From the NCBI GenBank assembly GCA_016196035.1, contig JACPYM010000036.1:1-64000 (forward strand): DNA of 64,000 nt, read 5' to 3'. Made by a program: the position numbers and the translations under genes. This stretch comes from Acidobacteriota bacterium. Lineage in GTDB: Bacteria; Acidobacteriota; Blastocatellia; RBC074. Each line of letters begins with the position of its first letter. Positions within the stretch are counted from its first letter, which is position 1. Positions 1 through 64,000 of this stretch are shown one piece after another. The notes beneath the pieces are model-generated. The model worked only from the letters and a program-made list of their open reading frames with translations. It ran no database searches and was not told the origin of the DNA.

Positions 1-435
1 ATGTCGTCCTGCTGCCCGTGCGTGACGATCATGTTTTGCCCGTCGCTGCTGCGCCGCACGAACCAGGTGCCGCTGCGGCGGAAGACGCCGATGTCGGTCT
101 TGCCATCGCCGTCGTAATCACCCGGCGTGGGAATGTCGAAATACGGCGCATAGTTCGCGCCCCAGAATTGCAGGATGGCCTGCCCGTCGGAAGATTTGCG
201 GATGTACCAGATGCTGTCGGCCCCGCGCCAAATGGCGTGATCGGCCTTGCCATCGCCGTCGTAATCGCCCGGCACGATGTCGTCGAAGTAGGGCGCATAC
301 CCCGCGCCCCATTGCTGCGTGACAGTCGCACTGTTGCTGCTATTGAACACCGTCCAATTCGGGAAGGGCGGCGCGGCGGTGGGACTGAAGACGCTCAGAT
401 CGGTTTTGCCATCGCCATCGAAGTCGGCTTTGACC
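1..435 (-). repeat. FG-GAP/VCBS-like C-terminal module, partial (copy 1)
   Basis: The protein reads KADFDGDGKTDLSVF, then GDYDGDGKADHAIW and DYDGDGKTDIGVF blocks spaced by WGA-YAPYFD phrases. It is the same module that ends the genes at 6171, 12267 and 18073. The distal part lies outside the window. Confidence 0.85.
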
Positions 436-3400
436 GCGTTGCGCCTGACTGTCAGCGTGAAGCTGGCATCCGTGCCTACGCCGCAATTGTCGGTCGCGCG
501 GATCGTGATCGTATGCGCTCCTAACGGCCCGGCATTGCCGAGCGTCACGACACCCGCCGCATTCACCGTAATCGTGCCGGTGTATGTCCCCTGGCTTTGC
601 ACGACGACGGTGTTGACCGAGCCGTTATCGCTCGGCCCGCTGGCCGGATTGATATTCAAGCCCCCGTTCAAGGCCGCCGATTGATTGTTATACGTCAACG
701 CCGGTGGCGTATTGGCCGTGACATTGACGGTCAAATCGCCCGTGCCGGTCAGGCTGCCATCCGAAACCTGGAAGCGCACCGTGCCGGACGTCGCCGTACA
801 CCCCGCGCTGACCAGCGCCGTGATCGTGCCGCCAGTGTTAGTGATCCCCGTAACGGTGATGCCGGTCGCCGTGCCGCCCGCGATCTGTGTGACGGTCAAA
901 CTGCCTGCCGCAGTCGAGGCATCGGCGGCAGTGCCGACCGTGACCGCCGCCCCCGCCGGGCTGCCTTGTTGCCGCGAAAGGGCGGCGGCGGGCGTAAAGG
1001 TCGGGGCTGTGTTCGAGACGTTCAGCGTGAACGTGCCGTCGGTCGTCGCGCCGCAGTTGTCGGTGGCGCGCACCATAATCGTGTGCGAGCCGGGCGGATT
1101 GGCATTGCTGATGGTGACCGCGCCCGTGCCGTTATTGACCGAGATCGTGCCGGTGTAGGTGCCCTGGCTTTGCAACACAATCGAAGCGACGTTGCCGTTG
1201 TCGCTGGGGCCAGTGGAGGGATTGACCGTGAGCGCGCCGCCCGCCGCCACGTTTTGAGGCGTGCTATAGCCCAGCGTCGGGGCAGTATTGGCGGTCACGT
1301 TGACCGTCAAATCACCCGTGCCGGTCAGACTGCCGTCGGAAACTTGAAACCGCACGGTGCCGCTGGTCGCGCCACACGCGGCGCTGACTTGCGCGGTGAT
1401 CGTGCCGCCGGTGTTGGTGATGCCGCTGACGGTGATGCCGGTCGCCGTGCCGCCCGCGATTTGGGTGACGGTCAAGGAACCCGCCGCCGTTTGGGCGTCG
1501 GCCACGGTGCCGACAGTGACGGCTGCACCCGCCGGGCTGCCTTGCTGCCGTGTGAGCGCCGCTGCCGGCGTAAAGGTTGGCGCTGTGTTGACGGCCGACA
1601 CGGTCAGCGTAAAGCTTGCGTCAAAGAAGGCGCCGCAATTATCGGTGGCGCGAATCGTGATCGTATGCGTTCCCACCGGCATGGCGTTGCTGATCGTAAC
1701 CGCGCCGGTTCCATTGTTGACCGAAATCGTCCCGCCGTATGTGCCCTGGCCTTGCAGCACAATCGTGTTGACCGCGCCGTTATCCGTTGGCCCGGTCGCC
1801 GCGTTGACTGTTGTCGCCCCGCCTATGGCTACGTTGGCGTTGGCATAGGTCAGTGTGGGCAACGTATTGGCCGTGACGTTGACGGTCAAATCGCCGGTGC
1901 CGGTCAACGCGCCATCCGAAACCTGAAAGCGCACCGTGCCGGAGGTTGCCGTGCAACCGGCGCTGACCTGCGCGGTGATCGTGCCGCCGGTGTTGGTGAT
2001 GCCGCTGACCGTGATGCCGGTTGCCGTGCCGCCCGCGATTTGTGTGACGGTCAACGAACCTGCCGCCGTTTGCGCGTCTGTCACCGTGCCGACCGTGACC
2101 GCCGCGCCCGCTGCGCTGCCTTGTTGCCGTGAGAGCGCCGCTGCGGGCGTGAAGCTCGGCGCGGTGTTATTGACCGTCAGCGTGAAGCTGGCATTCGTCG
2201 TTGCATTGCAATTGTCAGTGGCGGTGACGGTGATGGTGTGTGTGCCAAGCGGCGCCGCGTTGCTGAACGAGACTACGCCGGTAGTCGGGTTGACCGAAAT
2301 GGTGCCGGTGTAGGTGCCTTGCGATTGCAGGCTGTAACCAGTGATCGAACCGTTGTCGGTGGCCGTGGTGGGCGAATTTGTGGTGGAACCGCCGCCATTC
2401 ACCGCCGCATTGGCGTAAGCCAGCGTCGGCGCGGTGTTGGCCGTCACGTTGACCGTCAAATCCCCAGTGCCGGTCAGACTGCCATCCGAAACCTGAAAGC
2501 GCACCGTGCCGCTGGTCGCGTTGCAAGCGGCGCTGACTTGCGCGGTGATCGTGCCGTTGGTATTGGTGATGCCGGTGACGGTGATGCCCGTCGCAGTGCC
2601 GCCCGCGATTTGGGTGACGGTCAGCGAACCAGCGGCGGTCTCGTTATCCGTTACCGTGCCGACCGTGACTGCTGCGCCTGCCGCGCTGCCTTGTTGGCGC
2701 GCAATGGCGGCAGCGGGCGTGAAGGCCGGCGCGGTGTTTGACGCTCCGGCACAGTTGCCGGTGAAAACCTGGGCGCGAATCAGCCAGTCGCCAGGGGCGG
2801 CGCTGAAGGTGGCGCCGTTGTCAGAGGAAATGTAGGAACGATTCGCGGTCAGTGTGCCATCGTGCAAACCGGAGCAAGTATTGGTTGGGAAGCTGAAGCC
2901 CACCACGAAGTCGCCGGAGTTGATCGTGACCGGGGTAATCGCATAGCTGGTAAATGACCCCAAGGCGCCGACGGTGGCGTTGACGGATTGGAAACTCACT
3001 CCATTGATGTTGGTACTGCCGCTGGGATTCGGGGCGGCCACCACGGTAAAGGCCGTCCCTTGGGCAATCCCTTGAAAGCCGCTGAATTCAACCAGGACAT
3101 TGCTCAGCGTGGCGGGGTAGGCGGACGGGGTGGTGCGCACTACGTAATACGCGCCAGCGCCAAAACCATTGCAATTCGAGCCGAAACCGCCGTCGTAAGT
3201 CAGGGTCACCGCGGCATTGGGGCAGATGATCAGCGCCGCGGTTTGCAGATTGGTGCAACCGGCTTTGACGATGGTCAGCGGGCCGGTCGTCGCGCCGGCG
3301 GGCACGGTCAGCGTGATTTGCGTATTGCTGTTGACGGTGCAATTGGCGCTGGGGCAATTCACATTCGCGCCGGTGAAATTGACCGCCGTCACGCTGGTGA

Positions 3401-5588
3401 AATTGATGCCGGTCAACACGACCTGGCCGCCGATGTTGATAATTGGGGGACTGAAGTTGCTCACCGCCGGACAGCCGTCGCCGGGCGTGAGGCTGAAATC
3501 AGCGTCCGAAATGTCGAAGTAAATGTTGCCGAGAGCTTCGACTTTGACACGCGCCATCGTGCTGAGCAGGCCATTGGGAAAGGTGACGCTTTGGCTGCCG
3601 TCGTTCGGCGTGCTGGCGGCCAACACGATAGGGAACGTGTTGCCGCCATCGGTCGAGAGTGAAAGCTTGACGTTGGCCGTATTGATCGGCGCGCCGCTGG
3701 TGCCCGCCACATTCCAGGTTACAGCGGTCGCCGCGCCGCCGGTGATGTTGTTGGCGCCATTCGGAGAAGTCACCGCAAAAGGGCCTGAAGGGCCATCCAC
3801 CGTAATCACGGCAGTCGCTTCGTTGACGCCGCCGCCGCCAGCGCGATTGTCACGAATCGTCGCGCGGAAGTTCATCGTGCGCGCCACGCTCGGCGGGTTC
3901 TCGCCGGTAATGAACCCACCCACGGTCGCGGGCGGCACATTGGCGTTGTTCAGAATGTAGGTCAGGCTCGGAAACGTGCGCGCCGGACTGCTAGCGGCTG
4001 GGTAGGGACGAAAGAGCGGGCGCGTCGTCGTGTTTGGGTCCCCCGCCTGATCGCCGTAGAGCGGATTGGGATACAGCGAACCGCCCGCGTCTATTTGATC
4101 CCAGGTGTAAGTCAGATTGGGCACGTCAGCGACATCGGCATCCGCGCCGCTGGCCGTGAGCGTAAACGGCGTTTGTTTCGGGATGGTGAAGTTGCCGCCC
4201 GCCGTGACCGTCGGCACGTTGTTGCCAGTGGCAATCCAATTCCCGTTGTTGCAAGTGGCGGCGGCGAGGATCGTCGTGATTTGCGCAAAGCTCCCGGCGT
4301 GCAGCCTGAATTCTTTCCCGGACAGATTGTTGGTGGTGCAAATTCCGCCATAAGACATCAGCGTCGAACCGCTGGCGACCTCGTAGGCCGTCGCGCCGGA
4401 ACGGTTACCCGCCGCGCAGTTGCCCGAGGCTTCCAGCGCATTGAAGGTATGCGAAGCGCCCAATTCATGGCCGAATTCGTGGGCGATCACGCCCAGTTGG
4501 CCCGATTGGCCGGACGGGCCGCTAAACAAGGTCGAGCCTTGGGCCTTGCGCTGCCCGCCGCTGGAAGCCGAGCTGTCACAAACAATACCCACACCCGCCA
4601 GGCCAGAGCCGCCTGAAGCAATGGTGCCAAAGACGTGGCCGATGTCGAAATTGGCCGAGCCGATGTTCGCGCTCAGCACGGCTGGCACCTCGTTGATCAT
4701 CGTGTTGTTGTTACCGTTGGTGAAGCCGTCTGGTTCCGCCGTAAAGATGACCGTGTTATTGGTGCCGACCAGCACCAGCCGCACGGCGACTTCCTTTTCC
4801 ATGATTGCATTGATGCCACTCAGCCAGGTGGCCAGCGACGCTAACGTGTTGGCGACCGTACCGCCGCCGAGATTGGCTTGATTCGTATATTCCACGGTCG
4901 TCGCGATGGCGACGCGGTACACGCGCAACGTCCCGCCGACCGACGCCGCTGGCGCATTGGGCGAGGTGGGGCGGGCGGCTCTGGCTTGCTCTTTCTCATC
5001 CACCAAACAACGCAATTCCTGCGCGTCCGCCGGCAAATCCTGGCTCGCATAGCTGACATAGGTCTTGATGTCGTCAGAGTGGGCGGGCTGAATGCTGACC
5101 GCGCCGTTGTTGGTCAGCACAAAGGCGTGAAAGCCGCGCGGCGACCAAAGCAGGCGCGCAGTGACGGCGGGATTGTCCAGCCCTTGAGCGCGATAGGTTT
5201 TGATCGTTGGAAACTTCGCCGCGAGCGCCGGTTCCATCAGGGGAGATTCCTCGATTTGGAAACGCTCGAGTGCGCCCCCAGGCATCGGCAAGGCGAGCAC
5301 GGCTGTATTGTTGCCCGGCGCGGTGAATTCGCGCGGGGCGCGGCTGAGCACTTCTTCGAGCGCGTTGCTGTTGAGTTGCCAGGCTGTCAGTTGCCCCGCT
5401 CTGCCTTCCGCTTGGGTGGTGCCGTTGCGCTGCCAGATCACAGCCGGCGAACTTTGGCTGCCGGGACTGGCTGGGGTGGCGGCCTTGGCGCGCCAGGGGT
5501 ACCAGTTGATTCCGAAAGCCAGCGAACCTGTGGTCAAAAACAACAGCGCAAAAAGAAAGTGGCGGCGATGGCGAAGCGGGAATTTCAT
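1..5588 (-). CDS. Secreted metzincin (reprolysin-like) metalloprotease with Ig-like and FG-GAP repeats, C-terminus cut by window edge
   Basis: About 1862 codons are visible and no stop is reached before base 1. The start at 5588 follows an AGGAG ribosome-binding site and a signal peptide (basic MKFPLRHRRH, then a hydrophobic core). The metzincin zinc site HEFGHELGASH starts at about residue 370, so the head is a zinc endopeptidase of the M12/M43 type, presumably acting outside the cell. Next come an Ig-like fold domain shared with the protease at 12267-15191, an IPT-like segment, four tandem units of about 190 residues (700-2740), and the start of an FG-GAP tail (1-435). The family and fold calls rest on motifs. 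The substrate is unknown. A 109-bp palindromic element ends 11 bases upstream of the start codon. Confidence 0.85.
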   Translation of the reverse strand, partial: MKFPLRHRRHFLFALLFLTTGSLAFGINWYPWRAKAATPASPGSQSSPAVIWQRNGTTQAEGRAGQLTAWQLNSNALEEVLSRAPREFTAPGNNTAVLALPMPGGALERFQIEESPLMEPALAAKFPTIKTYRAQGLDNPAVTARLLWSPRGFHAFVLTNNGAVSIQPAHSDDIKTYVSYASQDLPADAQELRCLVDEKEQARAARPTSPNAPAASVGGTLRVYRVAIATTVEYTNQANLGGGTVANTLASLATWLSGINAIMEKEVAVRLVLVGTNNTVIFTAEPDGFTNGNNNTMINEVPAVLSANIGSANFDIGHVFGTIASGGSGLAGVGIVCDSSASSGGQRKAQGSTLFSGPSGQSGQLGVIAHEFGHELGASHTFNALEASGNCAAGNRSGATAYEVASGSTLMSYGGICTTNNLSGKEFRLHAGSFAQITTILAAATCNNGNWIATGNNVPTVTAGGNFTIPKQTPFTLTASGADADVADVPNLTYTWDQIDAGGSLYPNPLYGDQAGDPNTTTRPLFRPYPAASSPARTFPSLTYILNNANVPPATVGGFITGENPPSVARTMNFRATIRDNRAGGGGVNEATAVITVDGPSGPFAVTSPNGANNITGGAATAVTWNVAGTSGAPINTANVKLSLSTDGGNTFPIVLAASTPNDGSQSVTFPNGLLSTMARVKVEALGNIYFDISDADFSLTPGDGCPAVSNFSPPIINIGGQVVLTGINFTSVTAVNFTGANVNCPSANCTVNSNTQITLTVPAGATTGPLTIVKAGCTNLQTAALIICPNAAVTLTYDGGFGSNCNGFGAGAYYVVRTTPSAYPATLSNVLVEFSGFQGIAQGTAFTVVAAPNPSGSTNINGVSFQSVNATVGALGSFTSYAITPVTINSGDFVVGFSFPTNTCSGLHDGTLTANRSYISSDNGATFSAAPGDWLIRAQVFTGNCAGASNTAPAFTPAAAIARQQGSAAGAAVTVGTVTDNETAAGSLTVTQIAGGTATGITVTGITNTNGTITAQVSAACNATSGTVRFQVSDGSLTGTGDLTVNVTANTAPTLAYANAAVNGGGSTTNSPTTATDNGSITGYSLQSQGTYTGTISVNPTTGVVSFSNAAPLGTHTITVTATDNCNATTNASFTLTVNNTAPSFTPAAALSRQQGSAAGAAVTVGTVTDAQTAAGSLTVTQIAGGTATGITVSGITNTGGTITAQVSAGCTATSGTVRFQVSDGALTGTGDLTVNVTANTLPTLTYANANVAIGGATTVNAATGPTDNGAVNTIVLQGQGTYGGTISVNNGTGAVTISNAMPVGTHTITIRATDNCGAFFDASFTLTVSAVNTAPTFTPAAALTRQQGSPAGAAVTVGTVADAQTAAGSLTVTQIAGGTATGITVSGITNTGGTITAQVSAACGATSGTVRFQVSDGSLTGTGDLTVNVTANTAPTLGYSTPQNVAAGGALTVNPSTGPSDNGNVASIVLQSQGTYTGTISVNNGTGAVTISNANPPGSHTIMVRATDNCGATTDGTFTLNVSNTAPTFTPAAALSRQQGSPAGAAVTVGTAADASTAAGSLTVTQIAGGTATGITVTGITNTGGTITALVSAGCTATSGTVRFQVSDGSLTGTGDLTVNVTANTPPALTYNNQSAALNGGLNINPASGPSDNGSVNTVVVQSQGTYTGTITVNAAGVVTLGNAGPLGAHTITIRATDNCGVGTDASFTLTVRRNAVKADFDGDGKTDLSVFSPTAAPPFPNWTVFNSSNSATVTQQWGAGYAPYFDDIVPGDYDGDGKADHAIWRGADSIWYIRKSSDGQAILQFWGANYAPYFDIPTPGDYDGDGKTDIGVFRRSGTWFVRRSSDGQNMIVTHGQQDD
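700..2740 (-). repeat. Four tandem ~575-bp coding repeats (Ig/cadherin-like modules) inside the metalloprotease
   Basis: A conserved segment reading VTANTAP and VNVTANT in the protein recurs at about 720, 1300, 1874 and 2444, so the period is roughly 570-580 bp, or about 190 residues. Each unit holds two beta-sandwich-like halves: one with the phrase SRQQGSAAGAAVTVGTV and one ending in TVTATDNC-like text. The DNA copies are very similar, which points to recent tandem duplication. Confidence 0.8.
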
Positions 5589-5598
5589 CGTTTTTCTC

Positions 5599-5707
5599 CT
5601 AGTACTCCATCAAGCTGAAAATGAGGGATGTAGGGCGGGATTAAATCCCGCCCTACATCCCGGATGCGCTCTCAGCATCCATCACTTACAGCTTGATGGA
5701 GTACTAG
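5599..5707. mobile_element. 109-bp CTAG-bounded palindromic MITE-like element, copy 1
   Basis: It begins CTAGTACTCCATCAAGCTG and ends with the exact reverse complement of those 19 bases. A second perfect palindrome (GGATGTAGGGCGGGAT and its complement) lies inside. It differs by one base at the centre of the inner palindrome from the copies at 47474 and 55864. It lies just upstream of the metalloprotease, and its terminal AG forms the first two bases of that gene's AGGAG ribosome-binding site. No transposase is encoded, so it would be mobilised in trans. Confidence 0.85.
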
Positions 5708-6170
5708 CAGACGAGAGCAAGAATTTGTGTAGGGGATAGCTCCAACGCGCGCGTTGAAACTGCGGGCAATTGTCATAGGTGAGATTTCAGGCGAGCAAGC
5801 AAATCAATCACTCTGCTGGCGACTTTCCGACGCTTGCGTCACACATCCTCTCATTGGCTAAGGGGGAAATAAAAGGAAAAAGTGTCCTCTAAAAAGAAAA
5901 ATTCAGGACTTACGCAGAACCATTGCCACAGAGGCACGGAGTCACAGAGGAAAGGCCTGCATGACTGGTAAACTCTCGCTTGCTCTGTGTCTCCGTGCCT
6001 CTGTGGCAATGGTTCTGCGTAAGTCCTAAAATTGAGCGCCTTCTTTGACCCGGCCCGCCCACGCAAAGGAACAGCGGCACAACGGTGAACTGGGAAACGC
6101 CCTCATCGGGTGTAAGCCTTGTCGCGTCATGTCGCTGTTCCTTTGCGCCGCGTGCTTATGTGCTTTCTCG
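5708..6170. other. Intergenic region between two minus-strand genes
   Basis: No credible gene is seen. The region holds a long inverted repeat (5905-6027) downstream of the SBBP-protein stop, and presumably the promoter of the metalloprotease near the mobile element. Confidence 0.6.
5905..6027. repeat. 123-bp inverted repeat with ~45-bp arms (family A)
   Basis: The left arm begins AGGACTTACGCAGAACCATT and contains CCACAGAGGCACGGAG. The right arm is its reverse complement with about one mismatch. It lies downstream of the SBBP-protein stop codon and could act as a transcript 3' end. A degenerate relative lies at 17963-18057. Confidence 0.8.
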
Positions 6171-9100
6171 TCAACGCACGCCATAAGCCGGCACAGGCAC
6201 ATCGCCATTTTGCCCCTGGTTTTGAATCAGAAAGCTGCCGTTGCTGCTGCGCTTGACGAACCAAGTCCCAGAGCGTCGCCAGACCGCAATATCCGCCTTG
6301 CCATCGCCGTCGTAATCGCCCGGTGTCGGCACATCGAAGTAGGGCGCGTAATTCGCCCCCCACAGATCGAGGATAAAACCGCCATCACTGCTTTTGCGGA
6401 TGTACCAGATCGAATCCGCCCCGCGCCAGATCGCCAGGTCGGCTTTGCCATCGCCGTCATAATCCGCCGGTACCGGCGTGTCGAAATACGGCGCATAGCC
6501 CGCCCCCCATTGGATGCTCGTCACGGTGTTCGTTGAGCTGTTCAGGATGAGCCAGTTCGGTGTGGGCGCAATCGCGCCGGGCCGGAAGACGGCCAAGTCG
6601 GTCTTGCCATCGCCATCGTAATCGGCAGGCACTGGGATGTCGCCGTTCTGGCCGTGCGTCTGAATCAGGAACGAGCCATTCGAACTGCGTTTGACATACC
6701 AAGTGCCATCGCGCCGCCAGACGGCGATGTCGGTCTTGCCGTCGCCGTCGTAATCACCCGGCGTGGGAATGTCGAAATACGGGGCGTAGTTCGCGCCCCA
6801 GAATTGCAGGATGGCTTGGCCGTCGCTGCTCTTGCGGATGTACCAGATCGAATCCGCGGCTTTACCATCGCCGTCATAATCACCGGGCACGATGGTATCG
6901 AAATAGGGCGCATAACCCGCGCCCCACTGCTGCGTGGCGGTTAGCCCATTATTGCTGTTGAGCACCATCCAATTCGGCACGGGCGGGGCGGCGCTGGGGC
7001 TGAAGACGCCCAGATCGGTTTTGCCATCGCCATCGAAATCGGCTTTGACCGCCAGCCCGCGATTTTGCGTCACCGTGAACGTCTGCCCGGCGATGGTCAG
7101 CGTGCCGCTGCGTTGCGGGCCGGGGTTGCGCGCAACGCTGAACATCACGGTGTTGTTGACATCTGAAAGGATAGTCAGCCAGGGCGCATTGCTCGCTGCC
7201 GTCCAACCGCAAACGCCGGGCGTAGTGACGGTGACGCTGCCAGCGCCGCCGCTGCCGGGAAAAGTTTGACTGGTCGGATTGATCGCGTAACTACAACCTG
7301 ACGACTGCGTCACGGTCACGGTCTGTCCGGCGATGGTCAGTGTGCCGGTGCGCGCGGGGCCGGTGTTGGCGGCGACGGTGTAATTGGCCGCGCCGCTGCC
7401 GGTACCGCTGGCGCTGTTCGGCGTGATCCAAGCCACATCGCTGGTGGCGGGCCAGGCGCAACCGCCGGTCGTGGTGACGTTGCTGCTGCCATTGCCGCCC
7501 CCCGCGCCCAGGTTGGCGCTGGTTGGGCTGATGTTGAAGGTGCAGCTTTGCGCTGCTTGCGAGACGCTGACGGTTTGACCGGCCACGGTCAGCGTGCCGC
7601 CGCGCGCGGGGCCGACATTCGGCGCGACGGTGAAATTGACTGTGCCGTTGCCCGCGCCGCTCGCGCCGCTGGTGATCGTGATCCAGGGTACGTTGCTGCT
7701 GGCCGTCCAACCGCAGCCACCAACTGCGGTAACGTTGGTGCTCGCGTTGCCGCCAGTGCCCGCGACGTTGTGGTTGGTGGGTGCCAGGCTGGTCGTCGTG
7801 TTGACGGTCGTTTGCGTGTCCGGCGGCGCGGCCGGGTTCGCTTCAAAGTTGCCCGCCCGATCGCTGGCAATGCTGTAGAAGCGATAGGTATGTCCCTGTT
7901 CGCCGATGAAAAACGCCGACGTGGCCGACGTTGAACGATACGGTGAATAAGGCCCGCCGTTGTCAGAAACGTAAATCAAAAAGCCGCCGATGCCGGAATC
8001 GGGGTCGCTGCCCGACCATTGCACGTTGAAGCTGGCGCACGAATTCGCGGGCAACGCCGTGACCTGACTGGTGGGCGGCGTGATGTCAATCGTGTTGCTC
8101 CACACCGGCGTATCAATCGGCGGGTTCGCGTCAAAAACAATCCGCGCCTGATTGGTGATGACCGTGCCGGTGGTGAGACCCGCTTTGGGCGCGACGGTGA
8201 AGAGCACGCGGCCTTCGCCTTGTGGCGAGGTGACGTTGGGCGGCAGGAAGCCCAGCACCGGGTTGGTGGTCGGTTGCCCGGTGGCCGGATCAATCGAAGC
8301 GAACGTCCACGTAATCAAGCCTGTGCTTTGATTGAAACTCACGTTGATGCGCGCGAACAAATTCGTCTGCGGGCGCAGGTCAACATCGGTGTTGAAAGTT
8401 TTGCTGCCCGGCGGCGGAATCACCAATTTGTTGCCGAAAGCGATGGGGCCGAGTTCAAAGGTGCTCAACTCCACCTTGGCCGGGTCGAGTTGATCGGTGA
8501 TGACCACGTCTTGCGCGGCGGCGGTAGCTTCCGCTTTGTTCTCGAATAGGACGGCGTAAGACAGCGTGGGTTGGATGCCGATGTAATGTTGCGCGCTGGC
8601 GCCGTCAGGGCCGAGCTTCAGGTTAGGATCGCCGGAGACGATAACCTGACCTTGCTTGCCCGCGCCGCCGCCGTTGCCGAAACAATTATCGAAGAAGTTA
8701 ATCGCGGACGTGGTGCATTGAAAGACCGCAAAAACTTCTCCGATAGGCGAACAATTGATAGCCGCGTGCACACCGCCCCAGGCGATCCCGGCAAAAGTAC
8801 CAGCGACATCGCCACTGCCCGTGCGCGGATCAAAGCTTGTCGCCGCTAGTGAAGTCAGCGCTTGCCCGCCAAACGCCGCGAGCGAGTCGGCGCACAGCAG
8901 CGGCGGAAACGCTACGCTCCCGCAATCAAAGACCAAACTGATGAAGGACTGAATGCACTTCGGCGAAGGCGCGAAGCCAGCCTGCGGCGCATTCGGCGCG
9001 TTGGGGGAATTGGGCGGACGTGGTGCGCTGGGGAAGGTCATCACCAACGGTATACCGGGCGTCGCCAGAATGTTGAACTGCGCGTGGGCGTATGTGAAGA

Positions 9101-11909
9101 CATCGGCTACGCGCAATTTAACGGTGACCTCGCGCACACCGCCTGCCGGTACCATTGGGTAAAGAATAACGCCTTCGTTGCGGCCGTTACTGCGCGTTGT
9201 GAATGACGCCTGGCTGTAATCAACCGGCGGGACGCCCGCCGGTTGCGGCGGATTGATGATGGTAAAGCCCGGCGTCAGCGTGATGAAATCCGGCACCGAA
9301 ACTCTGACCGGCACGACAAAGGCGTCCACATTGCCGCGATTGCCGCAGACAATGGTGTAGGTTTGATCGCGCCCGCCTCTGAGGTAGTTATAGCCCAGAA
9401 TCTCGGTATAGAGTTGCGGCGCGCGCCCTTCTTCGACAGTGAAGCCGCTGGTGATGGTACGCGTTTGGCCGCCGGGATTGGTGACGACCACGTCATACAC
9501 GCCGCGCGCCTTGCCCGTCAGATCGAAGGTCGCATTCATCCGGTTGCCGAATTCATAAACCGCAACCTGCTCGCCCACGATGTCCGGCTGCCCCGTCCGA
9601 ACCAGCTTGATTGTTGCGCCAATGTTCATGCCAGTACCGAAAATCACGCAAGATGCTGTGCCGGTGTCGCCGCCGCGATTGGCTCTGATCTCGGTCAACG
9701 CGAACATGCTTTGCTGGCCGCCCAGCTTGGTGATGAACACGTCATCACCCGCGCTCAAGGTTGGTTGCAGGTTGGTGACCACCGGAAAGTTCGTCGAACT
9801 GGTGACGCCGGTTACGTAGATGTTGCCGTCGCTCGTCGCCGTCAAGCTCTGCGCGACGTCGTTGTTGTTGCCGCCAAGAAAGGTGGAAAAGAGCCGCGCG
9901 GTGCCGGTCGCATTCAATTGCGTGACAAAGGCATCGCTCGCGCCGCCGCCGTAAGTGAGTTGCACCGCGCCGGTCAAAGGGAAATCTGTTGAACTGGTCG
10001 CGCCGGCCACGTAAGCATTGCCAGCTCCATCCACGACGACATCCAGGCCAAAGTCGCTGCCGTTGCCGCCGAGATAGGTTGAGTAAACGAGCGCCGAACC
10101 CGTGGGGCTGAGCTTGGTAATAAAGGCATCGCCGTTGCCGCCGTTGGCCGGTTGCAGCGGATTTCTCGTCGGGAAGTTGGTAGAGGCCGTGTCCCCGGAA
10201 AGATAAGCATTGCCTGCCGCGTCCACAGCCAGCGCCAGGATTTCGTCTTGGGCGTTGCCGCCCAGATAGGTCGAATAGAGCAAGGCGTTGCCCGCCGCAT
10301 TGATTTTGGTCACAAAGCCGTCCCGCGACCCTCCGCCAAAAGCCGGCTGAAAGGCGTTCAACACCGGCAGGTTGGTCGAATTGGTTGGCCCGGCCAGATA
10401 GATATTCCCCGTGCTGTCCACCGCCAACGCATCGCCTACGCTCAGCCCCGAACCGCCATCATCGCCGTTGCCGCCGAAGTAAGTGGCATAGAGCAGCGAA
10501 GCCATGCCCGTCTGGGTCGTATCGAATTTGGCGACGAATTCGTCCAGGTTACCACCGTTGGTGGCTTGCAACGGATTTTTGACGGGCAGGTCGGTTGAAT
10601 TCGTAATGCCGCTGACCCACACGACACCGGCGTCATTCACGGCGAGATCGCGGCTGTTCTCGAAACCCGTGCCGCCGAAGTAAGTCGAATAGAGCAACGC
10701 ATTGCCCGCCGGATTGAGCTTGGCGAGCGAGCTATCATAAAAACCCGTGTTAGTCGTGCGGAAGGCATTGGCCGTCGTCGGGAAATTGGTTGAAGTCGTG
10801 GTGACCGCAACATAGACGTTACCAGTTGCGTCTACGCCCAAAGCGCCAGCCAGGAGGTCATCGCCGTTGCCGCCGAGATAGGTGGAATAGACGAGCGCCG
10901 AACCCGCCGCATTCAGCTTTGTGATAAAGGCGTCGCGGCTCCCGCCGCCGTAGTTGGGTTGCAGCGGATTGGCGCTGGGAAAGTTGGTGGAGGTCGTGAA
11001 GCCCGCCAGATAGGCATTCCCGTTGTTATCCACGACGACACGCTCGCCGGTTTCATTGTTGTTGCCGCCCAGATAGCTGGAATAGATGATCACCGGATCA
11101 ATCACCAGCGGCAACTCTTTGTCGTAAGCATCCACCGCGAAGCTGACTTCATTCGCCCCGCTCAGCACATAACGTCCGGCGAGTTCTGTGCGTCCGCCCG
11201 ACGTTTGCTGATAAACCACGGGCGCGCGAAAGCGCGGACCCTCCGGTTCGTCCTGCAAACTCAATTCGCCGTTGTCGGCCACGCGCAACGCGCCCGCGCC
11301 GCTTACCGCCAGCTTGATGACGTTGAGATCAGCCCCCGGCGCGACGATCAAGTCGTATTCCACCTGCCGCCCGTTGCCATAAAAGACCAGATCAATCCCA
11401 GGATAGATTGCGCGGTAGCGTACTTTGGCGTAGGTCGGTACATTGGTGCGCCACTGGCGTGGGTCGTTGCCGATGAAGTGATTGTTTTGGCCCGGCAATT
11501 CATCTACGCCCTCGACCAACGGCGCGGGGTTCGCCCCGATCAGGCGCAACCGCGTCACCTGGGAATTGCGGCGTGCGGCATGCGGCGAGTGGAGTGCGGA
11601 GTGTAGTGTTTGCGCTGTCGCAGACGGCTCAGCGGTTGGCCCCGCGAACGTTTGCAGCACGATCTCATCCGCTGTCAGTGACAGGCTGTAGCCGTTGCCG
11701 CGCGCGCGGAATTTGACTTGGCTGTCGGTTTGGCCTTGATTGGCTTCAAAACTGAGCGGCAGTTGGCCAAAGGCCGCCAGCGAGGGAGCCACCGGCGTCG
11801 GGGAGGCGTTGGCATGCGGCTGTTTAGCCCACCAACCCACACTCAGCAAGAGCAGACTCAGCGTGCCGAAAAGGGCGACTTTGAATGAACTAGCGGGCTT
11901 GAACTGCAT
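6171..11909 (-). CDS. Secreted SBBP beta-propeller / BACON / FG-GAP protein
   Basis: 1912 residues. The start at 11909 is preceded by a strong AAGGAGG. A signal peptide (MQFKPASSFKVALFGTLSLL) is followed by the N-terminal domain typical of SBBP proteins (SFEANQGQ). About ten repeats of the form YSTYLGGNG...VDATGNVYVAG...TNFP lie at roughly residues 270-760 and predict a beta-propeller. After uncharacterised beta-rich segments come three BACON domains (about 1460-1740; CGWTASSNVPW-type cores ending TLTIAGQTVTVTQ), then the FG-GAP tail ending PVPAYGVR. No catalytic motif is seen, so adhesion or surface binding is the likely role. The FG-GAP tail lacks seven residues that the sister tails contain (near 6857). 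Confidence 0.85.
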   Translation of the reverse strand: MQFKPASSFKVALFGTLSLLLLSVGWWAKQPHANASPTPVAPSLAAFGQLPLSFEANQGQTDSQVKFRARGNGYSLSLTADEIVLQTFAGPTAEPSATAQTLHSALHSPHAARRNSQVTRLRLIGANPAPLVEGVDELPGQNNHFIGNDPRQWRTNVPTYAKVRYRAIYPGIDLVFYGNGRQVEYDLIVAPGADLNVIKLAVSGAGALRVADNGELSLQDEPEGPRFRAPVVYQQTSGGRTELAGRYVLSGANEVSFAVDAYDKELPLVIDPVIIYSSYLGGNNNETGERVVVDNNGNAYLAGFTTSTNFPSANPLQPNYGGGSRDAFITKLNAAGSALVYSTYLGGNGDDLLAGALGVDATGNVYVAVTTTSTNFPTTANAFRTTNTGFYDSSLAKLNPAGNALLYSTYFGGTGFENSRDLAVNDAGVVWVSGITNSTDLPVKNPLQATNGGNLDEFVAKFDTTQTGMASLLYATYFGGNGDDGGSGLSVGDALAVDSTGNIYLAGPTNSTNLPVLNAFQPAFGGGSRDGFVTKINAAGNALLYSTYLGGNAQDEILALAVDAAGNAYLSGDTASTNFPTRNPLQPANGGNGDAFITKLSPTGSALVYSTYLGGNGSDFGLDVVVDGAGNAYVAGATSSTDFPLTGAVQLTYGGGASDAFVTQLNATGTARLFSTFLGGNNNDVAQSLTATSDGNIYVTGVTSSTNFPVVTNLQPTLSAGDDVFITKLGGQQSMFALTEIRANRGGDTGTASCVIFGTGMNIGATIKLVRTGQPDIVGEQVAVYEFGNRMNATFDLTGKARGVYDVVVTNPGGQTRTITSGFTVEEGRAPQLYTEILGYNYLRGGRDQTYTIVCGNRGNVDAFVVPVRVSVPDFITLTPGFTIINPPQPAGVPPVDYSQASFTTRSNGRNEGVILYPMVPAGGVREVTVKLRVADVFTYAHAQFNILATPGIPLVMTFPSAPRPPNSPNAPNAPQAGFAPSPKCIQSFISLVFDCGSVAFPPLLCADSLAAFGGQALTSLAATSFDPRTGSGDVAGTFAGIAWGGVHAAINCSPIGEVFAVFQCTTSAINFFDNCFGNGGGAGKQGQVIVSGDPNLKLGPDGASAQHYIGIQPTLSYAVLFENKAEATAAAQDVVITDQLDPAKVELSTFELGPIAFGNKLVIPPPGSKTFNTDVDLRPQTNLFARINVSFNQSTGLITWTFASIDPATGQPTTNPVLGFLPPNVTSPQGEGRVLFTVAPKAGLTTGTVITNQARIVFDANPPIDTPVWSNTIDITPPTSQVTALPANSCASFNVQWSGSDPDSGIGGFLIYVSDNGGPYSPYRSTSATSAFFIGEQGHTYRFYSIASDRAGNFEANPAAPPDTQTTVNTTTSLAPTNHNVAGTGGNASTNVTAVGGCGWTASSNVPWITITSGASGAGNGTVNFTVAPNVGPARGGTLTVAGQTVSVSQAAQSCTFNISPTSANLGAGGGNGSSNVTTTGGCAWPATSDVAWITPNSASGTGSGAANYTVAANTGPARTGTLTIAGQTVTVTQSSGCSYAINPTSQTFPGSGGAGSVTVTTPGVCGWTAASNAPWLTILSDVNNTVMFSVARNPGPQRSGTLTIAGQTFTVTQNRGLAVKADFDGDGKTDLGVFSPSAAPPVPNWMVLNSNNGLTATQQWGAGYAPYFDTIVPGDYDGDGKAADSIWYIRKSSDGQAILQFWGANYAPYFDIPTPGDYDGDGKTDIAVWRRDGTWYVKRSSNGSFLIQTHGQNGDIPVPADYDGDGKTDLAVFRPGAIAPTPNWLILNSSTNTVTSIQWGAGYAPYFDTPVPADYDGDGKADLAIWRGADSIWYIRKSSDGGFILDLWGANYAPYFDVPTPGDYDGDGKADIAVWRRSGTWFVKRSSNGSFLIQNQGQNGDVPVPAYGVR
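6180..7052 (-). repeat. FG-GAP/VCBS-like C-terminal module (copy 2, with an internal 7-residue deletion)
   Basis: Six DxDGDGKxD blocks alternate with WGA-YAPYFD and SSNGSF phrases, ending at the stop codon. Where the other copies read GDGKADHAIWRGADSIW, this one reads GDGKAADSIW, a clean 21-base loss that keeps the frame. Confidence 0.85.
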
Positions 11910-12194
11910 GAATCCTCCTTAAAATACGAGCTTAAATGCGGGCAGATGTAGACCTGCCTGCGGGTGTCAACGAAGCAGACTTGGCTAGGCTTCGCTGGCG
12001 TTTAACGGGCTTGAACAAACGCCACGGCGGTGCCGTCTGCCAACCTGAATTGCCTCTGCCCGGTAATGCGCAAACCGGTCGCGCATTGGCTCAGTTAGAG
12101 CAAAGTATTTTTATGTGCAGTTGAATTCGCTCGGTTGGTTGGCCCGGAGGAGGTTTTTCGTTTTGGCGGAATACAGGGGTAACAGCAAAATAGA
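11910..12194. other. Intergenic region upstream of the SBBP-protein gene
   Basis: No coding region is recognised. The ribosome-binding site AAGGAGG of the SBBP gene lies at its left edge. The promoter is presumably here but no convincing boxes were found. Confidence 0.5.
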
Positions 12195-12241
12195 TAACGC
12201 CCGCTTCCACGTGTTTAGATTACACGCGGAAGCGGGCGTTA
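12195..12241 (-). terminator. Strong hairpin terminator after the second metalloprotease gene
   Basis: Arms TAACGCCCGCTTCC and GGAAGCGGGCGTTA extend to nearly 20 bp of pairing around a small loop. The hairpin sits 26 bases beyond the stop at 12267. On the minus strand it is followed by a short T-containing tract. Confidence 0.75.
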
Positions 12242-12266
12242 AGTTTGGAACAAGGCCAGCGCGGTG

Positions 12267-15191
12267 TTACCGCACGCCAAACGCGGGCACGGGCACATCC
12301 CCGCTTTGCCCCTGGTTTTGGATCAGGAACGAACCATTGCTGCTGCGTTTGACGAACCACGTCCCTGAACGTCGCCAGACTGCAATATCCGCCTTGCCGT
12401 CACCGTCATAATCCCCTGGCGTCGGAATATCGAAGTACGGCGCATAGTTCGCCCCCCACAAATCCAGCATTGGGCTCCCCGGATTCGCGCTCGGCCGGAT
12501 GTACCAAATCGAATCCGCGCCGCGCCAGATCGCCAAGTCCGCCTTGCCGTCACCGTCATAGTCCGCCGGGACTGGCGTGTCGAAGTACGGTGCATAGCCC
12601 GCCCCCCATTGAAGACTGGTCACTGTATTCGTCGAACTGTTCAGGATGATCCAGTTCGGCACAGGCGCAATGGCGTCAGGCCGGAAAACGGCCAAGTCAG
12701 TTTGGCCATCGCCGTCATAATCCGCCGGCACCGGGACGTCGCCGCTTTGCCCAAACACCTGAATCAGGAACGAGCCATTCGAACTGCGTTTGACATACCA
12801 GGTGCCATCGCGCCGCCAGACGGCGAGGTCGGTCTTGCCGTCGTTGTCATAATCGCCGGGCACCGGGATGTCGAAATACGGCGCATAGTTCGCGCCCCAG
12901 AGATCGAGAATAGCGCCGCCATCCGAAGATTTGCGGATGTACCAGATGGAATCGGCGCCGCGCCAGATGGCGTGATCGGTCTTGCCGTCGCCGTCGTAAT
13001 CGCCCGGCACGATCACGTCGTTATAGGGCGCATAACCCGCGCCCCATTGCTGCGTAACGGTTGCACTATTGCTGCTGTTGAACACTGTCCAATTCGGCGT
13101 TGGCGCAATGGTGTTGGGGCTGAAGATGCTCAGATCGGTTTTGCCGTCGCCGTCGAAATCGGCCTTCTTGGCGCGCACGATGCCGCCGCCGCCGCCGGAA
13201 GTGATCGTGAAGTTGGTGTTGGAAATATCGAAGAAGATATTGCCCAGCGCTTCGACTTTGAGGCGCGCCTGCGTGGTCGGCAGGTTCGGGATATTGATGA
13301 TGGCGGAGCCATTGTTCAGCGCGCTGCCGGCCAACACGATTGGGAAGCTCTGCCCGCCATTAGTGGAAAGCGTAATCTTCACATTGCTGCAACTGACGGG
13401 CGCGACGTTGGTATTGGCTACATTCCAGGTGACGAGTTGCGCGGTTCCACCTGGGATGGTGACGGGCGTGTTCGGTGCCGTCACGACAAAGGGGCCGGCG
13501 TCGGCGCGCGTGAAGACTTGCAGCGTGGCATCTTGAATGCCGCCGCCGCCCGCGCGGTTGTCGCGCGCGATCACTCTGAAATTCAACGTGCGCGTCGTCG
13601 TCGCCAACGCTTCGCCGACGCTGCTGGTGTTGGCCAGCAAATCGGCGAGCCTGGGAATCGTGCGCGTCGGCCCGGTCGTGGGGTTATACGAACGCATGAT
13701 CGGGCGATTGCCATTGTCAGTGTTGGGCGGGGCCGCCGTGCCGAGATCGTATTGTTCCCAGCAATAGCTCAGTGTGTCGCCGTTCACATCGCTGCCCGAC
13801 GCGGTTAAGGCAAAGGGCGTTTGCGCGGGAATCGTAAAGCTGGCACCCGCGTTGACCGTGGGCGGGTTGTTGCTTGTGCCGGTAGCAACCGCGCAGCCAC
13901 CGCCGGTGCCGTTGATGAAGGCGTAAATCTCTTCCAGGCTTTTGGCGTGAAAGTAATCATCGCTGTGCGGTTGCAAATCCTCTGCGCCGCAGATGCCGGC
14001 ATAGGCCATGATCGTCGAGCCGCTGCCGGTTTCGTAGGCTGCCGCAGCGGCGCGATTGCCGCTGCAAGAGCCGGTCGTGCCGTTGAAGGTGTGATTGCCG
14101 CCAAATTGATGGCCCATCTCGTGGGCTACGTAATCAATGTCGAAGCCGTCGCCGACGGGCGCTGAATTGCCCGTCACGCCGCGCGCTTTGCTGCCGCTGA
14201 CGCAAACGGAACGCAAGCTGGCAACGCCGCCACCGCCCGTGCTGAAAACATGTCCGATGTCATAGTTGGCCGCGCCGATCACGCTGTCGAGCGTCGTCTG
14301 ATTCTGGCCCAGCATCGTCGAGCCGCTGCTATTTGTGTACGGGTCAGTCGCGGCATTGGTGAAGATGACGCTGTCATTGTTGGCGACCAGCACCATGCGC
14401 ACGGCGACTTCGCGTTCGTAAACGCCGTTGACGCGATTCATCGAAGTCACCATCGCGGACAGCGCGCCTGCCACCGTGCCGCCGTGGAAGGCTGTGTATT
14501 CGCCCGTCGCCGCGAGCGCCAGCCGATAGGTGCGCAGCGTTGTGCCGCCGGTTAAGAAGGGACTGGCGGGCGGCGCGGGCGAGGCCGCCAATTCGCTTTG
14601 CGCGAAGCATTCAACCGCCCAACCCGGTTTGCGCAATTCGTGCTTGGCATAGCTGAGATAAAAATCCGCATTGCCTCTGGCCAACGGGTCAATGTAAGTG
14701 GTTTCGCCCGCCGACAAAATCATGGCGTGAAAGCCGGTCAGCGTGACATCGAACCGCACCGAAGCGGTTGGGTCATCCAGCCCTTGCCCGTAATAGGTTT
14801 TAAGGGCAGGGAATTTGGCGGCCAGTGCCGGCGCCATAATCGGCGCTTCGACAAAGCGGAAACGGCCCATGCCGTCTGCGGGCAGGGGCATCTCGATGAT
14901 GAGCTGTTTGGATTGTGCTTCCGGCGTGCGTTCGAGCGGTGCTTGCGCCAGCAGTTGGGCCAAGGCGGTTTGGTTCAAACGCAACCCGCGATAAGTCAGC
15001 GGGTGCACCCAGCGCTCACCGCTCACGCCGTTGAGTTGCGTCGCGGAAACATCCTGCCAGAGCGGCTCGCTTTGCGCGGCGGCTTGGCTGGGTTGAATCA
15101 GAAAATGTTGGATGAAGACAGCGAGGCAGAAGGCCAGTGTCAGACCTGCGCTGAAAACGTGCAGGCGAAGCTTGCGGGGGAAGTGTCTCAT
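12267..15191 (-). CDS. Secreted metzincin (reprolysin-like) metalloprotease with FG-GAP tail
   Basis: 974 residues with a signal peptide (hydrophobic core FSAGLTLAFCLAVFIQHFL). The zinc-binding motif HEMGHQFGGNH begins at residue 357, so this is a zinc endopeptidase of the metzincin clan. About residues 440-680 form Ig-like beta domains of the type that follows the same catalytic domain in the gene at 1-5588. The last 290 residues are the FG-GAP module ending PVPAFGVR. It lacks the four tandem units of its larger paralogue. AGGAAAC upstream is a reasonable ribosome-binding site. Secretion and protease family are well supported; the substrate is unknown. Confidence 0.88.
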   Translation of the reverse strand: MRHFPRKLRLHVFSAGLTLAFCLAVFIQHFLIQPSQAAAQSEPLWQDVSATQLNGVSGERWVHPLTYRGLRLNQTALAQLLAQAPLERTPEAQSKQLIIEMPLPADGMGRFRFVEAPIMAPALAAKFPALKTYYGQGLDDPTASVRFDVTLTGFHAMILSAGETTYIDPLARGNADFYLSYAKHELRKPGWAVECFAQSELAASPAPPASPFLTGGTTLRTYRLALAATGEYTAFHGGTVAGALSAMVTSMNRVNGVYEREVAVRMVLVANNDSVIFTNAATDPYTNSSGSTMLGQNQTTLDSVIGAANYDIGHVFSTGGGGVASLRSVCVSGSKARGVTGNSAPVGDGFDIDYVAHEMGHQFGGNHTFNGTTGSCSGNRAAAAAYETGSGSTIMAYAGICGAEDLQPHSDDYFHAKSLEEIYAFINGTGGGCAVATGTSNNPPTVNAGASFTIPAQTPFALTASGSDVNGDTLSYCWEQYDLGTAAPPNTDNGNRPIMRSYNPTTGPTRTIPRLADLLANTSSVGEALATTTRTLNFRVIARDNRAGGGGIQDATLQVFTRADAGPFVVTAPNTPVTIPGGTAQLVTWNVANTNVAPVSCSNVKITLSTNGGQSFPIVLAGSALNNGSAIINIPNLPTTQARLKVEALGNIFFDISNTNFTITSGGGGGIVRAKKADFDGDGKTDLSIFSPNTIAPTPNWTVFNSSNSATVTQQWGAGYAPYNDVIVPGDYDGDGKTDHAIWRGADSIWYIRKSSDGGAILDLWGANYAPYFDIPVPGDYDNDGKTDLAVWRRDGTWYVKRSSNGSFLIQVFGQSGDVPVPADYDGDGQTDLAVFRPDAIAPVPNWIILNSSTNTVTSLQWGAGYAPYFDTPVPADYDGDGKADLAIWRGADSIWYIRPSANPGSPMLDLWGANYAPYFDIPTPGDYDGDGKADIAVWRRSGTWFVKRSSNGSFLIQNQGQSGDVPVPAFGVR
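12276..13165 (-). repeat. FG-GAP/VCBS-like C-terminal module (copy 3)
   Basis: The repeat order matches the modules at 6180 and 18082. It starts KADFDGDGKTDLSIF and ends PVPAFGVR. The calcium-binding-like DxDGDGKxD loops are intact except for one DYDNDGKTD variant. Confidence 0.85.
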
Positions 15192-15422
15192 TGAAGTTTC
15201 CTCTTAAGGACATGCGAATTTGCGATGGATTGTGGGGTTAAGGCGGGCTAGGTTACACGGCGTTTGGGGGTGAGTAAAGTCGGGCGGCCCAATGGCAAAG
15301 ATGGTTGGTAAAAGTAATGTGGACGCCGCTATAATCGCCGCTGTTCACTCTGTTGGAAGTGAACGGACAGCCCAATGAGCGCAACCAAAACCCAAACGTT
15401 TCGCAGTCGCTAAGGAGGCAAT

Positions 15423-15821
15423 ATGAAGATGAAGCCGTTATTGATAACGCTGGCATTGTTGGCCGGACTGGCGTGCTCCAGCTATGCTCAAACAACAGAG
15501 CCGTCAAAGGAGGCCGGAACCGGAGTTTTGCAGAATGTGACTTTCAAGGATGTCGAGGTGAAAGATGCGATCAAACAGATTGGCCGAACCTTGAAGGTGA
15601 ATGTGGTGTTTGATGAATCAGTTCGAGTACAACTCAAATTAAACATCGAGCTACAGGATGTGACACTGGAAGCCGCACTGAAGATTATTTTTATTCAGCA
15701 AAAACTTCGTGCCAGTTGGATCGAGGAGCGAACTATCATCGTGTATAGCGACTATCAGCAAGCGCGGGAGCGATTCCAGGAGTTCAAGGTTTGGGAGCCA
15801 AAGAACAAGCTTAGCAAGTGA
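15423..15821 (+). CDS. Small secreted STN-domain protein
   Basis: 132 residues. AAGGAGG lies 5 bases before the ATG. A signal peptide (MKMKPLLITLALLAGLACSS, cleavage after YAQ) is followed by one domain, residues 33-112: LQNVTFKDVEVKDAIKQIG, then VVFDESV, LNIELQDVTLEAALKIIF and TIIVY. This is the pattern of the STN (secretin/TonB short N-terminal) fold. STN domains normally sit at the front of secretins or TonB receptors; here one stands alone, so it may be a periplasmic partner protein. The gene is divergent from the metalloprotease at 15191. The specific role is unknown. Confidence 0.75.
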   Translation: MKMKPLLITLALLAGLACSSYAQTTEPSKEAGTGVLQNVTFKDVEVKDAIKQIGRTLKVNVVFDESVRVQLKLNIELQDVTLEAALKIIFIQQKLRASWIEERTIIVYSDYQQARERFQEFKVWEPKNKLSK

Positions 15822-16125
<304 letters not shown>

Positions 16126-16500
16126 ATGAAACTTTATGTTGGCAATTTGTCGTTCCAAACTTCAGACGGAGAATTGGAAGAATTGTTTTCCGGTCTGGGC
16201 ACGGTAAATTCAGCCTCCGTGGTCACCGATCGTGACACGGGCCGTTCACGCGGTTTCGGCTTTGTCGAAATGTCATCGCGCGAAGAAGGTCTGGCCGCCA
16301 TTGAGCAACTCGATGGGCGCGAGATCAATGGCCGCAACCTGACCGTGAATGAAGCCAAACCCCGCGAGAATCGCGGCGGTGGCGGCGGCTTTGGCGGCGG
16401 CGGCGGTCGTGGCGGCGGTGGCGGTCGTGGCGGTGGCGGCGGTCGTGGCGGCGGTGGCGGTTACGGCGGCGGCGGCGGCGGCGGCCGTTCGCGCTACTAA
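16126..16500 (+). CDS. Glycine-rich RRM RNA-binding protein
   Basis: 124 residues: a single RNA-recognition motif (about residues 1-80) with RNP2 LYVGNL at 3-8 and RNP1 RGFGFVEM at 42-49, then a tail made almost only of Gly with spaced Arg ([12 protein letters not shown]-type) and a terminal RSRY. The layout matches bacterial and cyanobacterial Rbp proteins, which bind RNA and are often cold-induced. GAGGAGAGG gives a good ribosome-binding site. The gene directly precedes the DEAD-box helicase, suggesting joint work on RNA structure. The tail is encoded by low-complexity GGC repeats, a likely site of length change. Confidence 0.92.
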
Positions 16501-16517
16501 GCTCGCCTAACAGTCAG

Positions 16518-16557
16518 GCACGGGTCGTGGAGCGTGCGTCACGACCGCGACCCGTGC
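16518..16557 (+). terminator. Hairpin between the RRM and helicase genes
   Basis: GCACGGGTCG pairs with CGACCCGTGC, with further inner pairing, and TTCTGC follows. It lacks a real T-run, so it may be a weak terminator or an RNA-processing or attenuation structure that sets the ratio of the two genes. Confidence 0.45.
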
Positions 16558-16596
16558 TTCTGCATGGTGAATTTATGTGGCGCGATAAGGAATGCA

Positions 16597-17841
16597 ATGA
16601 GTTTTTCAGAATTGGGACTCGACGCCGCGTTGGTGCGCCGTTGCGAGTCTCTTGAATACACCGAGCCGACGCCCATTCAGGCTGCGGCTATCCCGTTGGT
16701 TATCAGCGGGTCAGATTTAATCGGCTGTGCCGCGACAGGCACAGGCAAGACAGCGGCTTTTTTACTGCCGCTGTTACAAAGATTGGCGGGTCCTACTTTT
16801 CCGGGTAAACCGGCCAGTAAGTCAGTGCGTGCGCTCATTCTGGCGCCGACGCGTGAATTAGCCGGACAAATCACCGCCAGCTTGCACGAACTGGACGGGT
16901 CGCAACGCACGAAGGTTGCTACGCTGACCGGGGGCGCCAGCATGACACGGCAACGGGCGGCGTTGTTGCGTGGCCCCGCCGTCGTTATCGCCACGCCCGG
17001 ACGTATGCAGGATCATTTGGATTCCGGCCTGCTCAGTCTCGCACAGGTTGAAACGTTAGTGTTGGACGAGGCCGACCGTATGCTTGATATGGGTTTCTGG
17101 CCAGCGATTCAAAGGGTGCTGGCGCGCTTGCCTGTGAAGCGGCAAACGCTGCTCTTTTCCGCGACGATGTCACCGGCCATCGAACGCATCGCGCGGCAGA
17201 ATATGCGTCAGCCGCAATTGATCGAAGTCAGTCCGCGCGGCAAGGCTGCGATCACTGTCACACAGAAAGCCTATCCGGTTGCGCTGGAATCCAAAAATGC
17301 GTTGCTGTTCGATCTGCTTGAACGCGAGCGGTTCGAGCGTGTGTTGGTGTTTACCCGCACACGGCGCGGGGCTGAACGCCTGGCCCGACTCTTGTCGGCG
17401 CGCAAACATCAGGTCGAGCGCATTCACGCGGATCGCTCACAACCCCAACGCGAAGCGGCTTTGCGCAGCTTCAAAAATGGCGGTTGCCGTGTGCTGGTGG
17501 CGACCGACATCGCCGCGCGCGGGATTGACGTGGAGGCCATCTCGCACGTCATCAATTTCGATGTGCCGGTGGCGCCCGAAGATTATGTCCATCGCATCGG
17601 GCGCAGTGGCCGCGCCGGTAACGAAGGGCAAGCTATCACGCTGGTCACGCTGGCCGAAGAACCGGCCTTGCGCGCCATCGAAAAGCTGACGCAACAGCCG
17701 ATTGAACGTGTCCTGTTGCCCGCCTTTGGCGGACGGGAATTGTTAGTCAAACCGCCTGTGAATCCCATCGCTTCAACGCGGCGGCAGAGCGGGTACGGCA
17801 GCGGCGTGCGCTCTTTCTCACCGCGCCGCGCGGGCCGTTGA
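16597..17841 (+). CDS. rhlE: DEAD-box ATP-dependent RNA helicase, RhlE-like
   Basis: 414 residues from the ATG at 16597, chosen because AAGGA lies 5 bases upstream and the product then begins MSFSELGL, the usual Q-motif lead-in (YTEPTPIQ at 21-28). The ATPase motifs are ATGTGKT at 46-52, PTRELAGQ, TPGR, DEAD at 157-160 and SAT. The second RecA domain has ARGIDVE and HRIGRSGR. It unwinds short RNA duplexes using ATP and likely acts in ribosome assembly or mRNA turnover. The C-terminal tail is short and basic (RRQSGYGSG...RRAGR). It lies downstream of the RRM gene, and a strong terminator follows. Confidence 0.92.
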   Translation: MSFSELGLDAALVRRCESLEYTEPTPIQAAAIPLVISGSDLIGCAATGTGKTAAFLLPLLQRLAGPTFPGKPASKSVRALILAPTRELAGQITASLHELDGSQRTKVATLTGGASMTRQRAALLRGPAVVIATPGRMQDHLDSGLLSLAQVETLVLDEADRMLDMGFWPAIQRVLARLPVKRQTLLFSATMSPAIERIARQNMRQPQLIEVSPRGKAAITVTQKAYPVALESKNALLFDLLERERFERVLVFTRTRRGAERLARLLSARKHQVERIHADRSQPQREAALRSFKNGGCRVLVATDIAARGIDVEAISHVINFDVPVAPEDYVHRIGRSGRAGNEGQAITLVTLAEEPALRAIEKLTQQPIERVLLPAFGGRELLVKPPVNPIASTRRQSGYGSGVRSFSPRRAGR

Positions 17842-17872
17842 AGGGTTCACTAGCATCAATCAGCAAACGCTC

Positions 17873-17918
17873 AAAAAGAAGCGCCCGCCAGTTTTGCACT
17901 GGCGGGCGCTTCTTTTTT
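17873..17918. terminator. Bidirectional rho-independent terminator
   Basis: GAAGCGCCCGCCAG and CTGGCGGGCGCTTC form a perfect stem, flanked by AAAAA on the left and TTTTTT on the right, so it can end transcripts from both directions. It separates the helicase gene from the convergent subtilase gene. Confidence 0.92.
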
Positions 17919-17962
17919 GAAATTGGCGCGCAAAGACGAATTGCATTGCGCTTTGACCTGCT

Positions 17963-18057
17963 CAGAACTTACGCAAAAACTTGCCACAGAGCCAGACCAA
18001 GAACTTCTCCAACAAACGACAAATCTCTGTGGCTCCGTGCCTCTGTGGCAATTCTGC
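17963..18057. repeat. Degenerate inverted repeat (family A)
   Basis: The left arm CAGAACTTACGC...TTGCCACAGAG and the right arm CTCCGTGCCTCTGTGGCAA repeat the words of the element at 5905-6027, with mismatches. It lies immediately downstream of the subtilase stop codon. Confidence 0.65.
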
Positions 18058-18072
18058 GCGCCCTGCTGCTGC

Positions 18073-21000
18073 TTATCTCACGCCGTAGGCAGGCACGGGC
18101 ACATCGCCGCTTTGTCCATACCCCTGCCCCAGGAAAGAGCCGTTACTGCTGCGTAACACAAACCAAGTGGCACTGGCCGGACGCCAGACGGCGATGTCCG
18201 CCTTGCCATCTCCGTCGTAATCACCAGGGCAGGGAATGTCGTTGTAGGGGGCATAACTAGCGCCCCACAAACGCAAGATCGGTTGAAAATCGCTGCTCTT
18301 GCGGATGTACCAGACCGAATCCGCGCCACGCCAGATCGCCAGATCAGCTTTGCCATCGCCGTCATAATCGGCTGGCACAGGCGTGTCAAAGTAGGGAGCA
18401 TAGCCAGCGCCCCACTGAATGCTGGTGACGGTGTTCGTCGCGCTGTTCAGGATCAACCAGTTCGGATCAGGCGCCAGCGCACCAGGCCGGAAGATCGCGA
18501 AGTCCGTTTTGCCATCGCCATCGTAATCGGCGGGTACCGGAATGTCGCCGTTTTGCCCCAGCGCTTGAAGCAAGAACGAACCATTGCTGCTGCGTTTGAC
18601 ATACCAGGTGCCATCGCGCCGCCAGACGGCGATGTCCGTTTTGCCGTCGCCGTCGAAATCGCCCGGCGTGGGAATGTCGAAATAGGGCGCATAGTTCGCG
18701 CCCCACAAATCCAGAATGAAGCTGCCATCCGAAGACTTGCGGATGTACCAGATCGAATCCTGCCCGCGCCAGATGGCGTGATCGGCCTTGCCGTCGCCGT
18801 CGTAATCGCCGGGCACGATGGTGTCCAAATACGGTGTATAACCCGCGCCCCATTGCTGCGTGGCGGTTAGGCCATTGTTGCTGTTGAGCACCGTCCAATT
18901 CGGAGATGGCGCAATGGTGCTGGGACTCCAGACGCTCAGATCGGTTTTGCCGTCGCCGTCGAAATCGGCCTTGACGGCCACTCGATTGACCTTTAAGGAG
19001 AGCGCCTTTTGCGCCTGTACCATTTGAGAATCCGTCACGCGCACTGTGAAGTTAAACGTGCCGGCTTGTGTAGGTGTGCCCGCGAGTGCGCCAGCGTTAT
19101 TAAAACTCAAACCGGCGGGCAGTGCGCCGGATAGCAGGCTCCAGGTGTAAGCGGGTATGCCGCCCGTGGCCTGCAAGTTTTGCGCGTAGGGTTGGCCGGT
19201 TTTGCCATCCGGTAACGTGGCTGTCGCGACAGCCAAATCACCAATCAGGAGCGAGTAGTTGCGTTGGCCCAGGCAATTTTGCGCATCAATCACACTCACT
19301 ATCAGCGGGAAACTACCTGCTTGAGTCGGTGTGCCGGAAAGCAAGCCCGCCGGGGTGAAACTTAATCCCACCGGTAACGCGCCAACCAAGCCGAAAGAAA
19401 CTGCGCCCGTGCCGCCGCTTTGCATAAACGTCTGTGCATAAGGGTTGCCGATGTTACCCGCCGGGATGGTGGGCGGATTGACCGTGAGCGTCCCGCAGGT
19501 GGTGTTGTTGCAACAGGTCGCGGTCGTCGTCGTCAGGTTCAAGCGCCAGCCGGTCAGCGCGCCTGTGTCGCCATCGGCATCGTCCATCAAATAAAGGCTC
19601 CACGTGCCGTTGGGGTTCAGGTTGTTGAAGACCGTCAAACTCGGTTCGGCATACGGCCCGGCGGGCGCGGGCGCATTGAAGATGTCGCCGTCGCCATAAT
19701 TCGTGGGGCGAAACGTGCCCGCGCTGATGGCTGTGGCATTCGGCAAGGCTACGGCTGCATCGTCCAAGGTGAAGCTCAGATTGCTGAGATCGGTATCGCC
19801 ACCGCAGTCAGAGACAAGCAATACTTTTTGCCCGGTAGGCCCGACCAGCAGGATGTCCAGATCGTCAGGGTTCGTGTGCGTCAGCCCGTTCAGCGTCACC
19901 GTCACTTTGCTGACCGTGCCCGTCACGCCCGAAACATTGATCGTCGAGGGATAAGGCGTGGCTGGGCCGGTGGTCGTGGCGGGCGCGCCTGACGGAATGG
20001 TGAGCGCGGCGCTGCTGTTAAAGTTCACCGTCGTCGCCATCAACTGACCCAGGCTGATGGCGAAACTGACATTGCCAAGATTGGTCGCGCCATCCTGCAA
20101 ATTCAAGGTTGCGCTGAGCGTGCCGCCGCAGACACCCACCGCAGTGAAGGTGAAATTGCGCGCCACCGCCGGGCCGCCTGCCGCGAGCACGCCGTAGGTT
20201 TGCGCCGCGCTTGGATTGATGACGCCGCCCGTAGCCTGCAAGGTCGCGATCAGGTTGGACGTGCCAAGCGTGCCTACGTTTTGCAGTGCCAGACTCATCG
20301 TCACGGTCTCAGCCGGATCAACCATGTTATTGGCGGGCAGACAGGTTTCCGTGACCAGCGTGGCAGTTCCGCCGCTGATCACGGGCTGCGTGGTTTGGGT
20401 CGCATTGGCAATCACCAGAGCAAAATCCTGATCAAGCGCGCCGCCAAAATTCGGCACACCATCACCGGCGATATTGGTGGCTTTGACCGTGACGACGAAT
20501 GAACCGGTCACACCGGCAGGCAGCGTGACGCTTTCGACATTGTTGCGCGTATCGGCCAAACCGCCCGTGACTGAAAATTCGCCTTGATAGACGTTGCCTT
20601 TGTAAGTTTGGCCGTTGAGCGTGACTTCGAGATCGAGATTGTTGACAAAGGCATTGCCGACCGTCGAACCGGGCGCATCCGTCCAGGCCAGCGTAATGCG
20701 CAGCGGCTTGCTTGAATCCGCAATCACGCCGGTAAAGACGCGCTGCTGGCCGGAACTGGTAAAGATTTCGGCGGCGAGTTGATCGTGCAGGACAGTCTGT
20801 TGTGCAAACAACCCGAAGAAGCTGGTTAAGTTGACCTCGCCCAGGCCCTGGTTGTTTGACCAGCGGCTGTCATTGGCGTTGTTGCCGGTCAGGTAGCGCG
20901 CCGTATTCAGCAGCACGGCTTTGGTCATCGCGGGGCTAGGCGCGGTTAGTCCTTCATTTAGGAATCGTTGGCGCACCAGAGCCGCTGCTCCTGCCACCGC

Positions 21001-22980
21001 CGGGGCCGCGTGGCTCGTGCCGGAAGAGGCCGTATAAAACTGCTGCCCGCCAGGAAAGAATTTGATGCCGCCCGGCCCGCCGCATGTCGTGATCCCAAAG
21101 GTCGCGTTTAGGTAACAATCGGCAGCCGTGCCATTGCTGCCCGGATTCGAGGCCTGAAAAACACCGCCCGTGATATGTGTGCCGGGCGCGACCAGATCGG
21201 GTTTGTTGCGGCCATCGGCGGTTGGCCCCCGGCTGGAGATATTCGCTACGTCGTTGGCGTTGTTGGCTTGGTCATCGGCGATGTTGCAACCATCCGCGCC
21301 ATTAAACGCATTGACGCCTTCCGCCGCGCCCACCGTGATGACGTTTTTTGCCGAGCCGGGCGAACCGATGGAACCGGAGACCGCGCCATTGCCTGCCGAA
21401 AACACGATGACCTGCTCTTGATTCCCGGCGGCGGGGACGGGGGCATTGCTGGGTTGCGCATCGCGCACCAGCGCGTCATAGGCCTGCGCATCAATCGTGT
21501 AAGCCCCATTGGTGGGCGCTCCCCAACTGTTTGACGAAATGCGCGCGCCATCCTGATAAGCGCGGGCTTCAACATTGATCAGGTTGGGAAAGGTGTAACG
21601 CGAGGGGTCAAAAATAATGGTCGAACCCAGACGCACAAAAGGCGCGACACCCAAGCCGTAGCGGAAGGCTTGCCCGTCGGCGTGCGGAAAAATGTTGAAC
21701 GGATTGCCCGATGGAACAAAGCCCCCAATGATGTGCGCATTGAGCGTGCCGTGGCCGTCGCAACCTTGCAGCGTACTGGTCAGATTCGGCGTCCCTTCAA
21801 AACGGGCATAGGCGATACGGCTGCTGCTGGCAATGTTGCCGCCTAGATAAAGCGCGAAGTGATTGGGGAGCGTGGTGGCGTTATCAACCCCGCTATCCGA
21901 AACGTTGACGGCGAAATTCGAGCCGCTGAATTGCGCCTGGGTGAGGCCCTGGGCATTGAGATAACTCAGATAATCAATCGCGTTCGGTTGGCCGCTCGTC
22001 AGGTTGCCCGTCAGGATGATGTTCTGGCGCTCGTCCTGCTTGACCGGTTCGGCGTAGCGCATGATCGAGACGATGTCGCGTCGGCCCACTAAAGCTTTTT
22101 CAACCGCGCTCAAGGGCAGCCGCACGATCACATTCAGATAGTTCAGCACTCGATACTGCGACTTGATGGGATCGAGTTTTAGCGCATTAATGATTTGCAG
22201 CGTGTCCGGGTTGACGGTGGCATCGTTGACCAGTTGGATGGCGAACAGATCGTTTTGATTCGGAATTGTTTGTGCGCCCTTTTGCGCGCGCAGTTCGGCC
22301 ACGCTGGGATCCAGCTTGAAAGACTCTTCATAGCCGCCATCCCACTGCACATAGGCGCGGCTCGTCGCCCATTCCTGCAATCGCATCAATTCCGCCGCAT
22401 CGCCATAAACCAAGTAAGTATTGTGCGGGACATAGGCGATGATCGTGACGCCGGTTTTGAGCAGTTCGTTGTACCAAAATGGTTTGATCGGGCCGGCGAA
22501 TTGCACCAAACGCAACGCTGGCCCGGCTGCAGCCTGGCGGTCTTGCTGCGCACGTGCTTGTTGCAACGCAATGTTTACAGTGTCCAGCACGCCGCTGTTG
22601 AGCAGGATCAGGTTTTCCTCGTCTCGCAACTCGTAGCCATTTTCCGGGAGCGCATCAAGCATGGCCTCATCAACACTGAGCAGCCACTCGCGCTCATACT
22701 GCGCCAGCAGCCTTGCGCCACGGGCGACAAGGGTTTCTGTGAGAACGCTGTCGCGCAGCCGCACCTTGTGATTTCGGTGCGGGCTGCGATAGGCGCTTTG
22801 ACGAGTTGTTTGCGATGGCGCGGCTGGCCTGGCGGCTTGCGAAATAGGGTGCCCGGAAAACAGAGGAAACGCACAGGCAAGCACGAGCAAAAAAAACAGG
22901 CTGAAACGCCAGCCCCGGCTGGTTGGTGTCAACCGCCGGTTGGCGAAACGCGCACACGCAAATTTAGTTGTCTTCAGCAT
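18073..22980 (-). CDS. Secreted subtilisin-like (S8) serine protease with P-domain, Ig-like and FG-GAP domains
   Basis: About 1635 residues from the ATG at 22980; another ATG in the same frame is at 22995 and neither has a clear ribosome-binding site, so the start is uncertain. The signal segment is RFSLFFLLVLACAFPLF. The S8 triad is visible: Asp362 (VSDSGVD), His410 (GHGTLNAH) and Ser656 (GTSHAAP). Then come beta-rich domains, a proprotein-convertase P-domain (DDLDILLVGP...NGTWSLYLMDDADGD), two putative Ig (He_PIG) domains (LPAGLSFNNAGALAGTPTQAG type) and the shared FG-GAP tail ending PVPAYGVR. It is predicted to be an extracellular endoprotease. The final module is nearly the same as in three unrelated neighbours. 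Confidence 0.88.
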   Translation of the reverse strand: MLKTTKFACARFANRRLTPTSRGWRFSLFFLLVLACAFPLFSGHPISQAARPAAPSQTTRQSAYRSPHRNHKVRLRDSVLTETLVARGARLLAQYEREWLLSVDEAMLDALPENGYELRDEENLILLNSGVLDTVNIALQQARAQQDRQAAAGPALRLVQFAGPIKPFWYNELLKTGVTIIAYVPHNTYLVYGDAAELMRLQEWATSRAYVQWDGGYEESFKLDPSVAELRAQKGAQTIPNQNDLFAIQLVNDATVNPDTLQIINALKLDPIKSQYRVLNYLNVIVRLPLSAVEKALVGRRDIVSIMRYAEPVKQDERQNIILTGNLTSGQPNAIDYLSYLNAQGLTQAQFSGSNFAVNVSDSGVDNATTLPNHFALYLGGNIASSSRIAYARFEGTPNLTSTLQGCDGHGTLNAHIIGGFVPSGNPFNIFPHADGQAFRYGLGVAPFVRLGSTIIFDPSRYTFPNLINVEARAYQDGARISSNSWGAPTNGAYTIDAQAYDALVRDAQPSNAPVPAAGNQEQVIVFSAGNGAVSGSIGSPGSAKNVITVGAAEGVNAFNGADGCNIADDQANNANDVANISSRGPTADGRNKPDLVAPGTHITGGVFQASNPGSNGTAADCYLNATFGITTCGGPGGIKFFPGGQQFYTASSGTSHAAPAVAGAAALVRQRFLNEGLTAPSPAMTKAVLLNTARYLTGNNANDSRWSNNQGLGEVNLTSFFGLFAQQTVLHDQLAAEIFTSSGQQRVFTGVIADSSKPLRITLAWTDAPGSTVGNAFVNNLDLEVTLNGQTYKGNVYQGEFSVTGGLADTRNNVESVTLPAGVTGSFVVTVKATNIAGDGVPNFGGALDQDFALVIANATQTTQPVISGGTATLVTETCLPANNMVDPAETVTMSLALQNVGTLGTSNLIATLQATGGVINPSAAQTYGVLAAGGPAVARNFTFTAVGVCGGTLSATLNLQDGATNLGNVSFAISLGQLMATTVNFNSSAALTIPSGAPATTTGPATPYPSTINVSGVTGTVSKVTVTLNGLTHTNPDDLDILLVGPTGQKVLLVSDCGGDTDLSNLSFTLDDAAVALPNATAISAGTFRPTNYGDGDIFNAPAPAGPYAEPSLTVFNNLNPNGTWSLYLMDDADGDTGALTGWRLNLTTTTATCCNNTTCGTLTVNPPTIPAGNIGNPYAQTFMQSGGTGAVSFGLVGALPVGLSFTPAGLLSGTPTQAGSFPLIVSVIDAQNCLGQRNYSLLIGDLAVATATLPDGKTGQPYAQNLQATGGIPAYTWSLLSGALPAGLSFNNAGALAGTPTQAGTFNFTVRVTDSQMVQAQKALSLKVNRVAVKADFDGDGKTDLSVWSPSTIAPSPNWTVLNSNNGLTATQQWGAGYTPYLDTIVPGDYDGDGKADHAIWRGQDSIWYIRKSSDGSFILDLWGANYAPYFDIPTPGDFDGDGKTDIAVWRRDGTWYVKRSSNGSFLLQALGQNGDIPVPADYDGDGKTDFAIFRPGALAPDPNWLILNSATNTVTSIQWGAGYAPYFDTPVPADYDGDGKADLAIWRGADSVWYIRKSSDFQPILRLWGASYAPYNDIPCPGDYDGDGKADIAVWRPASATWFVLRSSNGSFLGQGYGQSGDVPVPAYGVR
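18082..18978 (-). repeat. FG-GAP/VCBS-like C-terminal module (copy 4)
   Basis: It starts VKADFDGDGKTDLSVW and ends PVPAYGVR, with the same alternation of DYDGDGKxD loops and WGA-YAPY phrases as copies 2 and 3. The last block diverges somewhat (RPASATWFVLRSSNGSF). Confidence 0.85.
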
Positions 22981-23673
22981 AGCCGGATAACGCATAGACG
23001 AATGCAGCAAAAAGTCGGAGCAACTTCGGTTTTCGACGCCGAACCATAGACGATAGCCTTGCCGGTAAGTGAGGCTCGGGCCAGGAACAAGGTGGATTAG
23101 AGTGCCGCCCAGTGAGTGCAAAAAAACTAAAAAGGCCGCGCCAGCATGGCCTTGACAATTGTTTTGCTGGAAACGCGGGCTTGATTTCCGATCGGCGGCG
23201 AGTGTACAGGATGGGGTAGAGGCCGTCAACGCAGCCCTTTGTGAGCGGAAAAATGTGTAATTAACTGTGGCTTATCTCACTCCTAAGCGGAATGTTAGGC
23301 TGTGTTTCCGGTGACATCCCGCTATCCCAAGCTGGAACCAGCCCTCAGTCGTCCGTCGGCAGCGCGCCCTAGGCAGGCTTCCCAAACCAAGGCGGGCGAA
23401 AAATAAAGATAAGACAGGACATCAGTTGCCCCGCGCTGGCCCGCGCGCCAGTCGCTTTCCTCTCCCGGACAACGCCGCTCCCTATACAGTGAGTGCGGGC
23501 AGCGCTTTATTTACCGGTTGTCCGCTTTCTCAAACAACTGCTGTCCTAAATTCGCAATTTGTTCAGTACCGATAATTCAATTACATCTGCAAAGGTGAAC
23601 GCGCCGCAACTTGAGGGGAAAATCAGCACGAAGGGGCGGCGGCAGGAAGGGTTTGGCGTAGGAGAATTGTCAG
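22981..23673. other. Divergent intergenic region between the subtilase and the PAS kinase
   Basis: About 690 bases with no gene recognised. The left part reads in frame with the subtilase but has no signal-peptide-like or conserved text, so it is treated as non-coding. The right end holds TAGGAGAA, the ribosome-binding site of the kinase. No clear promoter boxes were found. Confidence 0.5.
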
Positions 23674-26600
23674 ATGAAATCGTCGAATGGGCATAAGGCC
23701 GCCATCGTCGAAGCGGGACAGACGAAAAACTTGAATGGCCGCCAGGTGAAAAATGGCAAGGCGGCTGAGCCTCTGCCTGACCTCCTGCCACTCGATGAAG
23801 TCGAAACCCGCCCCAATTTTGACACCCCTTCAACCAGAAGCACCCGTTCGCTCAAACCGCGCAAAGGCCAGACGGGCAAATTGCAGCAATGGCTCGCGCA
23901 GTTTGACGAAAGCCAGACGCAGAAAAAAAACACTGTCAGTGAAAGCCTCGGCTTTTTGCAGACGCTGGTGGAAGGCAGCCCTGACGCCATTTTCATCAAA
24001 GATGGCGAGGGCCGGTATCTGTTTGTCAACGATACTTTCGGGGCCTGGATGCAGCGCGATCCGCACGCGGTGCTCGGCAAAACCGATACGGAACTGTTCC
24101 ACCAAGCCATTGCGCAAAAGCTCGCCGAATCCGATCCGCAAGTCCTGGCGGATGGCCGTGCCTTCACCGAAGAAATCTGGCTCGATGACGGCGCGCCAGA
24201 GAATGCGGGCGCTGAGCGCAGCCTCTTAACCACCAAAGTTCCCTTTCGTGACAAAGACAATCAAATCGTAGGTCTCTTCGGCATGGCGCGGGACAACACC
24301 TTGCGCAAATTGATGGAAGAGGAATTGCGCGAGGCCAAGCAATTCAACGAACAGGTCATTGCCCACGCCCGTGAAGGCGTGGTGGTTTACGACGCGGATT
24401 TGCGCTATATCGTCTGGAACTCGTTTATGGAAGAGTTCTCCGGCTTGCCGCGCCACCGCGTCATCGGGCGTCACCCGCTGGAAGTCTTCCCGACCATTCG
24501 TGAATCGGGGATGATGGAACAGATTGAGCGGGCCTTGGCAGGGGAAACGATCATCGGCGCGGATACGCTGGTGAATTCAGCACAAGGCGCCAAGACGGCC
24601 TGGGCGCGCTGCCTGTTCGGCCCCTTGCGAGACGCCAAAGGCGATGTCACGGGGGTCATTGGCCTGATTTCCGACATCAGCGAATACAAGCGCACCGAAG
24701 CGCGGCTGCGCCGTTCCCAGCAGTTCAATCATCAAGTGATCGCCAACGCCAGCGAAGGCATCGCGGTGTATGACCGCGAATTGCGCTGCATGGTTTGGAA
24801 TCCGGTGCTGGAAGACCTGAGCGGTCTAATGGGCGACGATGTCCTGGGCCGTCCGATTCTGGAATTGGCGCCTGCGTGGCGCGCGGCCGGGTTGGGCCAA
24901 ATGCTGCAACAGGCCTTGCAGGGCGATACGGTCGAAGCGCCTGATTTTTTGATGGGGCCGCAAGGGGATCGTTGGGTTTCGGCGCGTTACAGCCCGCTCA
25001 CGGATAATGACGAACAGGTCATTGGCGTGATCGGCATTTTGACTGATGTGACGGCGCGGCGGCAGGCCGAAGACGCTCTGCGCGAATCACAACAGTTCAA
25101 TCAGCAGATTATTGATAGCGCCCTCGAAGGCATCGCCGTTTACGACCGCGAGCTAACTGTCGTCGTTTGGAACCCGGCGATGGCCGAGATCACCGGCACG
25201 CATAGCGCGCAGGTGCTGGGTGAAAATGTCATCCAGGTCTTTCCGTATTTGGAAAGTACGGAATCGCCGGCGTATTGGCGGCGCGCGCTGGCCGGCGAGA
25301 CAATTCGCGGGCGGCAGTTTGCATTTAGCGGGCATTCGGATAAATGGGTCGAGGCCTCTTATGGGCCGTTGTGCAATCCGCACGGCGAGATTGTCGGGGT
25401 GCTCGTCACCATGCGCGACATCACCGCCCGTAAGCGCGCCGAAGAAGCCTTGCAAGCCTCGCAGGAATTCAATGGGCAGATCATCACCAACGCGCGCGAC
25501 GGTATCATCGTTTATGACAGCACGCTCACGTATCTGCTCTGGAATCCCGCGATGGAAGAGATCAGCGGCTGGCGGGCGGAAGACCTGGTAGGGCGGCGCG
25601 CCGTCGAAGTCTTCCCGGCGATGTCCGGCGCCGGGATTTATGAACGGCTGGAAAGGGCATTGCGGGGCGAGACGCTGCCGCGCGAAGATATTGCCTACGA
25701 TTTTGGGCTGAAAAAAGGGTTTTACTCACGGCTGGATGCGCCGTTGCGCGACGAAACCGGCGCGATTGTCGGCGTGATTTCCACCGTCAGCGAGATCACC
25801 GACCGCAAAAAAGCCGAAGCCGAATTACTGGAATCGAAACAGTTCAACCAGGAAATCATCGCCAGCGCGAACGAAGGTATCGTGGTTTATGACCGCGATT
25901 TTTACGTCAGAATCTGGAACCCCGCGATGGAAACGTTTAGCGGGTTACCGGCCGCTCAAGTCCTGGGCCAAAATATCTTCGACCTTTATCCTGAGTTTCT
26001 TGAGACGGCTGTCCCCGAACGCTTGAATGAGGCGTTGGCAGGGAAGACCTCGGTCAGTAAAGACTTCCAATTACGGACTGCCGGTCTCGCGCAGCCCGCC
26101 TGGCTGGCGGCCCGGTATGGCCCGCATCGCAATCGCGCCGGCGAAGTCGTCGGCGTGATTTCCGTCATCCGCGATGTGACGGCGCGCAAATTGGCCGAGG
26201 ATCAATTGCGTAAGAGCGAAGAGCGCTATCGCGAAATCCTGGCCACCTTGCAGGATGGTTATTGGGAACTCGATCTGAACGCGCAACTGAGCTTCTTTAA
26301 CGAAGCCGTCTGCGAAATCTTTGGGCGCACGCAGGAAGAAATGAATGGCCGGGGCGTGCAGCAATTCCTGGCGGAGGAAACCAAACAACGCGCCCATGAG
26401 ATGTTCCGGCAGTTGCTCAAAACCGGCGTGCCGGTCAAGACCTTTGAGTTTGAAATCGTGCGCCCCGATGCGACGGCGCGCGCGCTGGAGACTTCGATCA
26501 CCCTGATGCGCCAGGCGGATGGTTCTCCCGGCGGGTTCCGCGGCATCGTGCGGGATGTGACGGAACGCAAGCAGGCCGAACGCCTCATCAAAGAGCGCGA

Positions 26601-29600
26601 CGAACGCTTCCGCGCCTTGATCGAAAACAGTTACGACGGCATCGTGCTCATCTCGGCAGACAACAAAACGCTCTATATCAGTCCCTCTTATACGCGCCAG
26701 CACGGTTATTCTTTGGAAGAAGTGCTCGATACTACGGGTGCCGACCGCATCCATCCGGATGATTGGCCCAAGCTCAATCAATTGCGCGAAAACCTCGCCC
26801 CCGGCGCGAGCGTCCCGATTGAATATCGCTTGTGCGCCAAAACCGGCGGTTATCGCTGGGTTGAGGGCCGCATCACCAATTTGCTCGAAGAGCCGAGCGT
26901 GTGCGCTTACGTACTGAACTTCCACGACATTTCCGAACGCAAAGCCGCCGAGACGGAACGCGCCCAGGCCGAAGCCAAATTGCAGGCGAGCGAGGCCCGG
27001 TTCCGCGCGCTCGTCGAAAACGGGTTTGACGGCATCTCGCTGCAAGATGCCGAAGGCCGCATTACTTATGTCAGCCCTGCCTATGAGCGCGTGCTGGGCT
27101 ATTTGCCGGAAGAGGTGCTGGGCCGCCAACCGCTGGCGCGCGTGCATCCGGACGATGTGGATGAAGCGCTGCGCGCCCGGGAAGAGGTTGGGCAAACGCC
27201 CGGCGCCAGCCGCTCGCTTCAATTCCGCACGCAGCATAAAGACGGGTCATGGCGTTGGTTGGAAGTGACCATGACCAATTTGTTGCAGCAGCCGGATGTG
27301 GGCAGCATCATCGTGAATTTCCGCGACATCACCGAGCGGCGTGCTTCGGAAGTGGCCGTGCGTGAGAGCGAAGAAAAGTTCCGCGCGATTTGGGACAACG
27401 CGCTGGATGGCATGTTGATCGTCAATGACGACATGCAATATGTGGATGCCAACCCCGCTGCCTGCCGGTTATACGGCGTCACGCGCGCAGAACTGCTCGC
27501 CCAGACGATGGCCGATTTTGTCAAACCTGACAACAAGGATGTCGCCCGGCGTTCGCTGCAAAAACTGGTGGAGCAGGGCGAGCGCACCGGCCATTTTCAA
27601 CTGCTACGCAGCGATCACACCTTGCATGAGATCGAATACAACGCGCGCGCCAATTTCCTGCCGGGGCTGCATCTTTCGATGATGCGCGATGTGACCGAAC
27701 GTCACCGCGCCGCCGAATCGTTGCGCACCTCAGAAGAGCAGTATCGTTCGTTGGTCAGTGTGCTCGAAGAAGGCATCCTAATGCTCGATTCCGAAGGCGA
27801 ACTGCTGACTTGCAACGAGAGTTGCGAACGCATTCTGGGCGCGCGCCGCGACGCCTTGCGCGAACGCGCCTTAATCAATCCCGAATGGCGCGCCATCCGC
27901 GAAGATGGCACGCCTTTCCCCGCCGATGAAGCGCCCTCCGTCGTGACTTTGCGCACCGGCAAGCCCTGCTCCGGCGTCGTGCTGGGCGTCATCCGGCCGG
28001 ATGGAAATCACAAGTGGCTTTCGGTTAGCTCACAACCGGTTTTCCATCAGGATTCGGATGAACTGCAAGCGGTGGTGCTTTCGATCAGCGACATTACGCA
28101 ACGCAAACATGCCGAAGCCGCCTTGCGCGAATCGGAACTGCGGTTTTCGGCGGCCTTTGACGATAGTCCGCTGGCCGTGTCGTTGACTGAACAGGCGACC
28201 GAATGTTTCGTCAACGTCAATCAAGCCTGGTGCAAGCTCTTCGGCATCACTTCCGTCGAAGCCATCGGGCACACCGAGCTTGAACTGGGCCTGTGGGAAG
28301 CGGCCGATGAGCGCGCTGAATTGTACCGGCAAATGGCCTTGCACGGCGGCGCCTGGGAACAGGAAGCCCGTCTGAAAACGTGCGCTGGCCGCATCGTCCA
28401 GGCGCTGGTTTCCGTGCGGGCCATGACGCTGGGCCAAAAACAATATGTGATTGTGCTGGTGCATGACATCACCGAGCGCAAACTGGCTGAGGAGCGCTTT
28501 GCGAAAGCCTTCAATGCCAATCCGAGTCCGATGGCGATTAGCTCTTTACCGGCAGGGAAGATCGTCCAGGTGAATGAAACCTGGGCCAGCTTTACCGGCT
28601 TCGATTTCGACGAGACACGCGGGAAGACCGCCGCTGAATTGGAGATGTGGGTGGAGCCCGGGCACCGCGAACGGTTCTTTGCGCTGTTAGAGCAACAGGG
28701 TCGAGTGCGCGAATTCGAAACCTGCTTGCGCAGAAAAGACGGCGCGGTGCACACCATTTTGCTCAGCGGCGAAACGATTGATTTGGGCGGGCAACCGCAC
28801 ATGCTTTCCTCCGTGACGGACATTACCGCTCGCAAGCAGGCCGAAGAAGACGTGCGTGTTTCGCAAGAGCGCTTTGCCAAAGCGTTCAACGCCTGCCCCG
28901 AACCGATGGTCTTACAACGCCTGGAAAATGGCTGTTATATCAGTGTGAACCGGGCCTGCCTCACCGCGCTGGGCTTGGAAGAAGACGAGATGCTCGGCCG
29001 CACCGCCGATGCGATTGATCTGTGGGTGAATGCCGACCAGCGCCGCGCCATGGGCGAGACCCTGCGCAAGGTCGGTGAAGTGCGCGACGTCGAATGCGAC
29101 TACTATGTGGGCAGCGGCCGCATCGGGCACTTTTTGGTTTCCGCCGAAATCATCGAGATCGAGGGCGTCCAACACGTGCTCTCGGTGGCGCGTGACATCA
29201 CCGAGCGCAAGCGCGCCGAAGAGGCGCTGCGCGCTTCGGAAGAGCGCTTTGCCAAAGCCTTCAATTCCAGCCCGCAACCAATTGCCATCACCTCTTTGCC
29301 GGAAGGCCGCTTCGTTACCGTCAACGAAGCCTGGACGCGCGTGATGGGGCACAGTGTTGAAGATACGATTGGCCGCGATGCCGTCGAACTGGATCTCTGG
29401 GTCAACCGCGCGCAACGCAAACAGATGAACGCCAAGCTCAGCCGCGGCGAAACCATCCGCGATCAAGAGCTGACGCTGCGCGCCAAAAACGGCGAATTGC
29501 GCTATCTGATCGTTTATGGCGAAGCCATCCAATTGGCCGGTGAAGACTATCTGTTGCTGACGGCGCAGAACGTGACCGAACGCAAATTGGCAGAGCAGGC

Positions 29601-30651
29601 CCTGCGCGCGACCGAAGAACGCTTCCGGTTGTTATTCAAACGCAATCTGGCTGGTGTTTATCGCGCGACTGCCGAAGGCCAATATCTGGAATGCAATGAC
29701 GCTTATGCGACGATGTTCGGCTTTGCCTCGCCCGAAGAGTTAAAGGACACCGAGGCCTGGTGGATCTACCCGGATCAGCAACTGCGCGCCGAGATGCTCG
29801 AACAATTGCGCCGTCAAGGCGGTTTGAATAACTATGAAATGCAATTGCGGCGCAAAGACGGCAGTGCCGTGTGGGCGTTGGCCAATATCACTTACCGCGA
29901 GGCCGATGGGCAGACCCCGGCGATCATCGAGGGCATCGCGCTGGACATCACCAAACGTAAACTCGATGAAGCCAAACTGGCCGAATCGCGCGAACAGTTG
30001 CGCGCCCTGTCCGCCCGGCTGGCGGCCATTCGCGAAGAGGAACGCACCGCCATCGCCCGTGAGATACACGATTCGCTGGGCCAGATGTTGACCGGGCTGA
30101 AGCTGGATGTGGCCTGGCTGCATAAACGTTTGACCAACGGCACGTCGGGCGATGCCCAGGAAGCCCTGGTGCAAAAGGCCGAGGGCATGGCGAGTTTACT
30201 GGATGACACCATCCAAACCGTGCGCGATCTGGCGACGCAATTACGACCGGGCGTGCTGGATACGCTGGGCCTCACCGCCGCCATCGAATGGCAGGTGCAG
30301 GATTTCCAGGCGCGCACCGGCATCGAATGCGAAATCTGGCTTTGCCCGGAACCCAAAGATTTGCCCCAGGAAAAAGCCACCGCGTTGTTCCGCATCCTGC
30401 AAGAGATTCTGACCAACATCATCCGGCACGCTGACGCCACCCGCGTGGTGATTCATTTGCTGCCCAGAGAAAACGCCTTGCTCCTGAGTGTGGCGGATAA
30501 CGGGCGCGGCATTACTACCGGCAATCTGCGCGATGGCAAATCGCTGGGGTTGCTGGGCATGCGCGAACGCGCGCTGATGGTCGGCGGTGAGGTTGATTTT
30601 GAAGGTTCCCATGAACGCGGTACGACCGTGACGGTCAAGGTGCCGGTGTAA
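23674..30651 (+). CDS. Giant soluble sensor histidine kinase with 16 PAS domains (HisKA_3/NarL-type)
   Basis: 2325 residues, no signal peptide or membrane segment. After a low-complexity N-terminus, 16 PAS/PAC units follow at a spacing of about 120-135 residues, from about 95 to 2100. Most end in DITERKxAE-like linkers. Units 2-6 (218-845) share QFNQxII...EGIxVYDRxLxxxxWNPAME, and units 12-15 share the FAKAFNxxPxPMAI pattern, so both sets arose by internal duplication. The kinase core is HisKA_3 with REIHDSLGQ (phospho-acceptor His2132), then a HATPase with DNGRGI and LGLLGMRERA. It should autophosphorylate and pass phosphate to the response regulator 51 bases downstream. The number of PAS units suggests several cytosolic cues or a long signalling rod. 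Confidence 0.93.
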   Translation: MKSSNGHKAAIVEAGQTKNLNGRQVKNGKAAEPLPDLLPLDEVETRPNFDTPSTRSTRSLKPRKGQTGKLQQWLAQFDESQTQKKNTVSESLGFLQTLVEGSPDAIFIKDGEGRYLFVNDTFGAWMQRDPHAVLGKTDTELFHQAIAQKLAESDPQVLADGRAFTEEIWLDDGAPENAGAERSLLTTKVPFRDKDNQIVGLFGMARDNTLRKLMEEELREAKQFNEQVIAHAREGVVVYDADLRYIVWNSFMEEFSGLPRHRVIGRHPLEVFPTIRESGMMEQIERALAGETIIGADTLVNSAQGAKTAWARCLFGPLRDAKGDVTGVIGLISDISEYKRTEARLRRSQQFNHQVIANASEGIAVYDRELRCMVWNPVLEDLSGLMGDDVLGRPILELAPAWRAAGLGQMLQQALQGDTVEAPDFLMGPQGDRWVSARYSPLTDNDEQVIGVIGILTDVTARRQAEDALRESQQFNQQIIDSALEGIAVYDRELTVVVWNPAMAEITGTHSAQVLGENVIQVFPYLESTESPAYWRRALAGETIRGRQFAFSGHSDKWVEASYGPLCNPHGEIVGVLVTMRDITARKRAEEALQASQEFNGQIITNARDGIIVYDSTLTYLLWNPAMEEISGWRAEDLVGRRAVEVFPAMSGAGIYERLERALRGETLPREDIAYDFGLKKGFYSRLDAPLRDETGAIVGVISTVSEITDRKKAEAELLESKQFNQEIIASANEGIVVYDRDFYVRIWNPAMETFSGLPAAQVLGQNIFDLYPEFLETAVPERLNEALAGKTSVSKDFQLRTAGLAQPAWLAARYGPHRNRAGEVVGVISVIRDVTARKLAEDQLRKSEERYREILATLQDGYWELDLNAQLSFFNEAVCEIFGRTQEEMNGRGVQQFLAEETKQRAHEMFRQLLKTGVPVKTFEFEIVRPDATARALETSITLMRQADGSPGGFRGIVRDVTERKQAERLIKERDERFRALIENSYDGIVLISADNKTLYISPSYTRQHGYSLEEVLDTTGADRIHPDDWPKLNQLRENLAPGASVPIEYRLCAKTGGYRWVEGRITNLLEEPSVCAYVLNFHDISERKAAETERAQAEAKLQASEARFRALVENGFDGISLQDAEGRITYVSPAYERVLGYLPEEVLGRQPLARVHPDDVDEALRAREEVGQTPGASRSLQFRTQHKDGSWRWLEVTMTNLLQQPDVGSIIVNFRDITERRASEVAVRESEEKFRAIWDNALDGMLIVNDDMQYVDANPAACRLYGVTRAELLAQTMADFVKPDNKDVARRSLQKLVEQGERTGHFQLLRSDHTLHEIEYNARANFLPGLHLSMMRDVTERHRAAESLRTSEEQYRSLVSVLEEGILMLDSEGELLTCNESCERILGARRDALRERALINPEWRAIREDGTPFPADEAPSVVTLRTGKPCSGVVLGVIRPDGNHKWLSVSSQPVFHQDSDELQAVVLSISDITQRKHAEAALRESELRFSAAFDDSPLAVSLTEQATECFVNVNQAWCKLFGITSVEAIGHTELELGLWEAADERAELYRQMALHGGAWEQEARLKTCAGRIVQALVSVRAMTLGQKQYVIVLVHDITERKLAEERFAKAFNANPSPMAISSLPAGKIVQVNETWASFTGFDFDETRGKTAAELEMWVEPGHRERFFALLEQQGRVREFETCLRRKDGAVHTILLSGETIDLGGQPHMLSSVTDITARKQAEEDVRVSQERFAKAFNACPEPMVLQRLENGCYISVNRACLTALGLEEDEMLGRTADAIDLWVNADQRRAMGETLRKVGEVRDVECDYYVGSGRIGHFLVSAEIIEIEGVQHVLSVARDITERKRAEEALRASEERFAKAFNSSPQPIAITSLPEGRFVTVNEAWTRVMGHSVEDTIGRDAVELDLWVNRAQRKQMNAKLSRGETIRDQELTLRAKNGELRYLIVYGEAIQLAGEDYLLLTAQNVTERKLAEQALRATEERFRLLFKRNLAGVYRATAEGQYLECNDAYATMFGFASPEELKDTEAWWIYPDQQLRAEMLEQLRRQGGLNNYEMQLRRKDGSAVWALANITYREADGQTPAIIEGIALDITKRKLDEAKLAESREQLRALSARLAAIREEERTAIAREIHDSLGQMLTGLKLDVAWLHKRLTNGTSGDAQEALVQKAEGMASLLDDTIQTVRDLATQLRPGVLDTLGLTAAIEWQVQDFQARTGIECEIWLCPEPKDLPQEKATALFRILQEILTNIIRHADATRVVIHLLPRENALLLSVADNGRGITTGNLRDGKSLGLLGMRERALMVGGEVDFEGSHERGTTVTVKVPV

Positions 30652-30702
30652 CCTGGCAGCGGAGCTTATTCAGCTTGCGCCCAGTGATAAAGGAGAAAGA
30701 CG

Positions 30703-31329
30703 ATGTTCAAAGTTTTATTGGTGGATGATCACGCCGTCGTCCGGCGCGGTATGCAACAAATTATTGCCGAAGAGGCCGACCAATGGCTGACAGGCGAAGC
30801 GCCCAATGCCACCGAAGCGTGGCAGCGTTTGCGCAGTGAACCGTGGGACGCCGCCGTGCTCGACCTGACCATGCCCGACAAGAACGGCCTGGATTTACTG
30901 GTCGAGATCAAACGGGAGTTCCCGGCGCTGCCCTGCTTGCTATTAAGCATGCATCCGGAAGATCAATTCGCTTTGCGGGCGTTGAAACTGGGCGCGTCCG
31001 GCTATTTGACCAAAGAAAGCGCGCCGCACGAATTACTCAACGCGTTGAAAAAGATTGTCTGCGGCGGACGCTATATCAGCCAGACGCTGGCCGAAAAATT
31101 GGCCTTCCCCGAAGAGAGCAATCGCCCGCAACCCGAACTGCTCTCGGAGCGCGAATATCAGGTTTTGAAAATGCTCGCGTCCGGCAAGACTTCGACCGAG
31201 ATTGCCAACATGCTGGCGCTCAGCGTGAAAACCATCAGCACCTATCGCGCGCGCATCCTGACCAAAATGAAAATGCGCAACAACGCCGAATTGACCTATT
31301 ACGCCGTGCAGAACGGCCTGGTCGGTTGA
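30703..31329 (+). CDS. NarL/FixJ-family response regulator
   Basis: 208 residues. Receiver domain (1-120) with acidic pair DD8-9, phospho-acceptor Asp54 (VLDLTMP) and conserved Lys104 (LTKES). A LuxR-type HTH (about 140-205) reads LSEREYQVLKMLASGKTSTEIA...SVKTISTYRARIL. It has an AAAGGAGAAAG ribosome-binding site. It directly follows the 16-PAS kinase of the matching HisKA_3 class, so the two form a two-component system. The target genes are not evident. Confidence 0.95.
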   Translation: MFKVLLVDDHAVVRRGMQQIIAEEADQWLTGEAPNATEAWQRLRSEPWDAAVLDLTMPDKNGLDLLVEIKREFPALPCLLLSMHPEDQFALRALKLGASGYLTKESAPHELLNALKKIVCGGRYISQTLAEKLAFPEESNRPQPELLSEREYQVLKMLASGKTSTEIANMLALSVKTISTYRARILTKMKMRNNAELTYYAVQNGLVG

Positions 31330-31337
31330 TCTCAAGT

Positions 31338-31371
31338 GAAGCGGGGCTTGCCGCACGCTGCCCCGCGCTTG
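31338..31371 (+). terminator. Possible terminator after the two-component operon
   Basis: AAGCGGGGC pairs with GCCCCGCGCTT around a 12-base loop, 10 bases past the response-regulator stop. No T-run follows, so it may be only a 3'-end hairpin. Confidence 0.4.
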
Positions 31372-31695
31372 GCTGGGCTACTTGCTTAGCGCCAATCATG
31401 CTAGACTCCGCCCGCATCTCGTAGTGAAACCCTTGCAGTTAGCCGCGCGTGGCGCGTGGCTGGCTGTAACTGTCCAGCGTTTCGACGAATTGCCAGTTGT
31501 CACGGTACGGACATCATCGTTGCACCCCAAGTCCGCCCGGTAAGCCGTTTGGCCGTGGCGGGAAATAATTCAGCCCCAAAGAAAATCCTGTTCTTACCTA
31601 ACTCAGTGGTCTGCTGGCCCGGTGCCCGCCTTAGCTGGCTGTCCATTTTTACCGGCGTGCTGCTTACGCCGTGTTGTTTGCGAAGGAGCTTCTCG
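31372..31695. other. Intergenic region before the secreted hypothetical protein
   Basis: The downstream frame stays open leftward to 31456, but the text is unlike a protein N-terminus (many Cys and Arg) and the next gene has a well-placed internal start. Treated as non-coding leader. Confidence 0.5.
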
Positions 31696-33141
31696 ATGAA
31701 CAAAGAATTGCCGTGTGATCAAGCAAGCGTTTTGCCAGGCCGTGTGCGCGGCATGGTGGTGAGAAATGTCCTGCCCATTCTCTTCGTGCTGCTCTCTGCC
31801 GGTGTCAGCGCGCGTGCCGGCGATGCGCTGTATTTTACCTTTCAAGATGCCACGGATTTGCCCGCCAACCCTTCGAGCATTTTGATTCAGTCGCCGAGTT
31901 TCTTAGACGTTCCGGCAGGCGCGGTGCTCAAAGTTCATCTCATGCGCGGCGATGTACGGCTGTCCACCAGCACGTTGACGTTCGCGCAAGCCGTCAGTAG
32001 TGCGGCTTTGTTACCCGCGCGGCAATTTGCTTCTTTTGTGCCGCAAACTGAAACCAACGTGCAAGGCGAAGTATTGCCGGGCGTTACCCTCGTGGCCGGC
32101 AATGCGGATTTGAACGCCGTGACGCAGGCGCCCTTGCAATATCGGTTTCTTTGGGAGCTTTCCGCTGGTGTGATGGGCACGCCCAGCCGCACGGTGATCA
32201 CCGGCCCGCGCGAGATGTTCGTCATTAAATTCCTGGATTTGAAATTGTGCGCCGTCTCAGCGGCCTCGAAACTGGATGATCAGAAACCCGGTTCGCTGCT
32301 CTTTTTCACCCGCTACACATCCAGCGCCAGCAATGCCGCGCGCGAAAATACGCAACTCAGTCTGACCAATACCAATCCCGGCACTAGCGCGCTTGTGCGG
32401 CTCTTTTTGGTCAATAGCTCGACCTGCGAAGTCAGCAACTTCACGCTGTGTTTGGCCGCCCAGCAAACCGTGAGCTTTGCCTTGAGCGATCTCGATCCGG
32501 GCGTGAAAGGTTACATTATGGCGGTCGCCACCGATGCTGGCGGACGTCCCACCGATTTCAACTGGCTGATTGGGCAAGCCGTCGTCAAGCAACCGCTCGG
32601 CGGGCGCAACGTGTCGGCCTTGCTCAAAGCCTACACCGTCGCCAAGCGCAAAGAAGGAATCGTGACGGCGGATGGCAACAATCAGGCAGAGATGATTTTC
32701 GACAATGTGAATTACGACCGGTTGCCGGCGCAATTGGGGTTCGATGGTGTGCCGACGCAACTCAACGGTTTGAATACGACCCAGCTTTCGTTGTTTCGAC
32801 CCCTGGCGAATTTTGCCGGGAGCGGGAGTTCGACGAACCTGCAAATCACGGGCTTCGGCACGGGCGCTTCAAATCAGGTCGTTTCAACCAGCGGCACCAC
32901 GCCGTTGTCCTGCCTGACGGATGTGAACATCGGCTCGTTGCGCTTGGCGCCGCTAACTGTCAGCAATTTAATTCAGCCCGGCAACTTTGCCTGGTTTTCC
33001 GTTTCGACAACGGAGTTGTTGCCGCTGTTGGGAACGCAACTCACCAGCGGCGAGGTCAATGGCGGCACGACCGCGCGTGTGTTGAGTTACAGCACGGAAT
33101 ATCGCATCAAAATTCCGGTCAGCAGCGCCGCCTGTCCATAG
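31696..33141 (+). CDS. Secreted hypothetical protein
   Basis: 481 residues from the ATG at 31696, preceded by AAGGAG at 10 bases and followed by a signal peptide (VVRNVLPILFVLLSAGVSARA, cleaved before GDALYFTF). The mature part is rich in Ser, Thr, Leu and Asn, with beta-strand-like stretches and no repeats, catalytic motif or anchor that I recognise. Phrases such as FFTRYTSSASNAARENTQLSLTN and VRLFLVNSSTCEVSNFTLC suggest a beta-sandwich fold. It stands alone between the two-component operon and the convergent pseudouridine synthase. Function unknown. Confidence 0.8.
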   Translation: MNKELPCDQASVLPGRVRGMVVRNVLPILFVLLSAGVSARAGDALYFTFQDATDLPANPSSILIQSPSFLDVPAGAVLKVHLMRGDVRLSTSTLTFAQAVSSAALLPARQFASFVPQTETNVQGEVLPGVTLVAGNADLNAVTQAPLQYRFLWELSAGVMGTPSRTVITGPREMFVIKFLDLKLCAVSAASKLDDQKPGSLLFFTRYTSSASNAARENTQLSLTNTNPGTSALVRLFLVNSSTCEVSNFTLCLAAQQTVSFALSDLDPGVKGYIMAVATDAGGRPTDFNWLIGQAVVKQPLGGRNVSALLKAYTVAKRKEGIVTADGNNQAEMIFDNVNYDRLPAQLGFDGVPTQLNGLNTTQLSLFRPLANFAGSGSSTNLQITGFGTGASNQVVSTSGTTPLSCLTDVNIGSLRLAPLTVSNLIQPGNFAWFSVSTTELLPLLGTQLTSGEVNGGTTARVLSYSTEYRIKIPVSSAACP

Positions 33142-33190
33142 TGAGTTTTGTGTAAACGTGCTTGGCACAAAAGAGCGGCCCGCCGAAATT

Positions 33191-34228
33191 TCAAGCTAAG
33201 CCTGCGTTTCGGACTTGATCCAGCAAGGCCGATAGCTCTGCTGGCAAGGGCGCCGTGAAATCCAAACGTTGCCGTGTCGCCGGGTGGGTGAAGCTTAACC
33301 GGGCGGCGTGCAGGAAGGGCCGTTTCAAGCGCGTGACTGCCGCGCGTATTTGCGGATGTTTGAGTTGTTGCGCGCGGCCCGCGTCATAGGTCGTATCTGC
33401 CACGACAGGGTGATTCAGATATGCCAGGTGCACACGTATCTGGTGCGTGCGCCCGGTCTTGATTTCCACCTCCAGCAATGTGAACTCAGCAAAACGTTCC
33501 ACCGCCTGATAAAGCGTCAAGGCGGAGCGTCCCTCTTTGACGACGGCCATTTTCACCCGGCTACGCGGATCACGGCCCAGCGGGGCTTCGATGCGACCGG
33601 CATTCTCTTTGACGTTTCCGTAAACCAACGCAAGATAGTTTTTGCTGACCGTGCGCGCCTCGAATTGTTCGGCCAGGTGCAGGTGCGCCTGGTCTGTCTT
33701 CGCCACGACAATCAGCCCCGAAGTCCCCACATCCAAGCGATGTACGATGCCGGGCCGCGAAACGCCGCCGCGTTTGGGCAGGGCGGCGGCTTGCTGTTGC
33801 AGGTGATGCACCAGCGCATTGGCCAGCGTGCCTGACGTGACGCCCGCGCCCGGATGCGTGACCATGCCAGCGGGTTTGTTGATGACGATCAGGGTGTCGT
33901 CTTCGTAAATGAGGTTGAGCGGGATGTCTTCGGGGACGGCTTCGATGGGCGGCGCTTGCGGAATCGTTCCGGCAATGAATTCGCCCACGGTCAGCCGATG
34001 ACTGGGTTTGACGAGACGGTCGTTGACGGTGATTTCACCGCCCGTGATCGCGCGTTGAATGGCGGAGCGGCTAGCCGTGCTGACTCGTTCGACCAAAAAA
34101 AGATCAAGCCGCTGATTGTCAGCTTCGACGGGGACGGATAACGCCAGGACGGCAGCGGCGCCGTAATCGTCGTCTTCCGCTAATCGTTCTTTTACTTCTT
34201 CACGCGCAGTCGCAGTCGTGTTAGCCAT
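33191..34228 (-). CDS. rluD: 23S rRNA pseudouridine synthase, RluD/RluA family
   Basis: 345 residues from the ATG at 34228. An upstream extension to 34549 is open but overlaps the neighbouring methyltransferase and has no domain content. Residues 38-85 are an S4 RNA-binding domain (QRLDLFLVERVSTASRSAIQ). The catalytic core has INKPAGMVTHPG and GIVHRLDVGTSG with the catalytic Asp166, then SKNYLALVYG and TGRTHQIRVHL. The family isomerises uridine to pseudouridine in large-subunit rRNA. The S4 plus synthase layout fits RluD. No strong ribosome-binding site is visible. Confidence 0.9.
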   Translation of the reverse strand: MANTTATAREEVKERLAEDDDYGAAAVLALSVPVEADNQRLDLFLVERVSTASRSAIQRAITGGEITVNDRLVKPSHRLTVGEFIAGTIPQAPPIEAVPEDIPLNLIYEDDTLIVINKPAGMVTHPGAGVTSGTLANALVHHLQQQAAALPKRGGVSRPGIVHRLDVGTSGLIVVAKTDQAHLHLAEQFEARTVSKNYLALVYGNVKENAGRIEAPLGRDPRSRVKMAVVKEGRSALTLYQAVERFAEFTLLEVEIKTGRTHQIRVHLAYLNHPVVADTTYDAGRAQQLKHPQIRAAVTRLKRPFLHAARLSFTHPATRQRLDFTAPLPAELSALLDQVRNAGLA

Positions 34229-34244
34229 TATTCGATTGGGCACT

Positions 34245-34346
34245 CGTAGCGCAACCCGCCGAGGTTGCGCGGCTTCAGCAAAAGACCACAGGGAGTCCAT
34301 GGTTGGAGTGAAGCAAGCCGCGCAACCTCGGCGGGTTGCGCGACTT
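34245..34346. repeat. Inverted repeat, GCAACCCGCCGAGGTTGCG family (family B), copy 1
   Basis: The arms GCGCAACCCGCCGAGGTTGCG and its near reverse complement flank a 40-base centre; each arm is itself partly palindromic. A related element lies at 41727-41839. It sits in the gap between the rluD-like gene and the methyltransferase. Confidence 0.75.
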
Positions 34347-34404
34347 GGAATGAGGCGCTCTTCGTGCTTGGATTGAGCTTCTCGTAAATATGTCCCGACA
34401 TCTG

Positions 34405-36188
<1,784 letters not shown>

Positions 36189-36189
<1 letters not shown>

Positions 36190-36253
36190 CGGTAGTCGGT
36201 GGTCGGTGGTCGGTAGTCGGTAGTCAATCGAAGGCTACTGACTACTGACTACT
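36189..36253. repeat. Tandem heptamer repeats between the methyltransferase and glycosyltransferase genes
   Basis: Five copies of TCGGTAG or TCGGTGG (36189-36223) face two copies of CTACTGA (36235-36248), giving a small palindromic cluster. It begins on the last base of the methyltransferase ATG and ends on the glycosyltransferase stop codon. It therefore replaces a normal ribosome-binding region for the former. Confidence 0.7.
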
Positions 36254-37436
36254 TTTTGTGCCAGTAGTTAAAGACTTCGTCGTAAACCGCTTGGGTGGCG
36301 CGGGCGGCGCGCTCCCATGAAAAGAGCTGAGCGCGTTCCAGCCCAGCCTGTTGAAAATGTGCGTGCACATTGAAATCACTGAGCAGCGTTGCCATTGCTT
36401 CCGTCAACGCCCGCGCGTCATCGGGAGCGTGCGTGAGACCGGCTTGGCCGACGACTTCCGGCAAGCTGGTCACGTTGCTGGTAATGACCGGCGTACCGCA
36501 GGCCATCGCTTCGAGCGGCGGCAAGCCGAAGCCTTCGTATGATGAAGGATAGACAAAGGCCTGCGCCGCCGAATAAAGCGCGGGCAGGTCGGCATCGTCC
36601 ACATAACCGGTGAACGTGACGTGCTCTTGCAGTTGCAATTCTTCGACGAGCTTGAACACTTCGTCAAAGAGCCAGCCCTTGCCTCCTGCCAGCACCAATT
36701 GTGGGCGCTGTTCGGTCGTCCGCAGCAGGTCGGCGTAGGCACGCAACAACGTCAGCAAATTCTTGCGCGGCTCAATGGTGCCGACGTAAAGCAGATATGG
36801 CCCGCGAATATCGTGCTTTTCCAACACCGGCTGGATTTCATCTTCGCGCAGCGGGTGCAGGTGCGGGCGCGCGGCTTCGGGAATGACGCGCAGCTTGTGT
36901 TCTTTGACGCCCAAATGTTCGATGGTTTCGCGCTTCGTCCATTCGCTGGGCGCGATGATCAGCGTGGCGCGCCGTGCCATCAAGGGCATGCGCCGTTTAC
37001 CGCGTTTGACGTTCTCGTTCTCGTGCGTGTGGGCCTGGGTAAACAGCGATAGATCGTGAATGGTCACGACCGTCGGACAGTTGGCCCACAGCGGAATGCA
37101 GTAGTTGGTGCCATGAAAGACATCGAACGGCGAAATGCGCATCAGCGCAGGCAAGCCCACCAGCCACCAATGGCGGAAGATCGAACGCACCGGTAGAAAT
37201 TGTTTGATCAGATTCGGCGGCTTACTCTGGCCGTTGGAGTGACTGTCGGCCTTGCCATTGCCATTGCTTAACCCGCTGGACTGGCCGTTGAATTCAAAGG
37301 GAAAATCAAAGGGAGAAAGCAGCGTGTACTGGTGTTCGTGATGCGCGCGTGCCAGGGCATCGGCCAATGCGTCCGTATAATGTCCGATGCCTGTTTTTGC
37401 CGCTACTAAGGGAATTGCGTCGAGGCCCACTCGCAT
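36249..37436 (-). CDS. GT4-family glycosyltransferase
   Basis: 395 residues from the ATG at 37436 (a TTG at 37445 is possible). The GT-B fold is visible: the N-terminal acceptor half has GIGHYT; the C-terminal half has [42 protein letters not shown] and the sugar-nucleotide EX7E-type motif [22 protein letters not shown]. It transfers a sugar from a nucleotide donor to a cell-envelope glycan or similar acceptor. An Asn/Gly/Ser-rich insert ([20 protein letters not shown]) near residue 53 is unusual and probably a flexible loop. It is probably co-transcribed with the coiled-coil methyltransferase. Confidence 0.92.
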
Positions 37437-37548
37437 AGGGCGCAAGCTTACTCATACGCTTCTGGTTTGGCAAATTCGGTTTTAGACAAAGCGCGCGCGT
37501 GTTGTATGCTCCGGCCAAAGCATTCCGCATTCGTCATCCTAAAAACGC

Positions 37549-38580
37549 ATGAATAGTACTGAACTTCGACAAAAACTGCTGGACGATGCCCAGCAATCCA
37601 ATCAAGAAATGGCGGCTGGTTCGTGGTGGCACAGCCTGGATTTGGGCAATGGCCTGGTCACGCCGGGCGTGCATTCGCTGGCCGAATTGCGCGACAACTT
37701 CGGCCATTTCAACTTGCCGGATGATCTGGCCGGACGCAGCGTGCTCGACATCGGCTGCTGGGACGGCTTCTATTCGTTTGAAGCCGAACGGCGTGGCGCG
37801 CGCGTGACCTCGGTGGATTGCTGGCGGCCCGAAAACTTTTTCAAAGCCAAAGCCGCCCTGCATGCGCAGGCTGAATTTCATGAGCTGAGTGTTTACGATG
37901 TGACCAACGCGCGACTGGGCGCGTTCGACATCGTTTTCTTTCTGGGCGTGCTCTATCACCTGCGCCATCCTCTGCTGGCGTTGGAGCGGGTGTGCGAAGT
38001 GACGCGCGATTTCGCCATCATTGAATCGCACGTGGTGGACAAGCTACACGCCGCGCAGGAACCAGTAATGGAATTTTACGAATTCGACGAACTCGGCGGG
38101 CAATATGACAACTGGTGGGGGCCGAATGCCGAGTGCATGGCGCGGATGCTGCGTTCCGCCGGTTTCGCCCGCGTCGAACTGTTGCGGCAGGAAGCCACGC
38201 GCGCGACCTTCAAGGCGCATCGCCATTGGCACGATTATCCGGCCAAGTCCGCACCCACATTGCGACTGCGCGAACTGTTCAACGCCGTGACGATCAAGCC
38301 AGAATTTCCGCGCACGGGGCGGCACGCCTTTTTGGCGGCGCTGGTGGAAGGGCTGCCCACGCACGCGCAACGTTGGGACACACGGGTGGAAATCGGGAGC
38401 TTCGGCATTCATCCGATTTATGTCGGTCCGTCCGGCGATCCAGCCAAGGCTGGTTTGACGCAGATCAATGCGCCGCTGCCGCCGGGGCTGGCGTTAGGCG
38501 AAGCTGCGGTGCGGATTTGGCACGCTGGGCAGCGCACAGAAGACGGCAGGATTGAAGTGATTGAAGGCACGCAATGGTAG
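37549..38580 (+). CDS. CmoB-like (DUF1698) SAM-dependent methyltransferase
   Basis: 343 residues. The Rossmann core has [21 protein letters not shown] (motif I), VTSVDCW, and [22 protein letters not shown]. The text around [15 protein letters not shown] matches the CmoB/DUF1698 group, whose founding member forms the carboxymethoxy or methoxy group at tRNA wobble U34. The C-terminal third is extra, so the substrate may differ. Close relatives are also found in glycan clusters, and this gene is divergent from a glycosyltransferase. No clear ribosome-binding site. Confidence 0.8.
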
Positions 38581-38585
38581 GAAAT

Positions 38586-38836
38586 GGGAAAGTCTGGCGA
38601 AGTCTAGAGAAGTCTGGGGAAGTCTCGCTAGTTACCATCTGCAGGTTTGCCTGCGAGAGTTGATTTGCCATGACATTTCCAGACGGCAGTGGTTCAAGCA
38701 GGAGAGATAAAAGAGAGATTACGGAACAGACGGAAATAACGGAACACACGGAACTGGCTTGGTGAGTACTGTTCCGTTTGTTCCGTAATCTCTCTCCTCA
38801 TTGATCCACTACCTTCCAGACTTCGCCAGACTTTAA
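38586..38836. repeat. Nested inverted repeat between convergent genes
   Basis: The outer arms are AAAGTCTGGCGAAGTCTAG near 38586 and its near complement near 38815-38834. The inner arms are GAGATTACGGAACAGACGG and its near complement around 38775-38800. The left outer arm is a run of AGTCTGGGGAAG-like tandem words. It occupies the whole gap and can fold on both strands, so it may act as a two-way transcript end. Confidence 0.7.
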
Positions 38837-38839
38837 GCT

Positions 38840-39190
38840 TTAGCCCGGCGGCCAAGTCATCGGCCGTCCGCCCAGCAAATGGATGTGCAAATGATCAACC
38901 GTCTGGCCGCCCTCGCCGCCCGTATTGATCACGGTGCGAAAGCCGCTTTCGGCAATGCCCAACTGGTTGGCGATCTTGGGTACCAGGCGCAGCAGGTAGC
39001 CCAGCAAGGGTTGGTCGCTCTGACTGGCGTCGTTTAATGAGTCCAGGTGTTCTTTGGGAATCAACAGCACATGGGTGGGTGCCTGTGGGTGCAGGTCGCG
39101 GAAGGCCAGTGCTTGGTCGTCTTCATAGACTTTCTCGGACGGGATCGTGCCCTCCGCAAGTTTGCAAAAGAGGCAATCGGCTTCTGTCAT
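38840..39190 (-). CDS. HIT-family nucleotide-binding hydrolase
   Basis: 116 residues. CLFCKLAEGTIPSEKVYEDD opens the HinT-type fold with its CxxC zinc pair, and the histidine triad is at residues 100-104 (HLHIHLL) near the C-terminus. The family hydrolyses AMP-lysine or purine phosphoramidates. The length and ending (GGRPMTWPPG) match bacterial HinT. AAGGAG lies just upstream of the ATG. Stand-alone gene. Confidence 0.94.
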   Translation of the reverse strand: MTEADCLFCKLAEGTIPSEKVYEDDQALAFRDLHPQAPTHVLLIPKEHLDSLNDASQSDQPLLGYLLRLVPKIANQLGIAESGFRTVINTGGEGGQTVDHLHIHLLGGRPMTWPPG

Positions 39191-39338
39191 TCAAACTCCT
39201 TACAAAAGATAAAATTGATTGAGCGGCGATACTAACACAGACTTTCGCCTTTGCGTGCCGAAGACTGCGCTTGACCGCGCGGGGTTGTTATTTTAGGGTT
39301 GCCGCGTCCCCTGGCAGCTTTTCACGAGGTAAATTACG

Positions 39339-40181
39339 ATGCGGTTATTCAGTGTGATTATAATCTTGGTTGGCGGGCTTTGGCTGTCGGCATGTCATAC
39401 GCCCGCTCCCGTCGCGGCTCAAAGCACTGAGCCTGAGCAGCAGGATATGCCTTTAACAGCGCCTGTCAGAGTGCCGGTTTACACTTACGAGGTGGTCAAC
39501 GTCTATCCGCACGACGCGGCGGCGTTCACCCAGGGCTTGGTGTTTTACCAGGGCGCGCTGTTTGAGAGCACCGGGCTGAATGGCTCATCCAGTTTGCGGA
39601 AAGTCGAATTGGAAACCGGGCGCGTGCTGAAAAAGCTGGATGTTCCGTCGCAGTATTTTGCCGAAGGGCTGGCCCTGTTCAATGGACGCTTGTTGCAACT
39701 GACCTGGCAAAACCACGTGGGTTTTGTTTACGACCAGGAAACCTTTCAGCAACTCAACACTTTTTCCTACTCCGGCGAAGGTTGGGGCCTCGCCAACGAT
39801 GGCAAGTCGCTGATCTTGAGCGACGGCAGCAACCAGATTCGCTTTCTCGACCCGAACACCTTTCAAGTGCAACGCACCATCACCGTGCGTGATCGCGGAC
39901 AAGCGGTGGCGCGGCTGAATGAACTGGAATACGTCAACGGCGAAATCTTCGCCAACATTTGGTACACCGACCGCGTGGCCCGCATCAATCCGGCGGATGG
40001 CAGCGTAGTGGGCTGGATTGAGCTAAACGGCTTGCTCACGCCACAAGATGGCAGCCGCGCCGATGTGTTGAATGGCATTGCCTATGATGCCGCCACGAAT
40101 CGTTTGTTTGTGACGGGGAAGCTGTGGCCGAAATTGTTTGAGATTAAGTTGAAGGTTGGGCGGAATGAAGTGAGAAGGTAG
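39339..40181 (+). CDS. Glutaminyl-peptide cyclotransferase, predicted lipoprotein
   Basis: 280 residues. The lipoprotein signal has its lipobox LSAC with Cys19. The mature beta-propeller has the family text YTYEVVNVYPHDAAAFTQGLV, ESTGLNGSSSLRKVELETG, YFAEGLALF, LTWQ, YSGEGWGLANDG, LSDGSN and NELEYVNGEIFANIW. Members convert N-terminal Gln to pyroglutamate on exported proteins. The predicted location is the membrane-anchored periplasmic side. Monocistronic. Confidence 0.92.
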   Translation: MRLFSVIIILVGGLWLSACHTPAPVAAQSTEPEQQDMPLTAPVRVPVYTYEVVNVYPHDAAAFTQGLVFYQGALFESTGLNGSSSLRKVELETGRVLKKLDVPSQYFAEGLALFNGRLLQLTWQNHVGFVYDQETFQQLNTFSYSGEGWGLANDGKSLILSDGSNQIRFLDPNTFQVQRTITVRDRGQAVARLNELEYVNGEIFANIWYTDRVARINPADGSVVGWIELNGLLTPQDGSRADVLNGIAYDAATNRLFVTGKLWPKLFEIKLKVGRNEVRR

Positions 40182-40198
40182 CTGGCAGTAGGCCGCAA

Positions 40199-40254
40199 CC
40201 GCCAACCGCCAACCGCCAACCGCCAACCGCCAACCGCCAACCGCCAACCGCCAA
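40199..40254. repeat. Microsatellite (CCGCCAA)x8
   Basis: Eight perfect tandem heptamers lie between the convergent cyclotransferase and NtrC-type genes, 5 bases before the stop of the latter. Slippage here should vary between strains. Confidence 0.95.
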
Positions 40255-40258
40255 CCAG

Positions 40259-41665
40259 TCACGGCTTGATGTTATAAACCTTGATCTTGCTATTCAGCGT
40301 CGTGTTGTTCATCCCCAACAGCTTGGCCGCTTTGCTTTGATGCCCGCCTGTCAGTTCGAGCGCGCGCCGAATGAGTTCGACCTCAAAGCGCGAAACTTCA
40401 TCGTAAAACGAAATGCCGCGAGCGATGTCGAGCGCGCCAGCGACATCCGAAGAATCGCTGTCGCCGGTCTGGCTGGCCCGTGGGTGCAAAACTTCCTCGC
40501 GCAAACATTCGGGCGTCAGTTCATCGCCACGGGCGACAATGACGGCGCGCTCGATGGCGGATTCCAATTCGCGCACATTGCCGGGCCAGGGGTAGGCTTC
40601 GAGCAAGCGCAAGACTTCGGGCGAAAGCTGCTCGGGCAGATTGCGCCCATTCTCGGCGTTGTATTTGCGAATGAAATGTTGCGCCAACAAAAGAATGTCA
40701 GAGCGCCGCTCGCGCAACGGCGGCAGATGAATGTTGATGACGTTCAGGCGGTAAAACAGGTCTTCGCGGAAATCGCCTTGCTTGACCGCGCGCTGCAAAT
40801 CGCTGTTGGTGGCCGCGATGATGCGCACATCCACGCGGCGCGGTTGCGTGTCGCCCAGCGGCGTGAACTCGCGTTCCTGAATCACGCGCAGCAAGCGCGC
40901 CTGTGTTTCAGGCGGAATCGTGGTGATCTCATCCAGAAAGATCGAACCGCCGTCGGCGACTTCAAACAAACCTTTTTTGGCAGCGACCGCACCCGTGAAC
41001 GCGCCTTTGGTGTGGCCGAAGAGTTCCGATTCGAGCAGTTCAGACGGGATGTTGCTGCAATTGACGGCGACGAATTGGCCGGCCTCGGCACGCGGGCTGG
41101 AAAAATGAATGGAGCGTGCGACGACCTCTTTGCCAGTACCCGATTCGCCCGTGATCAACACCGTCGAACGCGCGGGCGCAACCTGTTCGATCAGATCGAA
41201 GACTTCGCGCATCGGAGTCGAAGTGCCGACAATCTGGCTGCGATCCGCCGAAGTCTTCAAGGTGCGCCGCAACACGCGACGTTCTTCATCGCCCCGGCGG
41301 CGCGAAATCCCGGCGGCGACTGTTTTCAAAATTTGCTGATTGTCGAAAGGCTTGCGGATGCAATTGAAGGCGCCCAATTGCCAAGCCGCGATGGCCGTGT
41401 CGAAGGTCGCATAGGCCGTGATCATAATCACGACGGCTTCGCTATCCAGCTTCAGAATTTCTTCCAGCGTGCGCAAGCCGCCGATGCCGGGCATCGAAAC
41501 GTCCAGCAAAACCGCGTCGTAAGTGCGCTCGTGCAAGCGCGCCAAGCCCTCTTCGCCGGTCTTGGCCAAATCCACGCGAAAGCCGTCGCCGGACAGCAGG
41601 CTTTCCAGCACGTCGCGCATCACTTCTTCATCGTCCACAACCAGGACATTGCCCTTTTTTGCCAT
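40259..41665 (-). CDS. Sigma-54-dependent response regulator, NtrC family
   Basis: 468 residues from the ATG at 41665 ([12 protein letters not shown]); an ATG 36 bases further up gives an unlikely extension. Receiver: DD11-12, Asp55 (LLDVSMPG). The AAA+ domain has Walker A GESGTGKE, the sigma-54 contact loop GAFTGA, and [10 protein letters not shown]. The C-terminal Fis-type HTH is [22 protein letters not shown]. It activates RNA polymerase carrying sigma-54 once phosphorylated. No partner kinase is adjacent, so it is an orphan here. Confidence 0.95.
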
Positions 41666-41726
41666 AATCAAAAGGTAGCGTAATTTCGGCGAATGCGCCA
41701 ATCAGCGGGAACCGAATGACGCGGCA

Positions 41727-41839
41727 TTAGTAGCGCAACCTGCCGAGGTTGCGCCGCTGCATCAACTACAACCCCGATCGCAACTGAAGCCATTGTCGTA
41801 ATCAAATGAAGCCGCGCAACCCCGGCGGGTTGCGCTACT
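41727..41839. repeat. Inverted repeat, family B, copy 2
   Basis: GTAGCGCAACCTGCCGAGG at the left and CCGGCGGGTTGCGCTAC at the right are near complements and match the element at 34245-34346. The right end supplies the TAG stop codon of the SRAP gene (41835-41837), so the repeat reaches exactly into the gene. Confidence 0.75.
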
Positions 41840-42506
41840 CTGTCGCCAGCCGCCCGATCATTGACGGTTCATCGCGCCTCGGGCTGTTGACCGCCGTCGA
41901 GACCGGATAAGCTTCCAACTCGCCATCCGGGTAAGGCCGCAACAGCGGCAGCACCTGCGCGGGTTTGTTGGCCGGATCGAGCCACGCAGCTTCGTCTTCA
42001 GGCCGCAAGAGCGCCGCCATGCGATGGTGAAAGCTGCGGATCAGCGCGTTCGGCTCGACCGTGATGATCGTGCACGTTTGCAGCCGCGTGCCATCCAGCA
42101 GCTTGCATTCCTCCCACAAGCCGGCAAAGGCGAACAGCCTCGCGTCGCGCCGGTGGATGTATACCGGTTGCGCCGGTTTAGTACTTTTATCCCATTCGTA
42201 AAAGCCATCGGCGGGAATCAGACAGCGGCGTTTTTCGAGCGCGTATTTGAATGAAGGCTTTTCGGCCAGCGTCTCGGCCTTGGCGTTGATCATTTTGTTG
42301 CCCATAGCCGGGTCTTTGGCCCAGTACGGCACCAGCCCCCATTTGCAAAGCCGCACGTGCCGACCCGCGTTGAAATAAATCACCGGTACGTTTTGCGAAG
42401 GCGCGATGTTATAGCGGGGCGGGCCGAATTCAGCCTCGTCCGCCTCGACTTCAAAGCGTTCGGCGATCTCTGCCGCCGTGTGTTTGCGCGTGAATCTTCC
42501 ACACAT
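41835..42506 (-). CDS. yedK: SRAP-family protein (YedK/HMCES), DNA abasic-site shield
   Basis: 223 residues starting at the ATG at 42506, which places the catalytic cysteine at position 2 (MCGRFT) as the mechanism requires; an in-frame ATG 33 bases upstream is rejected for that reason. The other active-site residues are visible: Asn33 (YNIAPSQ), Glu104 (GFYEW) and His160 (HHRM). The family crosslinks to abasic sites in single-stranded DNA through Cys2 to protect them. The stop codon is formed by an inverted repeat. Confidence 0.94.
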   Translation of the reverse strand: MCGRFTRKHTAAEIAERFEVEADEAEFGPPRYNIAPSQNVPVIYFNAGRHVRLCKWGLVPYWAKDPAMGNKMINAKAETLAEKPSFKYALEKRRCLIPADGFYEWDKSTKPAQPVYIHRRDARLFAFAGLWEECKLLDGTRLQTCTIITVEPNALIRSFHHRMAALLRPEDEAAWLDPANKPAQVLPLLRPYPDGELEAYPVSTAVNSPRRDEPSMIGRLATE

Positions 42507-42604
42507 AGCTGTCAACTCATTTAGGTTTTGAAATTGCAACGTTGCGGCGTCAGCTTACCATTTTGGACACGGGCGCTGTAACTCGGGGCGGCAGGTGCGG
42601 CCAA

Positions 42605-42832
42605 TTAGGGATTGTCCGCAGGCGTTGGTTGCGCAAAGCGTTCCAGGCAAGCCTGGCACAGGCAAGCGCAGTACTGCGTGCGCATGCGTTGCCGCGTAAC
42701 CTCGTCGAGTTTGATCTTGAAACACCAGCAGCCGGTCAACGAAGCGCCGCATTGAAACGGCTCTCCACACGCTTCGCATGTGCTTGGCGCGCGACCTGAG
42801 GGCAAGATGAATTGGGTGAGTTCACGCAACAT
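42605..42832 (-). CDS. Cysteine-rich CWC family protein
   Basis: 75 residues from the ATG at 42832; longer starts run into a low-complexity repeat. CEACGEPFQCGASLTGCWCF and YCACLCQACLERF carry eight or more cysteines, matching the small Cys_rich_CWC family, a predicted zinc-binding protein of unknown role. It is co-directional with the SRAP gene, about 100 bases away. Confidence 0.8.
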   Translation of the reverse strand: MLRELTQFILPSGRAPSTCEACGEPFQCGASLTGCWCFKIKLDEVTRQRMRTQYCACLCQACLERFAQPTPADNP

Positions 42833-42860
42833 GATTGTTAGTGCAGTGGAAGCTGTTCGA

Positions 42861-42966
42861 CAGGCATTCTCCATTCTCAATTCTTCATTCACTGGCAGGG
42901 AATCATCGTTGCCAGCGACCTCTTGCCGGGAATTGAGAATGAAGCATAGAGAATTGAGAATGCCTG
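42861..42966. repeat. Imperfect inverted repeat with CATTCTCAATTC words (family C)
   Basis: CAGGCATTCTCCATTCTCAA at the left and GAATTGAGAATGCCTG at the right are complementary, and GAATTGAGAATG occurs twice in the right arm. It fills the space between the TonB receptor stop and the CWC gene start. Confidence 0.7.
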
Positions 42967-42993
42967 GCCTTTGTCAAAGCTCAAGGCGTTCAG

Positions 42994-45456
42994 TTAGAAA
43001 CGATAGCTTGCGCCGCCGCTGAATTGCGCTGGCGGTGTACGGAAGCCGCTCTCAAAGTAAACGCGGTTCAAGACGTTGTCCACCTTGCCATAAAAACGCC
43101 AACTGCGGTCGTTGCCCACCGGCAGCGTATAACTCGCGCCCAAATCCGCCTTGACCGGCCCGTCGAATTGGAACGCGCGCGACGGGAAGCCCAAGGCCAA
43201 AAAGTATCTGTTCGCCGCAAACAAGTCGAAGGTTACATCCATGCGTTTACCCACGCGGTGATTCATGTATGCCGAGAACTGCTGCGCCGAAATGCCGAAC
43301 GCCGGGATGAAGCCCGCCACCGATGACGGCCGCCGCTGGTCGGAGTTGGTGTAGGTGTAACTGAACTGCACGTCGGTCGTGCGCGTGGGTTTGGCTTGCA
43401 CCGAAAGCTCAACCCCGCGCGCCAGCCCTCCACCGGTGTTGCGGTAACCGCCGAAGCGCCCGAAAGGATCGGTCGCCGGATTGATGAAGCCGCTGAAATC
43501 GAAGAAGGTCACTTCCTGCAAGCGCGTGTAAAAATAGGTCGCGCTTGCCTTGACGCGGCCAGCCAGGAAACTTTGATCCACGCCGCCATCCACCGCAATC
43601 GAACGGTCGGGCCGCAAACGCGGGTCGCCATAGGCGCTGAAGCTGCCGCCGAAGAAGCCCGAGCCGAAGCGCTCATACAGCGACGGTGCGCGATAGCCGT
43701 TGCCGACGTGCGCGCGCAGCTTGGTGCCGCTGGTTTTGATGAAGTAGGCGATGGAGCCGTCGCCGGTGTACGCATTCGGCGGGGCCGGGAAACTCGCGTT
43801 GGTGAACACCGGCGCGCCGCCAAAAAAATCGGGCCGGGCAAGTTGAAAATGTTGCGCACGGAAGGCCAGCGAGATTTGCAAACGTTGGCCGAGCAGGCGC
43901 AGTTGATCTTGCACAAACAGCGCGTGGCTGCGCTGGCTGACTTTGGTGCGGGCGTTGACACGTTGCGCCGGATTCGGATTTTCATCTTCGGTCGGATTGT
44001 CGAAGGCTTCGCGCTCGAATTCATAACCGCCCGTGAATTGGTTCAAGCGATTCGCCAGCAGATCAAAGCGCGCGTTGACTGTATCAATGCGCGCGTCAAA
44101 GCCGCTGCGGTTGTTGAATTGCGGCTCAAAGCGCACGCCCTGCGGCCCATCGCGAAAGGCGCGCGCCGTCAGCAGGCTGTTGTAGCTCAGTTCGTAGCTC
44201 AACCGGCTGTTGAGCGCGTGATTGAAGCGCAATGCGCCGGAAAAATAGCCGGCTTGGCGGCGGTAATCAGGATCGTTCAAATCAGGGAAAAACGTGGCGT
44301 TGCCCAAATTGTAAGTCCGCCCCGTCTCAAACAGCCGCTGTTGCGCCAGCGCCAGCGGAATCGCTTTGATGATGCCGCTGGCGGGCAAATTGGCGGTGGG
44401 CGCATTGAAGGGGCTGTCATTGAGTTGGGCGAAAACTTTGCTGGCGTAAAGCCGCCCGCTCAGTGTGGCGGCAGGCGTCAGTTGATAGCGCGCGAAACCC
44501 TGCGCGCTGGTGTTGCGGGCTGCGTCATTGCCGTCCAAGCCGCTGGCAACATTGAGGTGCGCCAGCCCCGCGCTGTAAACAAACCGGTTTTCGTTGAAGC
44601 CGCCCGCCAGCGTGGCGCGCGTCCTGAACAGACCCAATTGGCCGCCTTCCAATTGCACCTGACCATGAGGCGCGCCGCCGCCTTCGTCTGAAACCACGTT
44701 GATGACGCCGCCGATGGCGTTGGTGCCGTAAAGAGACGAACCGGAGCCGCGCAGCACTTCGACACTGTTGGGATTGACAACGAGCAAATCGGAAATGAAC
44801 GAGAGCGCGTCGCCCGCGATGGACGAAGCGTCGCGGAAGCGAAACCCATCAAGCAGGATTGCCGTGTCTTCATTGCGCAAGCCGCGCGTTTTGATCGCGG
44901 TGAAAGCCTGTGGCCCGCCGTTTTGTTGCACACGCAAACCGGGCGTCAAACGCAGGGCTTCGGCCAGCGAAAATTCGTTGCGCTGTTCGATCTCGGCGGC
45001 GCTGATGGTGCTGACCGATTTGCTGACTTCATCCACCGCTTGCGGCGTGCCGGTGGCGGTGACGATGACGCCGTCATTGATGCCGGCAGTGTTTAACTGC
45101 AGGTCGAGCTGGGTTGTTTTGCCTTCCACCGTCACGGTGTGAACGGCGCGCGCGAAGCCCGCCGCTTCGACCGTGAGCAAATATGCGCCGCTGCTGAGGC
45201 GCGCGAAATGATAGCCGCCCTGGCTGTCGGTGACCGCATTGACTCGGGCGTGGTTGGCGCGGGCATAGACGGTAATCGTCGCGTTGGTCACCGCCGCGCC
45301 TTGGGCATCGGTGACACGTCCGCTGAGTTCCAATCCGCCTTGCGCATAAAGCGCGACAGTTTGGAAAAACAGTACGAAAGCAAAGGTGCAGGGAAGTAAG
45401 TTGTGTAGGCGAGGGCGTCGTTCGATCAACGCCAGAATAGAAACAGGCGATCTCAT
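42994..45456 (-). CDS. btuB: TonB-dependent outer-membrane receptor, predicted vitamin B12 (BtuB-like)
   Basis: 820 residues. Signal peptide (LLPCTFAFVLFFQTVALYAQ), then a carboxypeptidase-regulatory-like beta domain (LSGRVTDAQGAAV, about 40-125). The plug (about 130-240) has SVSTISAAEIEQR, IKTRGLRNEDTAILLDG and GTNAIGGVINVV. A 22-strand-type barrel ends in the aromatic signature ASYRF. It should take up a large ligand with energy from TonB. The cobalamin riboswitch in its leader assigns the ligand as cobalamin or a related corrinoid, an inference from regulation. No B12 ABC transporter genes are nearby. Confidence 0.9.
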   Translation of the reverse strand: MRSPVSILALIERRPRLHNLLPCTFAFVLFFQTVALYAQGGLELSGRVTDAQGAAVTNATITVYARANHARVNAVTDSQGGYHFARLSSGAYLLTVEAAGFARAVHTVTVEGKTTQLDLQLNTAGINDGVIVTATGTPQAVDEVSKSVSTISAAEIEQRNEFSLAEALRLTPGLRVQQNGGPQAFTAIKTRGLRNEDTAILLDGFRFRDASSIAGDALSFISDLLVVNPNSVEVLRGSGSSLYGTNAIGGVINVVSDEGGGAPHGQVQLEGGQLGLFRTRATLAGGFNENRFVYSAGLAHLNVASGLDGNDAARNTSAQGFARYQLTPAATLSGRLYASKVFAQLNDSPFNAPTANLPASGIIKAIPLALAQQRLFETGRTYNLGNATFFPDLNDPDYRRQAGYFSGALRFNHALNSRLSYELSYNSLLTARAFRDGPQGVRFEPQFNNRSGFDARIDTVNARFDLLANRLNQFTGGYEFEREAFDNPTEDENPNPAQRVNARTKVSQRSHALFVQDQLRLLGQRLQISLAFRAQHFQLARPDFFGGAPVFTNASFPAPPNAYTGDGSIAYFIKTSGTKLRAHVGNGYRAPSLYERFGSGFFGGSFSAYGDPRLRPDRSIAVDGGVDQSFLAGRVKASATYFYTRLQEVTFFDFSGFINPATDPFGRFGGYRNTGGGLARGVELSVQAKPTRTTDVQFSYTYTNSDQRRPSSVAGFIPAFGISAQQFSAYMNHRVGKRMDVTFDLFAANRYFLALGFPSRAFQFDGPVKADLGASYTLPVGNDRSWRFYGKVDNVLNRVYFESGFRTPPAQFSGGASYRF

Positions 45457-45497
45457 GTGCCAATCCTTTCACTCGAAGGAGCATTCAAACTGCCAAA

Positions 45498-45678
45498 CGA
45501 ATCGGTCTCCTGACTTGCGGCTTCAAACCTACTTTCCCGTCTTCCCATCAGGCCAGCCGTGCGGTTTGGGGCCGCACAACCTAACACTAACAGTGACATC
45601 GTCACTACAAAGTTAAGGGATTTCGTATCCGCTTACAGTTGCGAGGACAGCGGTGGAATTGCACCACACTTCCCGGCA
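45498..45678 (-). promoter_or_regulatory. Cobalamin (B12) riboswitch
   Basis: On the minus strand the class hallmarks appear in order: GGTGCAATTCCACCGCTG (with the B12-box-like GCCTGATGGGAAGACGGG further on), CGCAACTGTAAGCGG, and the closing AAGCCGCAAGTCAGGAGACC. About 45 bases separate it from the receptor ATG at 45456. Binding of adenosylcobalamin should lower receptor expression. The motif match is strong; the exact borders are approximate. Confidence 0.93.
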
Positions 45679-45910
45679 TCCGTTGGCATTGCTCAGTTGT
45701 CAAAAGTGTAGCGCCGTCGGTGTGAGGGCGCCGTTGGAGTCATTCACCCTGAACGACGCCGACACCCTAGCATGGGCCGCGCCGATTCCAAAACATCCTC
45801 CCGCCCTGCCCCAAAACATACGGCGGCATCTCTGGCAACGGCCAGCCAGCGCGCGCGACAAAACGGAACCGCAGTGAGCGCCATCCGCTGCCACTTTTTT
45901 CAAACGACCC

Positions 45911-45940
45911 TTGGCCTGGCTGGATTGTCTAGTGTATAGT
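45911..45940 (+). promoter_or_regulatory. Predicted sigma-70 promoter of the GntR operon
   Basis: -35 TTGGCC (45911-45916) and -10 TATAGT (45935-45940) with 18 bases between. The -10 box falls in the spacer of a perfect 12-bp inverted repeat, which suggests repression by the GntR protein. Confidence 0.6.
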
Positions 45941-45953
45941 AACACTAGACAAT
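45924..45953. promoter_or_regulatory. Palindromic operator, ATTGTCTAGTGT-N6-ACACTAGACAAT
   Basis: Twelve-base arms match perfectly around a 6-base spacer that holds the -10 box. It lies about 32 bases before the GntR start and is the expected autoregulatory site of YtrA-type GntR regulators. Confidence 0.8.
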
Positions 45954-45984
45954 TGACTTGACGGGTAAAGGAAAGGAGATCACG

Positions 45985-46374
45985 ATGCAAATCACGATTG
46001 ATCAGGCTGACGCGCGACCGATCTATCGGCAGGTGGCGGATGAGATCAGAGCCTTGATTGCGCAAGGCGAGCTGCGCGAAGGCGCACCGTTACCGCCCGT
46101 GCGGCAATTGGCGGCAGATCTCGGCGTCAATATGAACACGATTGCGACGGCTTACCGCGAGTTGCAAGACGCAGGATTGCTGGCCGTCAAACATGGCTCG
46201 GGCGCGTCGGTGACTTCGCGGCAGACGAGTGCGGAAAGCCGGCCCAGTACCGCTGATTTGCGCCGTGGCATACGCGCGGCGCTGACGCAGATGGTGCTGG
46301 CGGGTATGCGGCGCGGGGAAATTATGACGCTGATCGCGGACGAATTGCGCGCCCTGCTGCAAGGAGCGAAGTGA
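45985..46374 (+). CDS. GntR-family transcriptional regulator, YtrA-like
   Basis: 129 residues from the ATG at 45985 (AAAGGAG 6 bases before). The winged helix reads PIYRQVADEIRALIAQGELREGAPLPPVRQLAADLGVNMNTIATAYRELQDAGLL, followed by a short helical C-terminus as in the YtrA subfamily, which has no large effector domain. It likely represses its own operon through the palindrome over the -10 box. Its stop overlaps the start of the downstream membrane-protein gene. Confidence 0.92.
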   Translation: MQITIDQADARPIYRQVADEIRALIAQGELREGAPLPPVRQLAADLGVNMNTIATAYRELQDAGLLAVKHGSGASVTSRQTSAESRPSTADLRRGIRAALTQMVLAGMRRGEIMTLIADELRALLQGAK

Positions 46375-47435
46375 TGCAATCAACACCGCTGGTCGCGCTC
46401 ACAGTTGGAGTGTTTTGCCTGAGGCTGCTGTCGCACAGGCGATTCTGGCAGTTGCCGCTTAAACAGGGCGAAGCATGGTTTCTGACTACGCCAGTAGCGC
46501 CGGGTTTTTATCAAGGCGCGGGCAAAAGGCTGTTGCGACAATATCGTGGTTGGTTGTTGGCGCCGTTCGCGCTGGATGGGCTGACACTGCCGCTGCTGCT
46601 GTTGAGCGGCAGAGCGTTTTATCTTTTGCACGTGCAGGTGGCCACACAGGCGCTGACAGCGGTCTATTACAACCTGGTGTTTTATCAATTCGCCTATCGG
46701 GCCAAACCCTTTGCCGCGCCAAGTGCCGAGCCGCCCGTGACTGCGGCGCAATTGGTGATGGAGCCGCGCCGCTTGCGTGATCACACGAACCGGTTGCTCG
46801 AAGCAGCAGTGCTTGTCGGGCTGACGCTGTCAAGCGCGCTGCTCGGTGCTTGGTGGCGCGGCTCACAAGAGGCCACGCCCGCTTTCTGGGGCGTATTGTG
46901 GTTGCTGTATCTGCAAATCGGTTTGTGGCTGCTCAAACTGGTTTTTGTGCGCTGGCGTATCAAGCTGCCCTTGCGCCGGACGGAAGATTTTCGACGCTGG
47001 CGCGCAGCCTGGCTCGTTTACCACTTGCGGGTCTTTGATGCCATTCGGCTGTTGCTGGCCGTGTTGCTGGTGACGCTGGCGGTTGATCAAGCCTTCGGCG
47101 AGAGCTGGCAGATGGATTGGATGACGATCTTGCTGGCCCTGGCTGTTGTAATCATCGCCATCTATTGCGCGCGCGAAGGCCGCCGGGTGACAGCCGTACA
47201 ACTCGAAGTGCAACCCATGACGCTGGCGCGCGAGTTTCCGCCCGCGCCCGTGGCTGAAGGACGTTTCTTTGCCAGCGGGTTGCTGTATTTCAACCCGGAT
47301 AACCCGTTGGCGTTGGTACGTAGCCCGCAGGGGCTGGCCTTCAACCTGGCGCATCGCGCGACCTGTTTGTGGATCGTGTATTTGGCTGGTTTGATTTTAC
47401 TTTTGGTGTGGCAAATCAGCCGCGCTTCAAACTGA
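46374..47435 (+). CDS. Multi-pass membrane protein in the GntR operon (DUF5808-like C-terminus)
   Basis: 353 residues from the ATG at 46374, which overlaps the upstream TGA; a GTG three bases earlier is also possible. AAGGAG lies 7 bases upstream. About six or seven hydrophobic helices are visible, for example near residues 6-20, 55-75, 145-160, 170-190, 220-240, 250-265 and 330-350. The text GLLYFNPDNPLALVRSPQGLAFNLAHRATCLWI near the end resembles the DUF5808 pattern found in proteins linked to GntR or YtrA regulators. Function unknown; a membrane-stress or transport role would be inference. Confidence 0.8.
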   Translation: MQSTPLVALTVGVFCLRLLSHRRFWQLPLKQGEAWFLTTPVAPGFYQGAGKRLLRQYRGWLLAPFALDGLTLPLLLLSGRAFYLLHVQVATQALTAVYYNLVFYQFAYRAKPFAAPSAEPPVTAAQLVMEPRRLRDHTNRLLEAAVLVGLTLSSALLGAWWRGSQEATPAFWGVLWLLYLQIGLWLLKLVFVRWRIKLPLRRTEDFRRWRAAWLVYHLRVFDAIRLLLAVLLVTLAVDQAFGESWQMDWMTILLALAVVIIAIYCAREGRRVTAVQLEVQPMTLAREFPPAPVAEGRFFASGLLYFNPDNPLALVRSPQGLAFNLAHRATCLWIVYLAGLILLLVWQISRASN

Positions 47436-47455
47436 AAAAATACGGAGAAAAAATT

Positions 47456-49378
47456 ATGCAGAGAGTCATCAACCTAGTACTCCATCAAGCTGAAAATGAG
47501 GGATGTAGGGCGGGATTTAATCCCGCCCTACATCCCGGATGCGCTCTCAGCATCCATCACTTACAGCTTGATGGAGTACTAGGTGCGCTGAGCCTGTGCC
47601 TAATACTGCTGTGCGCTTCAGCAACCGCGCAAAACGCCGCCCCTAAGCTGCAACTCGAACCTTGCCGACTGGCGGGCTGGAATGAAGACGTGCGCTGCGG
47701 GCGTTATGAAGTTTTCGAAGACAGAAAGGCGCAAGCCGGGCGCAAAATTGCGTTGAAGATCGTGGTGTTGCCGGCGCTGAATGGCAAGGCGCTGCCCGAT
47801 CCGATTTTTTACTTCACAGGCGGGCCGGGCGGCAGTTCGACTGAAACCATCGCACGCGCAGGCAAAACGTATCTGGCCAGCCTGCGCCGCGAACGCGATC
47901 TAGTGTTCGTAGACCAGCGCGGCACGGGCGGCTCCAATCCGTTGCCCTGCAATCTTTATCCTGACAAAAACGACATGGCAGCCTACTTCAGCGAAGTGTT
48001 ATCGGTGGAACGAATGCGCGCCTGCCGCACGGAGTTGGAAAAAGTCGCGGATTTGAAACTCTATTCGACACCCACGGCGCTGGACGATTTGGATGAGGTG
48101 CGCGCGGCGCTCGGTTACGCGCAGATCAATTTGTACGGCGGGTCATACGGTTCGACGGCGGCGTTGGCCTATCTGCGTCAATATCCGCAACACGTGCGCA
48201 CTGTCACGATTCTCGGCGTCGCGCCGCCCGATATGAAATTGCCGCTGCCCGCGCTCAAAGGCGTGCAGAACGCGGTGGAGCGCGTCTTTGCCGATTGCGC
48301 GGCGGAGGAAAAATGCCACGCCGCCTTTCCGAACCTCAAGGCCGAGTTGGCAACGGCGCTGCAACAGTTGGAAAAAGCTCCTGCGAAATTCGAGACAGTC
48401 AATCCATTCACGCGGCAACCGGCCCAAATCGCCATGTCGCGCTCGGCCTTTGCCGAAATGTTGCGCACGCTGCTCTATCAGCCCGCCACCTCGCGCTGGG
48501 TTCCGTTGTTGGTGCATCAGGCCGCAGCGGGCGAATTTGGTCTGTTCGCTTCTGTTGCCTATCAAAGCTTTCGTGGGATTGAAGACGTCATCGCGCGCGG
48601 CATGCATTTCTCGGTCGTGTGTGGCGAAGACCTGCCATTCATCACCGACGCCGATTTGGCGCGCGAGAAAGCAGGTTCGTTTTATGGCGCTGCTCGGGTG
48701 CAAGCCTATCGTAAGGTCTGCGAATTCTGGCCGCACGCGAACGTGTCCGCGAGTTTTACTACGCCCGTCAAATCGGACAAACCCGTCCTGCTGATTTCAG
48801 GCGAAGCCGATCCCGTCGCGCCGCCCTGGCTGGCCGCCGAAGCCGCAAAGCATTTGCCCAACGGTCGCCACTTGATGATTCCGCACACGGGCCATTTCTT
48901 CGCGTTTCCTTGCGTGGACAAACTGGTGGCCGAATTTGTGACGCAAGGATCGGCTAAAGAGCTGGACGCCGCCTGCGTCAGTGCAATTCGTCCGCAACCA
49001 TTTATGACCGAAGAGCTGCTGAACGAGATGGCGCAGCAACAAACGGCCAGCAGCAAGCAACTGCCTGCGGCGAACGAAGAACGCTGGGAAGGCGTGCTGG
49101 AAGCCGGGCAGCAAAAGCTGCGCTTGATTTTGCGCCTGGCCAAAGCGGCGGACGGAAAACTGTCTGGCAAGCTCGACAGCCCGGATCAAGACGGGTTAAA
49201 AGACTTGCCGATTTCGACTCTGACGTTAAAAGAGGGCAAGCTGCGCTTTGAGATGAACCTGATCGGCGCGTCGTATGAAGGCAATGCCAACAGCGCTGGC
49301 ACGGAGTTTATTGGTCAATGGCAACAAAGCGGCTTGAGCTTGCCCCTCACGTTCAAACGTCTGCCCGCCAGTAAATAA
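47456..49378 (+). CDS. Secreted S33-type alpha/beta hydrolase (TAP-like peptidase) with a mobile element inserted in its signal peptide
   Basis: 640 residues from the ATG at 47456 (GGAGAAA upstream). Residues 7-41 are encoded by the 109-bp element at 47474. Removing a 105-base insertion restores a normal signal, MQRVINLGALSLCLILLCAS, cleaved near TAQN. The hydrolase core has FYFTGGPGGSS (oxyanion), VDQRGTGGSNPLPC, nucleophile Ser230 (GGSYGS), SGEADPVAP with the acid Asp, and HTGHF with the base His. It fits the prolyl aminopeptidase/TAP family that cleaves peptides outside the cytoplasm. A C-terminal beta domain (about 555-640) follows. Whether export still works with the 41-residue n-region is uncertain. 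Confidence 0.88.
   Translation: MQRVINLVLHQAENEGCRAGFNPALHPGCALSIHHLQLDGVLGALSLCLILLCASATAQNAAPKLQLEPCRLAGWNEDVRCGRYEVFEDRKAQAGRKIALKIVVLPALNGKALPDPIFYFTGGPGGSSTETIARAGKTYLASLRRERDLVFVDQRGTGGSNPLPCNLYPDKNDMAAYFSEVLSVERMRACRTELEKVADLKLYSTPTALDDLDEVRAALGYAQINLYGGSYGSTAALAYLRQYPQHVRTVTILGVAPPDMKLPLPALKGVQNAVERVFADCAAEEKCHAAFPNLKAELATALQQLEKAPAKFETVNPFTRQPAQIAMSRSAFAEMLRTLLYQPATSRWVPLLVHQAAAGEFGLFASVAYQSFRGIEDVIARGMHFSVVCGEDLPFITDADLAREKAGSFYGAARVQAYRKVCEFWPHANVSASFTTPVKSDKPVLLISGEADPVAPPWLAAEAAKHLPNGRHLMIPHTGHFFAFPCVDKLVAEFVTQGSAKELDAACVSAIRPQPFMTEELLNEMAQQQTASSKQLPAANEERWEGVLEAGQQKLRLILRLAKAADGKLSGKLDSPDQDGLKDLPISTLTLKEGKLRFEMNLIGASYEGNANSAGTEFIGQWQQSGLSLPLTFKRLPASK
47474..47582. mobile_element. 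109-bp CTAG-bounded palindromic MITE-like element, copy 2 (inside a coding region)
   Basis: It is identical to the copy at 55864 and differs by one base from the copy at 5599. It is read through in frame by the S33 hydrolase gene. If CTAG is a 4-bp target duplication, the net insertion is 105 bases (35 codons), which keeps the frame and rebuilds a normal signal peptide when removed. Confidence 0.88.
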
Positions 49379-49420
49379 TCAGTTTTGCTGGCGTCTGGCA
49401 GAGGGCCTGAAAGGAGGCAA

Positions 49421-49821
49421 ATGATGACGGATGTTCCGAATTTGTACCGCGTGATTCTACAAGTGTCTGACTTGGATCAGGCAGCCAGGTTTTATGCTGA
49501 TTTGCTAGGCATCACCGGCAGAAGTATTCGCGGCGGGCGCTACTATTTCGACTGCGGCCCCGTCATCCTCGCGCTGCTCGATCCCACCGGCGAAGGCGCG
49601 ACGGCACAACCGGCTCCCGACAATATCTATTTTTCTGTGAAAGACCTTGACGCCGTTCACGAGCGCGCGCGCAAACTGGGTTGCCTGTTGACGGAAGAGG
49701 TTCACGGCGCGCGCGCGGGGGACATCGTCACGCGGCCTTGGGGCGAGCGCTCCTTCTATGTGCGCGACCCCTTCGGCAATCGCTTGTGCTTTGTCGCGGC
49801 GGAAACCATTTTCACAGGGCA

Positions 49822-49825
<4 letters not shown>
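49421..49825 (+). CDS. VOC (glyoxalase/bleomycin-resistance fold) protein
   Basis: 134 residues from the ATG at 49421 (AAGGAGG upstream). Two beta-alpha-beta-beta-beta units are visible: YRVILQVSDLDQAARFYADLLG and NIYFSVKDLDAVHERARKLG, ending WGERSFYVRDPFGNRLCFV. The final FGNRLCFV pattern is typical of glyoxalase-like dioxygenase or resistance proteins, with a metal-ligand Glu replaced by Cys at the usual site. The substrate is not predictable. Its stop overlaps the next start (ATGA), so the two genes are translationally coupled. Confidence 0.88.
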
Positions 49826-50895
<1,070 letters not shown>

Positions 50896-51015
50896 GGATG
50901 AGAAGAGACGTTCGCCTTTAAGCTTGATCCGCGCGAAGTCGCCGACAAAAGCAAACAAAACATCTTGCGGAAGACAGCCTGCCAAGTGGTTGCCGATGGC
51001 TGTCGAGAGGTTTTC

Positions 51016-52116
51016 ATGTCCAAAATAAAACGCCGCGAATTTCTGTTGACCATGCCCGCGCTCACGCTGGCCGCGCAAGCGAGTTGGGCTGGCGCTGGGA
51101 ATACGACCGTCTCCATTCAGGGCGAGCGGTTTTTCATCAACGGCCGCCCGACCTACGCAGGCCGTGCCTATCAAGGGATGAAAATCGAAGGATTGCTGAT
51201 GAATGCGCGGCTGGTGCAAGGGATTTATGATGATTTGAATCCCGACACGCGCAATCGCTGGCAATATCCCGACACCGGCAAGTGGGACGCCGAACGCAAT
51301 ACGCGTGAATTCATCGCGGCCATGCCGGCCTGGCGCAAGCACGGTTTGCTGGCCTTCACGCTCAATTTGCAAGGCGGCAGCCCGCAAGGCTATTCCAAAG
51401 AACAGCCCTGGCATAACAGCGCCTTCGCGGCGGATGGTTCGTTGCGCGCGGATTACTTGCAACGCCTCGCCCGCATTCTTAACCGCGCCGATCTACTGGG
51501 CATGGTCGTGATTCTGGGTTATTTCTATTTCGGCCAGGATCAGCGCTTACGGGATGAAGCCGCTGTCAAACGCGCGGTCGTCAATGCGACAAACTGGTTG
51601 CACCAAAAGGGCTGGCGCAACGTGCTGGTCGAAGTGAACAACGAATGCAACATTCAGGCTTACGACCACGAAATCCTCAAAGCCGAACGCGTGCACGAAC
51701 TCATCAATCTCGTCAAAGCCACCACCAGCAAAGGCCGCCGCTTCCTGGCGGGGACGAGTTATGGCGGCGGAGCTATCCCGACGACCAATGTCGTCCAGGT
51801 ATCGGACTTCCTGCTGTTGCACGGCAACGGCGTCAAAGACCCCCAGCGCATTGCTGAAATGGTCGCGCTCACGCGCCGCGATCCGGCTTATCGTGCGATG
51901 CCGATCCTCTTCAATGAAGACGATCATTTTGCTTTCGATCAGCCCGTCAACAATCTAATGAAAGCCGTGAGCGCTTATGCTTCGTGGGGTTATTTCGATC
52001 CTGGGCAAAGCGATTACAGTGATGGCTATCAATGCCCGCCTGTGAATTGGGGCATCAACACTGAGCGCAAGCAGTCCTTTTTCAATCTGCTCAAGCAAAT
52101 GACCGGCGCAGTTTAA
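51016..52116 (+). CDS. Exported glycoside hydrolase-like protein (GH5-type barrel)
   Basis: 366 residues from the ATG at 51016 (GAGAGG upstream). It starts MSKIKRREFLLTMPALTLAA, a KRREF-type twin-arginine-like signal. The mature domain is a TIM-barrel-like fold with FIAAMPAWRKHGLLAFTLNLQGG, VILGYFYFG, LVEVNNECN (candidate acid/base Glu) and MPILFNEDDH (candidate nucleophile Glu). The pattern is that of GH5-like or putative cellulase-like proteins; the polymer acted on is not known. The gene is followed by an arylsulfatase, which suggests work on a sulfated glycan. Confidence 0.75.
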   Translation: MSKIKRREFLLTMPALTLAAQASWAGAGNTTVSIQGERFFINGRPTYAGRAYQGMKIEGLLMNARLVQGIYDDLNPDTRNRWQYPDTGKWDAERNTREFIAAMPAWRKHGLLAFTLNLQGGSPQGYSKEQPWHNSAFAADGSLRADYLQRLARILNRADLLGMVVILGYFYFGQDQRLRDEAAVKRAVVNATNWLHQKGWRNVLVEVNNECNIQAYDHEILKAERVHELINLVKATTSKGRRFLAGTSYGGGAIPTTNVVQVSDFLLLHGNGVKDPQRIAEMVALTRRDPAYRAMPILFNEDDHFAFDQPVNNLMKAVSAYASWGYFDPGQSDYSDGYQCPPVNWGINTERKQSFFNLLKQMTGAV

Positions 52117-52145
52117 CCGCCGCTTCTGAACCAAGTGAGATCAGC

Positions 52146-53888
52146 ATGAAAACGAGAAACTTATTTCGCTTTTGGCAGACAGTTGTGTTCACTGCCTGCC
52201 TGCTGGCGGCGCGCCCGTCGGGGCACCTTACGCCAGCCGAGGCGCAACGCCCGAACGCGCGCCCGAATATCATCATCATTATGTCCGACGACATGGGCTG
52301 GTCAGACATCGGTTGTTACGGTGGTGAGATCAATACGCCCAATCTGGATGGGCTGGCGGCAAATGGGTTGCGCTTCACGCAGTTTTACAACAATGCGCGC
52401 TGCTGCCCGACACGCGCCAGCTTGCTGACGGGTTTGTACCCGCATCAGGCCGGCATCGGACACATGATGGAAGATCGCAACCACGAAGGGTATCGCGGCG
52501 ACTTGAACCGCAACTCGGTGACGATTGCCGAGGTTTTGAAGCCCGTCGGCTATGCCACGTATGCCGTCGGCAAATGGCACGTCACGCCCGGACTGAATAA
52601 AGAGACGTTGGCGAAAACGCACAACTGGCCGTTGCAACGCGGCTTTGATCGTTACTACGGCACGATTCACGGCGCGGGCAGTTACTACGACCCAAGCGCC
52701 CTGGTGCGCGACAACCAACTCATCACCGTTGCCAATGACACGGAATATCAGCCCTCGCAGTATTACTACACCAACGCCATCAGCGACCACGCGACGCGCT
52801 TTATCCGCGAGCACAAACAGGGGCAGCCTTTTTTTATGTACGTCGCCTATACCGCCGCCCATTGGCCGATGCACGCCCTGGAAAAGGACATTGCCAAATA
52901 CAGGGGCAAATATGCGCAGGGTTACGGGCCAATTCGGCAGGCGCGGTATGAAAAAGCCAAGCGGCTGGGCTTGCTTGATCCGCACTGGCTGCTGTCAGAG
53001 CAGGCGCTGGATTGGGGCAAGGTTGACAACAAGGATTGGGAAGCACGCGGCATGGAAGTGTATGCCGCGATGATTGACAGCATGGATCAGGGCATCGGGC
53101 GCATCATTGCTGAGTTGAAACGGCAGGGACAATTCGACAATACCCTGATTTTCTTTTTGCAGGACAACGGCGGTTGCGCCGAATTGAACGGGCGGGCGAC
53201 GACGCCGCGCAACCCGTACAAAACACGCCCGGAAAAAGCTGTGTATGCACCGATGGCGAAAGACGATCAGCAGTATAACTCCGCGCCGCAACAGACGCGC
53301 GCTGGCCGCGCCGTGCTGATGGGGCCGGGCGCATTGCCGGGGCCGGCTGACACCTTCATTGCCTATGGCAAAGGCTGGGCGAATGTTTCCAACACGCCTT
53401 TCCGCGAATATAAGCATTGGACGCACGAAGGCGGAATTGCGACACCCTTGATCGTGCATTGGCCCAACGGCATTGCGCGCGCGCAACGCAACAAGCTGGT
53501 GCAAACGCCAGGGCACTTGATTGATCTGATGGCGACGGCGGTGGATTTAAGCGGCGCGCCATATCCGACCGTCAGCAACGGCCAGCCAATTCACGCGCTG
53601 GAAGGCATCAGTTTGCAGCCCGTCTTCACCGGCAAGCCGCTCAAACGCGCGCAGCCGATTTGCTGGGAACACGAAGGCAATCGCGCCATCCGCGCCGGCC
53701 AGTGGAAACTCGTCGCCAAAGAAAATCAGCCGTGGGAACTCTATGACATCGAAGCCGACCGCACCGAACTGCATAACCTGGCGGCGCAACAACCCGACAG
53801 GGTGCAAGAACTCGCCGCACAATGGGAGACGTGGGCGGCGCGCGCCCACGTCTTGCCGCTGGGAACGTGGCGGGCGCAAGCGCGTTAG
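52146..53888 (+). CDS. Exported arylsulfatase (formylglycine-dependent sulfatase)
   Basis: 580 residues with a signal peptide (FWQTVVFTACLLAARPSG). The metal-binding PNIIIIMSDDMGWSD opens the sulfatase domain, and Cys86 in CCPTRASLLTG is the residue converted to formylglycine (C-x-P-x-R). VGKWH, GTIHGAGSYYDP and FFLQDNGGCAEL complete the active site. It cleaves sulfate esters, probably in the periplasm or outside. Only 29 bases after the GH-like gene, so probably the same transcript. A formylglycine-generating enzyme must be elsewhere. Confidence 0.94.
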   Translation: MKTRNLFRFWQTVVFTACLLAARPSGHLTPAEAQRPNARPNIIIIMSDDMGWSDIGCYGGEINTPNLDGLAANGLRFTQFYNNARCCPTRASLLTGLYPHQAGIGHMMEDRNHEGYRGDLNRNSVTIAEVLKPVGYATYAVGKWHVTPGLNKETLAKTHNWPLQRGFDRYYGTIHGAGSYYDPSALVRDNQLITVANDTEYQPSQYYYTNAISDHATRFIREHKQGQPFFMYVAYTAAHWPMHALEKDIAKYRGKYAQGYGPIRQARYEKAKRLGLLDPHWLLSEQALDWGKVDNKDWEARGMEVYAAMIDSMDQGIGRIIAELKRQGQFDNTLIFFLQDNGGCAELNGRATTPRNPYKTRPEKAVYAPMAKDDQQYNSAPQQTRAGRAVLMGPGALPGPADTFIAYGKGWANVSNTPFREYKHWTHEGGIATPLIVHWPNGIARAQRNKLVQTPGHLIDLMATAVDLSGAPYPTVSNGQPIHALEGISLQPVFTGKPLKRAQPICWEHEGNRAIRAGQWKLVAKENQPWELYDIEADRTELHNLAAQQPDRVQELAAQWETWAARAHVLPLGTWRAQAR

Positions 53889-54022
53889 CAAGAGAGTCCG
53901 CTTGCTAAGCCCAAGACACATTTCTGAAATCAAGGCGCTGGCTGTTCTTGGTCAGCAAGTGCCTTTGACAATGCGCAAGATTTGCCAAGCCGAGGTTGCG
54001 GACAGTTTGCTATGCTGCGGCT

Positions 54023-54879
<857 letters not shown>

Positions 54880-54883
<4 letters not shown>

Positions 54884-55338
54884 AACCACAACTCCTTCAA
54901 ACAATTTTGTTGGGTGGCTTGGTGGCGGGTGCGTTGGATATTACCGCCGCCTCCATCAACAGCACTTTGCACGGCGGCGGGCCGGTGCGGGTCTTTCAAT
55001 CGGTGGCTGGCGGCCTGTTGGGGCGCGACACGTTCCAAGGCGGCTGGAAGACGGCAGCGCTGGGGCTGGCGGTTCATTTTCTGATCGCGACGGTGTGGAT
55101 GGCGCTGTATGCCGCCGCGAGTTTGAGGCTGCCTGTGTTGTCGCGCCAGGCGATGTTGTGCGGCCCGCTCTATGGCATCGTCGTGTACCTGGTGATGTAT
55201 GGCGTCGTCTTGCCGCTCTCGGCGTATCACTCCAAATTCTTTAACCAGGCCAAGACGGCGCTGCTCACCGCCGTGCTGATTCACATATTCTGTGTCGGCT
55301 TGCCGATGGCGCTGGTGACGCGCTGGCGGTTGAAATGA
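54880..55338 (+). CDS. Small four-helix membrane protein
   Basis: 152 residues from the ATG at 54880, coupled to the AraC-type gene. Four hydrophobic segments are visible (about 8-25, 55-80, 90-115, 128-148). TILLGGLVAGALDITAA and GPLYGIVVYLVMYGVVLPLS resemble conserved DUF1440-like bacterial membrane proteins of unknown role. Its regulation is presumably by the upstream AraC protein. Confidence 0.75.
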
Positions 55339-55363
55339 TCACGTTCCGGAGAAGGGAAAACCG

Positions 55364-55858
55364 ATGACCAAAAGAATCACTGCGCTCGTCTTGTTGTTGT
55401 GCGCGTTTGCGCTCTCAGCCTTGTCACTCTGGGTGAAGGCGGAGGATGCCGTGCCCTATCCGGCGGGTTATCGTCAGTGGGTGCACGTGTCGAGCGCGTT
55501 GGTTGGCCCCCAAGCTCCCGGCTTCGCGGTGAACGGCGGGATTCACCATATTTATGCGAACGAAAAGGCGTTGGCAGGTTATCGCACCGGGCGCTTCCCG
55601 GATGGTTCGGTGTTGGTGGCTGATTTTCTGGAGACCAAAGAGAATAACGGCGTCACCACGGAAGCCGCGCGCAGGCGCATTGATGTGATGGTGAAAGACA
55701 GCCAACGTTATGCAGCGACGGGTGGCTGGGGCTTTGAGCAATTCCGGGGCGACAGCCAAACGGAGCGCCTGGTGACGGCGGAAGGCGCGGCCAAATGCTT
55801 CGCCTGCCACGCCAGCCAAAAAGAGACTGACGCCGTATTTAGTAAATTTCGGGAGTGA
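55364..55858 (+). CDS. Cytochrome P460-family haem protein, secreted
   Basis: 164 residues. Signal peptide (LVLLLCAFALSALSLWVKA), then the P460 fold: YPAGYRQWVHVSSALVG, GIHHIYANEKALAGY, FPDGSVLVADFLETKE and a C-terminal c-type haem site CFACH at 145-149. P460 proteins oxidise small nitrogen compounds or serve as periplasmic haem enzymes; the substrate here is unknown. The stop lies 5 bases before a mobile element. Confidence 0.88.
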   Translation: MTKRITALVLLLCAFALSALSLWVKAEDAVPYPAGYRQWVHVSSALVGPQAPGFAVNGGIHHIYANEKALAGYRTGRFPDGSVLVADFLETKENNGVTTEAARRRIDVMVKDSQRYAATGGWGFEQFRGDSQTERLVTAEGAAKCFACHASQKETDAVFSKFRE

Positions 55859-55863
55859 ACGCG

Positions 55864-55972
55864 CTAGTACTCCATCAAGCTGAAAATGAGGGATGTAGGG
55901 CGGGATTTAATCCCGCCCTACATCCCGGATGCGCTCTCAGCATCCATCACTTACAGCTTGATGGAGTACTAG
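55864..55972. mobile_element. 109-bp CTAG-bounded palindromic MITE-like element, copy 3
   Basis: Same sequence as the copy at 47474. It fills the gap between the cytochrome P460 stop and the sigma-factor stop. Its right-hand CTAG supplies the TAG stop codon (55969-55971) of the sigma-factor gene on the minus strand. Confidence 0.88.
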
Positions 55973-57228
55973 CCTGCCAACCGTAGCGCCGCCAGCCGCC
56001 GTTCCAGGAAGCGGCGCTCGCCGTCATTGGTCACCAAGGCCAAGGCCCGTTCGTAGCCGTGCGCGGCCTCTGCGAAAGAACCGGCGCGGCGCCAGAGATC
56101 AGCGCGCGCGGCGTGAAAGAGATGATATTCATCGAGTTCAGACGCCAGCGTGTCAAGCAACGCCAGCCCGGCTTGTGTGCCTTTGGCCATCGCCACGGCG
56201 ACGGCGCGGTTGAGCGTGATGATGGGCGAAGGTTGCAGGCGCGCGAGCAAATCATAAAGCGCTACGATTTGCGCCCAGTCGGTTTCTTCCGCGCGTTTGA
56301 CCTGACAATGCACGGCGGCAATGGCGGCCTGCACGGCGTAAGGGCCGGGGTCGTTGCGTAAGGCTTCCTCGACCAGCGGCAAGGCCTCGGCGATTTGGGT
56401 TTGATTCCAACGCGCACGATCCTGCTCTTCCAATAAAACAATCTCCCCCGCATCATCCAGACGTGCCGCGCGGCGCGCATCGTGCAATAACATCAAGGCG
56501 AGCAAGCCCGTGGCTTCCGCCTCTGGTCGCGGCGACAACAGATTGCGCAGCAGCAGTCCCAGCCGAAGGGCTTCGGCGCACAGATCGGCGCGCACGAGCG
56601 ATGCGCCGTGCGTGGCGGCGTACCCTTCGTTGAAAATGAGGTAGAGCACCGTCAGCACGGCATCCAGCCGCACGGGCAGCTCGTGCGCTTCCGGTTCTTT
56701 GTAAGGGATGCCCGCGTCGCGAATTTTGCGTTTGGCGCGCACCAGACGTTGCGCCATGGTTTCGGTCGTGACCAAAAAAGCGCGCGCGATTTCATCCGTC
56801 TCCAAGCCGCCGAGCAAACGCAGCGTCAGGGCCACTTGCGCTTCGGGCGCCAGCGCCGGGTGGCAACAGGTAAAGATTAACCGCAAACGGTCATCCGGGA
56901 TTTCGTTGGTGTCATAGTTTGGCGTCGCGCTCGCTGGTAGCAAACCGGAGGCGGCCAGCGCTTTCAGTTTTTCGGCGTGCCGGGTGCGGCTGCGCAAGCG
57001 GTCAATCGCTTTGTGCCGCGCCGTTTGAATGATCCACGCGCGCGGATATTCCGGCACACCGTCGCGTTGCCATTGGGTGACGGCGGCGGCAAAGGCTTCC
57101 TGGGCGGTTTCTTCGGCGAGATCAAAATCGCCGATCAGTTTGATCAAGGCGGCGACGATGCGCCCCCAATCGGAGCGATAGAGTTGGTCAATCGCGTGGG
57201 CGACTTCGGGTTGTGTGTAAAGATTCAT
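55969..57228 (-). CDS. ECF42-type RNA polymerase sigma factor with TPR-like C-terminal extension
   Basis: 419 residues from the ATG at 57228; the open frame runs to 57402 but the extension has no sigma features. Sigma-2 region: DWGRIVAALIKLIGDFDLAEETAQEAF, WIIQTARHKAIDRLR. The sigma-4 region (about 125-180) has LTLRLLGGLETDEIARAFLVTTETMAQRL. A long C-terminal extension (about 190-419) of helical repeats (NEGYAATHG, FNEGY, LNRAVAVAMAKG, GPYAV) is the hallmark of the ECF42 group, which is genetically linked to DGPF/YCII proteins, as here. Three matching promoters stand before the divergent genes. Confidence 0.92.
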   Translation of the reverse strand: MNLYTQPEVAHAIDQLYRSDWGRIVAALIKLIGDFDLAEETAQEAFAAAVTQWQRDGVPEYPRAWIIQTARHKAIDRLRSRTRHAEKLKALAASGLLPASATPNYDTNEIPDDRLRLIFTCCHPALAPEAQVALTLRLLGGLETDEIARAFLVTTETMAQRLVRAKRKIRDAGIPYKEPEAHELPVRLDAVLTVLYLIFNEGYAATHGASLVRADLCAEALRLGLLLRNLLSPRPEAEATGLLALMLLHDARRAARLDDAGEIVLLEEQDRARWNQTQIAEALPLVEEALRNDPGPYAVQAAIAAVHCQVKRAEETDWAQIVALYDLLARLQPSPIITLNRAVAVAMAKGTQAGLALLDTLASELDEYHLFHAARADLWRRAGSFAEAAHGYERALALVTNDGERRFLERRLAALRLAG

Positions 57229-57253
57229 AAGCAAGCAAATTTTTTTGGTGCGC

Positions 57254-57281
57254 TGTCGAATCCGCTGCCGGTCATTCGATC
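57254..57281 (+). promoter_or_regulatory. Predicted ECF42 promoter 1
   Basis: TGTCGAAT (GTCG at 57255-57258), then 18 bases, then CGATCTAC (57277). The same GTCG/CGAY pair with the same 18-base gap occurs upstream of two YCII genes. It drives the zinc-ribbon gene and points away from the sigma factor. Confidence 0.7.
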
Positions 57282-57354
57282 TACTTGCGAAGGACAACAA
57301 GGCAGGCAACAACCTGCCGAAAGGCTTCGTGCAAGCAGCGCAAAGGACGGTTCC

Positions 57355-57762
57355 ATGAATAGCAAAGCGAATTACCGAGCAAGCGAATCTCCCTGTTATC
57401 AATGCGGTTCAAACGCGCGCGCGCAAGATCATTTTTGCCGCCGTTGTGGCGCCCGACGGCAAGTGACTGGCAATCATTCCGAACTGCCCGCTACGGCTTT
57501 ATTGATGCCGACGCGCGATTTGGAGGAGACGGCGCGTTTTGTCACGGTGCCGCTTTCCGGCGAGCAAACTTATCATGCGATTTCAGGGCCGCTGGTCAAA
57601 GCTATAACCAGCAGCTTGCTGGCGCAACCCGTGGCGCGTAACAAAAAACGTTGGAGCAGAGGCTTGCTGGCCGCGCTCATTTCGCTGCCGGTCTGGTTGA
57701 TGATCGTCCTGCTTTCGCCGCTGGACGCTTATGCCGCCGTGCGTGCGACGGTGGAGCAATGA
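57355..57762 (+). CDS. Zinc-ribbon protein with one C-terminal membrane helix
   Basis: 135 residues from the ATG at 57355 (AAAGGACGG upstream). A CxxC-x(11)-CxxC zinc ribbon (CYQCG...FCRRCG, residues 14-32) is followed by a linker and one hydrophobic helix near residues 102-117 (LLAALISLPVWLMIVLLS). It is the first gene downstream of the sigma-factor promoter. A membrane-tied zinc or redox sensor is a reasonable guess, but no homologue is recognised. Confidence 0.7.
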   Translation: MNSKANYRASESPCYQCGSNARAQDHFCRRCGARRQVTGNHSELPATALLMPTRDLEETARFVTVPLSGEQTYHAISGPLVKAITSSLLAQPVARNKKRWSRGLLAALISLPVWLMIVLLSPLDAYAAVRATVEQ

Positions 57763-57802
57763 CGCGCAAAAAGAATCTTGCTGTAAAAAATTCGGTGAGA
57801 CC

Positions 57803-57942
57803 ACCTGGGAGCGCAGGCATCCTTGCCTGCTAAATAAAAAGTCGCGTAGCTTCCGCTTTTTCAACCGGGTGTTTGTGCCAGCAGGGATAAGGAACGCTGC
57901 GTAGCTTTTCTCCCAGCAGGCAGGGATGCCTGCGTTCCCAGG
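57803..57942. repeat. Inverted repeat, CAGGCATCCCTGCCTGC family (family D)
   Basis: CCTGGGAGCGCAGGCATCC on the left pairs with GGATGCCTGCGTTCCCAGG on the right with two mismatches, and an inner arm AGCTTCCGC/GCGTAGCTTT is visible. It lies between the zinc-ribbon gene and the second ECF promoter and may end the first transcript. Confidence 0.75.
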
Positions 57943-57985
57943 CGCGATCATCGGATTTTTTACGGGCGCAAAAATTTGGCGCGTG

Positions 57986-58011
57986 GTCGAATTCGGTCCG
58001 CGCCGTGCGAC
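57986..58011 (+). promoter_or_regulatory. Predicted ECF42 promoter 2
   Basis: GTCGAAT at 57986, then exactly 18 bases after GTCG to CGACTTAC at 58008. It lies 34 bases before the first YCII gene. Confidence 0.7.
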
Positions 58012-58044
58012 TTACTTGTGAAAACCCAAAATGGAGCATTCGCG

Positions 58045-58413
58045 ATGAAATACATGCTGTTGATCTATCTGGCAGAAAACGCCATGACCGACGAAGAGCG
58101 CGCGCAATGTTACGTGAAATCGTCGCAACTGGCGCACGACCTGCACGCCGAGGGAAAGTTCCTGGCGACCGCGCCGCTACAACCCGTCACCAGCGCCAAA
58201 AGCCTGCGCGTGCGCGCAGGGAAAGCCTTCGTTACCGACGGCCCCTTTGCCGAGACGCGCGAACACCTCGGCGGATTCTATCTAATTGAAGCCCGCGATT
58301 TGGACGAAGCGCTCAGCGTTGCCGAACGCATTCCCGGCGCGCGCGTCGGCACGGTCGAAATCCGCCCGGTGCTGGCGCTGGAAGGCTTGCCGCCCCAGCA
58401 AGTGATTGATTAG
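58045..58413 (+). CDS. YCII/DGPF-family protein 1
   Basis: 122 residues from the ATG at 58045 (GGAG upstream). It opens MKYMLLIYLAENAM and holds the family signature TDGPFAETRE (about residues 67-76), then DLDEALSVAERIPGARVGTVEIRPV. DGPF proteins are dimers with a ferredoxin-like fold and an unknown activity; they are the usual partners of ECF42 sigma factors. A GTCG/CGAY promoter immediately precedes it. Confidence 0.93.
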   Translation: MKYMLLIYLAENAMTDEERAQCYVKSSQLAHDLHAEGKFLATAPLQPVTSAKSLRVRAGKAFVTDGPFAETREHLGGFYLIEARDLDEALSVAERIPGARVGTVEIRPVLALEGLPPQQVID

Positions 58414-58432
58414 ACCTTATCGAGATGAAGCA

Positions 58433-58559
58433 ACAAACGAACCACGGGGAACAGTGGGCGCACGGGGAACAAGCAAAATACCTATGGAGGCAAAGTTTCG
58501 GCGCGCAGGCGCAGTTTGTGTTTTCCCCTCTTCCCCCGTGTTTCCCGTGGCTCGTTCTT
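58433..58559. repeat. Imperfect inverted repeat (family E)
   Basis: ACGAACCACGGGGAACAGTG on the left is near-complementary to CCCGTGTTTCCCGTGGCTCG on the right. It separates the two YCII genes and probably forms the 3' end of the first. Confidence 0.65.
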
Positions 58560-58598
58560 GATACCGATAATGTCTATTGAAAAAAATCTCGACGAGTC

Positions 58599-58624
58599 GT
58601 CGTTTCCGGCCCGCGCGGTTCGAT
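58599..58624 (+). promoter_or_regulatory. Predicted ECF42 promoter 3
   Basis: GTCGTTT at 58599, 18 bases, then CGATTTAC at 58621. The spacing is the same as in promoters 1 and 2, while the -35 side is less well kept. It lies 20 bases before the second YCII start. Confidence 0.6.
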
Positions 58625-58644
58625 TTACTGATGGAGGTCATATT

Positions 58645-58992
58645 ATGAAATACATTTTGCTGGTGCATCATGACGAACAAGTGCTGGGCGAGTTGGGCGA
58701 AAGCGCGTTGGGGCAGATGCGGGATGAATCGGTGCAACTCGCCCAGCAACTTTACGCCCACGGGCAATATCTGGACGCGGCGCCGTTGCATCCGACGGCG
58801 ACGGCGACTTGCGTGCGCGTGCGCGCGGGCCGGCGTTTCATCACCGATGGGCCGTTTGCCGAAACGCGCGAACAACTCGGCGGTTACTTTTTTATCAACG
58901 CTGACGGTCTTGACGAAGCGGTAAGCATCGCGGGTCGAATCCCCGGCGCGCGCATTGGCACGGTCGAGATTCGTCAGGTGATTGGTGACTGA
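58645..58992 (+). CDS. YCII/DGPF-family protein 2
   Basis: 115 residues from the ATG at 58645 (GGAGG upstream). MKYILLVHHDEQVLGELG, FITDGPFAETREQLGGYFFINADGLDEAV and IPGARIGTVEIRQV show it is a paralogue of the gene at 58045. The family's DGPF text is intact. Probably transcribed with the VOC and reductase genes that follow with gaps of 28-37 bases. Confidence 0.93.
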   Translation: MKYILLVHHDEQVLGELGESALGQMRDESVQLAQQLYAHGQYLDAAPLHPTATATCVRVRAGRRFITDGPFAETREQLGGYFFINADGLDEAVSIAGRIPGARIGTVEIRQVIGD

Positions 58993-59029
58993 ACAATAAC
59001 CAAAACAACCCAGCGAAAAGGAGTAAACC

Positions 59030-59440
59030 ATGCGAATAAATTCTTATCTCAACTTCAACGGCAATTGCGAAGCGGCATTCAAATTCTACGAACAATGCTT
59101 CGGCGGCAAGCTCGAAATGATGCTGAGGCATGGCGCGGCTCCTGCCGCTGAACGAGTGCCCGCTGCTTGGCACGACAAAATCATGCACGCCAGTCTGAAC
59201 GTCGGCGGCCAGTTGCTGCTGGGTTGCGACGCCCCGCCGGGATATTACGACGAACCCAAAGGCTATTACGTACAACTGGCGATTGACGACCCGGCGGAAG
59301 CCGAGCGCGTCTTTGGCACGCTCGCTGAAAACGGCAAAGTGACGATGCCATTTGCGCCAACCTTCTGGGCGCACCGTTTCGGGATGCTGCGCGATCAGTT
59401 CGGCATTCTGTGGATGGTCAACTGCGAAAAACCCGCTTAA
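59030..59440 (+). CDS. PhnB-like VOC protein 1
   Basis: 136 residues: INSYLNFNGNCEAAFKFYEQCFGGKLEMML is the typical PhnB/3-demethylubiquinone-type opening, followed by IMHASLNVGGQLLLGCDAPP and WAHRFGMLRDQFGILWMVNCE. AAAGGAG lies upstream. A role in binding or modifying small toxic molecules is inferred from the fold. The end of this gene is duplicated at 60137-60204. Confidence 0.88.
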   Translation: MRINSYLNFNGNCEAAFKFYEQCFGGKLEMMLRHGAAPAAERVPAAWHDKIMHASLNVGGQLLLGCDAPPGYYDEPKGYYVQLAIDDPAEAERVFGTLAENGKVTMPFAPTFWAHRFGMLRDQFGILWMVNCEKPA

Positions 59441-59474
59441 CCTGAAACCATTTCAACAGGGAGAAATTATGGCA
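59402..59474 (+). repeat. Direct repeat, copy 1 (3' end of the PhnB-like gene plus intergenic)
   Basis: The text GGCATTCTGTGGATGGTCA ... TTAACCTGAAACCATTTCAA ... GGGAGAAATTATGGC recurs at 60137-60204 with a few changes. The two copies flank the reductase gene. Confidence 0.85.
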
Positions 59475-60065
59475 ATGCGAAAGCTCAAAATCATCGAACA
59501 CATCTCGTTGGACGGTGTGATTCAGCACTCAAACGATAATGGCGATGACGGCGATTTCCCCTACAGCGACTGGACTGCGCCCTATCGAAGCCCCGCTGGC
59601 CGAGATGCAATCATTGCCGCGCAGGGCGAGAGCTTCGATCTGCTGCTGGGCCGTCGCACCTACGATATCTGGTCGGGCTTCTGGCCCAAGGCGCCGAGCA
59701 GTCCGATGGCGGACGGCCTCAATGCGGCAACGAAATATGTCGCTACCCACCGACCGGAAAGTCTTGCATGGGGCCCGTTCGAGAGCCTCGGCCCCGACAT
59801 TGTCGAGGGCATTCGCCGCCTCAAATCGCAGAACGGCCCGGACCTTATCCTCTGGGGTAGCTCCACGCTGACCACGACGCTGCTCGAACATGGGCTGGCG
59901 GATGAAGTCCTGCTCGCCGTCTATCCGATCCTGTTGGGCACGGGGAAGCGCTTCTTTGTGGAGGGAACCCCGGCACGCTCATTCGAACTCGTCAGCACGC
60001 AAGCATTTCCGTCCGGCATCATCTTCAATACTTACACGGTCGCCGGGCCTTTGAAGACCGTATAG
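59469..60065 (+). CDS. RibD/dihydrofolate-reductase-like protein
   Basis: 198 residues from the ATG at 59469. RKLKIIEHISLDGVIQ, FDLLLGRRTYDIWSGFWP and ILWGSSTLTTTLLEHGLADEVLLAVYPILLGTGKRFF are the RibD C-terminal/DHFR-fold signature; the enzyme would reduce a small substrate with NADPH, unknown here. The gene is bounded by a direct repeat of the neighbouring gene end, so it looks inserted into the operon. Its codons run more to GGC, ATC and CTC than its neighbours, which may hint at transfer. Confidence 0.88.
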   Translation: MAMRKLKIIEHISLDGVIQHSNDNGDDGDFPYSDWTAPYRSPAGRDAIIAAQGESFDLLLGRRTYDIWSGFWPKAPSSPMADGLNAATKYVATHRPESLAWGPFESLGPDIVEGIRRLKSQNGPDLILWGSSTLTTTLLEHGLADEVLLAVYPILLGTGKRFFVEGTPARSFELVSTQAFPSGIIFNTYTVAGPLKTV

Positions 60066-60136
60066 TTCGACGACGCGACCTCGTCAGTGAATACCGGAAC
60101 GCCGTAGTCTAACAAGCGTGGCAGGCATGAAATCGG

Positions 60137-60204
60137 CATTCTGTGGATGGTCACGCGAAAAGGCTGCTTAACCTGAAACCATTTCAACCAGGAGAAATTA
60201 TGGC
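60137..60204 (+). repeat. Direct repeat, copy 2, a fossil of the PhnB-like gene end
   Basis: It matches 59402-59474 apart from small changes and a few missing bases, and ends at the ATG of the next VOC gene. The fragment no longer encodes a domain, so it is a remnant of a duplication around the reductase gene. Confidence 0.8.
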
Positions 60205-60601
60205 TACGAAAATTTTTGTGAACCTGCCGGTCAAGGACCTGCAAAAATCCATCGAGTTTTACACCAAGCTCGGTTACACCTTCAATCCGCAATTCAGCGG
60301 CGAGACGGCGACATGCATGATTATCAGCGAAGACATTTACGCGATGTTGGGGACGCACGCAATACTCAAATCGTTCACGAAGAAAGAAATCTGTGACACG
60401 ACGAAATACACCAGCGCGCTGATCAGCCTTTCATGCGAAAGCCGCGCGCAAGTGGATGAACTCGTCGCCAAGGCTATCGCGGCAGGCGGCTCGACTTCCA
60501 GCGAGCCGACGGATCACGGCTTTATGTACTCGCACGATTATGAAGACTTGGACGGCAATGGTTGGGGACTGTTCTGGATGGATCCGAGCGCGATTCAATA
60601 A
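60200..60601 (+). CDS. VOC-family protein 2
   Basis: 133 residues from the ATG at 60200. MATKIFVNLPVKDLQKSIEFYTKLGYTFNPQF opens a VOC fold; HDYEDLDGNGWGLFWMDP ends it. AGGAGAAA, part of the flanking duplicate, gives the ribosome-binding site. Its relatives are often annotated as glyoxalase/bleomycin-resistance proteins of unknown ligand. Confidence 0.88.
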   Translation: MATKIFVNLPVKDLQKSIEFYTKLGYTFNPQFSGETATCMIISEDIYAMLGTHAILKSFTKKEICDTTKYTSALISLSCESRAQVDELVAKAIAAGGSTSSEPTDHGFMYSHDYEDLDGNGWGLFWMDPSAIQ

Positions 60602-60633
60602 AGCGGCTCGCTTACGCCCAGTGCTTCAGCACC

Positions 60634-60774
60634 ACCAAGCCGTTTGCCCAAACGCGCGAACAACTCGGCGATTACTTTTTTGTCAACGCCGATATGCTTG
60701 ACGAAGCCATCCACAGCGCCGGGCAAATTCCCGGCGCGCGCCTCGGCGTCGTCGAAATCAGGCCGATCATGTGA
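60634..60774 (+). pseudogene. 3' fragment of a third YCII/DGPF gene
   Basis: The frame reads TKPFAQTREQLGDYFFVNADMLDEAIHSAGQIPGARLGVVEIRPIM, which matches the C-terminal half of the YCII protein at 58645. The 5' half, including most of the DGPF signature, is missing, and no start is available. Confidence 0.75.
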
Positions 60775-60789
60775 AGCTAAGGAGTCAGC

Positions 60790-61287
60790 ATGAAACTGAG
60801 AGATTCATTGCTAGCCGAGTTTGAACACGAAGCGCAGACGACGCGCAGGCATTTGGAGCGGTTGCCGGATGACAAGCTGGACTGGCGGCCTCATCCAAAG
60901 TCGTTTGCGGCTCGGGCGCTGGTCTCGCACATCCTTGAATGCGTGCGTTGGGGCGAGGCGATCTTCAAGCAGGATGAATACGTCTTCGACCCGGCCACTT
61001 ACAACCATTACCAGATAACGTCCGTCGCCGACTTGCTGCAAACCTTCGATGCGGACGCTGCCAACTGCCAACGCGCGCTGGCCGCTGTGACCGAAGCGGC
61101 GCTGACGCAAACCTGGCGCATGAAAGTGGGGGGCCGGACGGTGGTCGAACGAACTAAGATGGACGTTTTTCGGGACTTCACGCTGAGTCACCTGATTCAT
61201 CATCGCGGGCAGTTGTCGGTTTACCTGCGCCTGCTGGATGTCGCCGTCCCCGGTTCGTATGGGCCGAGCGCCGACGAAAAATTCTGA
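60790..61287 (+). CDS. DinB-family protein
   Basis: 165 residues: a four-helix bundle with LLAEFEHEAQTTRRHLERLP, LVSHILECVRWGEA and the closing HLIHHRGQLSVYLRLLD. His residues in SHIL and HLIHH form the usual metal site. DinB/YfiT proteins are thiol-dependent metalloenzymes or stress proteins; the substrate is unknown. Its start follows AAGGAG by 7 bases. Confidence 0.9.
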   Translation: MKLRDSLLAEFEHEAQTTRRHLERLPDDKLDWRPHPKSFAARALVSHILECVRWGEAIFKQDEYVFDPATYNHYQITSVADLLQTFDADAANCQRALAAVTEAALTQTWRMKVGGRTVVERTKMDVFRDFTLSHLIHHRGQLSVYLRLLDVAVPGSYGPSADEKF

Positions 61288-61311
61288 AACTCCAACCGGA
61301 AGGGAAAACCC

Positions 61312-61785
61312 ATGCAAAAAATTACGACGTTTCTATGGTTCGACAATCAAGCGGAGGAAGCCGCGAATTTCTATGTGTCGCTCTTCCGGAATTCCAAAAT
61401 CATCAGCGTCGCACGGAATGGCGAAGGTGGCCCTGGCCCGGCGAGTTCGGCGTTGCTCGTGAAATTCCAACTCGAAGGGCTGGAATACCTCGCGCTCAAT
61501 GGCGGCCCCATGTTCAAATTCAACGAAGCCGTTTCGCTGCATATCAGTTGCGAGACGCAGGCGGAGATTGACGAACTGTGGGAGAAGCTTTCTGAAGGCG
61601 GCGCAAAAGGCCGTTGCAGTTGGCTCAAAGACAAATACGGCCTGTCGTGGCAGATTGACGCGCGGGTGCTGGGCGCAATGTTGGGTGACAAAGACCCCGC
61701 GAAAGCCGGGCGCGTGATGCAGGCGATGCTGCAAATGGACAAGATTGACATCGCCAAATTGCAGCAGGCGTATGACGGACAATAG
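61312..61785 (+). CDS. PhnB-like VOC protein 3
   Basis: 157 residues: MQKITTFLWFDNQAEEAANFYVSLF, NGGPMFKFNEAVSLHISCETQAEIDELWEKLSEGG and SWLKDKYGLSWQI are the PhnB family pattern. AGGGAAAA is the ribosome-binding site, 24 bases past the DinB stop. A helical tail (HVMQAMLQMDK-like) follows the domain, as in many relatives. Confidence 0.88.
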   Translation: MQKITTFLWFDNQAEEAANFYVSLFRNSKIISVARNGEGGPGPASSALLVKFQLEGLEYLALNGGPMFKFNEAVSLHISCETQAEIDELWEKLSEGGAKGRCSWLKDKYGLSWQIDARVLGAMLGDKDPAKAGRVMQAMLQMDKIDIAKLQQAYDGQ

Positions 61786-61808
61786 TAAATCGAACAACGG
61801 AGGAATTT

Positions 61809-62198
61809 ATGCAAATCAAATTAGCCAGCGTCACGGTCGCCGATCAGGCACAGGCGCTGGAGTTTTATACAAGCAAGCTGGGCTTCGTGAAAAAAAACGA
61901 TATTCCGATGGGGCCGTTCCGCTGGCTGACCGTCACCGCGCCCGAAGGCGTCGAAGGCGTTGAACTCGTGCTCGAACCGCTGGGTTTCCCACCCGCGCAA
62001 ATTTATCAAAAAGCCTTGTTCGACGCGGGCATCCCGGCGACAGCCTTTATCACCAGTGACATTCAGGCGGAATACCAGCGGCTCAAAGACCTGGGCGTGA
62101 CCTTTCGTGGCGAGCCTAAAAGTATGGGGCCGGTTACCGTCGTGGTTTTTGAAGACACCTGCGGCAATCTCATCAACCTGGTGCAAACCGACGGTTAA
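61809..62198 (+). CDS. VOC-family protein 4 (glyoxalase-like)
   Basis: 129 residues: MQIKLASVTVADQAQALEFYTSKLGF, then AFITSDIQAEYQRLKDLGV and VFEDTCGNLINLVQ. The conserved final Glu in VVVFEDTCGNLINL is typical of metal-binding glyoxalase-fold enzymes. GGAGG lies just upstream. Ligand unknown. Confidence 0.88.
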   Translation: MQIKLASVTVADQAQALEFYTSKLGFVKKNDIPMGPFRWLTVTAPEGVEGVELVLEPLGFPPAQIYQKALFDAGIPATAFITSDIQAEYQRLKDLGVTFRGEPKSMGPVTVVVFEDTCGNLINLVQTDG

Positions 62199-62228
62199 TC
62201 AAGCAAGTGACCGGAAAGGAAAGAACCC

Positions 62229-62954
62229 ATGCCCAGTACGCTCACGGCGCTCCAGTTTAGCCGCCAACTCAAAAGCTGCGGTACGGCAGAAGGCGTGAAA
62301 AAGAATCAGCGGTTTTTCAAAGGCGCTGAGTACGCCCCGGATAATCAGATGCTGGGCGTGCCACCGGGCCAGGTGTTTCAACTCGCCAAAGAGTTCAGCG
62401 CCTTGCCGCTGGCCGAGATCGAAAAGCTGCTGGAAAGTCCGTTTTACGAAGTCCGCCTGGGCGCCGTCAGCATCATGGATTTTCAGGCGCGCCAGAAAAA
62501 GACTGCGATCGCGCACCGGCAAGCGCTGTATGAGCTTTATCTGCGCCGCCACGACCGCATCAATAACTGGGATTTGGTGGATCGGGCCGCGCCCTATGTC
62601 GTCGGCGGCTGGCTGGCCGATCAACCGCGCACGGTGCTGGCGAAACTGGCGCGTTCAAAAAATCCCTGGGAACGCCGCACCGCCATCGTCAGCACCTACT
62701 ATTTCATCCGCCAAGGCGAAGTGGCCGAGACCTTTCGCATTGCCGAATTGTTGCTGAAAGACCAACACGAATTGGTTCAAAAAGCGCTGGGCAGTTGGCT
62801 ACGCGAAGCCGGCAAGCAGGATCGGCAGCGGCTGTTGGGTTTTCTCGACCGGCATGCCGCCGTGCTGCCGCGCCCGGCTTTGCGTTATGCCATCGAAAAG
62901 CTTGAGCCGCAGTTGCGCGCGCATTATCTTGGGCTGAAAGCTGCCAACCAATGA
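62229..62954 (+). CDS. DNA alkylation-repair protein, AlkD-like HEAT-repeat fold
   Basis: 241 residues. The helical-repeat protein carries the AlkD landmarks FYEVRLGAVSIMDF, INNWDLVDRAAPYVVGGWL, NPWERRTAIVSTYYFIRQGE and LVQKALGSWLREAGKQD. AlkD excises bulky alkylated bases without flipping them. The WDLVD motif, which carries the catalytic Asp of the family, is intact. It lies at the end of the stress cluster, 30 bases after a VOC gene. Confidence 0.88.
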   Translation: MPSTLTALQFSRQLKSCGTAEGVKKNQRFFKGAEYAPDNQMLGVPPGQVFQLAKEFSALPLAEIEKLLESPFYEVRLGAVSIMDFQARQKKTAIAHRQALYELYLRRHDRINNWDLVDRAAPYVVGGWLADQPRTVLAKLARSKNPWERRTAIVSTYYFIRQGEVAETFRIAELLLKDQHELVQKALGSWLREAGKQDRQRLLGFLDRHAAVLPRPALRYAIEKLEPQLRAHYLGLKAANQ

Positions 62955-63054
62955 CGCTTTCAATCAACTTGCTCGCCCCCGATTCTAATCGCGCTTCACT
63001 CCGTTAGGTGGGGAAGCGCTTGTTTCAAAACTATTTTGCCGTGAGGAGAAAACT

Positions 63055-63837
63055 ATGCAAGCAACGCTACAAGACCCCCCTCTCTCGAATGCTCAAAAAT
63101 GGACGAGCCGTATCCTCAGCGGTCTGCCCGCGCTTTTCCTGCTGGTAGATGGCGCAATGAAGTTGTTCAAACCCGCCCCTGTTGTTGAAGCGACAACGCG
63201 GCTCGGCTACCCCGCCAGCGTCATCGTGCCGCTGGGCCTCGTTCTGCTGCTTTGCACCATCATCTATCTGATTCCGCGCACGGCGTTGCTGGGCGCGATT
63301 TTGCTGACCGGTTATCTGGGCGGCGCCGTCAACACGCACGTGCGCATGGGCGAAGGCTGGTTTCCGATTCTGTTTCCCGTCGTGTTTGGCATCTTACTGT
63401 GGGGCGGGCTGTATCTGCGCGAGCGGCGCTTGACGGCGCTGCTCCCCTTGACGACGCCCGCGCCCGCCGCGTCCAAGAAAATGCTCTGGGGCGGTTATCT
63501 ACTGAGCATTTTGCCTGCCTTGTTATTGTTTTTCAGCGCCGCGATGAAATTGCTGAAAAATCCGCAAGCCATCCAAGGGTTCGCGCAATTAGGTTATCCG
63601 GCACATGCCGCAACCAGCATTGGCATCCTCGAAGCGGCTTGCACGGTGCTTTATCTCATCCCGCGCACGTCCGTGTTAGGCGCGATTCTGCTGGCGGGGT
63701 ATATGGGCGGCGCGACGGCGACGCATTTACGGGTCGGCGAACCCTTCTTCGTACAGGTTTTGGTCGGTGTGCTGCTCTGGGGCGGGCTGTATTTACGAGA
63801 CGAACGCTTGCGTGCGCTGTTGCCGCTGCGAAGCTGA
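63055..63837 (+). CDS. Tandem DoxX-like membrane protein
   Basis: 260 residues containing two consecutive DoxX-like four-helix units: residues about 15-130 (LSGLPALFLLVDGAMKLFKP, LIPRTALLGAILLTGYLGGA) and about 142-258 (LSILPALLLFFSAAMKLLKN, LIPRTSVLGAILLAGYMGGA). The internal match shows a duplication and fusion of a normally single-domain protein. DoxX proteins are small membrane proteins tied to redox or detoxification. The AGGAGAA ribosome-binding site is clear. It follows the AlkD-like gene by 100 bases and may have its own promoter. Confidence 0.9.
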   Translation: MQATLQDPPLSNAQKWTSRILSGLPALFLLVDGAMKLFKPAPVVEATTRLGYPASVIVPLGLVLLLCTIIYLIPRTALLGAILLTGYLGGAVNTHVRMGEGWFPILFPVVFGILLWGGLYLRERRLTALLPLTTPAPAASKKMLWGGYLLSILPALLLFFSAAMKLLKNPQAIQGFAQLGYPAHAATSIGILEAACTVLYLIPRTSVLGAILLAGYMGGATATHLRVGEPFFVQVLVGVLLWGGLYLRDERLRALLPLRS

Positions 63838-64000
63838 ACCGGGGGCCAACTCAAAAAGAGAATTCGGTCGTCATAAAATGCAAGGCCGGAAGCTGACTAA
63901 CAAGCAGTAGCTCCAAATAACTGAGATTGACAAAAAATTCAGGTAGTGGCTCAAAGATGAGAGGTCTTGCCGCGGATGAACGCTGGAAAACGCGGAGCAG
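63838..64000. other. Non-coding right end of window
   Basis: No gene is seen. The text near 63970 (GCCGCGGATGAACGCTGGAA) looks like one arm of an intergenic palindrome cut by the window edge. Confidence 0.4.

Follow-up and report, generated by a model that had tools for sequence, protein, structure and literature searches.

A soluble HisKA_3 histidine kinase with sixteen PAS units in an Acidobacteriota genome

The window is the whole stretch of DNA that was analysed, 64,000 nucleotides from an Acidobacteriota bacterium (assembly GCA_016196035.1, contig JACPYM010000036.1, positions 1 to 64,000 of the forward strand). It contains an uninterrupted frame at 23674-30651 (+), with zero internal stops, which encodes a histidine kinase of 2325 amino acids and is followed by a response regulator gene. 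The features of this locus, together with a related kinase elsewhere in the same genome, are as follows.

23674..30651 (+): soluble multi-PAS histidine kinase gene, 2325 aa (open reading frame and Pfam)
23935..24348 (+): PAS unit U1 including linker; counterpart G001a_01 in the congener, 41% identity
24349..26229 (+): PAS units U2-U6, set 1, mutual identity 34-45% (pairwise table and unit tree)
25102..25473 (+): PAS unit U4, the sole unit with Trp at the FAD-type F-alpha position, as in the congener (residue alignment)
26230..26610 (+): PAS unit U7, with FixL as nearest solved relative and the FixL haem His replaced by Ala (structure-sequence search and alignment)
26611..27381 (+): PAS units U8-U9, a 44% identical pair with a 22-residue linker between them (pairwise table and linker count)
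27382..28146 (+): PAS units U10 and U11; U11 groups with core-kinase unit 2 (unit tree, SH-aLRT 99)
28147..29625 (+): PAS units U12-U15, set 2, 26-39% identical, a subtype common to other proteins; the U12-U13 linker has 8 residues (tree and linkers)
29626..30000 (+): PAS unit U16, grouping with the last core-kinase unit (unit tree, SH-aLRT 96)
30040..30258 (+): HisKA_3 dimerisation/phospho-acceptor domain, residues 2123-2195, His 2132 (Pfam)
30376..30645 (+): HATPase_c, residues 2235-2324 (Pfam)
30703..31329 (+): response regulator (Response_reg and LuxR/GerE HTH), the probable partner (Pfam, NCBIfam)
L020:807-7343: second giant kinase of the genome (G000:C62), 2178 aa, 15 PAS, HisKA_3, N-terminal hydrophobic segment

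Overlapping Pfam models for PAS run from the N-terminal part of the protein to about residue 2100; they are followed by HisKA_3 (49.5 bits against a cut-off of 24), with the phospho-acceptor His 2132 inside the motif REIHDSLGQ, and by HATPase_c (53.6 bits against 26.4). Three counting routes agree on sixteen PAS units: the motif that closes each unit (fifteen ends of the 'DIT' type plus a first end, RDNTLRK), a profile made from the units themselves, and the curated NCBIfam model TIGR00229 (sensory_box), which covers sixteen stretches. In a genome scan, PF13426 (PAS_9) alone finds sixteen places in the kinase gene, fifteen of them over its cut-off. At E up to 0.001 the same model matches 67 places in the 9.6-Mb genome; roughly one in four of the genome's PAS_9 matches thus falls in this one gene. 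A simple hydropathy scan found no membrane helix in the kinase (top 19-residue Kyte-Doolittle mean, 1.23); the paralogue with 15 PAS units, which served as positive control, peaks at 2.62 near its N-terminus. The original prediction of sixteen PAS domains in one soluble kinase, reaching about residue 2100 without a membrane helix, is thus confirmed at 23674-30651. The protein is a HisKA_3 (NarX-like) histidine kinase with sixteen PAS units and intact kinase motifs.

Kinases of the NarX/UhpB type share with the window kinase the HisKA_3 and HATPase_c domains and an adjacent Response_reg-GerE protein; unlike them, it has no membrane sensor. It scores far below the cut-offs of the NCBIfam equivalogs NarX, NarQ and UhpB and is not assigned to a specific subfamily. 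The regulator gene begins 51 bp past the kinase stop, and a GGAG stretch precedes its ATG; from this position the LuxR-type regulator is the probable partner of the kinase. The second giant kinase has a comparable arrangement: it carries a giant PAS array and HisKA_3, and is followed by a LuxR-type regulator whose frame overlaps its own. As the two regulators are 54% identical, these appear to be two related kinase-regulator cassettes. The second kinase differs from the window kinase in its N-terminal hydrophobic segment, and its PAS units mostly group among themselves.

PAS proteins average two PAS domains, according to PMC10468136; the same source gives kinases with more than 14 PAS domains in Phytophthora and, for some cyanobacteria, single histidine kinases with as many as 19. 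The latter (e.g. UniProt A0A1Z4MZL8 from Aulosira; PMC10468136) resemble the window kinase in being a single polypeptide with a very long array and a histidine kinase output; they are longer (19 versus 16) and belong to another phylum; the comparison is with their published description. Sixteen is therefore not a record, since 19 is in print. Sixteen had been described as far above the usual number; this is right against the published mean of two, where sixteen is exceptional, but the number is not unprecedented, given the printed 19 and the 15 in the same genome. Among chosen long frames of relatives, which are not a census, the next highest counts are 15 (same genome), 12-13 (genome G081) and 10 (four proteins). 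The literature titles and abstract openings that were searched hold no account of the window protein or of any kinase from Acidobacteria with so large a number of PAS domains. The window kinase is exceptionally long but of a known sensor-kinase kind.

The G081 frame (G081:C32, L036:3309-12170, 2954 aa) has 12-13 mostly weaker PAS matches and, by eye, a HisKA_3-like end. It was rejected as a larger array, as it begins with a CheB/CheR-like region (also by eye) and so has a different architecture.

The units are not recent copies of each other. In the pairwise table of all sixteen, the most alike are U4 and U6, with 45% protein identity, and no two units exceed 54% identity in DNA; U2-U6 lie at 49-54% and U12-U15 at 46-53%. 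Identities this low (protein up to 45%, DNA up to 54%) make the copies within each set old. Relationships were read from a tree of 74 rows, which has few columns and many open forks. U2-U6 form a clade with six units of the congener (SH-aLRT 97). U12-U15 fall inside a 24-row set (SH-aLRT 96) with units from the genome's other giant kinase and from other genera; because this set contains units of other proteins, U12-U15 represent a shared PAS subtype, and a private duplication burst for them is unsupported. The two sets of internal copies described earlier are thus real groups in outline, but at 34-45% and 26-39% protein identity they are not close. Separate bursts of duplication hold up as episodes in outline; they are old, predating the split from the congener, and the U12-U15 subtype is not private to this kinase. 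A third pair, U8-U9 (44%), had not been described before.

The congener (G001, same genus) has a frame with eight PAS units by the unit profile on contig JABFSD010000964.1 (C1149); the frame runs off the contig end. In the tree, U1-U7 pair with congener units 1, 2, 3, 4, 5, 7 and 8 in order, at 40-58% identity, and one congener unit is extra; set 1 has five units in the window kinase versus six in the congener. Judged by identity only, U2-U6 have their expected partner as best match in four of five cases. The exception is U6, for which congener unit 4 is closer (45%) than the tree partner (43%). A second congener contig, separate from the one with the U1-U7 counterparts, carries eight PAS units and is open at both ends; it includes units matching U12, U13 and U14 in order, plus others, and a counterpart of U15 that is placed only through an unresolved fork. 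The short stretch after the congener's U7 counterpart could represent the beginning of a GAF domain, to judge from a weak match to the kinase of genome G008 (25% over 80 columns); Pfam gives no GAF match for that stretch. Across 162 genomes of the class, U2-U6 are matched in 11 (E up to 1e-30), and matches above 34% identity occur only in the window's genome and in the congener.

Shorter kinases of the same family, here called core kinases, were found in genomes G006, G008, G009 and G010; they match the last PAS units and the kinase part at 47-52%. Orthology of the kinase domains is taken from best matches. In the three examined with Pfam, a GAF domain, PAS units and HisKA_3/HATPase_c are present: G006 and G009 have GAF, four PAS and HisKA_3, while G008 has GAF and five PAS. 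The G010 kinase (four PAS) was read by the unit profile alone. G009 is the one core kinase included in the unit tree; its four units group, in the same order, with U8/U9 (99), U11 (99), the U12-15 type and U16 (96). The core kinases therefore share homologous last PAS units and the kinase with the window protein, but have four to five PAS units rather than sixteen and a GAF domain which the window kinase lacks. In four of four examined, the next gene downstream encodes something other than a response regulator, so the pairing of kinase and regulator is not kept throughout the family. By eye, the core GAF-PAS kinases (L021, L022, L023, L024) adjoin methyltransferase-like and MarR-like genes.

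Some of the array seems to derive from a shorter kinase of the family. On the simplest reading of the sequences, a GAF kinase with four PAS units would have been enlarged by internal duplication and by addition in front, and the window lineage would have lost the GAF domain.

Linkers, taken as the residues between consecutive PAS cores, keep a common phase. In the window kinase, thirteen of the fifteen are 15 residues long, one has 22 and one has 8; all are in one heptad phase. The wider survey covered 127 adjacent unit pairs from 20 proteins, each with two or more units, after six shorter loci repeating the same genes had been left out. Of these pairs, 107 were scored (including 14 from the window kinase), 15 were set aside for partial profile coverage and five had more than 60 residues between the units. 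Among scored linkers, 104 of 107 equal 1 modulo 7; the remaining three have 11 or 18 residues. Linkers of other than the modal length are in phase in 13 of 16 cases, with p of about 4e-9 if the pairs were independent, which they are not because resemblance to the window kinase guided the choice of proteins. Seven of the set-aside linkers read 15, and eight read other values, including some out of phase.

A monomer AlphaFold model of U2-U4, built from an alignment of four rows (mean pLDDT 84.7), has three PAS folds joined by single unbroken helices at 123-145 and 247-269; its pTM of 0.43 leaves the relative placing of the units and the overall shape unsettled. Foldseek matches for this model are PAS-linked sensors, namely DosP, LOV-HK, PpsR, NifL and FixL. 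Coupling along heptad-spaced linkers of tandem PAS domains, and their likely role between consecutive PAS modules, are described in PMC6798134; the signalling helix is described in PMC1592074. FixL, MmoS, DosP and YF1/YHF have the same PAS-helix-PAS architecture with heptad-spaced linkers; in contrast to the window kinase, they have few PAS units and known cofactors. The earlier suggestion of a long signalling rod is supported, since linkers of 8, 15 or 22 residues keep one heptad phase and the modelled linker helices are uninterrupted.

The reference chains for the cofactor alignment were FixL, MmoS PAS-A and YtvA. The residues that we take to be their cofactor His, Trp and Cys were assigned with published helix names as a guide. 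The diagnostic positions and these helix names come from PMC10468136. Aligned to the references, none of the sixteen units has the FixL haem His at F-alpha and none has the adduct-forming Cys of LOV domains. U7, for which a sequence search of solved structures gives FixL, has Ala at the haem-His position and a His one place on; the latter is not kept in the congener. FAD-binding PAS domains of the NifL, MmoS and Aer clusters combine a Trp at F-alpha with a His or Asn. The FAD-type Trp at F-alpha occurs in one of the sixteen units, U4, and in its congener counterpart. U4 is without the accompanying His at the aligned place; hmmalign puts the Trp in the same column as the reference and MAFFT one column off. 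The Trp of U4 may be a weak lead to FAD binding. In the same kind of search, the U2-U6 profile hit phytochrome PAS, MmoS and LOV-like domains, and the U12-U15 profile hit the unnamed sensor 3bwl and a LOV photoreceptor. The idea that the array integrates many ligands finds no backing in the cofactor residues checked (haem His 0/16, LOV Cys 0/16, FAD-type Trp 1/16); other ligands are possible. Haem or LOV sensing as a property of the whole array is rejected for these residues. A single alignment column (83) is kept in orthologues yet differs among paralogues, and may give a thin indication of unit-specific roles.

We consider it probable that the protein is a cytoplasmic two-component sensor kinase of the HisKA_3 (NarX/UhpB) type, in which a long PAS array is carried on a coiled-coil rod and has grown from a GAF kinase with four PAS units. 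The kinase would form a parallel homodimer whose sixteen PAS pairs sit one after another on an unbroken coiled coil. Whichever unit bound a ligand or changed its redox state, the helix would respond by twisting or shifting, and this movement would pass in register to HisKA_3 and set the balance of kinase and phosphatase activity toward the adjoining LuxR-type regulator. Growth would have proceeded by inserting or adding PAS units to the ancestral kinase, whose own four units would correspond to U9, U11, the U12-15 type and U16, with each new unit bringing a whole-heptad linker.

A possible though somewhat unlikely alternative is that most units no longer sense, so that the array is a neutrally grown spacer or scaffold with one or a few active PAS domains. 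The tested cofactor signatures are absent in fifteen of the sixteen units, the number of units in set 1 varies between congeners (five versus six) and another, related kinase of the genome carries 15 units; all three facts would suit a spacer. However, a decaying spacer need not keep the U1-U7 counterparts in order and at 40-58% identity, and all sixteen units still score as PAS. It is decidedly unlikely that protein-protein contact, through a docking rod or a large oligomer, is the array's chief task in place of sensing small molecules; PAS units do double as dimerisation modules, and the multi-PAS protein PpsR oligomerises through PAS helices (PMC3949515), but no client is hinted at by the gene neighbourhood, and kinase and regulator both retain their motifs.

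An assembly artefact, in which the unit number reflects a tandem duplication made in assembly, is extremely improbable. Short-read contigs can in principle mis-assemble repeats, and no actual sign of this was found. A top DNA identity between units of 54% is far too low for a repeat error, and the separately assembled congener has U1-U7 in the same order; assembly duplication, which had been named beforehand as the refuting case, is excluded on these grounds.

The probable reading, that of a sensing rod grown from a shorter kinase, could be extended further. The array might be a register-locked, growable input bus: heptad-phased blocks would be gained and lost whole, each long-lived unit would keep its own identity between species by reading its own signal, and one kinase would sum sixteen inputs via one coiled coil along which sixteen dimers are stacked. 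This extension is speculative and, on balance, unlikely. The kinase does offer a clean test case for the reach of an allosteric signal along tandem PAS units; since unit number differs between congeners while linker phase is kept, the effects of distance and register could be told apart. Beyond this, the kinase is a big representative of an architecture that is already well known.

Two further observations concern the surroundings of the kinase. Behind the regulator, a frame of 561 aa (31456-33141, +) has no Pfam or NCBIfam match. On the other side, three large FG-GAP repeat proteins are encoded on the minus strand (6171-11909, 12267-15191 and 18073-23229); domains in this cluster include DUF7948/SBBP/BACON, a reprolysin-like metallopeptidase and a subtilase, and its products are probably secreted.
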